From the NCBI RefSeq assembly GCF_002161355.1, contig NZ_NFHL01000002.1, forward strand, positions 434,001 to 498,000: DNA of 64,000 nucleotides, given 5' to 3'. This document shows, one piece after another, positions 1 through 64,000 of this stretch. A program made the translations under genes and the position numbers. Numbering within the stretch: position 1 is the first letter of the stretch; each line of letters starts with the position of its first letter. The notes under the pieces were generated by a model, which did no database searches, had not been told where the DNA came from, and saw nothing but the letters and a program-made list of their open reading frames with translations. This stretch comes from Lachnoclostridium sp. An76 (GTDB taxonomy: Bacteria; Bacillota; Clostridia; Lachnospirales; Lachnospiraceae).

Positions 1-429
1 GATCCTCATGTTCGGCGTCGTCTTCCTTGTGTCCAGAAGTCTGATCCCTGTGCCTTCAAGGAGCGATGCCACAGAATGGGTATACGACGCGATGCCACTC
101 ATCCTCTGGAGGAAGTTGAGCGCCACCCGCTCTCCTGAGAGGAGCACCCGGATATCCCCGGACACTCTGCCCATGAGCTGCCCCTTCTTCACTTCGTCTC
201 CGTCCTTGCAGTAAAACTCCGCCTGCGTCCCGCTGTCCAGGAGCTGGAATACTCTCCGGAACACATCCAGCCCGGCGACAATGCCGTCCTCCTTGCAGAT
301 CAGGTCCACTTCCCCGCGGACCGCTTCCTTCATCACTGCATTCGTGCTTACATCCTCGCTTGAAATATCTTCCTTCAGCGCTTCCAGGATCAGGTGGTCC
401 GCCTGGAGCGTCATTGTGATCTGATTCAT
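1..429 (-). CDS. nadC: NadC, quinolinate phosphoribosyltransferase, N-terminal part (cut by window edge)
   Basis: Nicotinate-nucleotide pyrophosphorylase (carboxylating) converts quinolinate and PRPP to nicotinate mononucleotide, the last step of the NAD de novo pathway begun by NadB and NadA. About 143 N-terminal residues are visible: the N-terminal domain with the family signature around GERVALNFLQRMSGIA and then LLDTRKTTP, which contributes to the active site. The C-terminal barrel lies outside the window. The ATG (429-427) overlaps the nadB stop as ATGA, so the two are probably translationally coupled in a nadA-nadB-nadC operon. The identification is firm; the gene is incomplete only because of the window boundary. 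Confidence 0.95.
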   Translation of the reverse strand, partial: MNQITMTLQADHLILEALKEDISSEDVSTNAVMKEAVRGEVDLICKEDGIVAGLDVFRRVFQLLDSGTQAEFYCKDGDEVKKGQLMGRVSGDIRVLLSGERVALNFLQRMSGIASYTHSVASLLEGTGIRLLDTRKTTPNMRI

Positions 430-1934
430 GCTATATCCTCTCTTTCATGTACTGTGTCTGGATCTGAATGTCCTGTATCTGAATATTCCACACCTGAATG
501 TACTTTATCCGAAACCGTCCAGCCCCTGTCCCGGCAGATCTTATCCGCTGCCCTGCGGGCAAATACAAGACTCTCCAGGAGCGAATTGCTGGCGAGGCGG
601 TTTGCGCCGTGGACGCCGTTGCAGCTCGTCTCCCCCGCGGCGTACAGATGTTCCATGGACGTCCGGCTGTCGCTGTCCACCCAGATGCCGCCCATAAAAT
701 AATGCTGCGCCGGGACAACCGGGATCGGTTCCTTTGTAACGTCATACCCTTCTTCCAGACAGTGCCGGTAAATATTCGGAAAATGCTTCAGGATCTTTTC
801 CTTATCGATCCCTGCCATGGACAGCCAGACATGGTCTGTACCGTCCTTTTTCATCTGCTCCCGGATCGCCGCGGTCACCACATCGCGGGGCAGGAGCTCG
901 TTGACGAACCGCTCGCCGTCTTTATTGAGAAGGACTGCGCCTTCTCCGCGCACAGACTCAGAGATCAGGAATCTCCGCCCCGGCTTCTTCGAATACAGCG
1001 TAGTCGGATGGATCTGTACATAATCCAGATGTTCCAGCCGGATGCCGTGCTTCTTCGCGATCGTCAGGGCGTCCCCGGTCAGATGCGGGAAATTCGTGGA
1101 GTGCTCATACCTGCCTCCGATCCCGCCGGTGGCGAGGATGGTATCCTTGGCATAAATCCGGATCCGCTTCCGCGCAGAAGGCTGCCCGGCGTGATCCTGC
1201 CCTGTGGCTTCCCTCTCCGCGCCTCTCTCCGTCTCCTCCGCAATGATCCCCCTGCATCTGCCGTTGCTGACGATGATGTCCGTCATAGCAGTATACTCCC
1301 GGATCTCTACGTTATCAAGCTCACGCACCCGGGCGAGGAGCCTGCTTGTGATCTCTTTTCCTGTCACATCCTCATGGAAAAGGATGCGCGGCCTTGAGTG
1401 CGCTCCCTCTCTTGTGAATGCATAGCCCCTGAGCAGCCCTTCTTTTTCTGTATCCTGCTCCGCTTCCCGCCCGCTCCCGGCCGGCGGATCTCCGGCTTTG
1501 GGATCTCCATCTTTCAGATTCCCGTTATTTTCATCCTCACCTGCCGTATCTGACATCGCGCGCTGGAACTCTACACCGTATCCGATCAGGTCCCGGATCA
1601 CGGACTGGGAACTCCGGATCATGATATCCACGGACTCCTTTCGGTTCTCATAGTGCCCGGCTCTCATCGTGTCTTCAAAATAACTGCTGTAATCTTCCTC
1701 ATTTCTGAGCACACAGATCCCGCCCTGCGCGAGGAAGGAATCACTGCTCTCCACATCGGACTTTGTGATCATGATGATCTTTTTGTCCCGCGGCAGGTTC
1801 AGCGCGCTGTAAAGCCCCGCCACACCGGTCCCCGCGATCACGACATCCGCATATTCTTTTCTTTCTTCTGTGTCCATCCTTACTGCCTCTTTTCTTATAA
1901 TCACTGTCCCCGCCGGCTTCCGCGGGGCGGTCAT
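426..1934 (-). CDS. nadB: L-aspartate oxidase NadB
   Basis: FAD-dependent enzyme that oxidises L-aspartate to iminoaspartate, which NadA condenses with dihydroxyacetone phosphate to quinolinate. The N-terminal Rossmann motif is visible (ADVVIAGTGVAGLYSALNL), followed by SDSFLAQGGI, the HSRPRILF region with DVTG, the GGIGGRYEHSTN segment, and the C-terminal VHGANRLASNSLLE signature. Two low-complexity, charged insertions sit near residues 130-165 (rich in G, D, E, K) and around residue 240; these are unusual for the family. The ATG at 1934 follows the nadA stop by three bases with AGAGGA in front; an alternative ATG lies at 1877. Its stop overlaps the nadC start. Confident assignment. Confidence 0.95.
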   Translation of the reverse strand: MTAPRKPAGTVIIRKEAVRMDTEERKEYADVVIAGTGVAGLYSALNLPRDKKIIMITKSDVESSDSFLAQGGICVLRNEEDYSSYFEDTMRAGHYENRKESVDIMIRSSQSVIRDLIGYGVEFQRAMSDTAGEDENNGNLKDGDPKAGDPPAGSGREAEQDTEKEGLLRGYAFTREGAHSRPRILFHEDVTGKEITSRLLARVRELDNVEIREYTAMTDIIVSNGRCRGIIAEETERGAEREATGQDHAGQPSARKRIRIYAKDTILATGGIGGRYEHSTNFPHLTGDALTIAKKHGIRLEHLDYVQIHPTTLYSKKPGRRFLISESVRGEGAVLLNKDGERFVNELLPRDVVTAAIREQMKKDGTDHVWLSMAGIDKEKILKHFPNIYRHCLEEGYDVTKEPIPVVPAQHYFMGGIWVDSDSRTSMEHLYAAGETSCNGVHGANRLASNSLLESLVFARRAADKICRDRGWTVSDKVHSGVEYSDTGHSDPDTVHEREDIA

Positions 1935-1937
1935 CTG

Positions 1938-2873
1938 TTATCCTCTGGCCGGTCCTGCTGTCTGCTTTGTTCCCGCCAGTTCAAGCATCCGCGCCAGAGG
2001 CCTTTTCGCCTCCTTGCGGACATTTCCGGTGACATCCATCTCATTTTCCCCGGTCTTCAGCACATGGAGCACCTTTTCAAGTATGATCAGCTTCATATCC
2101 ATGCACACGGGCTCTGTCTGCGTAAAATAAAATCTCTTCTGAGGATATCTCTTCTCCAGTTCATACCGGACGCCGTTTTCCGTGCACACGATAAACTCCT
2201 CCGCACTGCTCTCTCCCGCGTATCTGATAATACCGGATGTACTGCCCACATAGTCTGACATCCTGCAGAGCGCTTCCGTGCATTCCGGGTGGGTCAGCAC
2301 TTCCGCGCCCGGATGCTCTGCCTTCGCCTTCTGAACTTCTTCCGGGGAGATCTGTTCATGGACCGGGCAGCACCCTTCATTAAAGATAAAATGCTTCTCC
2401 GGCACCTGCTCCGCCACGAACCGCGCCAGATTTCGGTCCGGGATAAAGAAGATATCCCGGTTCGGCAGCGCCCGCACGATATCCACTGCATTCGCGGACG
2501 TCACACAGACGTCAGAATACCGCTTTAACTCTGCCGTGGAATTGATATAGCATACCACCGCCAGATCGTCATACTGCTCTCTCATGCGGCGGATCGTCTC
2601 CGCGTCCGCCATATGCGCCATGGCACAGTCCGCGCACGGGTCCGGCATGAGCACCGTTTTATCCGGGTTCAGGATCTTCGCGCTCTCGCCCATGAAGGAC
2701 ACCCCGCAGAACACGATTGTCTGCTGTTCGAGCCCCACTGCCATTTTGCTCAGGTAATAAGAATCGCCTATATAATCTGCAATTTCCTGCACCTCGTCCG
2801 GCACATAGTAGTGAGCCAGGATCACTGCGTTCTTCTCCCTTTTTAATTGTTCGATCTCTTCCTTAACCGTCAT
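1938..2873 (-). CDS. nadA: Quinolinate synthase NadA
   Basis: 4Fe-4S enzyme making quinolinate from iminoaspartate and dihydroxyacetone phosphate. The HYYVPDEVQEIADYIGDSYYLS start is typical; candidate cluster cysteines are in FCGVSFMGES, NEGCCPVHEQ and HPECTEALC, and the substrate-binding MPDPCADCAMA region is present. The frame stays open to 2933, but the upstream codons overlap the promoter, and AGAGGTG sits five bases before the ATG at 2873 (MTVKEEIEQL), so that start is chosen. First gene of the nad operon. Length about 311 residues, normal for the family. Confidence 0.95.
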   Translation of the reverse strand: MTVKEEIEQLKREKNAVILAHYYVPDEVQEIADYIGDSYYLSKMAVGLEQQTIVFCGVSFMGESAKILNPDKTVLMPDPCADCAMAHMADAETIRRMREQYDDLAVVCYINSTAELKRYSDVCVTSANAVDIVRALPNRDIFFIPDRNLARFVAEQVPEKHFIFNEGCCPVHEQISPEEVQKAKAEHPGAEVLTHPECTEALCRMSDYVGSTSGIIRYAGESSAEEFIVCTENGVRYELEKRYPQKRFYFTQTEPVCMDMKLIILEKVLHVLKTGENEMDVTGNVRKEAKRPLARMLELAGTKQTAGPARG

Positions 2874-2904
2874 ATGTACACCTCTTTTTCCACTCATGGT
2901 GCCC

Positions 2905-2933
2905 ATTATAGCATCTGGTTTTGCATGTGACAA
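2905..2933 (-). promoter_or_regulatory. Promoter of the nadABC operon
   Basis: On the minus strand TTGTCA (2933-2928) and a perfect TATAAT (2910-2905) are separated by 17 bases, about 30 bases upstream of the nadA start at 2873. No obvious NiaR-type double site was recognised nearby. Confidence 0.75.
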
Positions 2934-2990
2934 GACAGATGAATTTACAAAAATTTCACAGCGGGCAGGGTCTTTTTGTCACTATTGCGC

Positions 2991-3045
2991 AAAAAAGCCG
3001 TACCAGCGCTGTCCCCCTTTACGGAAGCCCGCCGCTGATACGGCT
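2991..3045 (-). terminator. Rho-independent terminator of the NYN-protein gene
   Basis: Read on the minus strand, AGCCGTATCAGCG pairs with CGCTGGTACGGCT (one mismatch) across a loop of about 24 bases and is followed by six T residues. It lies about 80 bases after the stop of the gene at 3124-4092 and insulates it from the nadA promoter. Confidence 0.75.
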
Positions 3046-3123
3046 TTCTCCTCCCGGCCTTCTGGCAGTCTCTGCCTGCCGGGATGTTTTTCTTTTTTCT
3101 CACTTATTTGCTATCCATGACTC

Positions 3124-4092
3124 TCATTCATCGCTCATATATACGGCCCTTGTCCGCTCTCCGTCTTCCACGATCTGCACATTCGGGAAGCTCTGGATAT
3201 ACTGCTTGAACTGGGAGAAACCATAATCCCTAACCTTGAAGTTCCCGAACCGGGCGCGGATCCGGTTGCCCAGGGAACCGAGAGAGATCCCGTATCTCCC
3301 GTTCGCCTGGATCTGCCGGAGGATATATTCCTCCACCATCTCCTGCCTGCTCTTATCCTCGTAGAGCGTGACTGACACTTTCGTCCCTTCCTGGATGAGC
3401 TTCAGCTTGGGCAGGGTCTCCAGGAATTTAGACAGCAGGCTGTAACCGTAACGGCGCACATCGAAATCCGGATACAGCTTGACCAGACGGCTGCCGACTT
3501 CCCCGAGCCCGGTCTCCCTGTCATTGTTCTGGTTCTCCGTAATGATCTTGACCACAGCCTCCTCGATCTGTTCCTTGGACGCAGCAGTGTCCTTTTTCCG
3601 TTCCTTCCCATGGTGCTGATGGGGTGTCCCTTTTTCTTCCTTCTCGTCCTTGTCTGTATTATCTTCGAGCAGGAGCTCCAGCACGGTAAAGATATCGCAC
3701 GCCTTGCGGAAGGGTGACGGCGTCTTGTCCTCGCCCATGCCGATCACTGTCTTTCCGCTCTCCCTTAACCGGCTCGCCAGCTTCGTAAAGTCGCTGTCGC
3801 TGGACACCAGGCAGAATCCTTCCAGCTCGCTCGTATAGAGCATGTCCATGGCGTCGATGATCATCGCGGAGTCCGTGGCGTTTTTCCCTGTCGTATAGCT
3901 GAACTGCTGGATCGGCGTGATGGAATTCTGCAGGAGCTCTTCCTTCCAGCTGGCATTGTTCGTCTTTGTCCAGTCTCCGTAAATCCTCTTGTATGTCACA
4001 TTGCCGTACTTGGACAGCTCGTCCAGTATGGGCTTGATATATTTTGCAGACACATTGTCCGCGTCGATCAGAAGTGCGAATCGGTCTTCCAT
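3124..4092 (-). CDS. NYN domain protein with C-terminal OST-HTH/LOTUS domains
   Basis: Predicted PIN-like (LabA/DUF88) nuclease-fold protein coupled to RNA-binding winged helices. Residues 1-140 form the NYN domain: ALLIDADNVS at the start, ATDSAMIIDAMDMLY in the middle and LVSSDSDFTKLA, giving the acidic residues expected to bind metal. After a charged linker (about 150-175) two OST-HTH domains follow (about 180-245 and 250-320). Such proteins are thought to act on RNA; the substrate here is unknown. The start overlaps the end of the YfcE-type gene by 25 bases, so the two are co-transcribed. Domain call is strong, function is inferred. Confidence 0.85.
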   Translation of the reverse strand: MEDRFALLIDADNVSAKYIKPILDELSKYGNVTYKRIYGDWTKTNNASWKEELLQNSITPIQQFSYTTGKNATDSAMIIDAMDMLYTSELEGFCLVSSDSDFTKLASRLRESGKTVIGMGEDKTPSPFRKACDIFTVLELLLEDNTDKDEKEEKGTPHQHHGKERKKDTAASKEQIEEAVVKIITENQNNDRETGLGEVGSRLVKLYPDFDVRRYGYSLLSKFLETLPKLKLIQEGTKVSVTLYEDKSRQEMVEEYILRQIQANGRYGISLGSLGNRIRARFGNFKVRDYGFSQFKQYIQSFPNVQIVEDGERTRAVYMSDE

Positions 4093-4700
4093 GTCATGTA
4101 TTCCTCCCCCTCAAGATTTTTCCAGATAAATGCTCCGTCCTCCCAGACCATATAGCTGTGGGCGGAGCCTTCTTTCGGTATGGACACAGACCCCGGGTTC
4201 AGATATCGGCATGTCCTGCCATTCATATCCAGGATCTCCTCGCACGCCGGGATGTGTGTATGCCCGTTCAGCAGGATATCCCCGTCTTTCAGCGGCGGGA
4301 GATGATGCGGGCTGTACACGTGTCCGTGTGTGGCAAATACCGTGGTCAGCCGCAGGCCGTGCCGCCCGGCATCTCCGTCCTCTGTCCCGGATGATCCCGG
4401 GGAAGCCGTGCAGGGCAGTTCCAGCAGGCAGTATTCCGCCATGATGGGGAAATCCAGCACCATCTGGTCCACCTCTGTGTCACAGTTTCCCCTCACGCAG
4501 AGCAGGTCCTCTTTCAGGGGATTGAGCATGGCAATGACCTCTTTAGGCGCATATCCCTCCGGCAGGTCATTCCTCGGTCCGTGGTACAGGATATCGCCGA
4601 GAAGGAGCAGCCGCTGCGCACCTTCCCTCTCATATGCGCGGAGCATCTGTCCGCAGTACAAGGCGGAGCCGTGGATATCTGACGCGATCATAAGTTTCAT
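4068..4700 (-). CDS. YfcE/MJ0936-type metallophosphodiesterase
   Basis: Calcineurin-like phosphoesterase of the small YfcE family, hydrolysing phosphodiester bonds with two metals. All blocks are visible: SDIHGS near residue 8, LLGDILYHG, VRGNCD, ATHGHVYSP and NGHTHIPAC. About 210 residues; a family member is usually about 180, and the extra length is a short Gly/Ser/Asp-rich insertion near residue 105. AAGGAGG lies nine bases upstream of the ATG at 4700. It is the first gene of a two-gene unit with the NYN protein and has a near-consensus promoter. Confidence 0.85.
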   Translation of the reverse strand: MKLMIASDIHGSALYCGQMLRAYEREGAQRLLLLGDILYHGPRNDLPEGYAPKEVIAMLNPLKEDLLCVRGNCDTEVDQMVLDFPIMAEYCLLELPCTASPGSSGTEDGDAGRHGLRLTTVFATHGHVYSPHHLPPLKDGDILLNGHTHIPACEEILDMNGRTCRYLNPGSVSIPKEGSAHSYMVWEDGAFIWKNLEGEEYMTWKTDSHF

Positions 4701-4731
4701 CTATATAAACCTCCTTGATTTTCCTTGTTCC

Positions 4732-4760
4732 ATTATATCTGCCGCGGGAAAATGCGTCAA
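4732..4760 (-). promoter_or_regulatory. Promoter of the yfcE-like / NYN unit
   Basis: Minus-strand TTGACG (4760-4755), 17-base spacer, TATAAT (4737-4732). It abuts the direct repeats at 4761-4812. Confidence 0.75.
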
Positions 4761-4812
4761 CCGCAGGAACTTTTCACCGCAGGAACTTTTCAGCACTGCG
4801 GGAACTTTTTCA
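4761..4812. repeat. Three tandem 16-17 bp repeats between divergent promoters
   Basis: CCGCAGGAACTTTTCA occurs twice head to tail (4761-4776, 4777-4792) and a variant CTGCGGGAACTTTTTCA follows at 4796-4812. A weaker fourth version may overlap the -35 side of the yfcE-like promoter. The array sits exactly between the promoter of that gene and the start region of rplY/ctc, which suggests binding sites for a regulator, although simple duplication is possible. Confidence 0.7.
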
Positions 4813-4819
4813 ACACCCC

Positions 4820-4843
4820 TTGACAACGGTGCTATAGTATAAG
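4820..4843 (+). promoter_or_regulatory. Possible promoter region of rplY/ctc
   Basis: A perfect TTGACA at 4820-4825 is followed by TATAGTATAAG at 4833-4843, but the spacing (7 or 12 bases) is too short for a standard sigma-A promoter. The true promoter may use only one of these elements. The coding start is 90 bases further on. Confidence 0.3.
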
Positions 4844-4933
4844 TGTAGCAAGGAAATACACTTAACAAAACCTCTTTGTTATGGCAAAGTTGAAGGCTGC
4901 TAAGCGTGATTCAGTGATTGGAGGAAAAGATAA

Positions 4934-5527
4934 ATGAATACTTTAAAAGCTGAAAAAAGAGACATGACGATCAAAGCCAAAAAACTTAGACGCGAAGGAT
5001 TTGTTACAGGCAATCTTTTCGGGCGCGAGATGAAAGAGTCCATCCCTCTTAAGATGGAAAAAGGCGCTGTGGAACGCCTGCTCAAAGACGAGGGCAAAGG
5101 CGGAAGGGTACGCCTCGAGGTAGAGGGCGAAGCCTATGACGCCCTGATCAAAGAAGTAGATTACAACCCGCTCAAAGGCTGGGTTGATGAGATTGATTTC
5201 CAGGCGCTGGTCAGCACGGAGAAGGTACACTCATCCGCTGAGATCCACCTGGTAAATGCGGACAAGCTGGCCGCGGGAGTTCCGCAGCAGATGCTCCATG
5301 AAGTAGAATTTAAGGCTCTGCCCGCCGCTCTGGTCGAGAAGATCGAGCTGGATATCGGCGACCTGAAAGTCGGCGACACGATCCGCGTGAAAGACCTTGA
5401 TATCGCAAAGGATAAAGACGTAGATCTGAGCACGGACCTGGAGACAACCGTTGTCACTGTCACAGAAGTCCGCGGCGCGGCTGCTGATGCAGAGGCGGAA
5501 GAAACTGAGGAAGAGGCGGCGGAATAA
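4934..5527 (+). CDS. rplY: 50S ribosomal protein L25 / general stress protein Ctc
   Basis: Binds 5S rRNA in the large subunit. The protein has the L25 N-terminal domain (about residues 1-90, starting LKAEKRDMTIKAKKLRREGFV) and the TL5/Ctc C-terminal beta domain (about 95-180, with the ELDIGDLKVGDTIRVKDL stretch), ending in an acidic tail of Glu and Ala typical of Ctc proteins. GGAGG lies nine bases before the ATG. The gene stands alone, with a strong terminator after it and repeats in its upstream region. In Bacillus the homologue is a stress gene; regulation here is unknown. Confidence 0.92.
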   Translation: MNTLKAEKRDMTIKAKKLRREGFVTGNLFGREMKESIPLKMEKGAVERLLKDEGKGGRVRLEVEGEAYDALIKEVDYNPLKGWVDEIDFQALVSTEKVHSSAEIHLVNADKLAAGVPQQMLHEVEFKALPAALVEKIELDIGDLKVGDTIRVKDLDIAKDKDVDLSTDLETTVVTVTEVRGAAADAEAEETEEEAAE

Positions 5528-5624
5528 CAGGCCGGGAAATCGGATAGACCGGGAAGCCGGTCGCTGCTGAAAGAGTCCGGTTATGAAAAGAAGCCCTCTC
5601 TCATAAGGATAGAAATGACATTCA

Positions 5625-5670
5625 AAAAAGGGACTGTGTGGAAATTTCTGTTTCCGCGCAGTCCCTTTTG
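5625..5670 (+). terminator. Terminator of rplY/ctc
   Basis: AAAAGGGACTG pairs with CAGTCCCTTTT around a 22-base interior that can pair further (TGTGG with CCGCG). It lies about 100 bases after the rplY stop. Confidence 0.8.
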
Positions 5671-5770
5671 TATGCATAAGATTTGAAGTTAATCCCGCTT
5701 TCCTACTCTTCTCCCGTCACTTCCCGATAAGCATCTGAGCCGGCATCCTCCCACGCCAACCTACGCCAAA

Positions 5771-5804
5771 GCGGTGAACTGCAGCTCCAACTGCAGTTCA
5801 CCGC
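5771..5804 (-). terminator. Perfect 14-bp hairpin after the GH13 remnant
   Basis: GCGGTGAACTGCAG and its exact complement enclose a six-base loop, starting 14 bases after the stop of the GH13 remnant. Only a short T stretch follows on the minus strand, so termination is likely but not certain. Confidence 0.6.
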
Positions 5805-5817
5805 CCGTACTTTGTTC

Positions 5818-7116
5818 TTATTTATACCACACAGCGGCCTCATAAGGCTTCAGCACCATCGCTGCGCCCTCCGTCGTTTCTTCTCCCTGATAATTTCCGA
5901 GCACCTTGCGGAATCCTTCCAGCTCAGGCGCGCCTTTCCACGTATATTCCTTTCCATAGAAATTCGCGATCATGACCAGTTCATGCCCTTCGTATGTCCT
6001 GCGGTAAGCGAACACAGACGGGTCATGCTCCGCCAGAGGCTCGATGTCTCCGTAAGCGATCACATCCAGCTCTTTTCTCTGTGCGATAAGCTTCTGATAA
6101 TAATGGAAGATGGAATCCTCATCCTTCAGCTGGTCAGCCGCATTGACCCTGACATGGTTGCCGTTGACCGCGATCCACGGTTCTGCGCTGTCCTCCGCGG
6201 CAAAGCCCGCGTATCTGAAATCATCCCACTGCATCGGCGTGCGCCCGTTGTCCCTGGAGTGCACCTGCACGATGCGCAGCGCGTCTGACGGGGACATGCC
6301 CTTGTCCTGGAGGATCTGATAATGGTTTAAGCTCTCCACGTCGCGGAACTGCGAGATGGCCGTGAAATCCGTGTTCGTCATGCCGATTTCCTCGCCCTGG
6401 TACACATACGGCGTGCCTCTCAGGCAGTGGATGACCGTTCCCAGCATCTTCGCGGATTCCTTCCAGTATTTCCCTTCGTCTCCGAAACGGGATACTACAC
6501 GGGGCTGGTCATGGTTGCACCAGAAGACCGCATTCCATGCATTGTGCTCCGCCATCTTTGTCTGCCACTCAAAGAGGATATCCTTCAGCTTCTGGAAATC
6601 CGCAGGCACGAGCACCCATTTCTCATTGCCCATAAAATCCACTTTCAGGTGATGGAAGCTGAATACCATGGACAGCTCCCCTGTATCCCGTCCCGCGTAC
6701 TGATAGCAGTTCTCAATGGATGTGCTGGACATCTCGCCCACAGTCACGATCTCCGCGTCCGTGCCGAATGTCATGTCATGGAGTTCTTTCAGATATTTAT
6801 GGATGTTAGGGCCGTCCGGTTTCCCCTTGCGGAAGAAAAAGAAATCCTTGTAATATTGATCCCCTTCCATCGCTTTCCGGAACCACTCATGGCGCGTGGA
6901 CACATGATTGAAAACCATATCAAACATCAGCCCGATGCCGCGCTTATCCGCCTCGGCGATCAGCTCCTCCACGTCAGCCATCGTGCCGTAGCGCGGATCG
7001 ATATTATAATAATCCTCCACATCATAGCCATTGTCATTCTGCGGCGATACAAAAAACGGCGTCAGCCAGATATAGTCAGCACCAAGCTCTTTGATATAAT
7101 CCAGCTTCCCGATCAC
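5818..7116 (-). pseudogene. Trehalose-6-phosphate hydrolase / GH13 glucosidase remnant lacking the catalytic nucleophile
   Basis: Clear GH13 enzyme of the TreC/oligo-1,6-glucosidase group: WLTPFFVSPQNDNGYDV, MVFNHVS near residue 70, VGEMSS near 128, CNHDQPR, and a normal C-terminal domain. Intact relatives have about 550 residues; here 432 remain. The first ~30 residues are gone and the frame begins at a GTG directly behind the PTS remnant. At residue ~102 (about 6810) the text jumps from the first KPDGP motif to the NIHKYLKEL block, removing the segment that normally carries the GFRxDV nucleophile aspartate. The deletion is in frame, so a protein could still be made, but it should be inactive. 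Neighbours (PTS remnant, treR) place it in a former trehalose operon. Confidence 0.85.
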
Positions 7117-7484
7117 CCCACATTTCGGAAGCCCAGTACAAGACCTCCGCAGATCAGGGCCGGGATCAGCGGTGCAAAGATCTCTCCCAGAGCGCCCATG
7201 ATCTTCTGCACCGGATTCTGGTTCGTCTTTGCCGCCGCCTTCACCGCATCCTTGCTCACGCCCTCGATCCCTGCGTAAGCCGTAAACTCATTGTAAAATG
7301 AAGCCACATCATTCCCGATGATGACCTGGTACTGTCCTGCCTGTGTAAATGTCCCTTTTACGCTGGGCAGGTTTTCGATTTCCTCCTCATTCGCCTTCTT
7401 CGAGTCGACCAGGACAAAACGCATCCATGCATCTTTGGCGGTTTTATCCAAAAATCCCAGGCAATTTACAGTAAAACTGCCCAA
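7113..7484 (-). pseudogene. PTS trehalose-type EIIBC remnant
   Basis: The fragment shows the end of an EIIB domain (VKGTFTQAGQYQVIIGN, then FTAYAGIEGVSKDAVKAAA) and the first membrane segment of EIIC (KIMGALGEIFAPLIPALICGG), then stops. A normal EIIBC has about 470-650 residues; only about 123 codons remain. The EIIB phosphorylation-site cysteine block that should precede MRFVL is absent, so a second deletion removed it. The frame ends in TGA overlapping the GTG of the GH13 remnant, a junction created by deletion of most of EIIC plus the 5' end of the hydrolase. The only start in frame is a TTG without a good ribosome site. Confidence 0.85.
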
Positions 7485-7504
7485 TCATTTCTGAGCATTT
7501 TCTC

Positions 7505-7532
7505 TTGATTTTCCTTCTCATCGTTTTATAAT
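7505..7532 (+). promoter_or_regulatory. Promoter of treR
   Basis: TTGATT (7505-7510), 16-base spacer, TATAAT (7527-7532), 33 bases before the treR start. No palindromic TreR operator was recognised in the divergent region. Confidence 0.7.
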
Positions 7533-7564
7533 AAAAATAGATGTTTAAACAAGGGGTTTTTACT

Positions 7565-8290
7565 ATGCCGAAAGCTATCTATGACCATATTTACAAAGAC
7601 CTGAAAGAAAAGATCGAGACCGAAGTGTACGCCTACCAGGAGATGCTCCCCTCGGAAAACACGCTCGTCCGGGAGTATGGCTGTTCCCGCAACACCGTGC
7701 GCCGGGCGATCGCTGAGCTGACGGCGGACGGCTATGTACAGCCCATGCACGGCAAAGGCGTCCGCAATATTTTCCAGCCGGTGGAGCAGGCAGCCTACAC
7801 GGTGGGCGGGATCGAGTCCTTCAAGGAATCCTCCATCCGCAATAAAAAACAGGCTTACACCCGGACCCTGCAGTTCACGGACATCACAGCGGACGAAAAG
7901 ATCGCAAAAAAAACAGGATTCCGCAAAGGAACCCTGCTCCTCTATATCCAGAGGCTCCGTTTCCTGAACGGGATCCCTCTGATCCTGGACCACAATTATT
8001 TTCTGAAAGACGCTGTCCCCGGGCTCACCCCGGAGATCGCCTCCCAGTCTGTCTACGAGTACCTGGAAGGCACCGTGGGGCTTACCATTGCCACCAGCAA
8101 GCGGACCCTCACCGTAGAGCACGTCACCCAGATCGACGAAAAATACATCGACCTGAAAGGCTACAACTGCATGGCCGTCATCACGAGCCAGACCTTTGAC
8201 GACAATGGGATCCAGTTTGAATACACACAGTCACGGCATCATCCGGACTATTTTCAGTTCCAGGATGTGGCGACGCGAAAGACGCGCTGA
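7565..8290 (+). CDS. treR: GntR-family trehalose operon repressor TreR
   Basis: HTH regulator of the HutC/TreR group. Residues 1-70 are a GntR winged helix (PSENTLVREYGCSRNTVRRAIAELTADGYV, then the GKGV wing); the rest is a UTRA effector domain (LLYIQRLRFLNGIPLILDHNYF) that in relatives binds trehalose-6-phosphate. The ATG at 7565 is preceded by AAGGGG; eight upstream codons are in frame but lack a ribosome site. The gene appears intact even though its presumed targets are destroyed. The 3' end overlaps the convergent CmpB-like gene by 110 bases. Confidence 0.85.
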   Translation: MPKAIYDHIYKDLKEKIETEVYAYQEMLPSENTLVREYGCSRNTVRRAIAELTADGYVQPMHGKGVRNIFQPVEQAAYTVGGIESFKESSIRNKKQAYTRTLQFTDITADEKIAKKTGFRKGTLLLYIQRLRFLNGIPLILDHNYFLKDAVPGLTPEIASQSVYEYLEGTVGLTIATSKRTLTVEHVTQIDEKYIDLKGYNCMAVITSQTFDDNGIQFEYTQSRHHPDYFQFQDVATRKTR

Positions 8291-10217
8291 TATCCGTCAC
8301 CCCTTTGCCCGCATTGGGATGGATCTGCGAATAGACCGCGTCCGCGAAGAACACGGCCAGGAGCGCAGTGCAAACGATCTTCAGCCGCTTTTCGCTGACC
8401 CGGCTCACCAGGTTGTCCGCCATGGGCGCGATGGCATACGTGATCGCCAGCCCTCCGATGCCGAATACAAGGAGTCCCTCCGCGCAGATCCGGCCGTTCA
8501 GGTTCAGGAAATACCCGCTGTAATCCCACCACTTCATGCCGCCTGTCACGATCTCCATGACCAGGGAAGTCATATACTCCAGGAATCCGCAGACCACGAT
8601 CGTAGCGGTAAATTCCAGCGCAGGATTTCTCCGCAGTCGGTACAGGAGCGTAAGGATCAGCACAGACCCTGTCCCGTAGATCGGGAGCCACGGGCCGTGC
8701 AGGGCGCCGCGGTTCACGAAATCCCCATAGCTCACCAGGTGCATCCCCACTTCCCACAGCCATCCGAAGAAGGACAGCCCCAGAAAAATCACGATCAGAG
8801 ACCACACAGAGTAATGGCGCATGTAATTTAATGACTGCACCAGTTTCCGCCGGTTCTCCTCCGGGATCGGATAGAGCCTTACAGGATATGCCTCTCCCTG
8901 TGTGTCATCGATGAGTTCATAAACCCTCACCATCTCCGCCTGCCGGCGTTCATACTCCCGTTCTTCCTCCCTGCGCATAAAGAGCACACCGAAATTCCGC
9001 GCCAGGAACCCTCTCCAGCCGGTCAGGCCGTTCTTTTCTTCCGGCGCATGGGCCACTACTTCCAGCACGTCCGCATACCGCTCTCTGAGCAGGCTTTCCG
9101 CCGGTTTTTCATAGAGATACCTGTCGAAAAGGAGTTCCGCTCCCGGGATGCCCTTCGCCTTTGCCTCCGCCCTGATCGCCGCGTAATACTGCGTAAACGC
9201 CGCCGTCTTATAAGGATTGGTAAAGAGCACGTTGAAAACGCCCATCGTCAGCAGGCCCAGGAACTCCCAGCCGAGAAAGGACATTTCAAAGACAAAACAC
9301 TCCCACTTGTGCCCTTTCATCATCCGCCGTGACAGAGTGACCGCCTGACGCGCGGTCATATCCGGATTCTCCGCCACGATATACGGCACAAGATAATACG
9401 AGTAATGCTTTACCGCGATCCCCACGATCGTCAGGCACCACAGAGAATAAAACACATATTTCACAAACATCGTCCAGGAAGCTTTCATCCATTTCTTTAC
9501 CCGGAGCAGGAATACGAACCGCTGTGTTGTCACCCGGTCATAGAGGAGGCCTTCCATAAAAACTCTCCTTATAACTACAGGGAACGTATTCTGGACCAGG
9601 AACCAGAAAAAGAACATCAGCAGCGCTCCCAGCACGATCAGGATCATAACGCCCGCATTTTCCGAGCCCGTGACCGAGGCGATCGCCGCCACTGCCGTCA
9701 CGATAATGGATCCGGATGTGACCTGGTTCACAATGCCTGAGAACACGCCTCTTGTGCGCCCGAAGGCAGGATTTCCGCTGTTCGCGTGCTCGATCGCATT
9801 CTCCTTGATCTGCTCTGACATCTCTCTGCCCATCTGGGTATCCCCTTCCGCGATAGTCCGGAGCACATCCGCCCAGCCGATGCTGCGCATATTTGTCTTC
9901 ACATTATAACTTCCCCCGCCGCTCAGATCATCCCCGATCTGTTCGTATGTCTGCTCATACGTCTGCGCCGAAGAAAAATTCAGCGAGCTCCTGAACTCCG
10001 CTGTCAGGAACGCGGCGATCAGACAGGCTGCCACAAAAATAAAGTAGTGCTTTTTCAGGGATGCCTTCCCCTGCTTTTTCATCTGTTTTCTCGTCATCTT
10101 CTGTTTCTGCCGGCACCCGGCCCCTGCCCGTGCCTCTCCTTCCTTAACATTCAAACCTTTCTCATGCCCCGCATTTTCCAGAGCGTACACCGCCGCTCCG
10201 GCTGCGCCGATGACCAC
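8181..10217 (-). CDS. DUF975-like membrane protein fused to a putative ABC-transporter permease (CmpB) domain
   Basis: Two membrane modules are joined. The N-terminal part (about residues 46-370) is DUF975-like, with several hydrophobic segments and the NPDMTARQAVTLSRRMMKGHKWE helix region. After a hydrophilic stretch, residues 470-630 match the CmpB-type family (LSFFGWLWEVGMHL, GALHGPWLPIYGTGSVL, GGMKWWDYSGYFLNLNGRIC). The transported substrate is unknown. The longest frame begins at a GTG (10217); ATGs at 10097 and 10082 are at least as likely, because the first ~40 residues look non-homologous and no start has a good ribosome site. The last ~40 residues read antisense through treR and are probably a tail acquired when the original 3' end was lost. 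Confidence 0.75.
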   Translation of the reverse strand: MVIGAAGAAVYALENAGHEKGLNVKEGEARAGAGCRQKQKMTRKQMKKQGKASLKKHYFIFVAACLIAAFLTAEFRSSLNFSSAQTYEQTYEQIGDDLSGGGSYNVKTNMRSIGWADVLRTIAEGDTQMGREMSEQIKENAIEHANSGNPAFGRTRGVFSGIVNQVTSGSIIVTAVAAIASVTGSENAGVMILIVLGALLMFFFWFLVQNTFPVVIRRVFMEGLLYDRVTTQRFVFLLRVKKWMKASWTMFVKYVFYSLWCLTIVGIAVKHYSYYLVPYIVAENPDMTARQAVTLSRRMMKGHKWECFVFEMSFLGWEFLGLLTMGVFNVLFTNPYKTAAFTQYYAAIRAEAKAKGIPGAELLFDRYLYEKPAESLLRERYADVLEVVAHAPEEKNGLTGWRGFLARNFGVLFMRREEEREYERRQAEMVRVYELIDDTQGEAYPVRLYPIPEENRRKLVQSLNYMRHYSVWSLIVIFLGLSFFGWLWEVGMHLVSYGDFVNRGALHGPWLPIYGTGSVLILTLLYRLRRNPALEFTATIVVCGFLEYMTSLVMEIVTGGMKWWDYSGYFLNLNGRICAEGLLVFGIGGLAITYAIAPMADNLVSRVSEKRLKIVCTALLAVFFADAVYSQIHPNAGKGVTDISASFASPHPGTENSPDDAVTVCIQTGSHCRQRSGS

Positions 10218-10281
10218 ATGCCCGTGAATTTATCCGCGATCCACATATGATCTTCTCCACATCCTGTTTCCCTTACCAATT

Positions 10282-10320
10282 AAAAAGAGTCTGGGAAATT
10301 TTACATTTTCCAGACTTTTT
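10282..10320 (-). terminator. Terminator of the MATE gene
   Basis: AAAGTCTGGAAAA and its near complement ending CCAGACTCTTTTT form a stem with a short AT loop, followed on the minus strand by T residues. The flanking A and T runs make it potentially bidirectional. Confidence 0.75.
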
Positions 10321-10398
10321 CAGTTTCTGATCTGATCATTCCTGATACATTATAATCCATGGCCAGGCGTTTCGTCTATATTGTTTTGGGATTTATTT

Positions 10399-11862
10399 TT
10401 AAGATCCCGTCCGGATCTTTGCCAGGATCTTCTTAAACTGGACCGTAAACAGGATCGCCGTAAACGTCACAGCGAACAGATCCGCGATCGGTTCCGCCAT
10501 ATATACAGCCAGCGTCTGATCGGACCTTATGATCTGCGGCATAATGTAAATGAGCGGGATCAAAAGGACAAACTTCCTCATCACCGCGACAACGATCGAC
10601 TCTACCGCCTTTCCAAGCGCGTTGAATGTCATCTGGCACGCCATCTGTATCCCGAAAAGGAACATGGACGCCATATAGATCCTCAGCGCTGTCCCGGTGT
10701 AGTCCATCAGCTCCGCGTCTGATGTAAACATGGCTGCAAATCCTCCCGGGAACAGCATGACAAGCAGCCACAGAAGAGCAGCATACGTCATGCTGACCTT
10801 CAGGAGCAGCTTAAACGCAGACCGCACCCTGGCCGTATCCCCGGCTCCGTAACAATAGCTGATGATCGGCTGGGCGCCCTGCCCCAGTCCCTGGAGCGGG
10901 AGCATCGCAAACTGCATCACACTCGTAAGGATCGTCATCGCTCCCACCGCGATATCGCCGCCGTATTTCTGGAGAGAGCTGTTAAAGCACACGGAGATCA
11001 CACTCTCGCTGGCCTGCATGATAAACGTCGCCACACCAAGGGCAAGGCAGGGCAGGATGATCTTCGGCGTAAGCCCCAGGTTCTTTTTTCTGATCTTCAG
11101 GAACGTCCTCTTCCCGCACAGGAAGCTTACCACCCAGATACAGGAAAGCGCCTGGGAAATGATCGTCGCGAGTGCCGCTCCCTTCACATCCATATCAAGG
11201 CCAAAGATAAAGATCGGGTCCAGGATGATATTTGCAACCGCACCGATCAGTACCGAGAGCATCCCTGTCTTCGCAAATCCCTGGGCCGTGATAAATGCAT
11301 TCATCCCGAGAGTGATCTCCACGAAGATCGTCCCCAGGGCATAGATATTCATATAGGACACACCGTACCCGATCGTGTTCTCGCTGGCCCCGAACGCCAT
11401 GAGGAAATCCCGGTTCCAGATCAGCAGCACTGCAGTTAATACAACGGAAATAATGATCTGCAGTACAAAGCAGTTCCCAAGTGTCTTTTCCGCTGATCCC
11501 TTATCTTTCTTTCCCATAAAGATCGACGCGCGGGGCGCGCCGCCGTATCCGACGAGCGCCGCGAATGCGGAAACGATCATGATCAGCGGCATGCATACGC
11601 CCACTCCCGTCAGCGCGGTCGCGCCGATATCCGGGATATGCCCGATGTAGATCCTGTCCACGATATTGTACAGCATATTGATCAGCTGGGCTGCCACTGT
11701 GGGCAGAGCCAGCTTAAGGAGCAGTTTTCCCAGGGGCTCTGTCCTCAGGAACTCCTTATCCTGGGCTGCCCCGCTCTCGCTCCGGTTACTGTCTGTCTGC
11801 ATTTCTGCCGGTTTTCGTCCTGTCTGCTTTTCTTCTGTCTGTTTTTGCCCTGTCTTTGTCAT
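10399..11862 (-). CDS. MATE-family multidrug/cation antiporter (MepA-like)
   Basis: Twelve-helix exporter that uses a Na+ or H+ gradient to expel drugs or metabolites. After a charged, repetitive N-terminal tail (about 40 residues rich in K, Q, T, E) the MATE core begins at PLGKLLLKLALPTVAAQLINMLYNIVDRIYIG and shows the GVGVCMPLIMIVSAFAALVG and QPIISYCYGAGD signatures of both halves. Length 487, slightly longer than usual because of the tail. AGGGG lies six bases before the ATG. It is a single-gene unit with its own terminator; substrates cannot be read from sequence. Confidence 0.88.
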   Translation of the reverse strand: MTKTGQKQTEEKQTGRKPAEMQTDSNRSESGAAQDKEFLRTEPLGKLLLKLALPTVAAQLINMLYNIVDRIYIGHIPDIGATALTGVGVCMPLIMIVSAFAALVGYGGAPRASIFMGKKDKGSAEKTLGNCFVLQIIISVVLTAVLLIWNRDFLMAFGASENTIGYGVSYMNIYALGTIFVEITLGMNAFITAQGFAKTGMLSVLIGAVANIILDPIFIFGLDMDVKGAALATIISQALSCIWVVSFLCGKRTFLKIRKKNLGLTPKIILPCLALGVATFIMQASESVISVCFNSSLQKYGGDIAVGAMTILTSVMQFAMLPLQGLGQGAQPIISYCYGAGDTARVRSAFKLLLKVSMTYAALLWLLVMLFPGGFAAMFTSDAELMDYTGTALRIYMASMFLFGIQMACQMTFNALGKAVESIVVAVMRKFVLLIPLIYIMPQIIRSDQTLAVYMAEPIADLFAVTFTAILFTVQFKKILAKIRTGS

Positions 11863-11953
11863 GATTTTCCCCTGAGAAGCCGTTTTTAAAGAAACTTATT
11901 TTACAAAAGGCATTATAACACCCCGGTCCAATATGTCAAGAAACGCCCCTGGC

Positions 11954-12622
11954 TCATTCACAGCCCCTGTCCGCTTTGTCGATCCTGCGGTATGCGATCT
12001 CCAGTAAGATCAGATTCAGGAAGGCAAACACTGCCAGATACAGGGGCATGATCCATATGCCAAATGTTTGCTGCAGCCCGCCAAAGACCAGAGAGCCAAA
12101 CGAGGCAATAAGCCCATCGCTCATTCCCTGTTTTGTTCCCGCGAAATAGCTTGATGTCCACAAAAAGCTGGTTGTCTCTCCCGCGCAGTAAGAGAAAAAA
12201 GCGGTCAGTGGCAGGGAAAGGATACAGACAGCAAGGATTCCGATCTGGACATATGCCGTCCACCGGTATCCTTCATTCCAATGCGCATATTTCAGCGCCA
12301 GCGCCATAAGATTCGGGCTGATGATCGCTCCCAGTCCATAAAAACAGTGCAGAAAATTCATCACGGAAGACGGATAATTATTTGCAACATAATGGTTGAG
12401 CGCAGCATCAACAGAACCCGCTCCCAATCCATATGGAACCGCGAACAAAAACAACATCCAGTACTGTCCGGCAAAAGAAAAGCCGAGCAGTCCCACAACT
12501 GTCAGGCAGATCGATACGACTACGATCCATTTTGTATGTATCAAAAAGATTTCCTGTTCTGCCATAAAACTGTAACGCCTTCTGACTGTCCCCAGAATAC
12601 CACACTTCTCCAGGCAGAACAA
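11954..12622 (-). pseudogene. Major facilitator (sugar-permease-like) transporter with several deletions
   Basis: The central part is a typical MFS protein of the fucose-permease-like group (PYGLGAGSVDAALNHYVA, MNFLHCFYGLGAIISP), which normally has about 390 residues and 12 helices. Only 222 codons remain. The N-terminal helices are missing; near residue 138 the SLPL segment jumps directly to FFSYCAGETTSFLWTSSYF; and near residue 185 FGGL joins to QQTFGIWIMPLYLAVFA, skipping the middle of the C-terminal half. All surviving pieces stay in one frame, so a short membrane protein could be made, but a working transporter is unlikely. Confidence 0.75.
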
Positions 12623-12654
12623 GTGTTCTTTTTTTCAGGGAACAAAAAATTAAA

Positions 12655-12693
12655 GGCAATTCATCCCCCGCCTTCGGCAGGGGAATTCTTGCC
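12655..12693 (-). terminator. Strong hairpin after the small coiled-coil gene
   Basis: Minus strand GGCAAGAATTCCCCTGCC pairs with GGCGGGGGATGAATTGCC around a GAA loop, followed by a T-rich stretch. It starts 22 bases after the stop at 12715. Confidence 0.7.
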
Positions 12694-12714
12694 ACCTCTT
12701 CGTTACTTTCTCTC

Positions 12715-12966
12715 TTATTCACGGGTATCGATCGCACCCTCATTTTTATTTCTTTCCCGAACTAATAATTCCAGAATATCGAGCATACGCCGGATTGTCA
12801 TTTCCCGTTGTTCTATCATTTTTTCCGCAGCTTCGATTCCTGCCTCATCCAAATCTGCCAACTGCTGCAGAGCTGTTTCGAGACCCCCTGATTCATTCAG
12901 GATCTTCTCAATCATCTGTAAGATAAAAGTTATCTCCGTTCTTTCGTCAGAGCGCAGATGCTCCAT
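12715..12966 (-). CDS. Small helical/coiled-coil protein, unknown function
   Basis: Eighty-three residues, almost entirely charged amphipathic helix (for example LETALQQLADLDEAGIEAAEKMIEQ), with no signal peptide or membrane segment. GGAGG stands nine bases before the ATG, and a hairpin follows the stop, which supports a real gene. It lies directly downstream of the GH32 gene in the same direction. I recognise no family with confidence. Confidence 0.6.
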   Translation of the reverse strand: MEHLRSDERTEITFILQMIEKILNESGGLETALQQLADLDEAGIEAAEKMIEQREMTIRRMLDILELLVRERNKNEGAIDTRE

Positions 12967-13035
12967 ATTCTTTCGCCTCCGTTTCGTCAGTCTCCTATAG
13001 CATTCCTATGATAAATTGTCTTTGTCGGATACAGA

Positions 13036-14529
13036 CTATCCTTCAGACACCAGGTCATATTTCACCACGTCCATATTCACTGTTCCGTCTGCGAAGAACG
13101 AGATCCCGTCCGCTGCCTGGTCCGTATACATAGTCGCTGTCATGACCTGTTCGCCGTCGTTTACGAAGACTTCCACGCTGAACCGGTCGAGGATCACCCG
13201 CAGTTTCAGCTCTCCGCTTGTGCTGTTCACAAGGCTTCGTCTCTGGTGGATGATCGCCCTTCTGGAACCGGAGAATTTCCGGTCTACCTTGAGGACCGAC
13301 TCGTGGGGGCGGAAGCTGACCGCTGTCTGGTACTTCTCATCCTGGGCGAAGCGCAGGGCGAACTTCTGATACAGCTTCTCTCCGTCCGCCGGACGCAGGG
13401 TCAGTTCCATGTCCACTTTTCTCCCCCTGATCCCGTTCAGGCTGATCACGTCGGAGAATGTGACATTGTGGTATTCCACCTTGTTTCTTCTCATTTCGTC
13501 CAGTTCCCGCACCGGTCTCTGGTAAAGACGCCCGTTTTTCAGGAACAGTTCCCGCGGCAGGCTCATCTGGCCGAACCACTTTTCCTCCGGAGCACGGAGA
13601 TTGCAGGCGTCCCAGTTCTGCATCCAGCCGATCATCACGCGCCTGCCGTCCGGAGTCAGAACTGTCTGGGGCGCATAGAAGTCAATCCCGTAGTCGATCG
13701 CCTGGTCATGTTCTTCTGTGAAAGTTCCTGTCTCCTCGTCATACTCTCCGATCAGGCAGAGGGTGCCGTTTCCGTTATGGTATTCAAACCCTTCCGGCAG
13801 CATATCCTGGGGGCTTGTCAGCAGGACCCATTTACCGTCCAGCCTGAAGAAATCCGGGCATTCCCACATCTTGCCGAACCGGTTATTGTTCGCGGCGAGC
13901 ACGCTTTTAAACTTCCACCGAAATCCGTCCGGGCTGGTGTACAAAAGGATCTGCCCGCTTCCGTCCGCCGGCCGGTTACCGACTACGCAGCAGTAGGTGC
14001 CGTCTTCCGCCTGCCACATCTTCGGATCCCGGAAGTCATGGACACTGCTTCCTTCCGGGATATCGTTTTTGTCCAGCACCGGATTCCCCGCACACTTCTC
14101 ATAATCCACGCCGTCGCCCACGGCAAGGCACTGGGTCTGCGTATCGCAGTGTTCTCCATTCTCCTTACGCTCGCGCAGCACTCCGGTGTACATCAGCAGC
14201 TGTCTGCCGTCCGGGAGCGTCAACGCGCTCCCGGAAAAGCAGCCGTCCCGGTCGTAAGCCTCGTCCGGCGCCAGAGCTGCCGGGAGATAATCCCAGTGCA
14301 GGAAGTCTTTCGTCACCGCGTGTCCCCAGTGCATGGAGTCCCAGTGCGGTGCATATGGGTTGTACTGGTAAAACAGATGGTACTGTCCATTATAATACGA
14401 GAATCCATTGGGGTCGTTCATCCAGCCGGTCCGCACTGACAGATGAAAATCCGGGCGTTCCTCCTGCTTTATCATTTTCTCAGATGCCTCTTCGTATTTT
14501 CTTGCTTCACGCAGTGTCTGACTTGTCAT
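13036..14529 (-). CDS. GH32 sucrose-6-phosphate hydrolase / beta-fructofuranosidase
   Basis: Cytoplasmic glycoside hydrolase cleaving the fructosyl bond of sucrose (phosphate) or short fructo-oligosaccharides. The three catalytic motifs are present: WMNDPNG with the nucleophile near residue 38, FRDPKMW with the transition-state stabiliser, and WECPDFF with the acid/base; the C-terminal beta-sandwich ends with the FVNDGEQVMTA motif. No signal peptide. The ATG at 14529 has AAGGA about ten bases upstream and lies 22 bases after the binding-protein stop; the frame runs further upstream but into that gene. Last gene of the permease operon, so imported sugar is most likely short fructans or sucrose. 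Confidence 0.88.
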   Translation of the reverse strand: MTSQTLREARKYEEASEKMIKQEERPDFHLSVRTGWMNDPNGFSYYNGQYHLFYQYNPYAPHWDSMHWGHAVTKDFLHWDYLPAALAPDEAYDRDGCFSGSALTLPDGRQLLMYTGVLRERKENGEHCDTQTQCLAVGDGVDYEKCAGNPVLDKNDIPEGSSVHDFRDPKMWQAEDGTYCCVVGNRPADGSGQILLYTSPDGFRWKFKSVLAANNNRFGKMWECPDFFRLDGKWVLLTSPQDMLPEGFEYHNGNGTLCLIGEYDEETGTFTEEHDQAIDYGIDFYAPQTVLTPDGRRVMIGWMQNWDACNLRAPEEKWFGQMSLPRELFLKNGRLYQRPVRELDEMRRNKVEYHNVTFSDVISLNGIRGRKVDMELTLRPADGEKLYQKFALRFAQDEKYQTAVSFRPHESVLKVDRKFSGSRRAIIHQRRSLVNSTSGELKLRVILDRFSVEVFVNDGEQVMTATMYTDQAADGISFFADGTVNMDVVKYDLVSEG

Positions 14530-14551
14530 ATCGATCCGATTCCTTTCCTGC

Positions 14552-16258
14552 TTAGTTTTCTGCCGCAGCCCCAGCAGATCCCGCTTCCATTTCCGCAAGG
14601 GATTCCTGATAGCTGTCGAAATATTTCTGCTTGATCTGGAGGTATTCTGACAGGCCGTAATCTTCCATCTTCTGGAGATACTCGTCCCACTCTTCCTCGA
14701 TGCCGCCGTTTAAGATCCAGTCCGCTTTCTTCTGTTCCGCGTACTTTTTAATATCTGTATCCAGCTGCGACACTCTGTTCGTGTCGTCAATGCTCATAAA
14801 TACATTCGGGTATACATACTTGCTGTGCATATCGTCCAGATAAACCTCATGCATATTGTCGAGGCGCCACTTCGCATCGTCCGGCTGTGTTACATAGACG
14901 TCATAATAGTCGTTCAGCACAGCCAGCGGGCCGTTGACAGACTGCGCCTGGCGCACTTCCACCGGGGAAGCGTCCCCCAGGTCGAGATGTTTGAGCATCG
15001 GTTCGCCCTCGGCGTTCGTGCCCATCTCAAAAATGTTATCCGCGTCCTTCTCCCCGTAGGTGCCCCAGTTGTTCTGCGGAGACTGGAGGGGAGCGTACAT
15101 CTGGTCGATCCATGCCGCCGCAAGAGCCGTATCCCGGCAGCTTGTGGTGAGCACGCATCTTCCGCGGTCAAATCCGCTGGTCTCGCTTCCATTCTGCCTT
15201 GTGATATTGACAAGGCCGTCCGGTCCCGCAAGCGCCGGCATCATCACGTAGTCCTCATAGTTGTCGATATTGGCGATATCCCAGGTAAAGCAGAGGCCGT
15301 ATCTGTGGTTCTTTCCCTTTGCCACATAGGTGGACCACTCCTGAGTAAATGCCTCCGGGTCTACAAGATCCTGTTCGACAAGAGAGTGGAGCCACTCGAT
15401 CCCTTCCTTATAGCCTTCCTGCACTGCTGTATAGATCACTTCTCCATCGTCTGTCACCGCGAAATGATCTCCGGTATCACCATAGCCTTCCCCGAAGCCG
15501 TTGATCAGGATCGCGGGATCCTGGTCGCCGTTGTTGATGATAAACGACATGGGGATCACATCGCCCTCGATATCAAATTCCTCTTCAAGGGCGTCCGCGT
15601 TATCGCGGAACGCGATCAGCGCCTGCTCCAGTTCATCCGTTGTAGTCGGCACATCGAGTCCGAGGAAATCCAGCCATTTCTTATTAATATACGGGATATC
15701 GCCGATGGCCTGGATCGCTTCTTTGCCTTCGCCCAGCTGCTCGATCCACGGGAACGAGTAGATATGCCCGTCCGGCGCAGTGACCATGGTCCGGTACTCC
15801 GGATATTTCTCAAACACAGCCTGAAGATTCGGCATATATTTGTCGATCAGGTTTTCCAGTGGGATGATGATCCCCTGCTTTGCATACCGGAGCAGGTCAT
15901 AGTCGTTCATGCCCGCCGTGAAAAGTCCATCCGGCAGGTTTCCGAACTGTGCCAGCGCGAGGTTTTTCTTATCTGCAAACTGGTCGTCCACAAAACATGT
16001 CCAGTCAATATGTACATTGGTCTGCTCCTCCAGCCTCTGGAAGATCAGCTTGTCATTGGGCTCCTGCGTGGTCGTCGCCGGAGCGCTTGTGATAAACGAA
16101 AGTTCTTTCGTCTCTTTGAGCGGAAATGTCACTTCTTCGACCGGGGTATCCGGATCTGTATCCGCAACCTGCGCATTCCCGCCGCTGCACCCGAACAGGG
16201 ACAGTGTCAATATGAGGGACAGGCCAAGACCTGTCAGTCTCTTGATCCTATTTTTCAT
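14552..16258 (-). CDS. ABC transporter substrate-binding lipoprotein (family 1, LipO/YtcQ type)
   Basis: Extracellular sugar-binding lipoprotein. The signal sequence ends in the lipobox LSLFGC (cysteine at about residue 24), followed by an acidic linker and a 540-residue binding fold of the large LipO/YtcQ class used with LplB/LplC-type permeases. The C-terminal third contains the RGRCVLTTSC and WIDQMYAPLQSPQNNWGTYGE regions common to that class. It is between the permease and GH32 genes, 14 bases after the former, pointing to uptake of fructosyl sugars; the ligand itself is inferred from context. Confidence 0.85.
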   Translation of the reverse strand: MKNRIKRLTGLGLSLILTLSLFGCSGGNAQVADTDPDTPVEEVTFPLKETKELSFITSAPATTTQEPNDKLIFQRLEEQTNVHIDWTCFVDDQFADKKNLALAQFGNLPDGLFTAGMNDYDLLRYAKQGIIIPLENLIDKYMPNLQAVFEKYPEYRTMVTAPDGHIYSFPWIEQLGEGKEAIQAIGDIPYINKKWLDFLGLDVPTTTDELEQALIAFRDNADALEEEFDIEGDVIPMSFIINNGDQDPAILINGFGEGYGDTGDHFAVTDDGEVIYTAVQEGYKEGIEWLHSLVEQDLVDPEAFTQEWSTYVAKGKNHRYGLCFTWDIANIDNYEDYVMMPALAGPDGLVNITRQNGSETSGFDRGRCVLTTSCRDTALAAAWIDQMYAPLQSPQNNWGTYGEKDADNIFEMGTNAEGEPMLKHLDLGDASPVEVRQAQSVNGPLAVLNDYYDVYVTQPDDAKWRLDNMHEVYLDDMHSKYVYPNVFMSIDDTNRVSQLDTDIKKYAEQKKADWILNGGIEEEWDEYLQKMEDYGLSEYLQIKQKYFDSYQESLAEMEAGSAGAAAEN

Positions 16259-16272
16259 CGATTCTCAGCCTC

Positions 16273-17172
16273 CTAACCTTTTACAGAACCTACCATGATC
16301 CCTTTGTCAAAATACTTCTGGAAGAACGGATACATGATCAGAAGCGGAAGGCTCGATACAACGATCGTCGCGTATTTCAAAAGCTCCGCCACCTTTGCCA
16401 TCTCCGCCGTGCTCTGGATATCCGCGATCATACCCGGCTGAGGAGTATTCTGTACGAGGATCGATCTCAGCACAAGCTGCAGCGGCTGCATATCCGCGTC
16501 GTTTAAGTAGATCATGGCATCGAAATAGCTGTTCCACATTCCCACGAAGGACCACAGCGCCAGTACGGCGATGATCGGCTTGCACACCGGCAGCATGATC
16601 TTGAAGAAATGCTGGATCTCGCTTGCCCCGTCCAGCGCGGACGCCTCCCTGAGCTCTGTCGGGATCGACTGGAAGTATGTTCTTGCGAGGATCATGTTCC
16701 ACACGTTGAACGCTCCCGGAAGAAGGATCGCCCAGACCGTATTTACCATGTGCAGGTTATTGATCAGGATGAACGTGGGGATCATACCGCCGCCGAAGAA
16801 CATCGTGATCACAAAAATAATGTTAAAGAACTTACGTCCTACAAATTCCTTCTTGGACATCGGGTAAGCGGCGAGCAGTGTAACAAATACAGAGATCACT
16901 GTAAATGCCGCCGAATAAAAGAATGAGTTGGCGAAGCCCCGCCAGATCATATCATTCTCAAGCACACGCCTGTAAGCGTCCAGCGTCCAGTCCTTAAAGT
17001 TGAAGCTCAGCCCCTGATTGTTCAGCACGTTCGGATCCATAAAGGAGGCGAGGACTACGTACACAAGCGGCACAAAGACTGCCAGCACGAACAGGCCGAG
17101 CAGTGTATATCCGACGCCGAGAATCACTTTGTCGGATGTCCCGAGTTTCATTTTTCTTCTCGTTTCCATCAT
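16273..17172 (-). CDS. Carbohydrate ABC permease, LplC/YtcP type
   Basis: CUT1 permease subunit with six predicted helices. The EAA loop that contacts the ATPase is visible as ELREASALDGASEIQHFFKI near residues 180-200. The ATG at 17172 is chosen over the TTG one codon upstream because AAGGGGG lies five bases before it. It pairs with the permease at 17185. No ATPase gene is present; as usual for this class a shared MsmK-type ATPase elsewhere is expected. Confidence 0.88.
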   Translation of the reverse strand: MMETRRKMKLGTSDKVILGVGYTLLGLFVLAVFVPLVYVVLASFMDPNVLNNQGLSFNFKDWTLDAYRRVLENDMIWRGFANSFFYSAAFTVISVFVTLLAAYPMSKKEFVGRKFFNIIFVITMFFGGGMIPTFILINNLHMVNTVWAILLPGAFNVWNMILARTYFQSIPTELREASALDGASEIQHFFKIMLPVCKPIIAVLALWSFVGMWNSYFDAMIYLNDADMQPLQLVLRSILVQNTPQPGMIADIQSTAEMAKVAELLKYATIVVSSLPLLIMYPFFQKYFDKGIMVGSVKG

Positions 17173-17184
17173 CAAATCCCCCTT

Positions 17185-18126
17185 TTATAATCCTTCGCCG
17201 TCGTTTAATTTCTTCACAACCCAGTTCACGAATATCAGAAGGATCACGTTGATCACTGAATTGAAAAGTCCCACCGCCGTCGAATATCCGTAGTCTCCGT
17301 TGAGAAGACCGAGCCTGTATACATATGTAGAAAGTATCTCAGAAGCCGGAAGGTTCATATCTGTCTGCAGCGCATAGGCTTTCTCAAATCCGATGCTCAT
17401 GATATTTCCTGCCTGCAGGATAAACTGGATCACAATGATATTTTTGATCGCAGGCAGCTGCACGTAACGGATCTGCTGCAGGATATTCGCTCCGTCCACG
17501 ATCGCCGCTTCTTCCAGATCCTTGCTGGCATTGGACAGCGCCGCCGTATACATGATGGAAGACCACCCTGCCGTCTGCCAGATCCCGCTGGCGATGTAGA
17601 TCGTCCGGAATGCTTCCGGCATTGTCATCCAGTTGGTGTCGATCCCGAATAATGAATTGATCGGTCCCACCGGAGAAAGGAACATGCGGACCATACCGCA
17701 GAGTACGATGACCGAGATAAAGTTCGGCGCGTAGATCAGAAGCTGTATATTTTTCCGGATCCCTGTCCTGCGGATCTGGTTCAGCAGAAGCGCAAGGATG
17801 ATCGGAACGGGGAATCCCCATAACAGTCCGAACACACTCAGCTTTAACGTATTCATCAGATAGTTCATAAAATCCGGGGATGAAAGGAATCTCTGGAAAT
17901 ATTCCAGTCCCACCCACGGACTTCCGAGCACGCCTTCGATCACATTGTAATCCTCAAAGGCGATCAGGATCCCGCCCATCGGACCGTACTTGAAGATCAG
18001 TGTCAACAGAAGCCCCGGCAGAAGAAAGAATACATACAGCTGCCAGTTCTTTTTTACATACTTCAGTTTTTCCCGCGGCGTCTGCCTGACGACGGCCGCC
18101 GCATTCTTTTTACGGAAAACTCTCAT
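17185..18126 (-). CDS. Carbohydrate ABC permease, LplB type
   Basis: First permease of the operon. The N-terminus (KNWQLYVFFLLPGLLLTLIFKYGPMGGILIAFEDYN) is the hallmark of LplB-like proteins, and the EAA loop reads DLEEAAIVDGANILQQIRYVQLP in the C-terminal third. It is transcribed from a promoter about 85 bases upstream that is surrounded by repeated operator-like motifs and faces the LacI gene. Confidence 0.88.
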   Translation of the reverse strand: MRVFRKKNAAAVVRQTPREKLKYVKKNWQLYVFFLLPGLLLTLIFKYGPMGGILIAFEDYNVIEGVLGSPWVGLEYFQRFLSSPDFMNYLMNTLKLSVFGLLWGFPVPIILALLLNQIRRTGIRKNIQLLIYAPNFISVIVLCGMVRMFLSPVGPINSLFGIDTNWMTMPEAFRTIYIASGIWQTAGWSSIMYTAALSNASKDLEEAAIVDGANILQQIRYVQLPAIKNIIVIQFILQAGNIMSIGFEKAYALQTDMNLPASEILSTYVYRLGLLNGDYGYSTAVGLFNSVINVILLIFVNWVVKKLNDGEGL

Positions 18127-18143
18127 TTTAAGCCCCTCCTGTG

Positions 18144-18282
18144 TTTACATTTGCACACTCCGCATTTTTCGATCGATCTTTTTATGCACAGATAGTTATA
18201 TGTTGTGATTATAGTATCATTTATTGTGCATAATGTCAATATTGTTTTTACATTTGCATAACATTTTTATTTTACAAATGCA
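18144..18282 (-). promoter_or_regulatory. Promoter and repeated operator-like motifs of the fructan operon
   Basis: The minus-strand promoter is TTGACA (18239-18234), 17-base spacer, TACTAT (18216-18211). TTTACATTTGCA occurs at 18144-18155 and 18247-18258, with TTTACAAATGCA at 18271-18282; a related TTTACATTTG lies at 18345. The 9-mer TTATGCACA (18182-18190) and its complement (18225-18233) bracket the -10 element. The clustering around one promoter, opposite a LacI-family gene, suggests regulator binding sites. Confidence 0.65.
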
Positions 18283-18385
18283 CTATTCACATTTTTTTGT
18301 AAAATTCCACGCATTTAATCCGGCACTATTGAGCCTTTAACACTTTTACATTTGACAAATCTGCACAATTCCATTACATTAAATG

Positions 18386-18547
18386 TAACAGTCCAGCCAT
18401 ATGATATCAGTCGGCAGATTTATGCCTGCATAAGAATCTGCCGGCTGATAATCAGATGTGCCGAGCGCCTGTCAATGAGTAAAACAGCGGCGACAGCCGC
18501 AATAAGCACGAAGTGCGGTTTTATGAATGGCGCGTACTGAACTGTTA
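18386..18547 (+). repeat. Structured intergenic repeat, copy 1 (complete)
   Basis: A 162-bp element bounded by TAACAGTCCAG and CTGAACTGTTA, which are inverted copies with one mismatch. Inside is a 15-bp hairpin (18406-18420 with 18435-18449) enclosing a smaller one, then a conserved block GAGCGCC...AACAGCGGCGACAGCCGC...TAAGCAC with a short GCGGC/GCCGC stem and GCAC-GAA-GTGC. The second copy lies at 24613. The right end overlaps the probable -10 (TATAAT, 18546-18551) of the LacI gene. Confidence 0.75.
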
Positions 18548-18583
18548 TAATGCATCACTACTATTATTTGGGAGGTACTATAA

Positions 18584-19618
18584 GTGGAAAAGAAAATCAC
18601 GATCCAGGACATTGCAGACGCTTTAGGTCTTTCCAGAAATACCGTATCAAAAGCACTGAATAATACGGGAGTCCTCGCCGAGGACACCCGGCAGAAGATA
18701 CTTGAGAAAGCGGCGGAAATGGGCTACCGCCGGGTCATCTATATCTCGGACCCTTCCCCCGCAGAAAAAGGAGAGGTAAAAGAACTTGCCCTTATCACTC
18801 AGAATATGCCTTACGGCTCCCATTTCGGAACCTACGCGCTGAACACGTTTCAGGAGCGGATGAGCAAAAATAACTACCGGCTGTCCATGTTTCCGGTACG
18901 GGACACTGAGATCGCTTCGCTGAGCCTTCCCATGGGCTTTAATAAAGAAAAGACAGCAGGGATCATCTGCCTCGAGCTGTTTGACCCGGAATATATCGAG
19001 ATGCTGGGCACTCTCGGTATCCCGCTCCTCTTTCTCGATACAGCCGCCGATACTGACATGACACAGATCAATGCGGATTTTCTGCTCATGGAAAATCATC
19101 TGAGCATCTTTAACCTTACGGATGCACTGATCCAGAATGGATGCCGGCGCTTTGCATTTGCCGGGAATCCGGAACACTGCCGCTCCTTCTTCGAGAGATA
19201 TCAGGGCTTTATGCACGCACTCAGCGCAAACAGGCTTGATCCGTGTACCGCCCAGTTTACCGGCAGGACAGTTTTCGCAGACTCCAAAACACTGGAAGAG
19301 ACTGTCCGGCGGACGCTCCAGCTTCCCGAAGTATTCATATGCGCAAATGATTTCGTTGCCATCGACCTGATCCGCGCCCTGAAAAAATGCGGGATAAATG
19401 TGCCGGGCGATGTAAAAGTCACCGGCTTTGACAATTCGGCAGAGTCTAGGATCATCGAGCCCCACCTGACGACCGTTGACATCCCCAGTTCAAAGATGGG
19501 ATATATCGCAGCGGATATGCTGCTCTCCCGCATCAGCGAGCCGGATATACCCTACCGGATCACACATGTGCGGACAACACTGAAGTTCCGGGCTTCTACG
19601 GGGGAACTCAACTTATGA
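18584..19618 (+). CDS. LacI-family transcriptional regulator
   Basis: DNA-binding sugar-responsive regulator. Residues 1-50 are the LacI HTH with hinge (TIQDIADALGLSRNTVSKALNNTGVLAEDTRQKIL), followed by a periplasmic-binding-type effector domain ending with GYIAADMLLSRI. It starts with GTG, seven bases after a perfect GGAGGT, and a TATAAT lies at 18546. Divergent from the binding-protein/permease/GH32 operon, which is its most probable target. The effector is probably a fructosyl sugar, by context only. Confidence 0.88.
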   Translation: MEKKITIQDIADALGLSRNTVSKALNNTGVLAEDTRQKILEKAAEMGYRRVIYISDPSPAEKGEVKELALITQNMPYGSHFGTYALNTFQERMSKNNYRLSMFPVRDTEIASLSLPMGFNKEKTAGIICLELFDPEYIEMLGTLGIPLLFLDTAADTDMTQINADFLLMENHLSIFNLTDALIQNGCRRFAFAGNPEHCRSFFERYQGFMHALSANRLDPCTAQFTGRTVFADSKTLEETVRRTLQLPEVFICANDFVAIDLIRALKKCGINVPGDVKVTGFDNSAESRIIEPHLTTVDIPSSKMGYIAADMLLSRISEPDIPYRITHVRTTLKFRASTGELNL

Positions 19619-19701
19619 CACACCCGCAAAGGGAACTGAAAACTTATCAGGTGAAACAGCTGATAGAAACCCTGGAAAAGTCTCCGGCAGCCCAGGCATA
19701 A
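19615..19701 (+). CDS. Possible 28-residue ORF overlapping the LacI stop
   Basis: An ATG overlapping the LacI stop codon as ATGA opens 28 codons (MTHPQRELKTYQVKQ, ending in AAQA) before TAA and a hairpin. It could be a translationally coupled short peptide or the leftover of a deleted gene. No family recognised. Confidence 0.25.
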   Translation: MTHPQRELKTYQVKQLIETLEKSPAAQA

Positions 19702-19714
19702 TATGAGTATAGAA

Positions 19715-19746
19715 AAGGCGGTTAATCTTCAATGACTAACCGCCTT
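19715..19746. terminator. Bidirectional terminator between LacI and the RelB locus
   Basis: AAGGCGGTTA and TAACCGCCTT form a perfect 10-bp stem with a 12-base loop. The T run is better on the minus strand (CCTTTTCT), serving the RelB/toxin transcript, and the plus side serves the LacI gene. Confidence 0.75.
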
Positions 19747-19767
19747 ATATGCAGGATATGAAATTGT

Positions 19768-19907
19768 TTATTGCTTTGTATGGACACTTAACTGTTCTTC
19801 AATGTTGCGTCCGCTGTACATGACACGAAGAGTTCAAAAGCGATATGCTCAAATATTCCTCGCAAATCTTCTTCAGCCTGTATTGATGTGACGACATTAA
19901 AAATCAT
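19768..19907 (-). pseudogene. Remnant of a RelE/ParE-type toxin
   Basis: An ATG overlapping the antitoxin stop (ATGA) starts MIFNVVTSIQAEEDLRGIF and HIAFEL, the usual N-terminus of a RelE/ParE-type toxin of about 100 residues. After about 26 codons the text breaks; a different frame then shows RVMYSGRNIEEQLSVHTKQ, which resembles the usual C-terminus, and stops at 19768. So an internal, frame-shifting deletion has removed roughly the middle half, including the expected catalytic residues. The toxin must be inactive. Confidence 0.8.
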
Positions 19908-20209
19908 AAGCCATACTCTTTACGAATATCAGCAAAAACCGTCTTTGCGTCTTTGGTCCGACCTGCTTTCATATCCGCATATCCTTTCTCCAGCTCTGCG
20001 TGCAGTTCTTCTGCTCTCAGCATACTTATATCCGTTGGCGTTCTGTCCGGGAGTTTCACTTCAAAGGGGAGTCCCCTCTGTAAGATGATCTGTTTATAAA
20101 ACATATTGATAGCGTTAGAAGCAGGAATCCCCAGTGCAGACAGGATTTTTTCAGCCTGCTCTTTGATTTCAGGCTCTATTCTCGCGTATAAATTTGCTGA
20201 CTTTGCCAT
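19904..20209 (-). CDS. RelB/DinJ-family antitoxin
   Basis: 101 residues. The N-terminal ribbon-helix-helix is typical (KSANLYARIEPEIKEQAEKILSALGIPASNAINMFYKQI, then RGLPFEV), which in relatives binds the operon's own promoter; the C-terminal helix (LRAEELHAELEKGYADMKAGR) would wrap the toxin. The gene is complete while the toxin directly behind it is destroyed, so it is now an orphan antitoxin that could still neutralise related toxins. Confidence 0.85.
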   Translation of the reverse strand: MAKSANLYARIEPEIKEQAEKILSALGIPASNAINMFYKQIILQRGLPFEVKLPDRTPTDISMLRAEELHAELEKGYADMKAGRTKDAKTVFADIRKEYGL

Positions 20210-20315
20210 AAAAGCAACGCTCCTTTCTCGTACATGTCTTTTTCTTCATTATACGCGATTGTCCATACAATAGCAATACATTATTTTCACTCTAATGATG
20301 CCCTTTTTGATATAA

Positions 20316-21062
20316 TTATTCTACATCCTGAAGCGCCGCATAGTCTTCTTCTCCGGTCCTTACTTTGACCACTCTCGTCACATTGTAGACGAATATCTTT
20401 CCGTCTCCGATATGACCGGTATACAATGCTTTCTTCGCCGCTTCGATCACCGAATCTACCGGGATCTTGCTGACCACGACCTCGACTTTTACCTTCGGGA
20501 GCAAGTTTGCGTCAAGTTCTACGCCCCTGTATTTCTCGCCTGCTCCTTTCTGGATCCCGCAGCCCATTACCTGGGTCATTGTGATCCCAGTCACTCCCAG
20601 CGTATTCAGCGCTGTCTTCAGAGCGTCGAATTTTGACAGGCGGCAGATGATGCTGACCTTATGCATCCCGGTGTCACACACACCGTCTACGACGGTCTTC
20701 TGGCGGACGACTTTCACTGCCGCATCCACCTGTCCTTTCGATGCTTTCTCATAATCATCTTCTCCCAGATCTGTATTCTCATTGACGTCCATATCCATCC
20801 CTGTCATGTCATTGATGGCAAAGCCGGAGTAAGCGGACGCCAGACCATGCTCATGGATATCAAGGCCGTCCAGCTCGATCTGGGCAGGCACACGCAGCCC
20901 GACCGTTTTGTCAATGATCTTAAAGACGATAAACATCACGATCAGCACATACGCCGCCACGCTTACGGCCATATCCAGGACATGGATCATCAGATCCTTG
21001 TAGAAGCGGATTTCCTCGTCAATCTGGCGGAAGACCATGCTTCCGACGAAGCAGTACGCCAT
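20316..21062 (-). pseudogene. Truncated ammonium transporter-PII fusion (last Amt helix plus GlnB domain)
   Basis: Residues from about 100 onward form a complete PII (GlnB/GlnK) domain: HKVSIICRLSKFDALKTAL, then the T-loop region KGAGEKYRGVE and TGHIGDGKIFVYNV. In front lies only the last membrane helix and C-tail of an AmtB-type transporter (IVFKIIDKTVGLRVPAQIELDGLDIHEHGLASAYSGF). Such Amt-PII fusions normally have about 570 residues; the first ~330 are missing and the initial ~25 codons are unrelated. The PII part may still be expressed as a membrane-anchored nitrogen sensor, so loss of function is probable for transport but not certain for signalling. Confidence 0.7.
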
Positions 21063-21188
21063 GTGCTGAAGACGGTTTTCCGCACAGAGAGCGGGATCCG
21101 TTTCCTGAAGTCCCTGTGGTCCGTATAAAACTGTGACCCATATAAATATTTTCAGGAAAGGAGACGGCTGATCTGCCGTGATAAAACT

Positions 21189-21779
21189 ATGAAAAAAATG
21201 ATCCTTGTCACTTCTCCCCCTGCATGCGGGAAGACCTATATCTCAAAACAGCTTGCAAAAAATCTGAAACATGTGGTGTATCTTGACAAAGACACTCTGA
21301 TCCCTCTGTCCAACCGGGTATTTGCAGCCGCCCATGAGCCGGTAAACCGCAGTTCCCCGTTCTTTGAAGAAAATATCCGGGACTACGAATATGAAGCCAT
21401 CGTGGATATCGGCGTGGAAGCCCTGGAATACGACGACATTGTGCTGATCAACGCTCCCTTTACCAAAGAGGTGCACAACGAGGAAACTCTGGAGCGTTTC
21501 CGCACAAAGCTCCGGACAAAAGGGGCGAAGCTTGTGATCATCTGGGTGGTGACAGACCCGGAAGTCTGCCACCAGAGAATGGTCGAGCGCAATTCCGACC
21601 GGGATACGTGGAAACTGGAGCACTGGGATGAGTATATCAAAACCGTTGACTTCTCCATTCCGAAGCCGCTGGAACGACTGGACGCAGGGCACGACCTGAT
21701 CCTGTTCCACAATTCCTCCGATGCGGAATTTGATGCATCCATGGCTGCTATCCTGCCTCAGTTGGAAGAAGACGACTGA
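21189..21779 (+). CDS. P-loop kinase-like ATPase (AAA_33 type)
   Basis: 196 residues. The Walker A SPPACGKTYISKQLA is at residues 8-22, LDKDTLIPL follows the second strand as in shikimate/zeta-toxin-like kinases, and the ERNSDRDTWK segment resembles a lid with phosphate-binding arginines. The substrate is unknown. The start is uncertain: ATGs at 21189 and 21201, with GGAG rather far upstream. Its end overlaps the convergent YkvI gene by 22 bases. Confidence 0.7.
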   Translation: MKKMILVTSPPACGKTYISKQLAKNLKHVVYLDKDTLIPLSNRVFAAAHEPVNRSSPFFEENIRDYEYEAIVDIGVEALEYDDIVLINAPFTKEVHNEETLERFRTKLRTKGAKLVIIWVVTDPEVCHQRMVERNSDRDTWKLEHWDEYIKTVDFSIPKPLERLDAGHDLILFHNSSDAEFDASMAAILPQLEEDD

Positions 21780-22930
21780 TCCGGTTTCCTCCCGGGGGAT
21801 TTCGTATCCATCCTGGTCGCGATCATATGGACAATATACGGGATCAGGATGACCGGGATCGCGAGGTAAGCGATCAGGCTGTATGCCTTCTGGATCAGTG
21901 TCAGAAGCCCGAACTGGGCAATGCCGAAATCTACGATACAGCAGATAAGCGCCGCGGCGATCTCTTTTTTCCCGATCTTTGGCTTCTGGGCAGCTCCTGT
22001 TGGTTCCTTCTGTTCTTTGCAGATCCTTTTTACCATGGCTGCAACCATATTTACTGCAGTAGACACTGCCCCCAGGATGATCAGCAGGGAGATCAGCGGA
22101 GTCATGAAAGAAGCCCCAACGCCGTTCTGCACCATGAAGAGTGTGGGAACGCTGGCGTCTGCCATACCCGGATCAGTATATACGGTCATCAGTCCCAGGA
22201 CGACCATGACCATCATCAGGGCATTCACCACAATGCCGGCGCCCATACTCTTTCCTGCATCAGAAGGCTTTTCAAAAGACCTGGCGTGCTGGACAAACAC
22301 AGCGATGTTGGACAGCTGGAATGTCCCGTACAGAAATGCGGAGTAGACCGCGCTCCCCAGCGGAAGTTCTGCTGATCTCATGCTCTCTGCCGCTTTGGAA
22401 ATCCCGTCCATCCCCGACACGATATTGGGAATATAAACGATCAGCAGGCCTGCAATGATGCATATGGACAGGATCGAAGCCACTTTCCGTACCAGGTCTG
22501 TCCCAAACACTGCCACGACAAAGATAAAAATTCCGATCAGAAACGTACACAGCAGATACGGCAGCCCGGTGAGGGTGCTCAGCGTAGCGCCGCCTGTCGC
22601 AAATGCTACCGCCGGCGCCACACACATCACACAGATATAGAGGACCTCAAACAGGTTGGAGAACACCGGGGCAAACCGCCCGTAAAAAGCATTGTTATAG
22701 GACCGGTAATCATATACTTCATGCTTTCTTGCAAAGCGGAGACTGTAGGCAAAAAAGATGCCGTTGTAAACCATCGCCAGCACCGGCAGGATCAGGCATG
22801 CGATCCCATACTTTACAAAATAACTGTAAATCTGTGCCCCGGAGGCAAAGCCGCCGCCAAAATGTGTGGTAAACCATACAAAGGCCACCCCCAGTATCAC
22901 GGCTGTATTTTTATTCTTCTTTGCCTGCAT
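21758..22930 (-). CDS. YkvI-type membrane protein (putative amino-acid permease)
   Basis: 390 residues with about ten hydrophobic segments. The start (VAFVWFTTHFGGGFASGAQIYSYFV) with its glycine-rich first helix is characteristic of the YkvI family of the LeuT-like superfamily. It overlaps the end of the GldA-like gene by 20 bases, so it belongs to the transcript controlled by the T-box upstream. If that T-box is tryptophan-specific, tryptophan or a related indole compound is the most reasonable substrate; this is inference. Confidence 0.75.
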   Translation of the reverse strand: MQAKKNKNTAVILGVAFVWFTTHFGGGFASGAQIYSYFVKYGIACLILPVLAMVYNGIFFAYSLRFARKHEVYDYRSYNNAFYGRFAPVFSNLFEVLYICVMCVAPAVAFATGGATLSTLTGLPYLLCTFLIGIFIFVVAVFGTDLVRKVASILSICIIAGLLIVYIPNIVSGMDGISKAAESMRSAELPLGSAVYSAFLYGTFQLSNIAVFVQHARSFEKPSDAGKSMGAGIVVNALMMVMVVLGLMTVYTDPGMADASVPTLFMVQNGVGASFMTPLISLLIILGAVSTAVNMVAAMVKRICKEQKEPTGAAQKPKIGKKEIAAALICCIVDFGIAQFGLLTLIQKAYSLIAYLAIPVILIPYIVHMIATRMDTKSPGRKPDQSSSSN

Positions 22931-24023
22931 CTTTTCTCACCCTTTCTTTTAGCCTGTCCATGGCCTCTGTCAGCATTTCTTCCGTTACTCTGTATGGATA
23001 GTGGGCTACGTCCGACATATCCGGGATCCGCTTCCTGCATTCTTCCCACTGTTTCTCTGTGATCTCGATCTCTTCCAGGGATACCGGAAGCCCTAATGTG
23101 CGGTTCAGCCGGTAGATCTTCTCGAATTCCTCTTCCTGCCCATCCACAAGAAGCGCCAGCAGAACGCCAAATCCTACCACTTCTCCGTGGAGATGCCGCT
23201 CTTCGATCACCGGATACGCCGTCAGGGCATAAAAAACCGCATGTGCCAGACCGCTGTTATAGTCCGGCGTGTAATCCTTTGTCAGGAAGATGGAGGCGAT
23301 CCCCGTGGTCACGATAATGGCAAGCACTGCCTGCTCCACATCATAGGTACAGCGCCCGTTCCGGTGATCCTCCAGCGCCTTCGGGCCATACTCCAGGAGC
23401 GGATCCCGGCACATACGGCTCACCGCTGCTCCCAGAGCTGTAAAATGCTCCAGCCGCTCCCCCCTGGATGAGATCACAGCCTCATAATACTTCGCATAGG
23501 TATCCCCGATCCCCGCCCACATATACTGGGCAGGCGCCTTGGCGATGATCTCTGTATCGATAAAAGAATGCATCACCGGCCTGATAAAGAAGTGCGGTTT
23601 CAGGAAAGTCCCGTCCTCATTGTACATAATGGAGACCGATGTGCACGCAGAACAATTGGACGCGATCGTAGGGAACGCAAAAACCGGCTTGTCATCCGTG
23701 ATACAAAGACATTTCACCGTATCCAGCGCCTTGCCGCCGCCGACTCCGAACACCATGTCCGCTTCCTGATAGAGCGGCAGGCTGCGCAGATGCTCCACTG
23801 TGGCATATGTACAGTTCTCCCCGTAGATTTCTTTTCCGATGATCTGAAGATCTGTTTTCTCCACATAAGAACAGATCTTTTCATAAGCCGCATCCAGAGC
23901 TTTCCTTCCGCCGATCACAAGGACCTTCTTCCCGTAGGATTCACAGACCGGTCCGATCTTGTCATAAATCCTGTCCCCGATAGAATAATTCGGGAGATGT
24001 ACTTCATAATTTTCCAGTTTCAT
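22911..24023 (-). CDS. Iron-containing alcohol dehydrogenase / glycerol-dehydrogenase-like protein
   Basis: 371 residues from the ATG at 24023, which has AAGGAG nine bases upstream; the frame is open further but those codons are T-box RNA. The GldA-like nucleotide-binding motif GVGGGKALDTVK and TIASNCSACTSVS are present; the metal site is represented by AGIGDTYAKYYE, the SGLAHAVFYAL histidine and the later HLHGEVVGFG histidine. Usual substrates are polyols or hydroxyketones, yet regulation by an amino-acid T-box argues for a role linked to amino-acid metabolism. Coupled to the permease at 21758-22930. Confidence 0.8.
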   Translation of the reverse strand: MKLENYEVHLPNYSIGDRIYDKIGPVCESYGKKVLVIGGRKALDAAYEKICSYVEKTDLQIIGKEIYGENCTYATVEHLRSLPLYQEADMVFGVGGGKALDTVKCLCITDDKPVFAFPTIASNCSACTSVSIMYNEDGTFLKPHFFIRPVMHSFIDTEIIAKAPAQYMWAGIGDTYAKYYEAVISSRGERLEHFTALGAAVSRMCRDPLLEYGPKALEDHRNGRCTYDVEQAVLAIIVTTGIASIFLTKDYTPDYNSGLAHAVFYALTAYPVIEERHLHGEVVGFGVLLALLVDGQEEEFEKIYRLNRTLGLPVSLEEIEITEKQWEECRKRIPDMSDVAHYPYRVTEEMLTEAMDRLKERVRKDAGKEE

Positions 24024-24061
24024 AATGCATTTCTCCTTTCTGTTTCGGGATCCGGGCAAAA

Positions 24062-24345
24062 CAAAAAGCCCTCGTCCCATACAATACATTTGCAGGGACA
24101 AGAGCTGTAATTTCAAAATAACTCCTGCGGTGCCACCCGGCTTGATACGTTCTATCTGTATCCACTCATGCATACTGACATATGCTTTCTTTGATAACGG
24201 AGTCTGTTCTCCGGCTCGCCTACTCATCCTTTCAGTCCGCCCTCAGAAGCCCATTCACTCCAAGTCCGGCTTACCGCGATCCCACCGCCTGCGGCTCTCT
24301 GTAAAGCGTCCATTAAAGCTACTTGCTCTTCCTCAAAGGTTTTCT
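24062..24345 (-). ncRNA. T-box leader, probably tryptophan-specific
   Basis: The minus-strand leader carries the T-box core CCGGGTGGCACCGCA (24140-24126), followed by a terminator stem AGCTCTTGTCCC/GGGACGAGGGCT and TTTTTG (24106-24062). Upstream, Stem I has the AGAGAG and GGTGGGA motifs; its 3' side reads GAA-TGG-G-CTTC, and CTTC pairs with GAAG on the 5' side, placing TGG (24253-24251) at the specifier position. The T-box bulge TGGC fits a tRNA with discriminator G, as tRNA-Trp has. High uncharged tRNA-Trp should allow read-through into the dehydrogenase and permease genes. Confidence 0.85.
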
Positions 24346-24347
24346 AC

Positions 24348-24376
24348 ACTTTAGCATGTTCCGTTTCTGCTGTCAA
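24348..24376 (-). promoter_or_regulatory. Promoter of the T-box operon
   Basis: TTGACA (24376-24371), 17-base spacer, TAAAGT (24353-24348) on the minus strand, just before the T-box leader. Confidence 0.75.
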
Positions 24377-24403
24377 CATTCATTTATTGTATTAACAAAA
24401 CAA

Positions 24404-24427
24404 CCCGGAAACCATTGACTTTCCGGG
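24404..24427 (-). terminator. Terminator of tRNA-Cys
   Basis: CCCGGAAA and TTTCCGGG form an 8-bp stem with an 8-base loop, followed by TTGTTTTG on the minus strand. Confidence 0.8.
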
Positions 24428-24436
24428 CTGTTTGAG

Positions 24437-24507
24437 AGGCGCAGATCGGATTTGAACCGGTGATCAGGGAGTTGCAGTCCCACGCCTTACCACTTGGCTA
24501 CTGCGCC
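24437..24507 (-). tRNA. tRNA-Cys (anticodon GCA)
   Basis: The acceptor stem GGCGCAG pairs with CTGCGCC; the D arm reads AGCCAAGTGGTAAGGC; the anticodon loop is CTGCAAC with anticodon GCA; the T arm contains GGTTCAAATCC. The discriminator is T, as expected for tRNA-Cys. CCA is not encoded. It has its own promoter and terminator and stands as a single-gene unit. Confidence 0.95.
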
Positions 24508-24553
24508 ATTCTGAGAGTATTTTTACTGTTTATCTTACTCACGAATCTTTCAG

Positions 24554-24582
24554 ATTATACCAAAAGTTATAGCATACGTCAA
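24554..24582 (-). promoter_or_regulatory. Promoter of tRNA-Cys
   Basis: TTGACG (24582-24577), 17-base spacer, TATAAT (24559-24554) on the minus strand, about 47 bases before the tRNA. Confidence 0.8.
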
Positions 24583-24612
24583 GTATTTTCAACGTTTTCT
24601 GCACTTTCAACA

Positions 24613-24735
24613 TAACAGTTCAGCCATCGGGCTGCGCGGGAGAGGAAATCATGCTCGCATGATTTTTCGAGCGGCAGTCCGATGAGCTGAGCGCCCGTTT
24701 ATGAGGAAAACAGCGGCGGCAGCCGCAGTAAGCAC
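24613..24735 (+). repeat. Structured intergenic repeat, copy 2 (right end missing)
   Basis: Begins with TAACAGTTCAG like copy 1. The main stem pairs 24625-24635 with 24674-24684 and encloses a perfect 9-bp hairpin (24646-24654 with 24657-24665). The stem sequences differ from copy 1 but the architecture is the same, and the block GAGCGCCCGT...AACAGCGGCGGCAGCCGC...TAAGCAC is conserved. The terminal CTGAACTGTTA of copy 1 is not found here. Confidence 0.75.
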
Positions 24736-24840
24736 ATTCCACATATACTTGTGCCGGAGCTATACACAGGGACAGCAGGCACAGATGCTGGTCCGTGCCT
24801 GCTGCCATATCCCTATCCCAATCGGATGGATCCTCCTCTC

Positions 24841-25479
24841 CTATGCTCTCTCCTCACTCCACTCGAGGATCGTGCCTGTATTTGCATCGATCTCAAAATC
24901 ATACTCCCGCTGCTCGTGGATGATATCCCCCTCGTACTTGTATACGCCGTCATCATAATCAAGCTCGATCTTCACGTCTTTCTCCGTCGCTCCCGGCACT
25001 CTCTCGAGGGCGATCGAGATCGCCTGCTCCATGGTCACCGCCACATTTGCATTCCCCGCGCCATTCTGTGTCTGCTGGTCCTGACCGGCTGTATTCCCCG
25101 CGTTCCCCGACGCTGAGCCATCCGCCGAGCCTGCCTGCGTTCCGGATCCCTGCCCGCCTGCCGAACCCTGCCCGGAAGTCCCATTATTAAGCACTTCCAC
25201 GTCGGCACTTAAGATCTTGCCATCCGCTGCTGCTATCTCATAATCATATTCTTTTCCGTCTGCATCAAAGCGGACCTCATAAGTCTTCCTTCCATCATCA
25301 TAGTCTTCGGAAACCTTCAGCCTTGTTGTATCTGATTCATCCACACCTGCATCTCCCAGCGCTGCCTCCAGAGCTGCGTCCCTGCCGATATCCTTGCCGC
25401 CAAACGCCCCGCATCCTGTAAATACTCCAACTGCCAGCACTGCTGCTAATCCTGCGATCACTCTCTTTTTCATACTCAT
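24841..25479 (-). CDS. PepSY-domain lipoprotein
   Basis: Signal sequence with lipobox VFTGC (cysteine near residue 26), then two PepSY domains (about 30-95 and 140-212) separated by a linker of Gly, Ser, Gln and Ala. Each domain has the YEVRFDADGKEYDYEI-type strand pattern followed by ADGKIL or ANTGTIL. Exported PepSY proteins are often paired with two-component systems and may inhibit proteases or sense the envelope. AAGGAG precedes ATGs at 25479 and 25473; either may be used. The 110 bases between it and the kinase gene hold a probable response-regulator box. Confidence 0.8.
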   Translation of the reverse strand: MSMKKRVIAGLAAVLAVGVFTGCGAFGGKDIGRDAALEAALGDAGVDESDTTRLKVSEDYDDGRKTYEVRFDADGKEYDYEIAAADGKILSADVEVLNNGTSGQGSAGGQGSGTQAGSADGSASGNAGNTAGQDQQTQNGAGNANVAVTMEQAISIALERVPGATEKDVKIELDYDDGVYKYEGDIIHEQREYDFEIDANTGTILEWSEERA

Positions 25480-25546
25480 CTTTCTCCTTCCATCTCTTTC
25501 ATTTATGATACATATTTTGTTTTCGATGATATGAATATACGGGAGA

Positions 25547-25567
25547 AAGATTAAAACAAGATTAAAA
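25547..25567 (-). promoter_or_regulatory. Probable response-regulator binding repeats upstream of the PepSY gene
   Basis: AAGATTAAAA occurs at 25547-25556 and 25558-25567, that is with 11-bp periodicity, the spacing used by OmpR/PhoB-type regulators. It lies about 70 bases upstream of the PepSY start, so the adjacent regulator probably activates this gene from a separate promoter. Confidence 0.5.
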
Positions 25568-25589
25568 AACTTAATAAATTCGGATTTTT

Positions 25590-26993
25590 TCAATTTTCTT
25601 CTCTTTTTCCCGCCGGGAGCCGGAATGTAAATGTGCTTCCTTCCCCTGGCCGGCTCGTCACTGACACACTCCCCCCGTGCGCCTCCGCGATCCACTTCAC
25701 CATGGAAAGCCCAAGCCCGGAATGGTTTTCTCCTGTCCTGGAACTGTCTGCCCGGTAGAAGCGCTCCCAGATATGGGGCAGCGAATCCGCCGGTATCCCT
25801 GTTCCCTGATCCATGACAGTCCCGACTACATTTGCCCCCTCTCTTTTCAGCCCCACAGTTACGGTCCCATTGTCAAAACTATACCGCACTGCATTTGAGA
25901 TCAGATTGACAAGCATCCTGATATATAGAGTTTCATCCGCCCATGCCTCGATCCCCGGTTCGATCTCCGACTCGATCCGGATCCCCCGCCTCTGGGAATC
26001 CGCGAGCAGCTGCCCTTCCTCCACAGTCATTTCCGTAAGCCCGCTCAGGTCGATCAGCTCCCGGCTCAGCGGCTGCCTGCCCTGATCCGCCCGCGACAGG
26101 AATAAAAGCTGGGAGATCATATCCGCCATGCCCTTTGCCTTTCTCTGGATCAGCCTGACCTCCGCCTGATGCTCTTCCGAAAGGGACGGATCCCTCAGCA
26201 TTTCCCCGCACTGGGCAAGGATCACGCCTACCGGGGTGCGCAGTTCATGTGAGACATCTGACGTAAACTGTTTTTCCCTGTCAAATACTTTTTCCAGCTC
26301 GCCAAGCATATCATCAAATGTAGCTGCCAGGGTATAGATCTCATCCCTGCTCGCCCTCTTTTTATCCGCTCCCCCGTCCTGACCAGCCAGACCGATCCGC
26401 CTGGACAGGTCCGCATCCGCCCGGATCTCACGCACAGTGGATGTGATCCTGCGCACCGGGAGCAGCGTCCGTCTTGTAAAACGGTATCCGATCACCGCCG
26501 TCGCCAGCACCATCAGCGGCAGAAGGATCACTGCGAAACGCAGCGTGACCGTAAAACTCTCCTCCGCATCTGCCACAGACGTTATCCCGCGGACATACAC
26601 TGTATAATCAGATGTCAGTCGGAAGGACAGGTCATACACATACCACGACCGGGCCCCGTCTCTTACCGTCCGGGTCACGCCCTCCGCCAGTTCCGGCTGC
26701 TGATCGAAGCCCTGGGGGATCTTCCCGTACAGGAAATACATCTCGCTGTCATACAGCGACAGATATACATCCCTGGTGACGGAATAGAAATCCGATCCCA
26801 CTTCCAGTTCCCCGTCATCATAATCCAGATCATCCACACTTTCCTGCACCCTGTGCTCCAGCCGCGACTGCGCAGAAGATAAAATTTCCCTGCTGCTCAG
26901 GGAAAACAGGATCGCCAGCGCCGCACATGTGAGCATTGCCATAAAAAATGTATATAATAATGTCAGTTTTAATTTCAGAGATATCCGTTTCAT
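25590..26993 (-). CDS. Sensor histidine kinase
   Basis: 467 residues: membrane helix at about 10-32, extracytoplasmic domain of about 115 residues, second helix at about 152-172, HAMP linker (TRRTLLPVRRITSTVREI), HisKA with the phospho-acceptor His249 in DVSHELRTP, and a HATPase domain with NLISNAVRYS, MDQGTGIP and SGLGLSMV. It follows the response regulator in the same transcript. The signal is unknown; the PepSY lipoprotein downstream may be part of the same envelope response. Confidence 0.9.
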   Translation of the reverse strand: MKRISLKLKLTLLYTFFMAMLTCAALAILFSLSSREILSSAQSRLEHRVQESVDDLDYDDGELEVGSDFYSVTRDVYLSLYDSEMYFLYGKIPQGFDQQPELAEGVTRTVRDGARSWYVYDLSFRLTSDYTVYVRGITSVADAEESFTVTLRFAVILLPLMVLATAVIGYRFTRRTLLPVRRITSTVREIRADADLSRRIGLAGQDGGADKKRASRDEIYTLAATFDDMLGELEKVFDREKQFTSDVSHELRTPVGVILAQCGEMLRDPSLSEEHQAEVRLIQRKAKGMADMISQLLFLSRADQGRQPLSRELIDLSGLTEMTVEEGQLLADSQRRGIRIESEIEPGIEAWADETLYIRMLVNLISNAVRYSFDNGTVTVGLKREGANVVGTVMDQGTGIPADSLPHIWERFYRADSSRTGENHSGLGLSMVKWIAEAHGGSVSVTSRPGEGSTFTFRLPAGKREEN

Positions 26994-27088
26994 GTCCCCT
27001 GCCAGCTCCCATCTGTGTTACCGTCTGTTCTCCAGCTGCGATTTTCCATTCTCACTTTTCCTTTTCTATTCCGCCTGTTTTTCTATTC

Positions 27089-27763
27089 TCAGCTTTCATC
27101 CCTCAGCACATATCCTGCTCCGCGCACCGTATGGATCAGCTTCGGCTCATGCCCCTCATCGATCTTCTTTCTCAGATAGCGGATATACACATCGATCACA
27201 TTCGATCCGCCCGCATAGTCAAAGTTCCAGAGGTGCTCTTCCAGCCGGTCCCTGGACAGCACGATCCCCTTATTCTGTATCATGTATCTGAGAAGCGCAA
27301 ACTCCTTCCCCGAAAGCTTCACCTCCTGCCCTCCGCGCAGGACCTTCCGGGTATCCATGTGCACCTCCAGGTCAGCAGCCCTGTAGCAGGTCTTCGGCGT
27401 CTCCGCCGGCCTGCGCAGGAGCACCCGGATCCGCGCCAGCAGCTCCTCCACGGCAAAAGGCTTCACCAGATAATCATTCGCCCCCGCGTCCAGCCCCTGC
27501 ACACGGTCCTCAATACTGTCTTTAGCCGTCAGGAGCAGCACCGGCGTACTGTCATCCTTCCTCCTCATCGTCCTCAGGACACTCAGCCCGTCCAGCACAG
27601 GCATCATAATATCCAGGATCACGGCATCATACTCCGCGCTCGCCAGATAATCCAAAGTCTCCTGCCCATCATAGCAGGAATCCACACTGTAGTGCTCCGC
27701 CTTCAGGCGGTCCGTCAAAATCTTATTTAAATCTTTCTCATCTTCCGCGATCAACACTCTCAT
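27089..27763 (-). CDS. OmpR/PhoB-family response regulator
   Basis: 224 residues. The receiver domain has the acidic pair near E7/D8, phospho-acceptor Asp51 in VILDIMMPVLDG and the LTAKDS and VKPFAVEELLARI switch regions; the C-terminal winged helix ends with VDVYIRYLRKKID and TVRGAGYVL. AAGGAG lies eight bases upstream of the ATG. It forms a two-component pair with the kinase behind it, with a 95-base gap. Confidence 0.92.
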   Translation of the reverse strand: MRVLIAEDEKDLNKILTDRLKAEHYSVDSCYDGQETLDYLASAEYDAVILDIMMPVLDGLSVLRTMRRKDDSTPVLLLTAKDSIEDRVQGLDAGANDYLVKPFAVEELLARIRVLLRRPAETPKTCYRAADLEVHMDTRKVLRGGQEVKLSGKEFALLRYMIQNKGIVLSRDRLEEHLWNFDYAGGSNVIDVYIRYLRKKIDEGHEPKLIHTVRGAGYVLRDES

Positions 27764-27786
27764 ACGATCAGCTCCTTCTGATGTCC

Positions 27787-27861
27787 AGTATACGCATCCG
27801 CGGATTGAAAGTAAAGATACAGAAAATTCATCTTGACAGAGGAGTATGTAGATTATATTCT
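27787..27861. promoter_or_regulatory. Divergent promoters of the response regulator and M18 peptidase genes
   Basis: Leftward: TTTACT (27815-27810), 17 bases, TATACT (27792-27787). Rightward: TTGACA (27833-27838), 17 bases, TATTCT (27856-27861). The two -35 boxes are only 17 bases apart. Confidence 0.65.
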
Positions 27862-27874
27862 GAAAACAGTAACG

Positions 27875-27914
27875 AAAGGGGTCAGACCCCTCTGAAGAGG
27901 GGTCTGACCCCTTT
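27875..27914. repeat. Large palindrome built from two GGGGTCAGACCCC units
   Basis: AAAGGGGTCAGACCCCT and its exact complement are separated by CTGAAG. Each arm is itself nearly palindromic. It sits in the 5' leader of the M18 gene, after the promoter and before the ribosome site, so it would form a very stable RNA hairpin. Confidence 0.8.
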
Positions 27915-27950
27915 CCGCAAAATCATCTCACAAAGGAGTGTTTTTCTCTT

Positions 27951-29222
27951 ATGCCGCATTCATTTTTACCTGAACTCACTCAATTTCTGGAAACCAGCCC
28001 CTGTTGTTTCCATGCCATAAACAATATAAAAAATATCCTTTCGGGAAAACAATTCATACAATTACACGAGAATCAAAAATGGACGCTCCGCCCCGGCTGC
28101 GGTTATTTTGTCACGCGCAGTGACGCTTCGCTGATCGCGTTCACGATTCCGACGGCTGGATTCCACAGTATGCGCATCATCGCCAGCCACAGTGATTCTC
28201 CTGCTTTTAAGGTCAAGGAAAACCCGGAGCTGGAAACCGACGGACATTATATCCGGCTGAACGTGGAGCGCTACGGGGGAATGCTCTGCGCTCCCTGGCT
28301 GGACCGCCCTCTCTCTGTGGCTGGCCGGATCATCATCAAAGACCGCCAGGGCAGTCTCTGCTCCCGGCTGGTCAATATAGACCGGGATCTCCTGCTGATC
28401 CCGAATCTTGCCATCCATATGAACCGGGAGGCTAACAACGGCTATAAATACAATGCCCAGAAAGATATGCTCCCTCTCTACGGCAGCCTCACGGCAAAAG
28501 GGACCTTTATGCAGATGATCGCCGAAGCCGCCGGAGTTGAGAAAGATGAAATCCTGGGCCATGACCTCTTTCTCTATAACAGACAGAAGGCAAGCATTTG
28601 GGGAGCTTCGGAGGAGTTCATCTCCTGCGGGCGCCTGGATGATCTCCAGTGTGCCTTTGCCTCTCTGAAGGGCTTTCTTGGAGGAAAGAAAACCTCCCAT
28701 CTTGCCGTATACTGCATACTGGACAGTGAGGAAGTGGGCAGCACGACCAAACAGGGCGCCGCATCCACCTTCCTTTACGATACGCTCACGCGGATACACA
28801 GCAGTCTCGGTTACACACGGGAGGATTATCTGATCCATCTGGCAGACAGCTTTATGCTCTCCGCGGACAATGCCCATGCAGTCCATCCCAACCATCCGGA
28901 CAAGGCGGACCCATCCAACCGACCTTATTTGAACGGCGGCATTGTACTCAAATTTAATGCAAATCAGAAATACTGCACGGACGGCATATCAGCCGCAATG
29001 TTCCGGGACCTCTGTAACACAGCGGGCGTGCCGGTCCAGACATTTGCCAACCGCTCGGACATGGCAGGAGGTTCCACGCTTGGTAACATTTCCAACACAC
29101 AGGTCGCCCTTAACACCGTGGACATCGGGCTGCCTCAGCTCGCCATGCACTCGCCATACGAGACAGCAGGCGTAGAGGACACAGGTTATCTGATCCGTGC
29201 AGCACAGGCATTCTATTGCTGA
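27951..29222 (+). CDS. M18-family aminopeptidase
   Basis: Cytosolic zinc aminopeptidase, preferring acidic N-terminal residues in several relatives. The M18 motifs are present: IIASHSDSPAFKVKENPE with a metal ligand histidine, LDSEEVGSTTKQGA with the catalytic glutamates, SADNAHAVHPNHPDK, and the C-terminal GSTLGNISNTQV and AMHSPYETAGVEDTGYL. Length 423, normal. AAGGAG is 12 bases before the ATG, behind a large palindrome in the leader. Confidence 0.9.
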   Translation: MPHSFLPELTQFLETSPCCFHAINNIKNILSGKQFIQLHENQKWTLRPGCGYFVTRSDASLIAFTIPTAGFHSMRIIASHSDSPAFKVKENPELETDGHYIRLNVERYGGMLCAPWLDRPLSVAGRIIIKDRQGSLCSRLVNIDRDLLLIPNLAIHMNREANNGYKYNAQKDMLPLYGSLTAKGTFMQMIAEAAGVEKDEILGHDLFLYNRQKASIWGASEEFISCGRLDDLQCAFASLKGFLGGKKTSHLAVYCILDSEEVGSTTKQGAASTFLYDTLTRIHSSLGYTREDYLIHLADSFMLSADNAHAVHPNHPDKADPSNRPYLNGGIVLKFNANQKYCTDGISAAMFRDLCNTAGVPVQTFANRSDMAGGSTLGNISNTQVALNTVDIGLPQLAMHSPYETAGVEDTGYLIRAAQAFYC

Positions 29223-29324
29223 CGCACAGGGCTCGCGGCTGATACGAAGCTCTGATATAAGCCTTTTTCTATCTGGCAAAATAAGCTCAGGGGTAAGACT
29301 CTACCCGTAAAGGAGGACATTTTT

Positions 29325-30314
29325 ATGGCATTGAAAATCGGAATGATCGGGACAAACTTTATCAGCGATGACTTCTGCGCAGCAGCAGCCCAGGTACCCG
29401 GCGCAGAGCTCTCCGCAGTCTATTCCCGGAAGCAGGAAACCGGGGATGCTTTCGCCGCCAGGCATGGCATTCCCCAGGTATATACAGACTACGATGAGTT
29501 CCTGGACTCCGGCCTGGACGCGGTGTATGTTGCATCCCCTAATTTCGCGCACTGCGCTCAGACGCTCAAGGCTCTGAACCACAAAAAACATGTGCTGTGC
29601 GAAAAGGTCATGGCGGTCAATGAGCAGGAAGTCCGTTCCATGATCGACTGCGCCCGCCAAAATAACGTAGTCCTGTTGGAGGCAATGCGCCCGGACTTTG
29701 ATCCCGCCTATGACCTGATCGAACAGAACCTCCCGCGGATCGGGAAACTCCGCCGCGCCACTTTTGAATTCTGCCAGTATTCCAGCCGCTACGACAGCTT
29801 CCGGGAAGGCATCATCCAAAACGCTTTCAATCCGGAGCTCGGAAACGCTGCGGTCATGGATATCGGTGTCTATTGTATCCATTCGCTGGTGCGCCTTTTC
29901 GGAGCCCCGAAAAATGTAAAAGCATTTTCCACAAAATTATCAAACGGTTTCGATGGGAGCGGCATTGTACTCATGGAATATGAGGATATGACAGCAGAAG
30001 CCGTATACTCAAAAATCGCTGTCTCCGTAACCCCCAGTGTCCTTCAGGGAGAGGCCGGTTCGATCATGATCGACTACATCAGTAAGCCGGAGTCAGTGAG
30101 CCTCCGCCTCAGAGAAAGTGCACGCGACACGCTGACAGGCGGGGCTATCGAAAAGCTGCCCTATACACCTGCGAAAAACAATATGATTTTTGAAATTCAG
30201 GAATTTTTAAAACTGATTGAAAAGAAAGAAGTGGATCACAAATATCTGAAATATTCCCTGGGCACGATCCGGGTGCTGGATGAAGTAAGACGCCAGACAG
30301 GGATCCGGTTTTAA
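29325..30314 (+). CDS. Gfo/Idh/MocA-family oxidoreductase
   Basis: 329 residues. The N-terminal Rossmann fold begins KIGMIGTNFISDDFCAAAAQVPG and continues to the NAD(P)-binding EKVMAVNEQE region where the family lysine lies; the C-terminal domain contains GNAAVMDIGVYCIHSL with the usual catalytic-face residues. Related enzymes oxidise or reduce sugars and inositols; the substrate is not evident. Perfect AAAGGAGG before the ATG; the M18 gene ends about 100 bases upstream and the two may be co-transcribed. Confidence 0.85.
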   Translation: MALKIGMIGTNFISDDFCAAAAQVPGAELSAVYSRKQETGDAFAARHGIPQVYTDYDEFLDSGLDAVYVASPNFAHCAQTLKALNHKKHVLCEKVMAVNEQEVRSMIDCARQNNVVLLEAMRPDFDPAYDLIEQNLPRIGKLRRATFEFCQYSSRYDSFREGIIQNAFNPELGNAAVMDIGVYCIHSLVRLFGAPKNVKAFSTKLSNGFDGSGIVLMEYEDMTAEAVYSKIAVSVTPSVLQGEAGSIMIDYISKPESVSLRLRESARDTLTGGAIEKLPYTPAKNNMIFEIQEFLKLIEKKEVDHKYLKYSLGTIRVLDEVRRQTGIRF

Positions 30315-30364
30315 AACATAATGCTTTTACACTTTCAATATTTCTGTTTTTCCCATATGCAGGC

Positions 30365-30400
30365 GAGGCACAGGAAAGCTTCTGTTCTATCCTGTGCCTC
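30365..30400 (+). terminator. Perfect 11-bp hairpin after the Gfo/Idh gene
   Basis: GAGGCACAGGA and TCCTGTGCCTC enclose a 14-base loop, 50 bases after the stop. There is no clear T run, so the terminator role is likely but unproven. Confidence 0.5.
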
Positions 30401-30472
30401 TGGTCCTATCCTGTACATCTGATCCTTTTCTCATGATCCGAAGCATCTTTCTCGCAAAAAGCGCCCGCAAAT

Positions 30473-31414
30473 TTAAAGATCCTCCATCAGCTTCTTCCAG
30501 CGGACATTCTCCTTCATAAACCCGAATGTGTCTTCATCTTTAAAACACCGGAGCAGGTTCTGCTTCATCTTTTCCGCCGTATCCGCTACTGTCTTTTCAT
30601 CTTTTTCCACGATGGCAAGGTCAAGTCTTCCCGAAATCTCATAATATTCTCCCATCTCGAAAAGCCTCGCCAGCCCAGCCTGCTTTTCCACGTAATAGCG
30701 CGCTTTTTCCATGTCTTCATCCCGGACCGCAAGCATATACATGCTGTTGAAGATCATGCTGATCATCTGATAATCAGCAAGCAAAAGCTCTTCGTATGCT
30801 CTGTATGCCTCCTGCACACGCCCTGTTTTCCCGAAAACAAGCGCCTGCATCCGTTTTCTTTCCGGATTCTGCCGGGACATATATTCCAGACACTTTTCCG
30901 CCTCTTCGTACTGCTCTTTTCTCAGCCAGAGATTATATAACGACTCAGCAGCTTTATACCGGATATCTTCGTTTTTGCTTTCCAGCGCCCTGGTATAGCA
31001 CTCCGTAATAAACAGGTCATATTGCTCCGGATCCTTCACTCCCCCGAAAATACGGTGTGCATCCAGCATCAATGCCAGCTGCCATGCCAACTGCTCGGAA
31101 TTCGGGTATTTCTCCAGCATTTTTCTGATAAATGCAAATGCTTCTTCATAAGAATGATTTTTAAATTTTTCATCAGCTTCACTCATAATCTGCCTGATCT
31201 CTTCATCGGTCAGCTCTCCCTGAAAAGACAGCAGCGTATCCACCGAAATATCCAGCAGCCTTGCGATGGGCGCCAGAAGCATGATGTCGGGGTAAGAATT
31301 CCCGTTCTCCCATTTATTGACAGCCGGCGGTGTCACGCCCAGCCGCTTTGCCATTTCCTCCTGCGTCATGTTCCTTTCTTTTCTGTATTTCCGTATTGTT
31401 TCTCCAATCTGCAT
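30473..31414 (-). CDS. XRE-family regulator with TPR-like C-terminal repeats
   Basis: 313 residues. Residues 1-65 form an HTH_3 domain (IGETIRKYRKERNMTQEEMAKRLGVTPPAVNKWENG). The remaining 240 residues are all-helical with repeated pairs such as YEEAFAFIRKMLEKYPNS and YEEAEKCLEYMSRQNPE, as in TPR regulators that bind a peptide or protein effector. GGAGG lies eight bases before the ATG. It stands alone; targets unknown. Confidence 0.85.
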   Translation of the reverse strand: MQIGETIRKYRKERNMTQEEMAKRLGVTPPAVNKWENGNSYPDIMLLAPIARLLDISVDTLLSFQGELTDEEIRQIMSEADEKFKNHSYEEAFAFIRKMLEKYPNSEQLAWQLALMLDAHRIFGGVKDPEQYDLFITECYTRALESKNEDIRYKAAESLYNLWLRKEQYEEAEKCLEYMSRQNPERKRMQALVFGKTGRVQEAYRAYEELLLADYQMISMIFNSMYMLAVRDEDMEKARYYVEKQAGLARLFEMGEYYEISGRLDLAIVEKDEKTVADTAEKMKQNLLRCFKDEDTFGFMKENVRWKKLMEDL

Positions 31415-31524
31415 ATACAGCGCCTCCTCTTTTAAAGATCACGCATCGGCCTTTGCTGATCTCAGCATAACAGACCGGGACACTTTTCACAATTGAGCAG
31501 GCATTATGTTGGCAGTATATAAAA

Positions 31525-32055
31525 TTAACTATTGCTCATATCCAATACACAGCTCATCTCATGCCACTCTTCTCCGCCCCAGCCGGATCCGGAGATGCCG
31601 TGATCCCGAAACCCCATCTTCTCATACATCCCCACCTTGTTTCCCAGACAGGTCAGGATCAGCCTCTTCCTGCCGCGCCGGGCTTCCCGCTGTTTATACT
31701 GCCGCATGATCTCACTTGCCAGTCCCTGCCCGCGGTACTCCGGCCGCACATCCAGGCCAAGAAGCATAACGTTCTCCCCCTGAGGTTCATGCAGCCCTGC
31801 ATCCGTAAAAAACTCATCTCGGAACACCTGCTCATCCGTGGCAAGGCCATTTAAAAATCCGGCGATCCTCCCTGTCTCTCTGTCTTCTGCCACAAGGAAC
31901 AGATCCGATACTGCTGCTACTCTTTCATGCATCATCTTCTCCGTGCACGCCTCATTCGGCGGGAAGCAGACCTGTTCGATCTCTGCCGCCTGCCCCGCCT
32001 CTTCTGGCCGGATATCCCGGAATTCAAATTTCTCATTCAGTTCATTTACCGTCAT
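31525..32055 (-). CDS. GNAT-family N-acetyltransferase
   Basis: 176 residues. The acetyl-CoA motif A is LGLDVRPEYRGQGLASEIMRQYKQ (about 99-122) and motif B ends with MYEKMGFRDHG. The N-terminal part (FRDIRPEEAGQAAEIEQVCFPP) is the usual first strand and helix. Substrate unknown. Its start overlaps the VanZ-type gene by 14 bases, so the two are co-translated. Confidence 0.85.
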   Translation of the reverse strand: MTVNELNEKFEFRDIRPEEAGQAAEIEQVCFPPNEACTEKMMHERVAAVSDLFLVAEDRETGRIAGFLNGLATDEQVFRDEFFTDAGLHEPQGENVMLLGLDVRPEYRGQGLASEIMRQYKQREARRGRKRLILTCLGNKVGMYEKMGFRDHGISGSGWGGEEWHEMSCVLDMSNS

Positions 32056-32578
32056 TGTCCCATCTCCTCTGTACCAAAAACCGGATCCCTCCCAGTAACG
32101 CCAGTCCGGCTATCGCCCCCGCGCTGTCCAGCAGCACGTCTGAGACCTGCCCGCTGCGCCCCGGTACAAACAGCTGATGCATCTCGTCTGTCGCTGCATA
32201 CGCCGTGGTTATCACCCAGGGGATCAATATCCCTCTGCTGATGGGCGTCCTCTTTTTGCTGCTGGTATCCGCTTTCTTTTTCTCATTCCCATTCCCCGTA
32301 TCAGCGGCTCCCCCTGCGATATAAGCGCCCGCTGTCAGCAGTCCCAGCAGCGCATACTCCGATGCATGGGCTGCCTTTCTTATGGGGTAATCCACTTTTT
32401 CCGCAAATCGATCCTGCGCCTCTGCAGACTGCTCCTCAAAACCTGGTATAAAAAGCTCTCCGATCAGGAGCCCTATGCTTCTGCTGTCCTCTGATGATAC
32501 CTCTGCCGGACGCGCGGAAAATGCAAATATCAAAACCATCCATAAAATCGTCAGTACCAAAAAAACTTTTCTTCTCAC
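32042..32578 (-). CDS. VanZ-family membrane protein
   Basis: Small membrane protein with about four hydrophobic helices and the VanZ signatures AFSARPAEVSSEDS, RKAAHASEYALLG and TDEMHQLFVPGRSGQVSDVLLDSAGA. The family includes a teicoplanin-resistance protein, but most members have unknown function. A GTG at 32578 has AGAGGG six bases upstream and is preferred; the frame is open to 32629. A hydrophilic Lys/Thr-rich loop (about residues 110-125) is atypical. Confidence 0.8.
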   Translation of the reverse strand: MRRKVFLVLTILWMVLIFAFSARPAEVSSEDSRSIGLLIGELFIPGFEEQSAEAQDRFAEKVDYPIRKAAHASEYALLGLLTAGAYIAGGAADTGNGNEKKKADTSSKKRTPISRGILIPWVITTAYAATDEMHQLFVPGRSGQVSDVLLDSAGAIAGLALLGGIRFLVQRRWDNDGK

Positions 32579-32851
32579 ATTCATCCCTCTGCATATTTTC
32601 TCCGTCTCATTCAGTATAACTTTATACACAGGATTTGTATATCCCCTTTCCTAAAGCCCCTACCCTGCACCTATCCCCTACCTGCACCTATCCTGTTTAT
32701 AAGCTATTTATAAGCTGATAAAGATTTTCCGCACCGCCGCGCTGCCTGCTGTTAACCATTTATCCAGCGTTTCTGTTTTTTAATTATTCATGTTACAACA
32801 ATTTAATTTTCAGTTTTTTACAATTTTTATATATTTTTATCTGATTTTAGC

Positions 32852-32880
32852 TTGACATTTTCAGCTTCCCGAGGTATTAT
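32852..32880 (+). promoter_or_regulatory. Strong promoter without an obvious gene
   Basis: TTGACA (32852-32857), exactly 17 bases, TATTAT (32875-32880), in otherwise AT-rich DNA. It starts the candidate small RNA that follows. Confidence 0.75.
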
Positions 32881-32886
32881 AAATAC

Positions 32887-33104
32887 ATCAAAAGAAAAGG
32901 AGGACGGACCACCAAAAACTTAATTTTAATCCTGAAAATATAGAAGAAAAGAGGTATAGTCCAATGGGATATTAATTTACAAACGGAAAACACTATTTGA
33001 AAAAATAGTTTCAGATAGATATCAATTTAATAAGGAGGGTAGGCCAATGGATGGAATAAGCTGAAAATCCACTGTACAGAAGGAAAGGTACAGTGGATTT
33101 TATT
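32887..33104 (+). ncRNA. Candidate small RNA with repeated Shine-Dalgarno/GGA motifs
   Basis: The transcript predicted from the promoter at 32852 would end at the hairpin 33064-33101, about 215 bases, and contains no ORF longer than a few codons. It carries AAGGAGG (32897), AAGAGG (32949) and AAGGAGG (33031), each followed by a similar N-GG/AG-CCA segment; the last two lead to CCAATGG and open ORFs of only 3 and 5 codons. About ten GGA triplets are present. It may be a regulatory RNA that offers SD-like or CsrA-type binding sites, or a degenerate tiny-peptide locus. No known RNA family was recognised. Confidence 0.5.
33064..33101. terminator. Bidirectional terminator shared by the small RNA and the long leftward array
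   Basis: AAAATCCACTGTAC and its exact complement flank a ten-base loop, giving a 14-bp stem with T residues on both outgoing strands. Confidence 0.8.
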
Positions 33105-33153
33105 GTGTGTAAAAATAGAAAGAAACCGGCAGGCACGGAGTCTCCTTTAGAAA

Positions 33154-33666
33154 TTATCTGCTGTCCTGTAAATTATCCGCTGTCCTGTCCGCAGTGATCC
33201 TGCGCACAAGCCGGTATACTGCCAGCGCCGCTCTGCGGGGGAAATATCTCCGGCACCACAGATGCCTGAAGAAAAGCACCCGCAGATCACGGTCCGTGAG
33301 CCATCTTCCCTGCCGCATGACCCTCGCTGCAAGGGCGCGGACCTGAGCACGCGCCACCGGTCCCTCCGTCATCTCCTGGGCATCACCCCGCATGAAATAC
33401 ACAGGTTCGTGGCCCCCGGGCCGGCTCCGCCTCACCGCCACGATACGATGAAGCACATACTGCCCGGACGACCTCCGGAAAAGAACGATATCCCCTCTCC
33501 GCAGCCGCTCCGGCACCGGAACCAGCAGCACACAGTCCCGGTTGTCCGCGAGAAACGGATTCATACTGCCGCCCCGGACAGGAACCGTCACCTCACGTCC
33601 CTCCGCGATAAGCGCACTGACAGCTTTCAGATACTCTTCCGTATCCACCTGATGTGCGTTCCTCAT
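33154..33666 (-). CDS. S24/S26-family peptidase (signal-peptidase-like), RiPP-cassette member
   Basis: 170 residues. The Ser nucleophile is in VRGGSMNPFL (Ser34); RRGDIVLFRR and VLHRIVAV follow, so the general base is probably His73, as in SipW/ER-type signal peptidases rather than the Lys of ordinary bacterial ones; a later RGDAQ motif fits the fold. No N-terminal membrane anchor is seen, so it is probably soluble. It lies three bases after the radical SAM gene and ends the array. Likely role: processing of the precursor peptide, or an accessory role with the kinase-like protein. Confidence 0.75.
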   Translation of the reverse strand: MRNAHQVDTEEYLKAVSALIAEGREVTVPVRGGSMNPFLADNRDCVLLVPVPERLRRGDIVLFRRSSGQYVLHRIVAVRRSRPGGHEPVYFMRGDAQEMTEGPVARAQVRALAARVMRQGRWLTDRDLRVLFFRHLWCRRYFPRRAALAVYRLVRRITADRTADNLQDSR

Positions 33667-33669
33667 CCG

Positions 33670-34815
33670 TCACACCTCACTCCCGCGCTCCGCTTCCCTG
33701 CGGTAAATCTCCAGCATAGACGCAGACAGGTCACACACATACTGCGGCCTGTGGTCATAATGCCCGGTCTCGGTCTGGCACATAGCTGCACAGGCACGGC
33801 AAAGCTCTGCCCGGGCACACGAGCTGCACTCCACCGGCAGGCGGATCTGAGACGCTGCCCGGTGGGTCGCCTCCCACGCCGCAGCGAATCCCAGCTCCCG
33901 GACGTCCGCCTCCGGCTCCGAAGTCAGCCCGCAGATCTTCATCCTGCCGTCCCAGGTGATCCAGAAGGAACTCCGCCCTGCCTGACAGATGATCCCTTTT
34001 CCGCATTCCGGCTTCTCCCTCTGCGGGTCAGACAGGATCTCTTCCATGCGCTTCACATGCTCTGTCACCTTTACCGCACGCTCATGACGCTGCTCCGGAG
34101 TCAGAGCGATACACTCCTTCTCCACCATGTATCTGCCGGCCTCCGCCGCTGAAAAACGCGCCGCATTCTCCCCCTGCATCCCTTCATCACGGCGGACCGG
34201 CGGGAACATATAGGACGTCATCTCGAGGAGCGTCCCCTCCCGCCTGCTGAACTCGTAAACCGCCTGCATATCCTCACAGTTATACGGCGTAATCGTCATC
34301 GTCGTACGCACAGAAATGCCCAGAGCTTTCAGATCCTGTATGGCCTTTGCCACCCGATCCCGTCTCCGGACTCCGCAGAGCCGGCCGTAAGTCTCCTCGG
34401 AAGCCCCGTACATGGATACATTGATCCGCCCCGGCGGATACCGGCGGAACAGATCCAGGATCTCATCCGTCACCAGAGAACCGTTAGTATTGATCACAAG
34501 CCGGAAGCCCATCTGCGCCAGCGCCTCGTAGAGTTCCATAAAATCATCCCTGATCATGGCCTCTCCTCCGGTCAGGAGCAGGAAGAGGAGTCCCCCCTTC
34601 TTTGCCTCCTCTGCAATGGACAGCCACTCCTTCACACTCAGTTCGCCCTTCCGCAGGCTGTCCATATCTTCCATACCGTGAATATAACACATCTTACAGT
34701 TAAAGTTGCACCGGGACGTCAGCTCGAATGTCCCGGTGACCGGTATTTTCTGCGCGGCAGCCTTCGCTGTCAGATATCTGCTGACAGGGAACTCCCCCTG
34801 CTCCATATATTTCAT
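33670..34815 (-). CDS. Radical SAM/SPASM peptide-modifying enzyme
   Basis: About 381 residues. The radical SAM cluster motif CNFNCKMC is near residues 36-43, followed by LLLTGGEAMIRDDF. The C-terminal SPASM region is Cys-rich (CGKGIICQAG, WDGRMKICGL, then CSSCARAELCRACAAMC), binding auxiliary Fe-S clusters as in sactipeptide/ranthipeptide and related maturases. The ATG at 34815 has GAGGAGG six bases upstream; a TTG two codons earlier is less likely. Neighbours (PqqD, Cys-containing precursor, HPr-kinase-like protein, peptidase) indicate a RiPP pathway; the chemical change is unknown. Confidence 0.88.
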   Translation of the reverse strand: MKYMEQGEFPVSRYLTAKAAAQKIPVTGTFELTSRCNFNCKMCYIHGMEDMDSLRKGELSVKEWLSIAEEAKKGGLLFLLLTGGEAMIRDDFMELYEALAQMGFRLVINTNGSLVTDEILDLFRRYPPGRINVSMYGASEETYGRLCGVRRRDRVAKAIQDLKALGISVRTTMTITPYNCEDMQAVYEFSRREGTLLEMTSYMFPPVRRDEGMQGENAARFSAAEAGRYMVEKECIALTPEQRHERAVKVTEHVKRMEEILSDPQREKPECGKGIICQAGRSSFWITWDGRMKICGLTSEPEADVRELGFAAAWEATHRAASQIRLPVECSSCARAELCRACAAMCQTETGHYDHRPQYVCDLSASMLEIYRREAERGSEV

Positions 34816-34830
34816 CTTCAACCTCCTCGC

Positions 34831-35733
34831 TCATTGCGCCAGATCCAGCGCTGCTTCCAGATCGTCCACGGCAGACGCATCCGGGCGGCAGGCGTACAGA
34901 TACACCGGCACTGACGATATGATCCCGATGAGCAGATCTGTCACTGTCCCCGTGTCTTCCCGGGACCACAGAGCCACACTGCACTCGGAAAACAGCATGG
35001 TAAATGCCTCCCGGGCGCCGAGCCTCCGGATCCTGTTTTCCGGTCCCTGCCGCAGGACGATAATCGCCCGGACAGGCATACTCCGGTTCTTCGTGATCCC
35101 CGACGTCCCGCAGAGCGGGATACCGTGGGCATATGGCTGCCCGCCGTCACAGGAAAGGACGCTGCGGTCGCCGTTGACTATCTCCGCGCCGGGCCGATGG
35201 ACACGCCACAGCTCCGCCTGAGTGGACTTGCCCGTACCGGACGGCGCAGTGAAAAGAATGGCCTTCCCTTTATATGCAAGCAAAGAAGAGTGAAGGATCA
35301 CTCTCCTGAAATCCGCGAGGATATGGGGAAGGCCACCCCAGACCAACAGGGAGCGAACCGTATGTTTTTTTCCTACATTTGAGCTGCATAACACCTCTGC
35401 TATGTGATTTTGTTTTTCAGACAATCGAATTTGTCTGCAGTATAACGTCTTCTTTCTAATCTCATCAACACTTTCTGCTATTGTATAATTCCCACAATAG
35501 CAGCATATGTTTTTTAACGATTGAAAAACACATTGTACTTCATCTTTAAAAATAAGTTTCCCGATAATTTCAGGAATACTGTCTGTTTCAAAAAACTGTA
35601 TCTTTACATTTATATTACCTGAGCATGCCTGAAATAAGCTGGCAATTTTAGTATCTGTAATATACCAGTTCTCAGGAAACTGCAGACAAACATTCAACTC
35701 TGCACATTTTAGGTATAGAGATTGGAACATCAT
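34831..35733 (-). CDS. HPr-kinase-like P-loop protein of a RiPP cassette
   Basis: 300 residues. The C-terminal half carries an HprK-type Walker A, APSGTGKSTQAELW (about 163-176), and GDRSVL in place of the second metal-binding block. In lasso-peptide clusters such kinases phosphorylate the peptide; here no lasso enzymes are present, so the target is unknown. The first ~129 residues are Cys-rich, poorly conserved in appearance and encoded by clearly AT-richer DNA than the kinase half, suggesting a mosaic gene. Nine bases separate it from the radical SAM gene. The start has only a weak ribosome site. Confidence 0.75.
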   Translation of the reverse strand: MMFQSLYLKCAELNVCLQFPENWYITDTKIASLFQACSGNINVKIQFFETDSIPEIIGKLIFKDEVQCVFQSLKNICCYCGNYTIAESVDEIRKKTLYCRQIRLSEKQNHIAEVLCSSNVGKKHTVRSLLVWGGLPHILADFRRVILHSSLLAYKGKAILFTAPSGTGKSTQAELWRVHRPGAEIVNGDRSVLSCDGGQPYAHGIPLCGTSGITKNRSMPVRAIIVLRQGPENRIRRLGAREAFTMLFSECSVALWSREDTGTVTDLLIGIISSVPVYLYACRPDASAVDDLEAALDLAQ

Positions 35734-35754
35734 TTCTCGGTCCCCAGAGTTTTG

Positions 35755-36027
35755 TTACGACAACGATGATAACGGATAATTGCTTGCCGGTACATTGTAG
35801 CATTCAAATGTACTGTTTGCCTTGCATACTTCATTATTTAAAGAAAACTGAATTATAGTTCCCGGTCCCTCAGGATTCGGCATTGTAATAGCTGCATCCC
35901 AATAACCATCGCCTGGCCTCGGGTCCTCACACCCGTCGGTTGTCAACGTGTACTCGCACGAACTGATCGTGCTGTCTAATTCCAGATGTTCAAACAGTAT
36001 CCTCGGTTTCTGATATGGCTTCTTCAT
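35755..36027 (-). CDS. Probable RiPP precursor peptide
   Basis: 90 residues. The N-terminus MKKPYQKPRILFEHLELDS followed by TISSC is typical of precursors recognised by PqqD-type partners (KPY-K-P, aromatic/Leu/Glu block, then a Ser/Cys boundary). The rest is polar, rich in Gly, Pro, Asn and Ser, with cysteines at 24, 33, 68 and 76. No signal peptide or membrane helix. It sits between PqqD and the kinase-like gene, 21 bases from each. Assigned by context and composition, not by a known family. Confidence 0.7.
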   Translation of the reverse strand: MKKPYQKPRILFEHLELDSTISSCEYTLTTDGCEDPRPGDGYWDAAITMPNPEGPGTIIQFSLNNEVCKANSTFECYNVPASNYPLSSLS

Positions 36028-36048
36028 TTTCCTTCCTCCTGCCCTTTT

Positions 36049-36318
36049 CTATTCAATCAGCATCCCTTCGCTTCTTATCCGCTGAAGGAATTCTTCAATG
36101 TCAGCTTTTGCTTCTTCCCGGACCGCCTCATATTCTTCACATAGCGCATCCAGCAGACTCTCCTTTGTCTGATCATCCTCCTGCAGCAGCTTCCACAGAA
36201 ATACGCCTGTGTCATTCAGCGTGATCAGTCCTTTAAAATCCATCGCCGCGCTGCCTGTAGGAACGACGATATACTCGCCTGCGATCTCTCGCAGGATATA
36301 GTTTTCTGATATCTTCAT
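36049..36318 (-). CDS. PqqD-family peptide chaperone
   Basis: 89 residues. The PqqD/RRE fold is recognisable: YILREIAGEYIVVPTG, then FKGLITLNDTGVFLWKLLQE and a C-terminal helix ending in EFLQRIRSEGMLIE. Such proteins bind the leader of a RiPP precursor and present it to the radical SAM enzyme. AGGAG is seven bases before the ATG at 36318, which lies four bases after the stop of the preceding gene. Confidence 0.85.
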   Translation of the reverse strand: MKISENYILREIAGEYIVVPTGSAAMDFKGLITLNDTGVFLWKLLQEDDQTKESLLDALCEEYEAVREEAKADIEEFLQRIRSEGMLIE

Positions 36319-36322
36319 GCTC

Positions 36323-37057
36323 TTACTCCTGATCATAAGTCACATACATGATCTGACTTGTATCCTTCATGTAGTGCAAAACTTCCTGTTCCTCAGCCTC
36401 TCCTGCTGCCATGCCGCCCGGGAACACCGCCCGGTATGTGATCCCGCCCTGGAAAATTCCGTCTTCCAGATTTTTGTAATATACACAGATATCACCGGCG
36501 ATATCTTCCCCACTGATATTCTCGGCTTTGATCCAGTTATCCTGTCCGTAAAGAGTCAGCTGTTCCGGCAGAATAGAGCGTTCTTCCTGAAAGAATGCCA
36601 GATTCTCCGCATCGTACCTTGCGTCCTCCGCATCCTGCGGGTACGCTGCCGCCGAGCTTTCCAGCACTATCAGCTCCCCGCCGGCAGGAAGGACCGTAAC
36701 CTCGAAGTTTCCTTCCGCTTCCGCTGTCGCCGCATGTATCTTCAGATACTCAATATCTTCATCTGAGGAATTCACGATTTTCAGGCTCCATATATCTTCC
36801 ACCGCCGCATCGCTTCCATCCTCCCAGAAGGGACCTGTATATGGTTCGGAAGATACTATATAAATCCCGTTCCCGAGACTGCTTTCTCTGTTATCCTCGT
36901 CTGACCGTCTGCCCTGCTGCATCATAAATACTGCGATTATGATCACTGCGGCAAGTATGGCAATACCGATCATAATACCTGCCGTCAGACGGCTATTTAT
37001 TATTCTTTTCTTTTTTGACTGTAGTTTTCTGTTATTCGGTTTCTTACTGTTCTTCAT
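36323..37057 (-). CDS. Membrane-anchored protein of unknown function
   Basis: 244 residues: a basic N-terminus, one membrane helix at about 25-46 (AGIMIGIAILAAVIIIAVFMM) and an acidic extracellular domain with beta-rich text (for example YLKIHAATAEAEGNFEVTVLPAGGELIVLE). The last part ends MYVTYDQE. It lies between the giant surface protein and PqqD in the same direction and is probably translationally coupled to PqqD. It might bind the surface protein or mature peptide; no family is recognised. Confidence 0.65.
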   Translation of the reverse strand: MKNSKKPNNRKLQSKKKRIINSRLTAGIMIGIAILAAVIIIAVFMMQQGRRSDEDNRESSLGNGIYIVSSEPYTGPFWEDGSDAAVEDIWSLKIVNSSDEDIEYLKIHAATAEAEGNFEVTVLPAGGELIVLESSAAAYPQDAEDARYDAENLAFFQEERSILPEQLTLYGQDNWIKAENISGEDIAGDICVYYKNLEDGIFQGGITYRAVFPGGMAAGEAEEQEVLHYMKDTSQIMYVTYDQE

Positions 37058-37071
37058 ACTGTGTGTTCTTT

Positions 37072-37112
37072 GTAAACTGCTGCGCAGAATGCCGATCTGC
37101 GCAGCGGTTTAC
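37072..37112. other. 16-bp intergenic hairpin inside the array
   Basis: GTAAACTGCTGCGCAG and CTGCGCAGCGGTTTAC pair with a single T/G wobble around nine bases, in the 78-base gap after the giant surface gene. No T run follows on the minus strand, so it more likely adjusts mRNA processing or partial read-through than stops transcription. Confidence 0.55.
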
Positions 37113-37135
37113 TGATCTGCTCTTATTTCTTTTTC

Positions 37136-40100
37136 TTATCTGCGTTTTCTGCGGTAATACACAGCCGCGGAAGCTGCGATGGCCGACAATGCCATCATAG
37201 CAAACAGAACTGCAAATCCTGCTGCTGCAACCATATCTCCGGTCTGTACCGCACTATATCCGCTCTTGTCCGGCGTCTTATCCGCAGGATCTCCGGCGCT
37301 ATCTTCATTATTTCCGGGCGCCTGGCCAGCCGGCTTCTGCTGAGCGTTGTTATCTCCTGTTTCCGGGGTCGTCTGGCTGCCGCCTTCTTCTCCCTCTCCC
37401 GGGGTCGTCTGGCCGCCGCCTTCTTCTCCCTCTCCAGGAGTCGTCTGGCTGCCGCCTTCTTCTCCTTCTCCAGGAGTCGTCTGGCCGCCGCCTTCTTCTC
37501 CCTCTCCAGGAGTCGTCTGGCCGCCATCTTCTTCACTGCTGTCAGACTGATTGATGAAGTAGTATGCCGCCGGTATATTTTCCGGTGCAACCGATGCCAT
37601 CAACGTAATAGAGTCCTGCGTATCCTCTGCCGCCATCACCTGCATGGTTCTGGCGCCGGCTTTTGCCATCCGGGCCTGAACATCATCCTGCCCCGGCATG
37701 GTTCCTTCCTCAGTACCTGGCTGATCTTCAACATCTTCCGTAGCTCCGGAAGTTCTTCCGGTCCACTGCAGATTGGTAAGAGAAAGGATCGCTGTATCTT
37801 CGTTTTCAGCAAGTTTACCATCCCCATAAAGCGTTTTAGGGTTGGCGATTACGATCGGGTACGCTGTCCGGTATGCCATATATGGATTTTCCCCATCTGC
37901 CTCTTCCCAGACGCAGTTGTCCGTGAACTCGTAATACATATCGTAGGACGTATTAATATCCCAGTTCTTCACCTTGTAGAAGCTCCAGCTCTTTGCCGCT
38001 TCAGGATCACCTTCCTGGACCGCAGTAGCGATAGCCAGTTTTGTATCCGTTCCCAGTGCGAGTTTCGCACCAAGCTGAACTTTATCCGGCTTCTCATTCG
38101 TCCAGAGATAGAACGATATCGCCTGTCCGGGCGCCAGATATACCTCATTTTTCGGTCCGAATGACTCATATGCGGAAATGTTACCCAACTCACCGTTTCC
38201 ATCGACAAACACAGCGCCATTCGGGATCTGTCCGCCGACATTATCTGCATTCAGAAGGATCTGCCGCAGTTCCGTGTAATCCGGATGGTTCTCACCATCT
38301 GTCTGATACACATCTTCTATAACTTTGTAATCATTACCTTTCGGATCCGCCGGATCATAAATCCTGACTGCGTCTACATAGATATCATAATACTTATCAT
38401 CATATTTGTCATACATGTCGTAATACATTGGAACAACTTCCACGTAATACTGACCGTATTCTTCCATCTCCTCTTTCAGGATCGGGATCTGATATAAAAT
38501 GTCAGTAGAGCTCTCATCCGGCGTCCATATCAGCCTTCCAGTTTCCTTATCTCGAGTGCATGTGTATCCGTAATAAGTATCTACCGTGTGGTTCAGGATC
38601 CTCTCGCCTTCATTATTGGTACCTTTATATACGCGGATCGTCACGGCTCCCGTATCTCTGGACGTCAGACTGATCAGGTCAAATCCTGTTCCCTTGAACG
38701 TGAAAGTCGCCATCGGAGAGGTTCCGCCGTTCTGGTAGGTATTTACCGCGCTGACACGTACATAGTGGGAACTTCCGTTGCTGTAGGTATTGCAGTCCCT
38801 GTAGTGCGTGTCGTTTCCGTAAACATTATCGATCACTTCTTTGATCTCAGCTTCACCCGGGCGGTCCGTATCCTGAACGTCAGAGCCCGGAACCTTGCCA
38901 TCAGTTACAATTGACCATTTGCCATGAGTTTTCCAGTTATCCTTATCATCCGTTAAGTTCGCAAGTTCATCTTCTTCCAGCTTCTCTGTACTATATCCAC
39001 CATCTTTATAATGAATAGCTCCTGAGTTGTCCTCATAGTAGATAATCGTCGCCGGTACGACTGTTACCATACCGTACACGTACTGAGACTGTCCGTTGTT
39101 ATCCGGCAGCTGTACCGCATACATGATCTGCTGACAGGAATCCATCTCCATCGTATCTGGTGTGAAACGGATTTCGTCTGCCGCGCCGTTTTCACCGGCT
39201 TTGATGTAAGCAGTTCCGTAAGTGCCTGCTGCCTCACCTTTAGTTTCAAATCCCGATGCCAGTTTGTCTGTCACCTTGCCAAGTAGTGTTTCATCCAGAA
39301 TTACCCCCGGATCCTCCTGCGGCTGTCCTTCTTCCGGCTTCGTATCTTCGTTAATTGCTCCCGGCTGTCTTTCTGCAGCCACCGCAACAAGCTTTCCGCC
39401 GTTCTCAAGCGCCTTATCATTCGTCAGCACGTCAATGTCCACTGACAGGCCGTAGTCAATAACAACCGTATCTTCCCGGATCAGTTCAGTCGGAAGGTAG
39501 TTGATGATCTGGTGCGTGTAATCATCCACATCTTTGTAGATGGTAGCGTAGGTCTGATCACCACTGCTGTTTTTAATCGGCACTTCCGTTACTGTATAGT
39601 CGTACTTGTGAATTGTTCCATCAGCATCCGCATAATTGATCGGCGCATCCACGGAGGTCGTCCACACATCTTTATCAGAGCCCGCCATGGAAGCATCCAT
39701 CTTAAATGATTCTGATGCTTCCTGATCCTCAGTTCCATCCTCTTTCGCTGCTTTTAATGTCACATTAATCTCAGACGGCTCAGACGGTCTGGTATTTCCG
39801 CTGTTTCCATCATCCACCCAGACTTTCTGGAATGTATGATCGCCTTCTGCGGCGCAGGGATCCTGCATCTCGCTTTCGATATCCTCAATGTCAGATTCAT
39901 TTGCATAGGTCGGCGTTCCGAGCATCAGATCCGCCTGATCCCCGGATACATAAACATTAACCGGGAATCTGGCTATATTCTTTGCAGTTGTCTGGTAAGC
40001 GCCATTCCATACATCATTATGCTTATACATATTCTCATACTGCATATGCTGTACAGAATAATCATAGTACGAAATTCCGCCGATTTCTTTTTTGGCGCCG

Positions 40101-43100
40101 TTACTGCTGAGTACGTTGCTATTATTATAAATGTGCGTCAGCTTTCCATCGTCCCATTTGCGGTATACGTGGTAAGTGTTATTGGTTCCCTCGATATCTT
40201 TCAACTCAGTGTAATTTGACTTCAGACTGCTTGTTCCTGAGAACTCACCGATCTTTCCATCTGCCCCTTTAATGGTATCTGCCAGATCCATGATATTGTT
40301 TTCCAACAGTCCTTCATTATTATATCCGACAAAACCACCAGCATAGCCATCACCGCTGCCCTTCTCATCATTCGTTGCGCCGGCTCCGAAAACATCGTAA
40401 CCAATAGAAGTACCTGTCACTGTAGAATCAACGACACGAGTACGGTTGGCTTTTATTAAGGAAATATTGATAACATCTTTAATTTCCTCAGCTGTAACCG
40501 AATCACCACTTGCCTGGATTGTAATTGAAGAATCACCAATATTAACCTGAATTACATTTCTCTTCTCATCTATAAGCTCCACAGAAACTTTAAGACCAAG
40601 AATTGTTGCCGATAATACACCGTTCTCATTCAGCACTTTAATATCAAGTACTTCTTCTCCAAGACTTATATGTATAATCCCATCATCCGGCAGCTTATCG
40701 GGCTGCAGTAATCCATTTACCAATGCAAGCAGAAGATCTACTAACGGCTGAAGCAGACCGCTGTTTACGCCTACCTGGATAAGATAAGCAAAACTTGTCT
40801 TGCCGATGAAACCTCCGGCTGTCTTATCACTTGCGACCTGTTTCAGTTCAGATGCATGATTGTTTTCCATCCTCGCCAGATCGCCATTACCTATGAAGCC
40901 TCCGGCAATCTCATCGTCACCATTACTGCTCTTAACAGTATAACCGCCTTTCATTCCGGTCACGGTCGAGTCTTTGATCGTAGAGCCGCAGACATCTGCG
41001 ATTCCGGCGTTTGCACCGAGCAGATTTCCAAGTGCACCCTCTACTAATCCTACATCATCCAGATCTACCAGACCGCTCTTTCCACTATGTCCGATAAATC
41101 CGCCGCTGTAGTTTACTGCCTCAACCGCTTTCAGTTCATCCACACTGGAATTCAGGATTGTTCCGTTCAGAAGAGTTCCTGCAAATCCGCCGGCACTTCC
41201 GCTGTAAACAGTATAATCTCCTTCCTCCTGGTTTTCTTTTTGTATGCCTTCCTTTGCATTTACTATCAGTCCATAGGCTGTTGAACCTGTCACACTGGAA
41301 TCATAGATATATGTCCTGAATGCATCCAGCACGTCCAGTGCGCCAAGCCCCAGAAGTTTTCCCAGTATGCTTGTTCCGCCAGCGGACACCTCTGCAACTG
41401 CAGACACATCGCCAAGTCCGACAAATCCGCCGGCATATTCCCCTCCGGTTACTCTTCTGACACCTTTAACAATTGCTCCGGCAGCAGAATCATGATTTCC
41501 CTCAATTCCCGGAGTATCAATGTCGCTGTCACCAATGACTGCGCCCTGAAGCATTCCGGCATATCCACCGACTGCTTTAGCATATTTCTCTGAGCCGTCA
41601 ACCTTAGACAAGATTCCCTCAACTGTACCTTCCGACTTGTATGTCCCGTCTACAACATATCCTGCATCACTGTATGCTGTGACTTCTGAATATTCAACTC
41701 TTGAAATCGTAGCATTTAATAAACTTGCAAGATCGCCCGGTGTACCGATGATTGCCCCTAATAATTGCTCAAGCAGGCCATTCTGTGAAGAAGTATCCAC
41801 CGTTGCGAGGCTTCCCGGAACAATCTGTCCTGCATAACCGCCGGCATATTCCCTGGCTTTTACAGATTTTATTCCATTAACAGCACACTTTGCATCCGCG
41901 GTTCCCATAATGGTTCCGCCCTGAACATAACCTGCATAACCACCGGCATTTCCCTGATGATCATTTTCCTGATCAGAATATCCTGTCGCCTCGATCTCAA
42001 TACCTGAAGCATAGCCTCTTACCGATGAATTGTTGATCACCGGAACAAACGTTTGCAATACATCTAATCCCTGAGTAATTGGTACTCCTGCCACCTCAAG
42101 TCCTCCGACGCCGGCAAGACTTCCGATGGTCATTTCGCCTGCATAGCCGCCGGCGCTTCTCATCGCCTCAACGCGTTTCAGATCATATGCCTGACCGTTT
42201 GTAACAATACTTCCGGTCATTTTTCCGACATAACCGCCGGCAACACCGGCTCTCTTATCTGCATTGCTTTCAAGATCAGCTCTTCCGGCAGTCACTTCAT
42301 AACCATAAATATATTTTTCAATATTCTGATCATACAGTGTTGCTCCGCCGTCATACAGATCTTTAAACTGGCTGCCGTATGCGCCGTTCTTTCCAACGCT
42401 CTCATACCAGGATCTGAACCTGTCATAAGAAAGATTTCTCAGCGGCCCTGTTACACTTGTATCCGTCTGTGTAGCGTATACAGCCTGCAGCCCCTGCAGC
42501 GGATTATCAAGTTTGATCAATCCGAACAAGAGACTGATTGATCCGGTATCTACAAGGTTGGCATTCTGAAGATATCCGGTATATCCGCCTGCATACTCAT
42601 ATCCGTATACAGAACGGATACGGTCAGCTGATGCGATAATACCATTCTGACCTTCAATCTCTCCGCCATTGTTGTAACCGACATAACCGCCGGCAACTCC
42701 CTTGAGATCAATCCCTCCGGCATCATTTTCTTCGGACTCCGCTTCCGCACGGACTACGCCGCCACAAGGCACTGCATCCGTACTGGATGAATGGATCCTC
42801 GGGATAAAGGAGTTCAATATACTTGCAAGATTCTCGACGCTTGCAATTCCGCCAAGGACATTTACATCACCGATCACTTCCGCGACACTGCCCGGCTCCA
42901 TGTTCCCGACAAAACCGCCGGCCGTTTCCTGACCGATAATATACGCAAAGTTATGCGAATTACTATTTTCAATTAATGAGCCGTCCACGGATCCGGCATA
43001 ACCGCCCGCATGTCCGATTGCTTTTCCGGATTCTTTGCCGTCAGCCAGCACTGAAAATCCGCCCGCATCCCCGGTCACATCAGAATCTGTTATGTTGCTC

Positions 43101-46100
43101 GAAACTACATCCAATACATCCAGCGCTTCCTGCAGATTCAGGACTTTATCAAGAACCCCGAGTCCATTTCCAACCGCTGCCGCGTTACCAATGTCAAGTT
43201 TTCCGACAAAACCGCCGGCATATTGAGGCGCCTTAACCGCATACTTGGAATCCTCAGCAAAATACGCGCTTCCATCCTGCTGCTGCAGATCTTCCGGCTC
43301 CTGTACATTCGTGTGGCGAAGTTTATTCACATCGCACCCGCTGATCTGTACTCCACTGCCAAATCCGAGATAACCGCCCGCGCTTCCCGAATTAGATTCA
43401 AACTGCTTCAGGCTGCTTTCTGTGTCGGCAGCAGTCTCCTCGCCCGCAGTTTCTATTTTCCCGTCAGATACAACGGTTAAACCTTTATCCGAAGAAACCC
43501 CCGCATTCTTAATGACCGGAATATACACATTAAGAACAGATACAAGATCTCCAACATTAACGTTTGCTCCCAACAGATCAATTCCACCTCGGGAAGCCGC
43601 CAGACCTCCGGATGTTGCTATTCCGGCAAAGCCGCCGGCATAATATTTTCCGCGCACATTACATATCTTCTGTACCGCTATATTATCTTTTTGAGAATTA
43701 TCGATCGTTCCACTTTCAAGCTTGCCCGCAAAACCACCGGCGCATGCCGCTTCTACCTGATAATTCTCTGTATCTTCCGCGTAAACGACATCGCAGTCTG
43801 TATATTTCGGTATAAGGTACGGTACAGCTGTAAGCAGGTCAGTAATACTAATTAATGTTGTTTCCGGCAGAACCGTTTCTTCATTATTGTCATCAGCAAG
43901 ATCTGCCAGCCCATCTGTCTGTGAAATACCGACAAAGCCGCCGGCATACCCGTTTTCTTCGTCCTTTGTTGACACTTTTTTCAGACCGTTAACTGTTGAT
44001 CCTGATATAATCGCACTTCCGCCATCAGCAACAAAGCCGCCGGCTCTGTGAATCATATTGCCGTCAGTTTCACCTGTGGACGAAACGGTAAATCCGCCAT
44101 CCATTCCGGAGACAGAAGAATCTGATATATTTACCTGAATTACACCTGCAACTGATAAAAGAGAATTAATTTTAATCAATCCCAGGATATTCAGACCGCC
44201 GGCACTGACAAGATTGCCGACTCCGGCTTTACTTACAAATCCTGCCGCATCATTAGGAGATGTGATCTCTTTTACATTTTCAACTTTAACATTCTTTAAA
44301 TTCGTGCCTATAGCCGCGCCAACTGCTCCTGCAGCCACCCCTTTTTCATTCTGAACAGTCATTCCTGCAGAATTTCCACGGATGACAACCCCATCCGCTT
44401 CAACCGGAACAACATTTGCAGCGCCTACCAATGTAGAATCAAGGATTCCGGCCATGCTCGCCGTAGCTGCATATCCGATGAAACCGCCGGCATACCCCTC
44501 CTTGCCTCTAACAACACTGATATTTGTTGCACTGCATGGGATATCCTCTCCATTATATGACACTTTATTATCTTTAACAGGATCAAGTTTCGACAAAGTA
44601 TCCTGACTGGAGGTGCCAAACTTCGCACCATCTGCTCTTCCTGCAAAGCCACCCACATAATCTTTTCCTGTTATTTCTGCCCCTGTAAGACCGGATGCCT
44701 CACATCCATAAATATGTGCCGGGCTGACACCAACAAGCGAGAGAAGATCATCTTTTCCAGATTCTACACCGGCCAGCACATCTTTCAGTAATTCAAGGAC
44801 ATCGTCCAATATACTGACTTTTGTAACTCCGGTATATTCCTCGTTCAAAGTTATTGAAGCTCCGGGTGACGTATACCCCGTAAAACCTCCCACATAGTTG
44901 CCCGATGAAGAAACTTTTCCCAGATTTTCAATTGCACAGCGAATCACATAACTACTTGCAATGTATCCTGAAAATCCTCCTGTATATGCTGCTGTTGTCT
45001 GTTCTTTGTCAGAACCAGAAACGGTAATCTTTCCCGTTCCGCTCACTTTTACATCAGAAACTATCGACTGACTGAAAACAGCTTCAAATAAATCAATATC
45101 GAGTTGATCAAGCAGCCCCTTCACTTCCGTATTCGCGATACTGCCTGCAAATCCGCCTGCAAATTTATTTCCCGTTACTGTTAAGTCAGTATTCTGAGTC
45201 ATTGTAACATTCTGGATAAAACCGCCTTCAATTCTTCCGGCAAACCCACCGTTAAAACTTGTGTTGGCTGAACCAATATCCTGTTTAACATTTGTTAAAT
45301 GACAATCCTTTATAACAGGCGCAGCAAATCCAACCGGGATTAACTGATCTAAATCTAAAATCCCACCATTGAGTAACACATCAACTATATTACCAAGCCC
45401 TAAAAACGGAAGACCATTTAAAATTTTTGCCAGAAGATCTGTAAGCTCTCCTACTCCTGTCAATGTATACAGCGTCTTCCCCTGAACATCTCCTACAAAG
45501 CCGCCGGTTCTGTCCGCCACATTATTAACTGTGGCATTTTCTACAGAACATTTCGAAATTTCTACCTGACCTGATATAGCGCCTGCGAAACTCCCTGCCG
45601 CAAACATAGACGGATTCGCATCCATTCCATTCAAAAGCATATCTGAAAGATCCCCTACGGAATCAATACCAAATAAACCTAAAATCAAATCCAAAACCCA
45701 TGCGAGGCCACCCACAATCCCATCGAGAAGTCCGACATCATGTTTAACTTCCGTACTTTCATTTTTAATAATAACATTCTTCAGATCAAGCCCCGTAACC
45801 GTTACCAGTCCCTTACTCATGAGAATATTACCATCTTCTCCCGGCAAGCTTCCGATCGTACCAAAAAATCCTGCGCCCTGTGGATCTTTTTCCAGATCGA
45901 TTTCTCCTGATTTATTCACTGTAATATTAGAAATCTCAACGGGATCGATAGCCGACTTGTCAATCACTCCTGTTTCCACATCGATTCCGGCCATATTTAC
46001 AGAGCCGATCATATTACCGGAGAACATGAGCGGTTCCCAGGGAGTGTCTTCGCCATCAGAATTTTCTCCAGTCGCTAACAAATCTATATTGCGGAAAATA

Positions 46101-47320
46101 ATATAATTTTCATCATTGTCATATGTATGACCAGAATTTTCAATATCAAGATTTGGATCTGGCTCACCTGTTTTCTGATTTACTCCACAGCGCCCATGCG
46201 CATTTCCTTTGTGATCACTCAGTTGAGAACTCGCTTTCTCTATTGCTTGAAAATCATATGTTTTATTACCATTTTGTTCCTGTGTAAGATCGGCATCACC
46301 TCCATATAGCATAATATATTCGCCATTATGAGTATCCATATGCCATCCAACACCCAAATAAGCTTGATAGACTGCAGAATACACATGCTTTCCTGTTCCA
46401 ATTGCTCTCAGCTGATCCTCATTTCCAATCAGGATATACTCTGTCCCGTCATCTGCAGTAAAAATAACCTGCCCCTGGAATTTACGTCCGTCATTCTCTG
46501 TATCCAGCACCTCTGCCGCCTTCAGCTCCGGCATCTCCGACGTAAAATCGGTTGTCAGCACATAATTATGCGCATCCGTATACTCCAGCTGTGTCTCCTC
46601 TGCCTCATCCGCGAACACGATCTGCCCCATGCCGAATTCTTCCGCGATCATATCGTTGGACATGACGGTCTTCAGCGCTTCCGGATCGTTGGCTGTTCCC
46701 AGCTGGTAATTATTGTAGATATAGATCGTATCCGTCTCTGCGTCATACAGCGGAGATCCCGCGTTCCCGCCGGTTCCGGTGAAGCTTCCCGCGAATCCCG
46801 CCGGCAGCTGCCAGAGATCGCTGCTGTCCAGGCTGATCTCATTCATCAGCATATAAGCCGCATCGTTCCCGTATACGACCGCGCTGCCGTTTTCGTCTGT
46901 GACAGCGTCTCCGGTTCCGAATGTATCGGCGGAGTCATCCCCGGAGTACACCTGCGCCCCGGTTCCTACAGCTTCCAGCTGCTCAAGGTTGTAGATGCGG
47001 ATCAGGCCGCTGTCGTATACATTCTGCTCCGCAGGCACATTCTCCTGCTCTTTGGTTTCCGTATCTCCGGCGCTGCCTGATGTGTCCGCAGCGTCTCCGG
47101 ATTCTTCTCCGGGTTCCTCGTTCCCATCGGTATTTCCGGTGTTTCCGTTTGCGTCATCTGTATACAGCGTCACGGTCTGCGGATCGTCCACGCCGGTTTC
47201 CCCGATGTCTTCTGCCTGCACACTGACCGGACCGACGCTGGTATTGAGCATCGCTATAACGAGAGCCATTGCTACCAGCCGTTTCCAGGCGTGTTTACAG
47301 ATTCTTTTCAGTCTCATCAC
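37136..47320 (-). CDS. Giant cell-surface repeat protein (3394 residues)
   Basis: A signal peptide (about residues 1-36, ending SVQAE) is followed by an acidic linker and a region with DGTEYILIGNEDQLRAIGTG-like text. From about 600 to 2330 roughly 29 repeats contain GGF(A/V)G or GGY(A/V)G, in units of about 50-130 residues, resembling GLUG-type adhesin repeats. A Cna-B-type domain follows near 2490-2570 (FQKVWVDDGNSG), then beta-rich domains including one near 2870 (FKGTGFDLISLTSRDTGAV). The C-terminus has five 12-residue GEGEEGGxQTTP repeats, QTGD, a hydrophobic helix and RRKRR, a sortase-like signal without classic LPXTG. Its start overlaps the upstream kinase-like gene by 26 bases. Role inferred: adhesion or matrix. 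Confidence 0.85.
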   Translation of the reverse strand: MMRLKRICKHAWKRLVAMALVIAMLNTSVGPVSVQAEDIGETGVDDPQTVTLYTDDANGNTGNTDGNEEPGEESGDAADTSGSAGDTETKEQENVPAEQNVYDSGLIRIYNLEQLEAVGTGAQVYSGDDSADTFGTGDAVTDENGSAVVYGNDAAYMLMNEISLDSSDLWQLPAGFAGSFTGTGGNAGSPLYDAETDTIYIYNNYQLGTANDPEALKTVMSNDMIAEEFGMGQIVFADEAEETQLEYTDAHNYVLTTDFTSEMPELKAAEVLDTENDGRKFQGQVIFTADDGTEYILIGNEDQLRAIGTGKHVYSAVYQAYLGVGWHMDTHNGEYIMLYGGDADLTQEQNGNKTYDFQAIEKASSQLSDHKGNAHGRCGVNQKTGEPDPNLDIENSGHTYDNDENYIIFRNIDLLATGENSDGEDTPWEPLMFSGNMIGSVNMAGIDVETGVIDKSAIDPVEISNITVNKSGEIDLEKDPQGAGFFGTIGSLPGEDGNILMSKGLVTVTGLDLKNVIIKNESTEVKHDVGLLDGIVGGLAWVLDLILGLFGIDSVGDLSDMLLNGMDANPSMFAAGSFAGAISGQVEISKCSVENATVNNVADRTGGFVGDVQGKTLYTLTGVGELTDLLAKILNGLPFLGLGNIVDVLLNGGILDLDQLIPVGFAAPVIKDCHLTNVKQDIGSANTSFNGGFAGRIEGGFIQNVTMTQNTDLTVTGNKFAGGFAGSIANTEVKGLLDQLDIDLFEAVFSQSIVSDVKVSGTGKITVSGSDKEQTTAAYTGGFSGYIASSYVIRCAIENLGKVSSSGNYVGGFTGYTSPGASITLNEEYTGVTKVSILDDVLELLKDVLAGVESGKDDLLSLVGVSPAHIYGCEASGLTGAEITGKDYVGGFAGRADGAKFGTSSQDTLSKLDPVKDNKVSYNGEDIPCSATNISVVRGKEGYAGGFIGYAATASMAGILDSTLVGAANVVPVEADGVVIRGNSAGMTVQNEKGVAAGAVGAAIGTNLKNVKVENVKEITSPNDAAGFVSKAGVGNLVSAGGLNILGLIKINSLLSVAGVIQVNISDSSVSGMDGGFTVSSTGETDGNMIHRAGGFVADGGSAIISGSTVNGLKKVSTKDEENGYAGGFVGISQTDGLADLADDNNEETVLPETTLISITDLLTAVPYLIPKYTDCDVVYAEDTENYQVEAACAGGFAGKLESGTIDNSQKDNIAVQKICNVRGKYYAGGFAGIATSGGLAASRGGIDLLGANVNVGDLVSVLNVYIPVIKNAGVSSDKGLTVVSDGKIETAGEETAADTESSLKQFESNSGSAGGYLGFGSGVQISGCDVNKLRHTNVQEPEDLQQQDGSAYFAEDSKYAVKAPQYAGGFVGKLDIGNAAAVGNGLGVLDKVLNLQEALDVLDVVSSNITDSDVTGDAGGFSVLADGKESGKAIGHAGGYAGSVDGSLIENSNSHNFAYIIGQETAGGFVGNMEPGSVAEVIGDVNVLGGIASVENLASILNSFIPRIHSSSTDAVPCGGVVRAEAESEENDAGGIDLKGVAGGYVGYNNGGEIEGQNGIIASADRIRSVYGYEYAGGYTGYLQNANLVDTGSISLLFGLIKLDNPLQGLQAVYATQTDTSVTGPLRNLSYDRFRSWYESVGKNGAYGSQFKDLYDGGATLYDQNIEKYIYGYEVTAGRADLESNADKRAGVAGGYVGKMTGSIVTNGQAYDLKRVEAMRSAGGYAGEMTIGSLAGVGGLEVAGVPITQGLDVLQTFVPVINNSSVRGYASGIEIEATGYSDQENDHQGNAGGYAGYVQGGTIMGTADAKCAVNGIKSVKAREYAGGYAGQIVPGSLATVDTSSQNGLLEQLLGAIIGTPGDLASLLNATISRVEYSEVTAYSDAGYVVDGTYKSEGTVEGILSKVDGSEKYAKAVGGYAGMLQGAVIGDSDIDTPGIEGNHDSAAGAIVKGVRRVTGGEYAGGFVGLGDVSAVAEVSAGGTSILGKLLGLGALDVLDAFRTYIYDSSVTGSTAYGLIVNAKEGIQKENQEEGDYTVYSGSAGGFAGTLLNGTILNSSVDELKAVEAVNYSGGFIGHSGKSGLVDLDDVGLVEGALGNLLGANAGIADVCGSTIKDSTVTGMKGGYTVKSSNGDDEIAGGFIGNGDLARMENNHASELKQVASDKTAGGFIGKTSFAYLIQVGVNSGLLQPLVDLLLALVNGLLQPDKLPDDGIIHISLGEEVLDIKVLNENGVLSATILGLKVSVELIDEKRNVIQVNIGDSSITIQASGDSVTAEEIKDVINISLIKANRTRVVDSTVTGTSIGYDVFGAGATNDEKGSGDGYAGGFVGYNNEGLLENNIMDLADTIKGADGKIGEFSGTSSLKSNYTELKDIEGTNNTYHVYRKWDDGKLTHIYNNSNVLSSNGAKKEIGGISYYDYSVQHMQYENMYKHNDVWNGAYQTTAKNIARFPVNVYVSGDQADLMLGTPTYANESDIEDIESEMQDPCAAEGDHTFQKVWVDDGNSGNTRPSEPSEINVTLKAAKEDGTEDQEASESFKMDASMAGSDKDVWTTSVDAPINYADADGTIHKYDYTVTEVPIKNSSGDQTYATIYKDVDDYTHQIINYLPTELIREDTVVIDYGLSVDIDVLTNDKALENGGKLVAVAAERQPGAINEDTKPEEGQPQEDPGVILDETLLGKVTDKLASGFETKGEAAGTYGTAYIKAGENGAADEIRFTPDTMEMDSCQQIMYAVQLPDNNGQSQYVYGMVTVVPATIIYYEDNSGAIHYKDGGYSTEKLEEDELANLTDDKDNWKTHGKWSIVTDGKVPGSDVQDTDRPGEAEIKEVIDNVYGNDTHYRDCNTYSNGSSHYVRVSAVNTYQNGGTSPMATFTFKGTGFDLISLTSRDTGAVTIRVYKGTNNEGERILNHTVDTYYGYTCTRDKETGRLIWTPDESSTDILYQIPILKEEMEEYGQYYVEVVPMYYDMYDKYDDKYYDIYVDAVRIYDPADPKGNDYKVIEDVYQTDGENHPDYTELRQILLNADNVGGQIPNGAVFVDGNGELGNISAYESFGPKNEVYLAPGQAISFYLWTNEKPDKVQLGAKLALGTDTKLAIATAVQEGDPEAAKSWSFYKVKNWDINTSYDMYYEFTDNCVWEEADGENPYMAYRTAYPIVIANPKTLYGDGKLAENEDTAILSLTNLQWTGRTSGATEDVEDQPGTEEGTMPGQDDVQARMAKAGARTMQVMAAEDTQDSITLMASVAPENIPAAYYFINQSDSSEEDGGQTTPGEGEEGGGQTTPGEGEEGGSQTTPGEGEEGGGQTTPGEGEEGGSQTTPETGDNNAQQKPAGQAPGNNEDSAGDPADKTPDKSGYSAVQTGDMVAAAGFAVLFAMMALSAIAASAAVYYRRKRR
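37365..37535. repeat. 36-bp tandem repeats in the cell-wall region of the giant gene
   Basis: About five copies encode GEGEEGGxQTTP, with sequence variants among copies. Such wall-spanning repeats often vary in number by recombination or slippage. Confidence 0.8.
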
Positions 47321-48803
47321 TTTTTTCTCCCTTCCTTTTTTTTACTTTATCTGAATCTCTGTCTTTGGATTTTTCTCCCCGGCTGCCGTAACCGTAGCGT
47401 TTTCGGTAGCCGTATCCATATCTGTACTTATATCCGTAGCTGTATCCGTAACCGTAACCATAACCGTACCGGGATACATGGATCTTGCTCCCGTTCATGA
47501 CGCCGCCCAGCACAGCGGGTGCGGACTCATTCAGCATTTCCATGGCGTCTACCAGTTTTCCCACAGAGAGATGGTCCTCCCTCAGGACGAATATGGCAGC
47601 GTCCACAAGCTTTGCCAGGGTCTGTCCGTCTGCGTAGGACAAAAGCGGCGGGCTGTCGATGACCAGGAAATCATACCGTTCCTTCATACCTTCCAGGAAA
47701 CGCCGGATCATGGGGCTTCCCAGTATCTTCGCCGCCCTGTCGGCAGGCTCCTGTATCCCGTATACAGTCAGCCGTCCGGACAGTGCGGTCCGCTCTGCGA
47801 GGAACGCAGTGCCTTCCACCTGCATGACATTCTGCAGTTCTGTATCCTTTTTGATTGGGATCCTCTTCAGCTGGGCGGGCTTCCGCAGGTTCAGGTCGAC
47901 CAGTGCGGTCTTCCATCCCCGGTATGCCAGGGACAGCGCCAGATTCGCCGCCGCAGTGGACACGCCCTCTCCCTCTGACGCGCCGGCCAGCAGATAGGTG
48001 CATGTGCCGGACCGTTCTTTTTCTTTCTCCAGTCTCCGCCGGACCGCCGCCACCGCTTCCTTCATCTCGAAGTTGCGGGAACTGTCCCTGGTGATCATCG
48101 GCGTGGCTGTACCTTTCTTCCGCTCTGCCGCTTTTACGTACGGCAGGGTGCCCAGGCACCCGGTCCTGAGGGATTCCCTGATCTCTTCTTCTTCGGTAAT
48201 GGTCCGTCGGAAGAACGCATACGCGCCGGCCAGTACGGCATAGGCCATAAGCACGCCCCCGCACGCCCAGGTTTCCGCTCTCAGGTAATCCGGCGTATTG
48301 CAGACAGACGCCGCCTCCGGGCTCTCGATCATTTCCAGGCTGATCTCCATCAGCGCCGCCCGGAATACCCGGGCGTAATTATCCAGGAATACCTGCACGA
48401 CCTTTTCCGCCGCTTCCGGATCTTCACTCTGTGCCGCCACGGTGAAGAGGTTCGTCGTCCCCACCCGGCTCGCCACGATACTGGCAGGCAGTGTCTCTGT
48501 CCCCAGGTCCGCCTTCATGGCATCCTGCATCACATCGCTGTACAGGATGGATTCGAAGGATACGGACAGTTCGTCTGCCGCGTCCTTATTATACAGATAG
48601 TTTTCTTCTCCGTTCATCTCTTTCGTCACCGCGAAGGTGGCCCTGGATTCGTACAGCGGTGTATAGGACAGCCGGATAAATGCCGCTGTCCCGCACGCGG
48701 TAAGGAGCAGCACCGGCAGCGCGGCCTTCCAGGTCCGGAGCAGGAACTGGAAGATCTTACGGACCAGGTCGTAGAGGTCGATAGTATCATAGTTATGTTC
48801 CAT
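47295..48803 (-). CDS. Wzz/BY-kinase-like protein with degenerate P-loop and tyrosine-rich tail
   Basis: 502 residues. The N-terminal Wzz-type part has membrane helices near 25-45 and 175-195. The kinase-like part has a Walker A equivalent of ASEGEGVSTAAANLA, which lacks the lysine before Ser/Thr; Walker A' is TALVDLNLRKPAQ and Walker B VIDSPPLLS. The C-terminus (about 447-480) is a run of alternating Tyr and Gly (RYGYGYGYGYSYGYKYRYG) with about fifteen tyrosines, then a Lys/Asp-rich tail. It therefore looks like a phospho-acceptor rather than a kinase, complementary to the next gene upstream, with which it overlaps by 11 bases. Confidence 0.85.
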   Translation of the reverse strand: MEHNYDTIDLYDLVRKIFQFLLRTWKAALPVLLLTACGTAAFIRLSYTPLYESRATFAVTKEMNGEENYLYNKDAADELSVSFESILYSDVMQDAMKADLGTETLPASIVASRVGTTNLFTVAAQSEDPEAAEKVVQVFLDNYARVFRAALMEISLEMIESPEAASVCNTPDYLRAETWACGGVLMAYAVLAGAYAFFRRTITEEEEIRESLRTGCLGTLPYVKAAERKKGTATPMITRDSSRNFEMKEAVAAVRRRLEKEKERSGTCTYLLAGASEGEGVSTAAANLALSLAYRGWKTALVDLNLRKPAQLKRIPIKKDTELQNVMQVEGTAFLAERTALSGRLTVYGIQEPADRAAKILGSPMIRRFLEGMKERYDFLVIDSPPLLSYADGQTLAKLVDAAIFVLREDHLSVGKLVDAMEMLNESAPAVLGGVMNGSKIHVSRYGYGYGYGYSYGYKYRYGYGYRKRYGYGSRGEKSKDRDSDKVKKRKGEKSDETEKNL

Positions 48804-50172
48804 ACCGCACCTCCCCTGTTCGGTCCGCCTGTGTCCGTCTCCTCAGTTCCGGCATAGTGCGGTTGAGCACGCAGCCCATCACCGGGGTGTCCTGAGCCAG
48901 ATAACGGTCGATGGTGCGGCTGAGCAGAGGCACCGGCGTATAGTCCTGCCGGATCACCAGCAGCACTGCGTCGGAGTATCCGGCAATGATCAGCGCATCG
49001 CCCATCAGCCCCGCCGGCGGGGTATCGATGAAGACGTAATCATAGCGTTCACGGCATTCCGCGACCAGCTCCCGCATCCGGTCCTGCTCCAGCAGTTCGC
49101 TGCTGTTCTCCAGGGCCCTGCAGGTTATGAGGAAGTCCACGCCGGACCTGCTGTGGGTGTGCACGGCGCTCTTAAGGTCCGCTTTGTCCCGGAGGACCTC
49201 CTCCAGGCCTTCCGCCGTCTCCAGGTCCATGATCTTCCCCACGGCCGGCTTCCCCATATCGCCGTCGATCACCAGGACCTTCTGCTTCCGCTGCGCCAGC
49301 GCGATGGCCAGGTTCACTGCCACGGAGGTCTTGCCCTCGTTCTCCATCGTACTGTTCACAGTGATCACCTTATAATTATGCTTCCGGGCCGACGCCTCGA
49401 ACCGGTCCCGGAGCCTTCGGAATGTCTCTACAAAATTCAGGCTGGATGTGATCTGTGTGATCAGCAGCGCCTTTTTAATATGAACCCCGCTGCTCCGCAG
49501 GATCACTTTTGATTCGCTTGGGATGCTACCCAGCAGCCGGATCTGCAGCCGGCTTTTCACAGTATTCCTGTCCTTCACTGTATCCCGCAGCCATACGTTG
49601 GCAGCCAGCAGGACGATGACCGCGCAGGCGCCCGCAGCGCCGAAGAGCAGCATATTCCGGCCATGCCGTACCTGGTTGGAAGGCTGCAGGGGCACGCTCA
49701 TCTTCTCCAGGATGTCCATCCTCATGCTGCCGATGACCAGATCCGTCATCTCGCGGTAGCGGTCCATCATGGCATACATCATCAGGTACGATGTGCGCGG
49801 AGATTCCGCCGATGCCGCGATGGTCACGATATTTGTCCCCGGCGTTTCCTCTGCGCTGTATGTCCCGCGCAGTTCATTTATATCCAGATCTTCACGTATC
49901 TTATCAAGGAATACATTACTGTTAAGAATGTACTGGAATGCCTCCGCGATCTCCGACTCCTCGCTCCCATCCGCGCCGTATTCCGGCATGTGCATGGCAA
50001 AGGATGCTTCCGTCCTGTACTGCGGCACATAGAACAGCGTAAGGAACAGATCCCCCGCAGCAGCAGCGGCAGCGGCGGCCAGGCAGATCAGATGCCATCG
50101 CAGCGCCACGCTGCGGACGATATTATAGACCTGCTGTTTCCAGTCCTGACTCCCTGTCTCTTTCTTTTCCAT
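48793..50172 (-). CDS. Bacterial tyrosine kinase (BY-kinase) with Wzz-type membrane part
   Basis: 459 residues. Two helices (about 27-50 and 173-193) flank an extracellular Wzz region; the cytoplasmic kinase carries an intact P-loop NSTMENEGKTSVAVNLA, Walker A' VLVIDGDMGKPAVGK and Walker B VFIDTPPAG. Unlike usual BY-kinases it lacks a C-terminal tyrosine cluster. The gene upstream encodes the cognate type of phosphatase two places before it (CpsB-like). I infer that this kinase phosphorylates the tyrosine tail of the protein encoded next. No polysaccharide genes are nearby. Confidence 0.88.
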   Translation of the reverse strand: MEKKETGSQDWKQQVYNIVRSVALRWHLICLAAAAAAAAGDLFLTLFYVPQYRTEASFAMHMPEYGADGSEESEIAEAFQYILNSNVFLDKIREDLDINELRGTYSAEETPGTNIVTIAASAESPRTSYLMMYAMMDRYREMTDLVIGSMRMDILEKMSVPLQPSNQVRHGRNMLLFGAAGACAVIVLLAANVWLRDTVKDRNTVKSRLQIRLLGSIPSESKVILRSSGVHIKKALLITQITSSLNFVETFRRLRDRFEASARKHNYKVITVNSTMENEGKTSVAVNLAIALAQRKQKVLVIDGDMGKPAVGKIMDLETAEGLEEVLRDKADLKSAVHTHSRSGVDFLITCRALENSSELLEQDRMRELVAECRERYDYVFIDTPPAGLMGDALIIAGYSDAVLLVIRQDYTPVPLLSRTIDRYLAQDTPVMGCVLNRTMPELRRRTQADRTGEVRYGT

Positions 50173-50186
50173 CTGCGGTTTTCTCC

Positions 50187-50993
50187 CTATTGTATCACAA
50201 CGATCCCTTTGGCGCGTCCGCTGCTCCCGGTATCGCTGGCGAGATAATAATATACTTCGTAGGTTCCCGGCTTGCTGAAATCTACACCGGACTGGATCTC
50301 CACCTCATCCAGCAGCTCCATGCGGGACTGCTTGCTTATGATGATATCGCGGATATTGGATCTGAGATCATATGTCTCCCCGGCCGGAAGATAGAGCAGA
50401 TAGTTCCCGAGTACGATGTCGGCCAGATAGACGCTGCGGTCATAATCGCAGCTCACGCTGAGGTACGCCTCTGTCCCCGTACTGTCAGTAACGGAGAAGT
50501 CCAGCCGTACAGAATCTTCCTGCAATGTCCCGATCTTTACGTTCAACCTGTTGGAGATGTCCCCGTCCACACAGCTTGTGGCGCTGCCCAGGCGGTTCAA
50601 TTCCACATCCGACAGGTTGTCCACCACCAGGGAACCTGTCAGCCCGATCACCGGCGGGGTATAATCTGTATAGCTCAGCGTCCGCTCCGCCTGAGCGGGC
50701 GTATTCTCGCTGTCGAATACTACGTAGCGCACCGTCCGCCTCCCCTGGTCGTCAAAGACCGATATGGAGTCGATCAGGACCTGGTCCGTCAGGTCGCCGT
50801 CCTCCGGGTCTGAGGCTGTGACGCCTTCGAGCAATGCACCGGCGTCATCCTGCACACTGAGTTCAATATGGCCGGTATCAAATGATATCGACGGCGCTCC
50901 GTTGTAGTCTTTCTTTGTATATAGAAATAAAAATATGAAATAGGCTATCAATATAACCGCCGCTGCCGCGGCGCACAGGATCTTTCTCTTCAT
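50187..50993 (-). CDS. Membrane-anchored Ig-like/DUF5011-like surface protein
   Basis: 268 residues with a single N-terminal helix (about 4-26, ILCAAAAAVILIAYFIFLFLY) and no lipobox. The extracellular part contains cadherin/Ig-like pieces of the DUF5011 kind (TASDPEDGDLTDQVLIDS, VRYVVFDSENTPAQAERT) and ends YEVYYYLASDTGSSGRAKGIVVIQ. It is 14 bases upstream of the kinase gene and overlaps the phosphatase gene by four bases. Possibly a periplasmic-face sensor or scaffold for the kinase; function unknown. Confidence 0.7.
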   Translation of the reverse strand: MKRKILCAAAAAVILIAYFIFLFLYTKKDYNGAPSISFDTGHIELSVQDDAGALLEGVTASDPEDGDLTDQVLIDSISVFDDQGRRTVRYVVFDSENTPAQAERTLSYTDYTPPVIGLTGSLVVDNLSDVELNRLGSATSCVDGDISNRLNVKIGTLQEDSVRLDFSVTDSTGTEAYLSVSCDYDRSVYLADIVLGNYLLYLPAGETYDLRSNIRDIIISKQSRMELLDEVEIQSGVDFSKPGTYEVYYYLASDTGSSGRAKGIVVIQ

Positions 50994-51730
50994 GCTCCCA
51001 GTGTCCCCTGAATATCCCGGTCTTCAATGATTCTGCGCGGATTTTCTGCAAAGAGCCTTTCCGCCCGGCGTCTGCCGAATGTATCGCGCACATAGGCGTA
51101 TACGCCTCCCAGCCTGCTGTCCCGTCTCACCGGGTGGTGGGCATCGCTCGCGATGAAGTCTGCCTCATCCCGTTCCAGCAGCCGCACCGCAGACATAAGC
51201 GCCGCTTTGCCGTGCCGTCCCGCCAGGCTCCCCTTATTGATCTGGAAGAGCGCTCCCTCCCGTCTGGCCTGAGCCGCGAGATGCGTATGCTTCCGGATGC
51301 ACCCGTAGCGCTCAGGATGTGCGATAACGGGAAGATATCCGCATTCCCTGGCCGTGCTGATCCCTTCCATAAGATCGCGGGGCTCCGCGTCAAAGAAGTA
51401 TTCCATCAGCAGATACCGGCTGCCGCACAGCGTAAAGTAATCCTCTGCATGGTACAGCATCTCCCGGCGCCCTTCATAGAGCACTTCCATCCCCGGATGG
51501 ATCGGAATACGGATTTCTCTCTCCCACGCAGCTTTCCGAAGCATTTCCAGCCTTCGGTCCAGTTCATCTCTGTCAAAATTAAAAAAGCCATAAGCCGGCG
51601 CACAGTGGGGAGTCACGATAATCTCGTCAGTTCCATCCGCAGCGGCCTCCTTCAGCAGCTGCAGTGAGGTTTCAAGATCCGGGGCGCCATCGTCGGCTCC
51701 CGGCAGGATATGTGTATGTATGTCGATCAT
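50990..51730 (-). CDS. CpsB/YwqE-type tyrosine-protein phosphatase
   Basis: 246 residues from the ATG at 51730, which has GGAGG nine bases upstream; the open frame to 51799 is not used. It is a PHP-domain metallophosphatase: MIDIHTHILPGADDGA, ITPHCAPAY-like strand, HPGMEV, VIAHPERYG and FIASDAHHP give all metal ligands. It dephosphorylates BY-kinases and their substrates. First gene of the 18.6-kb leftward array. Confidence 0.9.
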   Translation of the reverse strand: MIDIHTHILPGADDGAPDLETSLQLLKEAAADGTDEIIVTPHCAPAYGFFNFDRDELDRRLEMLRKAAWEREIRIPIHPGMEVLYEGRREMLYHAEDYFTLCGSRYLLMEYFFDAEPRDLMEGISTARECGYLPVIAHPERYGCIRKHTHLAAQARREGALFQINKGSLAGRHGKAALMSAVRLLERDEADFIASDAHHPVRRDSRLGGVYAYVRDTFGRRRAERLFAENPRRIIEDRDIQGTLGA

Positions 51731-51794
51731 AATTTCGTCCCTCCTGCTGTTCCCTGCGGCAGAATATGCCGCTCTGAGGGCTCCGAAAAATTGT

Positions 51795-51824
51795 ATCATA
51801 TATTAACAGGCACTACTATACCAA
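51795..51824 (-). promoter_or_regulatory. Probable promoter of the surface-protein array
   Basis: Minus strand TTGGTA (51824-51819), 18 bases, TATGAT (51800-51795), 65 bases before the phosphatase start. A run of ten G residues lies about 75 bases further upstream. Confidence 0.5.
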
Positions 51825-51897
51825 TAAACGACATTTTTCCCCTCTTCTGCCTATTATCTTACTTCTTGATAAATCGCCAGAAATTCACATATTTTCA

Positions 51898-51907
51898 CCC
51901 CCCCCCC
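51898..51907. repeat. Ten-base C/G homopolymer upstream of the surface array
   Basis: Ten C residues on the plus strand (G on the transcribed strand), followed by A-rich DNA. It lies 168 bases before the first start codon. Tracts of this length are prone to slipped-strand length changes. Confidence 0.85.
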
Positions 51908-52030
51908 GAAAAAAATCTGAAAAAACAAAATCTACCAAAATGCGACTTATTTTATGCCAAAAACTTCTTCTGTACAGCTGGATTGCGGATCCGTATGCCG
52001 TCATTATCACATTTTTACATCTCAGGGCAT

Positions 52031-52067
52031 AAAAAATCCGGGATCTTCTGTTTTCCAGAAGCCCGGA
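52031..52067 (-). terminator. Terminator of the disrupted surface-protein gene
   Basis: Minus strand TCCGGGCTTCTG pairs with CAGAAGATCCCGGA (two-base bulge) and is followed by TTTTTT. It shields the array promoter from transcripts of the pseudogene upstream. Confidence 0.75.
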
Positions 52068-52184
52068 AATTAAAAGTTATTCCCACTCATTTACAATATT
52101 CTCCCACGCCCTGTTTCCAGTGTTAATAGAGAATGGTCACACAAGCGCCACAATAATTCAAAAAGCGATTTTATTAAACTTTTT

Positions 52185-52796
52185 CTAAAAAACTTTACGC
52201 TTTCTTCTATAAGCGATTCCTGGCGCGATGCATCCTCCTGCGCCGACAGCGCCAAGGATGATATATGGCATAACTGCCGTATTGTCACCTGTATTCGTTC
52301 CCGGAAGCTGAGCTTCGTAAGTAGGAATTTCCGCCATAACCTCGTTTGAACTTAAATTGTAGTTTCTTTCCTGCTCGTTTCCGTCTCTGTCCTTATACGT
52401 GTCAGCTCATGAAATGTCAGCCTGGTTAATGATACGTCTTACTTCATGGTCGTTTTCCGTAGAAGTTTCGCTGCGGTTCGCGAAGGTCACATTAAGTACG
52501 ATTTCTCCGCTTGTAAAATACTCCAGCGTATTTGCATAAACTACTTTTACGCCTACAACCTGACCGTCAAAATCTACCGTATGGTCGGTTGAAATATCTT
52601 CAAAGTTCTTTAATTCAGTCCATGTACCCGCCTCTTTTTCTTCAGGGCTCTTCTGAACGTAGATCACCGCTCCGGCCTTTTCATTGGCGTCTCCATTTAC
52701 GGAAGCATTTACGGTTACAGAATTGATCGTATAGTCTCCGTCTTTCGCGTAAATCTCAAACTGCGCTCCTGAAAGATTCTGCGTTCCGCCTTCGTT
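52185..52796 (-). pseudogene. 3' fragment of a sortase-anchored surface protein with an in-frame stop
   Basis: Reading from about 52796, the frame gives SGAQFEIYAKDGDYTINSV, further beta-rich text, then HEVRRIINQADIS and TGA (52409-52407). The same frame continues with ADTYKDRDGNEQERNYNLSS and a C-terminal sorting signal LPGTNTGD, a hydrophobic helix and YRRKRKVF before TAG at 52185. So one nonsense codon separates the anchor from the rest, and the 5' part of the gene is missing, replaced by integrase sequence. A functional, anchored protein cannot be made without read-through. Confidence 0.8.
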
Positions 52797-53037
52797 TCGT
52801 TATTACCAAAATGCTTTTCTCAAAATCAAAATCTATTGGAGTCAACGCCAACAATTCGCCCAAACGCAGACCGCACCAATAAAGTATTTCAAATGCGATA
52901 AATGATGCAGGCCGATCTTTAATTACGGCAGAAAACTGCCGATATTCCTCTTTCGTCCAAATGAGAATTTCGCCCGCCCAGTTTTTATAGCGGGCAGAAG
53001 CAAACTATGTTCCGTTTTTGTCTTTGTAAGCTTCCAT
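52797..53037 (-). pseudogene. Tyrosine integrase remnant
   Basis: Minus-strand text starts MEAYKDKNGT, TAG (53007-53005), FASARYKNWAG, as in Tn916-like integrases that have Trp at the stop position. It then jumps to ILIWTKEEYRQFSAVI and FEILYWCGLRLGELLALTPIDF, the start of the catalytic domain including the first Arg, skipping about 130 residues. The frame ends where the surface-protein fragment begins. Three defects show it is dead. Confidence 0.75.
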
Positions 53038-53070
53038 AATAGTCTCCTGAATATAATAATTGATTTCCAT

Positions 53071-53694
53071 CACCAGAAGATTGAAAAGTTCCAGCAGGTA
53101 GTGGATATGTTTAACCGGGAGGCAAAACTAAAAAACATCAAAACCCTGGAAGAGCTGAACCGGCTGTGGGCCGTGTTCCTTGATGCGTACTATCACCAAA
53201 AACCCCATGAAGGGATCAGCGAATACTACGAAAGCCTTGGTGCGGCAGTCCCGGAATCAGGGATCACTCCCCTTCAGGAATGGAACCGTGACAGCCGTCC
53301 CCTGACCTATCTGGATGTCTCTGTTGTATCCGAAGCATTTCTGCACCATGAGACACGTAAAGTGGACAAGGGCGCCTGTATCAGTGTCAGGGGCAGAAAG
53401 TATGAAACGAAACCGGCTCTGATCGGATATAAGGTTGAGATCTCCTATGATCCTGCAGCTCCCGAAACCATTACGGTAAGTTATCCGGGATACGAGCCGT
53501 TTACCGCACAGCCGGTCAGGATTGGCGAGTTCTGTGATAAGAACCCAACACTTCCTGCTGCGATGCAGGAACAGACTCCGACAACCTCGCGCTTCCTTGA
53601 TGCGCTGGAAAAGAAACATTCGGAATCGACCCGCCAGATGGCCGATGCAATCTCCTTTGCTTCCTATCGGAAGGAGGTGGATGATCATGTATGA
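53071..53694 (+). pseudogene. C-terminal remnant of a Mu/TniA-type DDE transposase
   Basis: The frame carries QKIEKFQQVVDMFN, LEELNRLWAVFLDAYYHQKPHEGI, the last helices of the DDE core, then the Mu-type beta-barrel domain (RKVDKGACISVRGRKYE). The first ~300 residues with most catalytic acids are missing; the left border near 53070 is the edge of the integrase scrap. Its stop overlaps the start of the ATPase gene, as in TniA-TniB or IS21-like pairs. Confidence 0.8.
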
Positions 53695-54505
53695 ATCCTT
53701 CTTTGGAATGGAGCATACACCCTTTGTCCGTGATATCCCAGCTGAGAAACTCTATGAGTCTGATGCATTCCGGGAAACGCTCGGCAGGCTCTGCTATGTA
53801 GCAGACCGGCAGATGTTTGCGGTCGTAACAGCAGATCCCGGCTGTGGAAAATCCACGCTGATCCGCAGGTTTTATTCGGAACTTCCGAGGGAAGAATATA
53901 TCATCCTGTATCTTTCCGATTCCAAGCTGACTCCGCGGTGGTTTTATAAGGGGATGCTGGACCAGCTGGGGCTGGAAGCACGGTTCTACCGCGGCGATTC
54001 CAAACGTCAGCTCCAACAGCAGATCGAGATCATCCATGGTGTCCAGCATAAAAAAGTGGTATGCGTTTTGGATGAGGCACACCTGCTGGAGAAAGAAACA
54101 CTGGAAGAATTCCGTTTCCTTCTAAACTACAGGTTCAATTCTGTAAGTCCCATGGCTGTCGTGCTCGTAGGGCAGACAGAACTGTGGGACAACAAGCTGA
54201 AACTTCAACGGTACGCGGCGATCCGCCAGCGGATCGATATGTACTGTACACTCCCGCATCTGGACCGGGCAGAGACAGAACAGTATGTCAAAAGCCATAT
54301 GGATTATGCGGAATGCAGCCAGGAGATCTTTACAACCAAAGCAATGGACGAGATCCATAAAGCTTCGGCCGGGATTCCGAGAATGGTCAACCGGGTGTGC
54401 GAAAAATCGCTTATGTATGCGTTCCAACAGCAAAAACGGCTGATCGATGATTACATGATCAAGTATGTAGTGGAACACGAAATGCTTGGAACCGTAACCG
54501 GATAG
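53687..54505 (+). CDS. TniB/ExeA-like AAA ATPase of a transposon
   Basis: 272 residues. The start FFGMEHTPFVRDIPAEKLYES is typical of ExeA-like transposition ATPases; Walker A is ADPGCGKSTLIRRF and Walker B VVCVLDEAHLL, followed by VLVGQTELWD with the sensor residue and an arginine-rich AAIRQRIDMYC. The ATG at 53687 is nine bases after AAGGAGG. It would deliver target DNA to the transposase, which here is truncated, so the element is probably immobile unless helped in trans. Confidence 0.85.
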   Translation: MYESFFGMEHTPFVRDIPAEKLYESDAFRETLGRLCYVADRQMFAVVTADPGCGKSTLIRRFYSELPREEYIILYLSDSKLTPRWFYKGMLDQLGLEARFYRGDSKRQLQQQIEIIHGVQHKKVVCVLDEAHLLEKETLEEFRFLLNYRFNSVSPMAVVLVGQTELWDNKLKLQRYAAIRQRIDMYCTLPHLDRAETEQYVKSHMDYAECSQEIFTTKAMDEIHKASAGIPRMVNRVCEKSLMYAFQQQKRLIDDYMIKYVVEHEMLGTVTG

Positions 54506-54554
54506 GGAAGGTGCCGTCCGGATTCCGGACGGCCCATACATCAACCATCACGGT

Positions 54555-54619
54555 GACAGTAAACTTAGCAGTTTAAAGACAACTCATGAGAGCAGTCTGG
54601 TGACAGCTCATGAAATCAG
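54555..54619. repeat. Transposon-end direct repeats
   Basis: Three related 17-18-mers lie at 54555, 54578 (GACAACTCATGAGAGCAG) and 54602 (GACAGCTCATGAAATCAG), 23-24 bp apart, directly downstream of the ATPase gene. This is the arrangement of transposase binding sites at the end of Tn7/Tn552-like elements; the first copy is more degenerate. The exact end of the element was not located. Confidence 0.65.
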
Positions 54620-54670
54620 CAACAGGATTATTACGAGGATTATCCGGCAAAATCTATAACTAACAATCTA

Positions 54671-54691
54671 GGGGGCAACTTTGCCCCCTTT
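54671..54691 (+). terminator. GC-rich hairpin at the border of the AT-rich island
   Basis: GGGGGCAA and TTGCCCCC with a short loop, then TTT on the plus strand. It lies between the transposon end and the stop of the HEPN-type gene. Confidence 0.6.
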
Positions 54692-54692
54692 C

Positions 54693-56633
54693 CTATTTTG
54701 ATTCATTATTATTATCAAAAAATGTACAAAACTCATCATTTATTTTTATCATATACTCGATGAGTAAAAGCAATATGTAAAAATAGTATTGATAATGTAC
54801 TCCTTCATCATTACTGTCTGATTGTGTACCATGCATATATTTATTTCGGATATCAAGCCCATTATTATATTTTGATTTATTGAGTAAATAGTCTATCCAA
54901 TTCTGCTCTGGAAGTGAAAAAAGTGTGCTTTCCATCTTAATTATTCTTTTATCATAAAGTAAGTCAAATAATCTCCTAAACTCTGGGGAATAATAATAGG
55001 AATTTATCACTTCATTTTTATGCAAATCCAACATAATAGAAAACAGATACCAATCTTTTATTTTCACATATCCATCTTTGTCATACAGAATCCAACCATT
55101 TTTCGCGAGCCATTCTAAATCATCTAAAGACGCCTCGCTAAAATCTTCCTTTTTAACATTTTCATGTGTTATTAACTCGGAAAAACTTTTATAGTTTTTA
55201 TTTATCCGGGAAACCCCGTGTAACAAACATTGATCTGAAAAAAGCAAATACTGTATATGTTCAAATTCTGAACCTGTACCATAAATATATTTATTTTTAA
55301 GTAGACTGGGGATTTGTGATACCCCCACTGTACCTGATGTCATTTGCAATAATTCATGATCTATCTCACCATCTTCAACATATAATTTAAATTGCTTTAA
55401 CACGGACTCCATTTCTGGTAACATATGCCTACATTTTTCTAAATATGAACTACTTGCCGATGGCAATTTAATCGTAAATCCAGAGATACCAAATTCATCT
55501 CTAAGATACTCGTTAAAGAACCACTGTATGACATCTTCTAATAATACACCTTGCCTTGCTAACTCCTGATAATACCCTTTTACCTGAAGTAACGCCAATG
55601 CCATTTTCATATAAAATGTACTTCCAGCTAAATAATCATTTTGAGATCTAATAATTATTTTTTCCATTAAGATTGGTATCTCAGATTTCTTACTTACGAG
55701 CGGTATCCGCATCTCACGATCGGCAAACCCGAACAAATAAATAAAATTATTTAGTAATGTGGGATAATCTTTATTATTGGCAATCCACTTGCGATCATAT
55801 ATATAATACTGGCATTGGCTCTCCTGTTCCTCCTCTAATGGGATTGTACAGTCACGAAAAGATACACAAATCTCATGATCTATTTTTACTCCCTTGTTTT
55901 CTCTCTCCATGTCAGTAATAAGTTCTTTTCGTTTTCTTGCAGCATTCAGTTTCACCTTATCACTAATTGGCAGTTGAGCATTACTGCGTACACCATATAT
56001 AATTTCCAAATAATTGATATGAGCTAAAGGTGAATTAATATAATTCATAAATATCTCATTAATATCATCCTCTGAGAGCTCTGGTAAGCAGATAGAGTGT
56101 TTCGTATTTAAAGGATGAATTTCATATTTATCTAATAGTATTTTCGCTGCGTCGGGAGTGTTTAAAAACCATTCTCTTAAAACTTCAGTATAAAATTTTA
56201 CTATCTGGGAATGCTCCAATATCTGTGTTATCGACACTCCAGACTTATATATAACTTTTTTGAATGTGCCACTGCTTACTTTTTTATATATTTTATATCT
56301 TTCAAATAGTGTCCAAAAATCTTCTTTATACTCCCATTCTATTTCATCATATAAGTTTTGAAGATTCTCATCAATGATATGATTCATATATCTGCCAAGG
56401 TACTTTTCTAATATTTTTTCATATTGTAACGAAAGCTGACTTAATACCTCTTGTTTCTGATATATCTTTTTATCAGATTTCATCCAACAAAGTATATTAT
56501 ATATTTCAAGGACATCATTAATAGAAAAATCGTTTACATTATCTTGTGTAACCTTTTGACTAATATTTTCTATCTTCTGTATAAATATATCTGTATCATT
56601 CCAATGCAAATAACCATATTTTATTCTTGTCAT
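54693..56633 (-). CDS. Large AT-rich protein with C-terminal HEPN-like motif (DUF4209-like?)
   Basis: 646 residues, no signal peptide or clear membrane segment. The final 60 residues contain DIRNKYMHG, an Rx4H motif (Arg596, His601) set between helices, as in HEPN domains with RNase activity and in DUF4209-type proteins. The rest is largely helical and unrecognised; QCQYYIYDRKWIANNKDYPTL marks a possible domain border near 285. Codons are strongly AT-biased compared with the flanks, indicating transfer. AAAGGGG lies five bases before the ATG. Its position in a transposon-bordered island beside a toxin-antitoxin pair and a multi-domain enzyme suggests defence, but this is not shown. Confidence 0.6.
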   Translation of the reverse strand: MTRIKYGYLHWNDTDIFIQKIENISQKVTQDNVNDFSINDVLEIYNILCWMKSDKKIYQKQEVLSQLSLQYEKILEKYLGRYMNHIIDENLQNLYDEIEWEYKEDFWTLFERYKIYKKVSSGTFKKVIYKSGVSITQILEHSQIVKFYTEVLREWFLNTPDAAKILLDKYEIHPLNTKHSICLPELSEDDINEIFMNYINSPLAHINYLEIIYGVRSNAQLPISDKVKLNAARKRKELITDMERENKGVKIDHEICVSFRDCTIPLEEEQESQCQYYIYDRKWIANNKDYPTLLNNFIYLFGFADREMRIPLVSKKSEIPILMEKIIIRSQNDYLAGSTFYMKMALALLQVKGYYQELARQGVLLEDVIQWFFNEYLRDEFGISGFTIKLPSASSSYLEKCRHMLPEMESVLKQFKLYVEDGEIDHELLQMTSGTVGVSQIPSLLKNKYIYGTGSEFEHIQYLLFSDQCLLHGVSRINKNYKSFSELITHENVKKEDFSEASLDDLEWLAKNGWILYDKDGYVKIKDWYLFSIMLDLHKNEVINSYYYSPEFRRLFDLLYDKRIIKMESTLFSLPEQNWIDYLLNKSKYNNGLDIRNKYMHGTQSDSNDEGVHYQYYFYILLLLIEYMIKINDEFCTFFDNNNESK

Positions 56634-56841
56634 CTTAACCCCTTTATCTACACCGTTTTTACAAAAATTATAGCACTCAACATTTCACTGTGCCACCTTA
56701 TTTTATCTTTGCAAAATGTAGCTGGCATCCGCTTAGAAAGCTCAGTTTTTCAATATTTCCCTATGAATAAGTTGGCAGAATAAGGTATCGTCTTAGACCC
56801 CGATCTTATTGCTAACAGAAGCCGGCCATGGTATATTTGTC

Positions 56842-56850
56842 TGGTATAAT
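56842..56850 (+). promoter_or_regulatory. Extended -10 promoter of the toxin gene
   Basis: TGGTATAAT (56842-56850) carries the TGN extension; no good -35 was found. It is followed by CTGGG, exactly as after the antisense promoter. Confidence 0.6.
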
Positions 56851-56913
56851 CTGGGAGAAAAAAACGGATGCGATTTCTGTCAGCCCTCTAAGATACAAAG
56901 GAGGGTGATGCCA

Positions 56914-57000
56914 ATGAACGCTATGGAAGTAATGACATTAGTGCTTGTAATCTTTGCGGCTTTATCTTACATAGATCATCATAACGACAAAAAGAAATAG
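56914..57000 (+). CDS. Holin-like type I toxin
   Basis: 28 residues beginning MNAMEVMTLVLVIFAALSY, a short hydrophobic helix followed by a charged DHHNDKKK tail, as in the putative holin-like (Fst/TxpA-related) membrane toxins of Firmicutes. AGGAGG lies about eight bases before the ATG at 56914; the frame is open further but without a ribosome site. The stop codon is part of the terminator stem. An antisense RNA gene faces it. High expression would be expected to damage the membrane. Confidence 0.75.
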   Translation: MNAMEVMTLVLVIFAALSYIDHHNDKKK

Positions 57001-57089
57001 CATCCCATAACCGCCTAAAGTTCGAGATGCTATCGCTTTTTTGATAGATATAACTGAGGGCATCAGATCTTGCATCTGATTACCTTTCT
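56985..57089 (-). ncRNA. Antisense antitoxin RNA of the type I pair
   Basis: The promoter at 57124-57096 would start an RNA near 57089 that runs leftward and stops at the shared hairpin 57033-56997 followed by TTTCTTTTTG, overlapping the 3' end of the toxin mRNA. About 100 bases, no ORF. Overlap with the toxin's 3' region is the arrangement seen in TxpA/RatA-like systems. Confidence 0.65.
56997..57042. terminator. Bidirectional terminator shared by toxin mRNA and antisense RNA
   Basis: ATAGCATC (56997-57004) pairs with GATGCTAT (57026-57033). T-rich tracts follow on both strands (CGCTTTTTTG to the right, TTTCTTTTTG to the left). Confidence 0.75.
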
Positions 57090-57095
57090 ACCCAG

Positions 57096-57124
57096 ATTAT
57101 ACACTGAGGGCTTGAATTTTTCAA
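57096..57124 (-). promoter_or_regulatory. Promoter of the antisense RNA
   Basis: TTGAAA (57124-57119), 17 bases, TATAAT (57101-57096) on the minus strand, close to consensus and stronger-looking than the toxin promoter. Confidence 0.7.
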
Positions 57125-57226
57125 GTCCTCTGTTTCTCCGGTCTGGATGCCGATTACGTAAAATACATGATAAAAGAACTATATATTTTTGAACTTCCAT
57201 TTATTCCACTTTCTATTTAACATTTT

Positions 57227-60200
57227 TTAAAATGAAAACTTCATCAAATCAAGTTCTCTTCGTATTTTATCAACATTTTCAGAGAATTTTTCTAATCCAC
57301 CCCCGAATACCTCTCCATTAAAACAACGCGCACAGGAATAATCTTCATATACACGCATACCGAAAATTCCCTCTGCACAGGGATACATTTCGCAATTATA
57401 TATGCAGTCCGAAGAATATATTCTTTTAGGAATCATAATCTCTATTCCCATTGCTTTCATGCACAGATAATCTTTTTGCAGATAAAAGTCATCATCATTA
57501 ACTCCGTAAAGCTGCTTTAACCGATTCTTAATCTCAACTATAGATACATGCTGAAACTCATTTGGCAGTTTTCCTACCGGAAACAAATCCAAAAACTTTA
57601 TATTTATTTTCAGCCTTGCAGCGTATGCTACAAGATGCTCTATATCTTCGATATTGTATTTTGTGATAACGGAATTTAATTTTACCTGAAATTTATTGCT
57701 GACAAGATACTCTATCCCTGCTTTTACATCTTCTAGGCACTCTCCCCCTCCAGTGATAACCTTATATTTCTCGCTGTTACATGTATTTAATGTAACATTA
57801 AATGACAAACTGCTACCTTTGATTTTATCCAATTCCGACTTTAGTCTGGTAATTTGAGTTCCATTTGTTGTAAATCCAATGTCTTCAAAATCTTTCTGGA
57901 ATTTATTGCATATCTCAATGATATTTGGATAAAGCAAAGGTTCTCCACCGCTTATTTTTATTTTTGAAAACCCGTTTTTCCTAGCTTGCTCAAGAAATTC
58001 TTCTAATTTAAACTCCGGATTAGATTTAATAGAAGAACCGATAAGCGAATCAATACGTCCTTCGTGATGGCAGTAAAGGCAATTCAAATTACATTTTTCA
58101 GATATAATAATGCGTAGGTATTTTTTTACATTTTCCTTAGTTGAGTTTTCCTCCGGCTTATTTTCCTGTTCTATCCTCATAGAACCAAAATATGCTTTAA
58201 CTATTTCGGCAAGCACACCTTTTTCTTTACATGCTTTTAAAACTTTAAATCTCTCTTTTGAATTATTGAAGCTCAACATTCCACGTAAAATATCATCTTT
58301 TTTTAGTCCTTCAATTTCCGGTAACTGCCTAACCGCCTCTTCATAATTCAACACGTCACCCCCAAGCTTGTTAAACGATGTATACCATAGAACAAAATGA
58401 ATTATAATGTCATCAATCGGAATCACGCCAGATTGTAATCTGTTCTTTTCTTGTTCATATACTGCATCGAAATGTCTGCTATTGTGTTTTATTATCAATT
58501 GCATCAGCACAATAATTATTTTATCGTAATAAAGGCTTATTTTCTGATGTTCAGACAACTCTTTTGAGTCCAGCTCCAATAATTTGTTATATAGATTATC
58601 GTAGTCAATATTCGGTCTAACGCCGATAAGGTAATATGCACAGTTCCATGCATACATAAAATGATTCAAATCTGTCATAAGGCTATGTATTACTTTTGCA
58701 ACAATACTAATCCTGAATTCATAAGCCATATTAATACCGAATAATTTCCTTTCAGTATTTGAACTCTTCAATGACTCAATAACTATTCTTTTTACGATAG
58801 CCTCTATATATCCGTCTTCATCTTCTCGAGAACGGTGCTTCTTCAATACATCTATCGCTTTCCACCGTACCTCAAGTATAGTTGACTCTAAATACTTAAC
58901 TAGCTCGTCATAGATTGCTCCAGCTTTTTCCCCTTCACCGTCCGCCAGTTCTTGATTCAACCGCTCAATCTGTTCGATTTCTTCGTTCCACTGAGCTTCA
59001 TATTTTCTATAGTTACCTGTTTCCACTCCCATTGTAATAAGCTCACACGGATACTCATTTGGGATAAAGGAATGAAATTCCCCTTTAGGCATCAGTATAA
59101 CCGCTCCTGCAGAAGCTTCAATGTATTGTTTACCTATATAACCATATATATTTCCTTTTACAACATATGTCACTTCATCCATATCCTTATGCATATGAGG
59201 TACAACCATATCCATCCCTGCCGATTTAGAAAGATAAAGATTAAAAATGCCCCCATTATATGGAATCCGAACAGCTCCATCGCTTATAGATGTGTCAGTA
59301 ACCGGGAATACAATCTGACCTTTAGTATCATCCACATCAGTTTCTTTCTCCTTTTGATACAACTCACTCTGATTTCTCTCATTTTTTGCTCCGGAATCTT
59401 TATTGGTATTTTTGTTCCATTCTCCATCACTGAAACTATATATGTCTACTATATCGATATGTTCATTTTGATTTTTCTTTATCTGATACAAAGTAACCGT
59501 AGGGATATTGTAACCATCTTTAAATAATCCTGCACTTGCTAATTGCGTGATACCTTCTATCTCTCTATCTTCTTTTTTATGTATATGGCCACAGAAGTAA
59601 TACTTAGCCGGTAAATTTTTCAAAAATTCTAATGTCTTCTCTCGGGAATATTTTTCAAACATCTGCAATGGATGATGGCCAATTACGATTGTTGGATTCC
59701 TACTATCAAGATTCGAAACATCAGGGAAATCATGTACACACATCCACATTTTCCCCTGATCATTTACCTCAACTATTCCATCGTTCTTAATAATATTACC
59801 TTTCTCATCCAAAACCGGTTGTCCAGCAAAAGTACTAGTATTTAAAACAACAATATTTATCCCCGACACTTTATCATATATATAAGATTTTGTTGTGATC
59901 GAATTATCTTGCCCTGCAACACCTTTACAAAATTTTTCAAATTTTTCAAAATCAGGCCGTAATTTAGACGCATAATTCTCTTGCTGTTTTATTTTTTCAT
60001 CTAAAGATTTTTGCTCCCAATCCTTCAACAGAGTAAACCTTGCATCATCACGCACATAATCGTGATTTCCTATACAAAATATAATATGTGGGCAGAATTT
60101 CTTTATTTCACTAATTAATTTTTCAGCCTGTTGAACCATATCTCTATCCTGATATTTCCCTTGATGTATCACATCACCGGTAATTAGGACAAAATCAATC

Positions 60201-60328
60201 GATCCAATAATCCTCAATAATCCCTTCAGTCTGTCACGTAAAGTCGGATCAAGCCACAAACTATCAGGGTTTCCAATATGCAAATCTGATATATGTAGCC
60301 ATCTTATCTCATTGTATTCTTTCAACAC
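57227..60328 (-). CDS. Metallophosphoesterase-cupin-helical-radical SAM fusion protein (1033 residues)
   Basis: Residues 8-285 are a calcineurin-like phosphoesterase: DLH (15-17), GDVIHQG (51-57), GNHD (87-90), GHH (217-219) and GHIH (247-250). After a charged linker, residues 350-435 form a cupin (HMH at 378-380, E385, H419). Residues 440-720 are helical and HEAT-like (VRWKAIDVLKKHR). Residues 735-1020 are a radical SAM domain with CNLNCLYC (746-753), KISGGEPLLYPN and a C-terminal cysteine group (975, 979, 984, 999, 1002) reminiscent of MoaA. The start is GTG with AAGGAG five bases upstream. DNA is strongly AT-rich. I know no characterised protein with this order; a nucleotide- or RNA-directed defence role is a hypothesis from context. 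Confidence 0.8.
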   Translation of the reverse strand: MLKEYNEIRWLHISDLHIGNPDSLWLDPTLRDRLKGLLRIIGSIDFVLITGDVIHQGKYQDRDMVQQAEKLISEIKKFCPHIIFCIGNHDYVRDDARFTLLKDWEQKSLDEKIKQQENYASKLRPDFEKFEKFCKGVAGQDNSITTKSYIYDKVSGINIVVLNTSTFAGQPVLDEKGNIIKNDGIVEVNDQGKMWMCVHDFPDVSNLDSRNPTIVIGHHPLQMFEKYSREKTLEFLKNLPAKYYFCGHIHKKEDREIEGITQLASAGLFKDGYNIPTVTLYQIKKNQNEHIDIVDIYSFSDGEWNKNTNKDSGAKNERNQSELYQKEKETDVDDTKGQIVFPVTDTSISDGAVRIPYNGGIFNLYLSKSAGMDMVVPHMHKDMDEVTYVVKGNIYGYIGKQYIEASAGAVILMPKGEFHSFIPNEYPCELITMGVETGNYRKYEAQWNEEIEQIERLNQELADGEGEKAGAIYDELVKYLESTILEVRWKAIDVLKKHRSREDEDGYIEAIVKRIVIESLKSSNTERKLFGINMAYEFRISIVAKVIHSLMTDLNHFMYAWNCAYYLIGVRPNIDYDNLYNKLLELDSKELSEHQKISLYYDKIIIVLMQLIIKHNSRHFDAVYEQEKNRLQSGVIPIDDIIIHFVLWYTSFNKLGGDVLNYEEAVRQLPEIEGLKKDDILRGMLSFNNSKERFKVLKACKEKGVLAEIVKAYFGSMRIEQENKPEENSTKENVKKYLRIIISEKCNLNCLYCHHEGRIDSLIGSSIKSNPEFKLEEFLEQARKNGFSKIKISGGEPLLYPNIIEICNKFQKDFEDIGFTTNGTQITRLKSELDKIKGSSLSFNVTLNTCNSEKYKVITGGGECLEDVKAGIEYLVSNKFQVKLNSVITKYNIEDIEHLVAYAARLKINIKFLDLFPVGKLPNEFQHVSIVEIKNRLKQLYGVNDDDFYLQKDYLCMKAMGIEIMIPKRIYSSDCIYNCEMYPCAEGIFGMRVYEDYSCARCFNGEVFGGGLEKFSENVDKIRRELDLMKFSF

Positions 60329-60785
60329 TCGTACTCCTTCTTAAGGTAAATTAGCCCTTGTTCTTCAAGCGAACAAAAACAGTCTGCTCCTTTAAATATA
60401 AAAAAGGTCCTTTAATCACCAATACTTAAGAACCCTTCACCACGTATATATTATAACATATTAGTATTCATTTGGACGGATTATTTTACATCTCTAACAA
60501 AGTTTCGTTTTTATATTACCATATCGAAAACTAAGCCAATCACAATCCATACATACTGATGTATTCATTAATCGCCTGAGCAATCTACATTAGGAGACAT
60601 TCCTTTCTAGTATAAGTGCATAATTCTTTTCTAATAGTCAGGGATTAGTCTTCCGTTACGTTTAAGATTGCAATAACAATCCACACTATTATCAGTATAG
60701 AACGCTATTCTTTCGGGGATTATCTTATCCTATTAAAAGGTTATTTACTGATAATAGAATCGTAATTCCTTACTGTAGCTCCCTC
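60329..60785. other. AT-rich intergenic region with a 12-bp inverted repeat
   Basis: No ORF of note. A TATAAT on the minus strand (60455-60450) may serve the fusion gene. CTATTATCAGTA (60686-60697) recurs as its exact complement at 60746-60757 with 48 bases between; it could be a cruciform or a mobile-element end. Confidence 0.5.
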
Positions 60786-61460
60786 TTACTTTTGTTCCGG
60801 CGCATACACCACTTCAATTTCCACCCCGTCCTCCGTCTGATCCAACCGCACATAATAATCCCGAATATAATAAGTGACATATTGTTCCTGCAGGGAGTAC
60901 AATTCCTGTGTCTGAAAATCAATCATACACAAGCCTATCGGACATTCCGCATCTCCATATCCATCTATTACATCAAGCAGTTTATCCAAACACGTCTAGC
61001 AGAGATATCCTCGCACCTTATCTGCATCAAAGTAATTTTCCTCACCGTATTCTATCCGTACCTCTGAGATCCTTCGAGCATGGTTTAGATCCACATGAAA
61101 AATACAGCCGTCTTCTCCAGTCGCTGTAATCCTTGAGGAGTTCTGACCACTTATAGTTTCGTCAGCATCTTTTCCAACGCCCATATCCAGAACATACCAA
61201 TTATTCAAAGAAATAATTCCCAGATCATCTTTCCCCCGATACATTCCCATCAGGCTCCGGCTGTTGCTGCCACACAGACAGCATTCTTCTTTATTGTCCA
61301 AAGCACTCTTTACCGCTTCCTGCGGGACTTGGCATTGTTCACTTTCCTGAGAATCCACCTGTAGCATCGAAGCACGTATTGCCGGAAGTCCCAAACCAAT
61401 TGCAAGACCGGAAAGGAACATCAGACCGCCAATAATTATTGTAATCCGATATCGTTTCAT
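60786..61460 (-). pseudogene. Cys-containing secreted/membrane protein interrupted by an amber codon
   Basis: Starting at 61460 (AAGGTGAG upstream), 154 codons give an N-terminal helix (RITIIIGGLMFLSGLAIGLGL), then EECCLCGSNSRSLMGMYRGKDDLGIISLNNW. The frame meets TAG at 60998-60996 after VRGYLC and continues TCLDKLLDVIDGYGDAECPIGLCMIDF for 69 more codons. A single substitution (for example GAG to TAG) would explain the break, so the intact protein had about 224 residues. Cysteine spacing suggests metal binding or disulfides. Unknown family, probably part of the neighbouring conjugative element. Confidence 0.65.
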
Positions 61461-61623
61461 CCACTCACCTTATCATTCTTTTAGCTGTATAAACTAATTC
61501 TATTAGAGTTACTATAACAAAATCCAGATACAAATTCATCATATAGTGCGTATTTCATTGCTTTTTTCTTCATATTCTGCCAATTCTTTCCAATAGAAAA
61601 ACCTGTGGTTTCCCACAGGCTCT

Positions 61624-61947
61624 TTACTCTTTCTCCGCTTCCTCGATCATCACGTCCAGAATACGATATATTTTATTTTGTTCTTTCAACGGCAGTTTCC
61701 TGATCCGCTCCTCACGTTCAATATACTGCTCATATTGTTTTACGTTCAGGACATCCGCCAGCAGATCATCTGCAGATGCGCCGATTGCATTAGCAATCTT
61801 GATAAATGTTGCAAGTTTCGGATCTTTCACATTACATTCGATGGCGCTAAGATAGGTACTGCTGATTCCGACTTTTTCTGCCAGACGCTCCTGCGTCAGC
61901 CCTGCGGCGACTCTCCCCGCCTTTATTCTTGTTCCTATCCCTTTCAT
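61624..61947 (-). CDS. XRE-family HTH regulator
   Basis: 107 residues. HTH_3 domain at 5-62 (IKAGRVAAGLTQERLAEKVGISSTYLSAIECN), then a helical tail (EQYIEREERIRKLPLKEQNKIYRILDVM). GGAGG lies seven bases before the ATG. Such single-domain regulators commonly control integrative elements; target unknown. Confidence 0.85.
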   Translation of the reverse strand: MKGIGTRIKAGRVAAGLTQERLAEKVGISSTYLSAIECNVKDPKLATFIKIANAIGASADDLLADVLNVKQYEQYIEREERIRKLPLKEQNKIYRILDVMIEEAEKE

Positions 61948-62376
61948 CGCACCACCTCCGTTTTCTCTATCTATTAGTTAAAATCGTGTACCTCTAGTAT
62001 ATGTATTTCCTTCTCGTCAAAACAGTATCTATTCGTTATATAGCCTCAATCTATTTGATTGACTTTCTTCTGTCACAGAAATGTCCTTAAATGGCACATT
62101 CATGCGATTGTAACGGTAAATCCCATATGCTAAGATTGGTATTGTCAAAATTATATGCAGACGGAATACAGCACACGGGACGCGCCTCTGTTCCCGGACA
62201 GTGTGGTATTTCAGGAGGTGAGAGCAAACTACAACTTCATATTGATTCGGAAAGCAGTCTGATTGGCCAGGCTGCTTTCTTTTATGCTTGCGGCATAGAC
62301 CGCAAAGGAGGCTGGAAACTATAAGCACCACCGGAGTCTCCTCTGAGATTCCGGTGCAACTAAAGGAGGTACTTAC
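61948..62376 (+). other. Leader region of the conjugation genes
   Basis: No full gene. A 35-codon ORF (62155-62262, MQTEYSTRDAPLFPDSVVF at its start) has no ribosome site and may be the end of a lost gene. ACCGGAGTCTC (62330-62340) pairs with GAGATTCCGGT (62345-62355), a hairpin just before the ribosome site of the next gene. Confidence 0.4.
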
Positions 62377-62739
62377 GTGATTAACCCAAACCAGAAACAC
62401 CGCAGGATCAACCGTGGCGCCGTCCTCTATGCAGCCTTTCTTCTTACAACGCTACTGATCGGGAACGTACAGCCGGTCCTCGCCGCAAACATGTGGGATA
62501 AAGCGAAAGAGATCATGCAGGATGTCTATAACCAGATTGTTCTGATCTCCACGATTGCCGCTGTCGTTACAGCTTCTGTGGCTCTACTTCTGATGAATTT
62601 TTCCAAATCCGGAAAGACTGTGGATGAGTCCAGAGCATGGCTGAAACGAATCATTATTACCTGGGCCATCTTAAACGGCTTAGGTTTTATCATGGCCTAC
62701 ATCACCCCCTTCTTCGCTGGCGGACAGTGGAACGGTTAA
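62377..62739 (+). CDS. Conjugal transfer membrane protein, CD1113-like / TrbC-VirB2-like
   Basis: 120 residues: signal-like N-terminal helix ending VLAAN, then two helices (QIVLISTIAAVVTASVALLLMNF and IIITWAILNGLGFIMAYITPFFAG). Size, topology and text fit the small pilin-like subunit that precedes the VirB6-like protein in clostridial integrative conjugative elements. Start is GTG with AAAGGAGG seven bases upstream. The next gene follows after 18 bases. Confidence 0.75.
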   Translation: MINPNQKHRRINRGAVLYAAFLLTTLLIGNVQPVLAANMWDKAKEIMQDVYNQIVLISTIAAVVTASVALLLMNFSKSGKTVDESRAWLKRIIITWAILNGLGFIMAYITPFFAGGQWNG

Positions 62740-62757
62740 AAGAAAGGGGGCGTTCTT

Positions 62758-63468
62758 TTGGGCATTTTAGACGGGATCGTGGAATGGATCGCAGAGCAGG
62801 TAATGAATGCGCTGGATCTGATTACTACATCCGTACTTGGTGCGCTGGGCTGCTCTATGGACACCTTCCTTCGTTATTTTCCAGCGGCGGAAGATATGTA
62901 TGAGATCTTTGTTGCCCTTGCACTGGGCCTGGTCCTCTTAAACTGGATCTGGCAACTGTTCAAAAACTATTTCGCAGGTATCGGGGTGGAAGCGGAAGAT
63001 CCGATCAAACTGTCTATTATGACGTTTATATTTATTTTCCTGATTTTCTATGCCAACGATATTGTAAATCTGCTTCTCGATCTTGCAGGTACTCCGTATA
63101 GCTGGATTCTTTCCGAAGATCTTCCACCGCTTGAGTTCGGCAGTTTTAACTCCGTTATCACAGTCATCTTAGGAGTCTGTGCAAACGGAGCTGTGGCTAT
63201 TATCGCGCTGATTCTGGTTCTGATCCTTGCATGGAACTATATCAAATTGCTGTTTGAAGCTGCAGAGCGGTACATTCTTCTCGGAGTGCTCGTTTATACT
63301 GCGCCTGTCGCCTTTGCGACCGGTGCTTCAAAGGCAACATCCAATATTTTCAAAAGCTGGTGCCGGATGCTCGGCGGCCAGTTTTTTTTATTGCTGATGA
63401 ACGCCTGGTGCCTGCGGCTGTTTACAACAATGGTCGGAACCTTTCTCGCCAACCCACTTTCTCTATAA
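62758..63468 (+). CDS. VirB6/TrbL-like conjugal transfer protein (CD1112 family)
   Basis: 236 residues with five to six helices, starting MGILDGIVEWIAEQVMNALDLI and containing LLNWIWQLFKNYFAGIGVEAEDP, a family hallmark, and a C-terminal LMNAWCLRLFTTMVGTFLANPLSL. It forms the inner-membrane channel of the type IV secretion apparatus. Start is TTG behind AAAGGGGG. Just after its stop AAAGGAG appears, the ribosome site of a following gene that has been displaced by the IS110 insertion. Confidence 0.8.
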   Translation: MGILDGIVEWIAEQVMNALDLITTSVLGALGCSMDTFLRYFPAAEDMYEIFVALALGLVLLNWIWQLFKNYFAGIGVEAEDPIKLSIMTFIFIFLIFYANDIVNLLLDLAGTPYSWILSEDLPPLEFGSFNSVITVILGVCANGAVAIIALILVLILAWNYIKLLFEAAERYILLGVLVYTAPVAFATGASKATSNIFKSWCRMLGGQFFLLLMNAWCLRLFTTMVGTFLANPLSL

Positions 63469-63481
63469 AGGAGCTTCCTGT

Positions 63482-63602
63482 ATAATTCAAATATAGGGAA
63501 TCCCATGAAAGGTGGTTGAGAAAAAAAGATACCTCAGAGTAAAATAAGATTTGCTGACTTTGAGCGGTTAGTAAAATCTTATAAAACAGAGAGGTATCTG
63601 AA
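63482..63602 (+). ncRNA. Candidate bridge RNA / structured left end of an IS110 element
   Basis: The non-coding stretch before the transposase holds a long nested hairpin: AGATACCTC pairs with GAGGTATCT just before the start codon, inside it ATAAGATTT pairs with AAAATCTTAT, and at the tip GCTGACT pairs (with wobbles) with GGTTAGT around TTGAGC. Members of the IS110 group encode a bridge RNA in this position. The left boundary is placed after the AAAGGAG of the interrupted operon, by inference. Confidence 0.5.
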
Positions 63603-64000
63603 ATGAAGTATAACACACAAAACGCAAAAATTGCATCTATTACGGAAGAAACTTTAGTCCTTGGGATTGATGTCGGAAGTGAAACTCATTACGTAAGGGC
63701 ATTCGACTGGCGTAATTATGAATTTTCTGATACACCGTTGGCGTTCAGTAATGATGAAGCCGGATTCCTGACATTCATGGCATGGGTTGAGGATATCAAG
63801 GAGAAAGCCGGTAAAACTGCTGTAATCCCCGGAATGGAACCAACAGGACATTACTGGTTCAATCTTGGGAAGTTCCTGCAGGACAGCGGAATGAGACCGG
63901 TTCATGTGAATCCGCACCATGTAAAAAAATCGAAGGAGATGGACGACAATAATCCCGACAAGAATGACCGTAAAGATCCAAAGACTATCGCTGCATTGGT
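63603..64000 (+). CDS. IS110-family transposase, N-terminal part (cut by window edge)
   Basis: 133 visible residues of a DEDD recombinase: LGIDVGSETHYVRAFDWRNYE with the first acidic residue, GMEPTGHYWFNLGKFL with the second, and NPHHVKKSKEMDDNNPDKNDRKDPK, the conserved end of the RuvC-like domain. The C-terminal serine domain is beyond the window. It is inserted between virB6-like and the next transfer gene, probably silencing conjugation. Confidence 0.9.
   Translation, partial: MKYNTQNAKIASITEETLVLGIDVGSETHYVRAFDWRNYEFSDTPLAFSNDEAGFLTFMAWVEDIKEKAGKTAVIPGMEPTGHYWFNLGKFLQDSGMRPVHVNPHHVKKSKEMDDNNPDKNDRKDPKTIAAL

Follow-up and report, generated by a model that had tools for sequence, protein, structure and literature searches.

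The window, a 64,000-nucleotide stretch of the Lachnoclostridium sp. An76 genome, encodes on its minus strand (57227..60328) a 1033-residue protein in which a metallophosphoesterase (MPE), a cupin, a helical block and a radical SAM (rSAM) domain are joined in one chain. We consider it somewhat probable, on the basis of sequence comparisons, that this is a single-chain anti-phage protein, in which the hydrolase would be the weapon and the cupin-rSAM unit the trigger. The defence role appears to be supported by genomic context and domain kinship, and from these domains we infer the chemistry. As its MPE is of an anti-phage weapon kind and is swapped in some relatives for another predicted phosphohydrolase, it seems to represent a new kind of anti-phage protein.

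Domain architecture

The open reading frame is uninterrupted, with a GTG start at position 60328 and an AAGGAG-like site just 5' of it. The GC content is 33-34% over 56-60 kb, versus 43-59% (2-kb steps) over the first 52 kb of the window. A sequence-only reading had placed four parts in one AT-rich frame; the composition agrees with this description, Pfam domains and conserved catalytic residues bear out the four parts, and the motifs it named are present. Conservation was assessed on an alignment of 48 rows, 45 MPE-headed and three (P0044-46) with a different head.

The calcineurin-like MPE, the proposed effector (residues 7-305; 59414..60310, minus strand), has metal positions D15, H17, D52, N88, H89, H218, H219, H248 and H250, kept in 43-47 of the 48 rows, three of which are HD-headed. 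Pfam Metallophos (PF00149) matched residues 9-251 (E 7.7e-17; 62.8 bits, cut-off 21.5), which places it in this superfamily. The cupin (residues 346-445; 58994..59293, minus strand) has the HxH...E...H ligand pattern, with H378, H380, E385 and H419 present in all 48 rows; the Cupin_2 match in the window protein (residues 376-432, E 4.8e-6, 26.6 bits) was slightly below the 27.2 cut-off, which relative P0045 exceeded (29.3 bits). The block that follows (residues 446-730; 58139..58993, minus strand) is the least conserved folded part, with a median identity of 33%. It had been described as HEAT-like: its all-helical nature was confirmed, but no HEAT family was matched in the window protein with Pfam. 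In the structure prediction that the same reading had proposed, an AlphaFold model of the 1033-residue protein (pLDDT 84.6, pTM 0.50), strands cover the cupin and 15 helices span residues 447-715. The two ends of the model matched MPE and rSAM structures by structure comparison, the VIA-align structure rows covering mainly residues 2-317 and 732-1033.

The MoaA-like rSAM domain (residues 731-1033; 57230..58138, minus strand) is the most conserved part (median identity 60%). Pfam Radical_SAM (PF04055) matched residues 740-901 (E 9.4e-22; 78.4 bits, cut-off 29.5), which places it in this superfamily, and the CxxxCxxC cysteines of the [4Fe-4S] cluster motif CNLNCLYC (residues 746-753; 58070..58093, minus strand) were present in 48/48 rows.

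Distribution of the family

The MPE-cupin-helical-rSAM architecture was shared by 45 of 55 database matches, the window protein included, so it is not, as far as sequence goes, the unprecedented arrangement it had been taken for. This count falls short of the whole family, because scoring was limited to the 7990 candidates with the most words in common (7992 in two other searches). Given this sharing and the conservation of the sites, chance or an assembly artefact was rejected. Two members, P0042 (763 residues) and P0043 (702 residues), have little or nothing of the MPE, perhaps through truncation at a contig end; in P0036 the N-terminal 138 residues are absent, and P0020 ends at about residue 880. 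No description of this architecture was found among the papers listed in a literature search, judged by title and the start of the abstract, with subscription papers and bioRxiv poorly covered.

The protein type is rare. At E≤1e-30, the only match among 397 genomes of the family was the genome on which the sample was centred; the same was true at E≤1e-40 among 391 of the class and 299 of the phylum (these three sets overlap), and in a further sample of 398. A scan of genome contigs with two peptide patterns, which misses relatives lacking them, gave 26 loci, two of them full-length (L009, from Lachnoclostridium sp. An118, and L010, from Eubacterium); none of the other 24 matches begins before query residue 710. 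No relatives were found in 22 pattern stretches from viral contigs. No phage or plasmid record covered 80% of the query: the matches of 15 phage records all lay within residues 734-948 and, among the 20 matches listed for 131 plasmid records, all lay within residues 633-1002. A housekeeping family with the same domain order, named earlier as the finding that would overturn a defence role, was not encountered in these samples. This scarcity also argues against a metabolic or natural-product enzyme of nucleoside chemistry carried on a mobile element by chance, to which a MoaA-like rSAM domain, a metal-binding cupin and a phosphoesterase would each be suited; as both contexts read include neighbouring defence genes and the head is exchanged with defence-type proteins, we regard this explanation as very improbable.

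Genomic context

Two unrelated contexts were read, that of the window lineage, which L009 shares, and that of L010. In the window, the gene lying 593 bases downstream (54693..56633, minus strand; 646 residues) matched the PADLOC phage-defence candidate PDC-S56 (E 1.4e-215), a system with candidate status only; it also adjoins the rSAM gene in An118. PDC-S56 had no match in the L010 genome, and neither a paper in the literature search nor a PDB match was found for it. In L010, the gene upstream of the family member encodes the Shedu protein SduA (E 3.6e-126), preceded by a methylase-specificity pair (restriction-modification-like) and AbiEi; a MobA relaxase and a tyrosine integrase lie downstream, in a Eubacterium mobile element.

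A 5.9-kb stretch holding both window genes (54625..60504, minus strand) is 99.0% identical to An118 (L009, positions 119-5993). The identity ends at position 119 of L009, 118 bases from the end of that contig; at the other edge, it extends a few bases into the 3' end of an An118 S1-domain gene and breaks off close to a Mu/TniB-type insertion in the window. We also considered a transposon whose terminal repeats would enclose both genes, and dropped it, as a repeat search of 52400-62400 gave none bracketing them. Given the edges of the shared block, it may be a fragment of a related conjugative element and not a self-contained cassette.

Kinship and exchange of the N-terminal hydrolase

The window MPE is, by sequence, of a defence type. 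It matched the PADLOC CBASS effector PDLC00736 (E 8.4e-19, residues 8-252), a model also matched by P0055, an MPE-SAVED-S24 protein (E 5e-97). In genome-sample searches, which score only candidates from a loose first look, MPE matches (E≤1e-12) were found in four of 392 genomes of the order, the window genome included. The relative in L042 is fused to NACHT, and that in L043 directly follows LmuA/LmuC/LmuB-like genes (a Lamassu/ABC-3C operon); L044, which precedes a gene with a DAC domain (DisA-like), is less clear than these two. The MPE-NACHT protein (L042 10391-13912; MPE 9-247, NACHT 382-546) thus resembles the window protein in bearing a related N-terminal MPE on a large chain. Positions up to about 320 of the PADLOC model PDC-S60 matched the MPEs of P0047 and L042, and positions 377-500 the NTPase region of P0075; in the PADLOC search at E≤0.1, the window MPE had no match to PDC-S60, although relatives did. 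However, where MPE-NACHT and PDC-S60 carry a STAND/NACHT NTPase, the window protein has the cupin-helical-rSAM module, and no P-loop NTPase domain (STAND/NACHT, Avs-like) was matched in it with Pfam. Likewise, the CBASS MPE-SAVED effector has a related N-terminal MPE, but no SAVED domain was matched in the window protein (Pfam). The Bacillus subtilis protein YydB (9a6c_B), a 481-residue chain modelled with YydD according to the entry title, presumably has neither cupin nor rSAM domain.

P0044-46 carry the same cupin-helical-rSAM module (41-44% identity in the cupin, 50-53% in the rSAM domain) behind a different N-terminus with an HD-phosphohydrolase motif, of a type also seen on PPDK/PEP-utiliser, NACHT-FGE and AAA-HEAT proteins. 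Residues H99, H152-D153, H270, H333 and D376, in the arrangement H...HD...H...H...D, were present in 38/38 rows of this head, which aligned in register, but weakly, with Pfam HD-CE (hhalign E 0.0028, probability 11%; controls, E 0.65 and 0.36). No Pfam HD domain was found in the alternative heads scanned, and a PDB profile search gave no HD fold, its one match (E 0.094) lying outside the head. The structure model of the HD form was poor (pLDDT 61), with just 3 of 12 alignment rows carrying the HD-like head. The HD identity of this head is predicted from its motif.

The MPE and rSAM trees, built with 20 of the 41 rows P0001-P0041 and with SH-aLRT as the only support, disagree. In the MPE tree, P0051-54 fell inside a 24-row clade of the cupin family (98); their rSAM domains lay far off in the rSAM tree. 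P0047-50 branched with the CBASS, NACHT and ABC-3C MPEs (98 at the wider node) and stayed with the family in the rSAM tree (92); the tree tool flagged long branches, including the join of P0047-50 with P0055. The tree conflict and the occurrence of another head on the same module indicate that the N-terminal hydrolase is exchangeable. The earlier suggestion of a link to phage defence is in part supported by this exchange, together with MPE kinship and the neighbouring genes.

Relationship of the radical SAM domain to MoaA and viperins

MoaA, AbmM and viperin-like enzymes are among the solved relatives closest in sequence to the rSAM domain. R739, which aligns with MoaA Arg17, K789 and K791 were present in all 48 rows, and K883, K911 and R992 in 47. 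A nucleotide substrate, proposed from the outset, is plausible from these relatives and from the alignment of basic residues with those of MoaA. The invariance or near-invariance of these residues also weighs against an RNA- or protein-modifying, maturase-like rSAM enzyme acting on host or phage RNA or on its own hydrolase, with the head as a processing nuclease. On general inspection, neither a precursor peptide nor an RNA partner stood out beside the gene, and we consider such an activity improbable.

The domain is neither a plain MoaA nor a plain viperin, scoring below the NCBIfam cut-offs for both. The scores with the MoaA (GTP 3',8-cyclase) equivalogs were 124.4 bits (cut-off 325.25) and 121.9 bits (cut-off 284.05), the rSAM domain is fused to other domains, and a distinct MoaA-like gene (L002) is present in the host. 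The MoaA auxiliary cluster motif is a C-terminal C-x2-C-x13-C, present in the MoaA-like rows compared here, including the host protein. The C-terminal cysteines of the window protein (C975, C979, C984 and C1002; 57323..57406, minus strand), conserved in 47/48 rows with a gap in the remaining one, had been called MoaA-like; all four are present, but with a spacing of their own, C-x3-C-x4-C-x17-C, and their sequence suggests a possible auxiliary cluster. A C-terminal GG tail is a MoaA feature; none of the 48 rows (one truncated) ends in GG, which is also true of the archaeal MoaA-like rows compared here. AbmM (8wm2), which matched over only about 110 residues, shares the CxxxCxxCHxEG pattern in its rSAM core; it is a biosynthetic enzyme of nucleoside-antibiotic chemistry (PMC12691670).

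The resemblance to prokaryotic viperins (pVip), likewise rSAM enzymes of phage defence, raises another explanation: the rSAM domain might make an antiviral nucleotide that the MPE or HD head trims, recycles or detoxifies, with no separate toxic effector. The PADLOC pVip model matched the window protein (E 2.5e-19), both alternative heads look like phosphohydrolases, the rSAM domain is the most conserved, and a nucleoside-antibiotic cluster is described in which an rSAM enzyme is accompanied by a nucleotide triphosphatase conferring resistance to the product (PMC12691670). Nevertheless, the NCBIfam viperin model (NF038283) scored 53.1 bits against a cut-off of 180, and the MPE relatives on the NACHT protein and beside Lamassu-like genes are proteins in which no rSAM domain was matched. 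Extra C-terminal cysteines, like the additional domains of the window protein, are not known as viperin features. We judge this explanation rather unlikely, though less so than the metabolic and maturase-like ones.

Proposed mode of action

In the single-chain anti-phage reading that we favour, the N-terminal MPE would be a toxic effector, either a metal-dependent nuclease or a nucleotide phosphodiesterase, replaced in some relatives by the predicted HD phosphohydrolase. The trigger role is placed on the whole cupin-helical-rSAM unit by analogy, because a STAND NTPase or SAVED sensor holds the same place beside related MPEs; sensing by just the cupin and the helical block, as first suggested, may also occur. 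The rSAM domain would carry out [4Fe-4S]/SAM chemistry, with a nucleotide as the most likely substrate. Either the resulting product or the inability to form it would, along with a cupin ligand, free the hydrolase on infection. The freed enzyme would then degrade nucleic acid or nucleotides and halt phage growth, probably by abortive infection. The rSAM domain is better conserved than the MPE, and its chemistry, rather than the hydrolase, could be the main antiviral act.

More tentatively, the cupin-helical-rSAM unit might constitute a new class of infection trigger, gating interchangeable phosphohydrolase effectors by radical chemistry on a nucleotide or by phage interruption of this chemistry, through loss of the substrate, the iron-sulphur cluster or SAM. 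It would then be the radical-SAM equivalent of sensing by STAND or CBASS systems.

Viperins, which make chain-terminating nucleotides, are the main rSAM enzymes known from phage defence. In the present protein, a MoaA-like rSAM-cupin unit with invariant metal sites is tethered to a replaceable hydrolase head of a defence type. If this unit is a trigger, infection would be sensed through radical chemistry, a principle of its own; if the unit is instead a nucleotide-making enzyme, it would add a route to antiviral nucleotides.

Family members and conserved sites

The database search with the window protein (1033 aa; gene at 57227-60328, minus strand) gave 55 matches, the first of which (P0001) was the protein itself. 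The architecture metallophosphoesterase (MPE)-cupin-helical part-radical SAM (rSAM) was found in 41 matches (P0001-P0041, with P0020 and P0036 partial) and four divergent ones (P0047-P0050). Two matches (P0042 and P0043) lacked most or all of the MPE and are perhaps truncated, three (P0044-P0046) had a different head, four (P0051-P0054) joined an MPE to another middle part and a distant rSAM domain, and one (P0055) was an MPE-SAVED protein. In a 48-row alignment (P0001-P0041 and P0044-P0050, the other seven matches being omitted), the cupin ligands H378/H380/E385/H419, the rSAM cysteines and G794, E796 and P797 of the GGEP motif were present in all rows, G795 in 47, and C975, C979, C984 and C1002 in 47, the remaining row having a gap. 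For the MPE metal positions the counts were 43-47 of the 48 rows, three of which have an HD-like head. Median identity to the window protein was 60% for the rSAM domain and 45% for the MPE (43 MPE-headed rows each), and 46% for the cupin and 33% for the helical part (44 MPE-headed rows each).

An exchangeable N-terminal head

The alignment of P0044-P0046 with the window protein begins only at residue 349. A search with residues 1-470 of P0045 identified 38 database proteins, all with invariant H99, H152-D153, H270, H333 and D376, arranged as in an HD phosphohydrolase site. In a profile comparison with Pfam HD-CE members, based on six sequences (seven of 12 loci, minus L047, which has no open frame), the first H and the HD were in register, with a weak match (E 0.0028, probability 11%; controls: MPE alignment, E 0.65; helical alignment, E 0.36). 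Given these invariant residues and this in-register but weak comparison, the putative HD assignment is well motivated, but short of proof. The genome that contains the window also encodes an HD-CE domain (Pfam, E 1.4e-44) in a long open frame at another place on the window's contig (L046, G000:C12:200708-201331), perhaps another conflict gene.

The HD-like module lay at or near the N-terminus in 11 of the 13 proteins (of the 38) placed by BLAST, and further inside in P0088 and P0090. It occurs in a NACHT/FGE protein (P0075), an AAA-HEAT protein (P0089) and 20 proteins of ~1470-1520 aa, among the 38, that the precomputed Pfam set marks as PEP-utiliser/PPDK proteins (P0058-P0068, P0070, P0071, P0073, P0074, P0076 and P0078-P0081). 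Besides the head, these 20 have PEP-utiliser mobile and PPDK ATP-binding domains and one more Pfam match to HD (921-988, 1057-1251 and 1282-1324 in P0068, the protein for which positions were read), possibly another undescribed effector-enzyme architecture.

In the cupin-helical tree, the HD-headed rows were nested among MPE-headed rows (support 87). The rSAM tree, with four MoaA-like rows as its root, joined P0047-P0050 and the HD-headed rows to the family (92), but outside the 20 rows from P0001-P0041 (98). The MPE tree (20 of the 41 rows P0001-P0041, P0047-P0055 and L042-L044) placed P0047-P0050 with CBASS, NACHT and ABC-3C MPEs. A long-branch warning applies to the trees, including the joining of P0047-P0050 with P0055. 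The trees agree with head exchange; the N-terminal hydrolase head is exchangeable on the cupin-helical-rSAM module.

Kinship of the MPE with defence proteins

With the window MPE alone as the query, 392 genomes of the order yielded, at E<=1e-12, its own gene and three others: an MPE-NACHT protein of 1174 aa (L042); a 629-aa MPE (L043) that comes immediately downstream after genes like LmuA, LmuC and LmuB (E 2.4e-62, 4.7e-15 and 1.4e-142), with several recombinase genes, called by eye, nearby; and an 806-aa MPE (L044) whose next gene encodes a DisA-like DAC domain. The link to defence is least clear for L044. Its DAC gene (4229-5626), right behind the MPE gene, scored 27.0 bits, exactly the cut-off, with a weak DACNH match, and is a possible nucleotide-signal partner. 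The PADLOC CBASS effector model PDLC00736 matched the MPE parts of L042, L043 and L044 (1e-43, 5.2e-30 and 1.2e-31) and the window MPE (8.4e-19). When the host genome was searched with the whole window protein, the next MPE-like match had an E of only 5.7e-4, so ordinary MPEs do not answer a search of this kind. By its kinship, the window MPE is of the defence type.

P0051-P0054 (848-855 aa), with an MPE 45-47% identical to that of the window protein, form a second MPE-rSAM family. After the MPE come a different middle part of ~200 aa, which had no Pfam match in the three proteins scanned and resembles PLD only by eye, and a distant rSAM domain whose C-terminal cysteines form a related set. 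They lay inside the cupin-family MPEs in the MPE tree and far from the family in the rSAM tree.

The rSAM domain

The nearest solved relatives by sequence were MoaA, AbmM and viperin-like enzymes, with BlsE further down; the known substrates of these enzymes are nucleotides or nucleosides. The peptide maturase SuiB also matched the profile (1.4e-5). AbmM swaps sulfur for oxygen when the thiofuranose core of albomycin is built (PMC12691670). R739 aligned with MoaA Arg17, one of three arginines changed in entry 2fb2 according to its title, and K789, K791 and S793 aligned with MoaA K69, R71 and T73 (counted by hand); these four residues were present in 48/48 rows, and K883, K911 and R992 in 47/48. 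In MoaA, the residues at some of these positions hold the triphosphate. Under the main rival to the effector-trigger account, the antiviral agent would be the product of the rSAM domain.

Identity with MoaA was rejected on scores far below the equivalog cut-offs, and identity with viperin on the NCBIfam cut-off. Unlike MoaA, the window protein has a different C-terminal cysteine spacing and no family row (0/48) ends in GG; a MoaA-like gene is present separately in the host genome (L002).

Genomic context and distribution

The gene directly downstream, 593 bases away, encodes a 646-aa match to the PADLOC phage-defence candidate PDC-S56 (1.4e-215). Both genes lie in a 5.9-kb stretch 99.0% identical to Lachnoclostridium sp. 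An118. There, the next genes are an S1-domain gene and one for a VirD4-type coupling protein. In the window, the two genes are flanked by Mu/TniB-type genes (53101-54505) and an IS110 transposase (from 63603), and on the IS110 side, beyond the end of the window, a lysozyme-like/C39 protein is encoded, of a kind known from conjugative elements. In Eubacterium MAG HAN015, the family gene is preceded by Shedu SduA, a methylase-specificity pair and AbiEi. Downstream of it lie genes for a relaxase and an integrase. A 589-aa DUF4365 protein without a PADLOC match (L010, 13425-15194), encoded just downstream of this copy, is a possible further defence gene.

There was no match beyond the centre genome in the family of An76 (397 genomes, E<=1e-30), in the class (391) and phylum (299) samples, which overlap with it and with each other, or in the family of the Eubacterium (398; E<=1e-40 for every sample but the first). 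This sparse distribution is more in keeping with a mobile defence gene than with a housekeeping gene.

Elsewhere in the window, three consecutive genes (33154-35733, minus strand; all by eye) look like a peptide-modification cluster: a small signal-peptidase-like gene, one for a 383-aa rSAM protein whose C-terminus is cysteine-rich, and an HPr-kinase-like gene of 300 aa. A 3394-aa open frame with a repetitive tail (37136-47320, minus strand; by eye) apparently encodes a giant secreted or wall-anchored protein.

Proposed function

The putative defence role of the window protein is supported by its genomic context; the identities of the trigger and the substrate are inferred. The most economical account is that of an effector-trigger protein, in which the interchangeable hydrolase head would be the effector and the conserved rSAM-cupin unit would act as the trigger, placed where STAND or SAVED domains sit in its kin.
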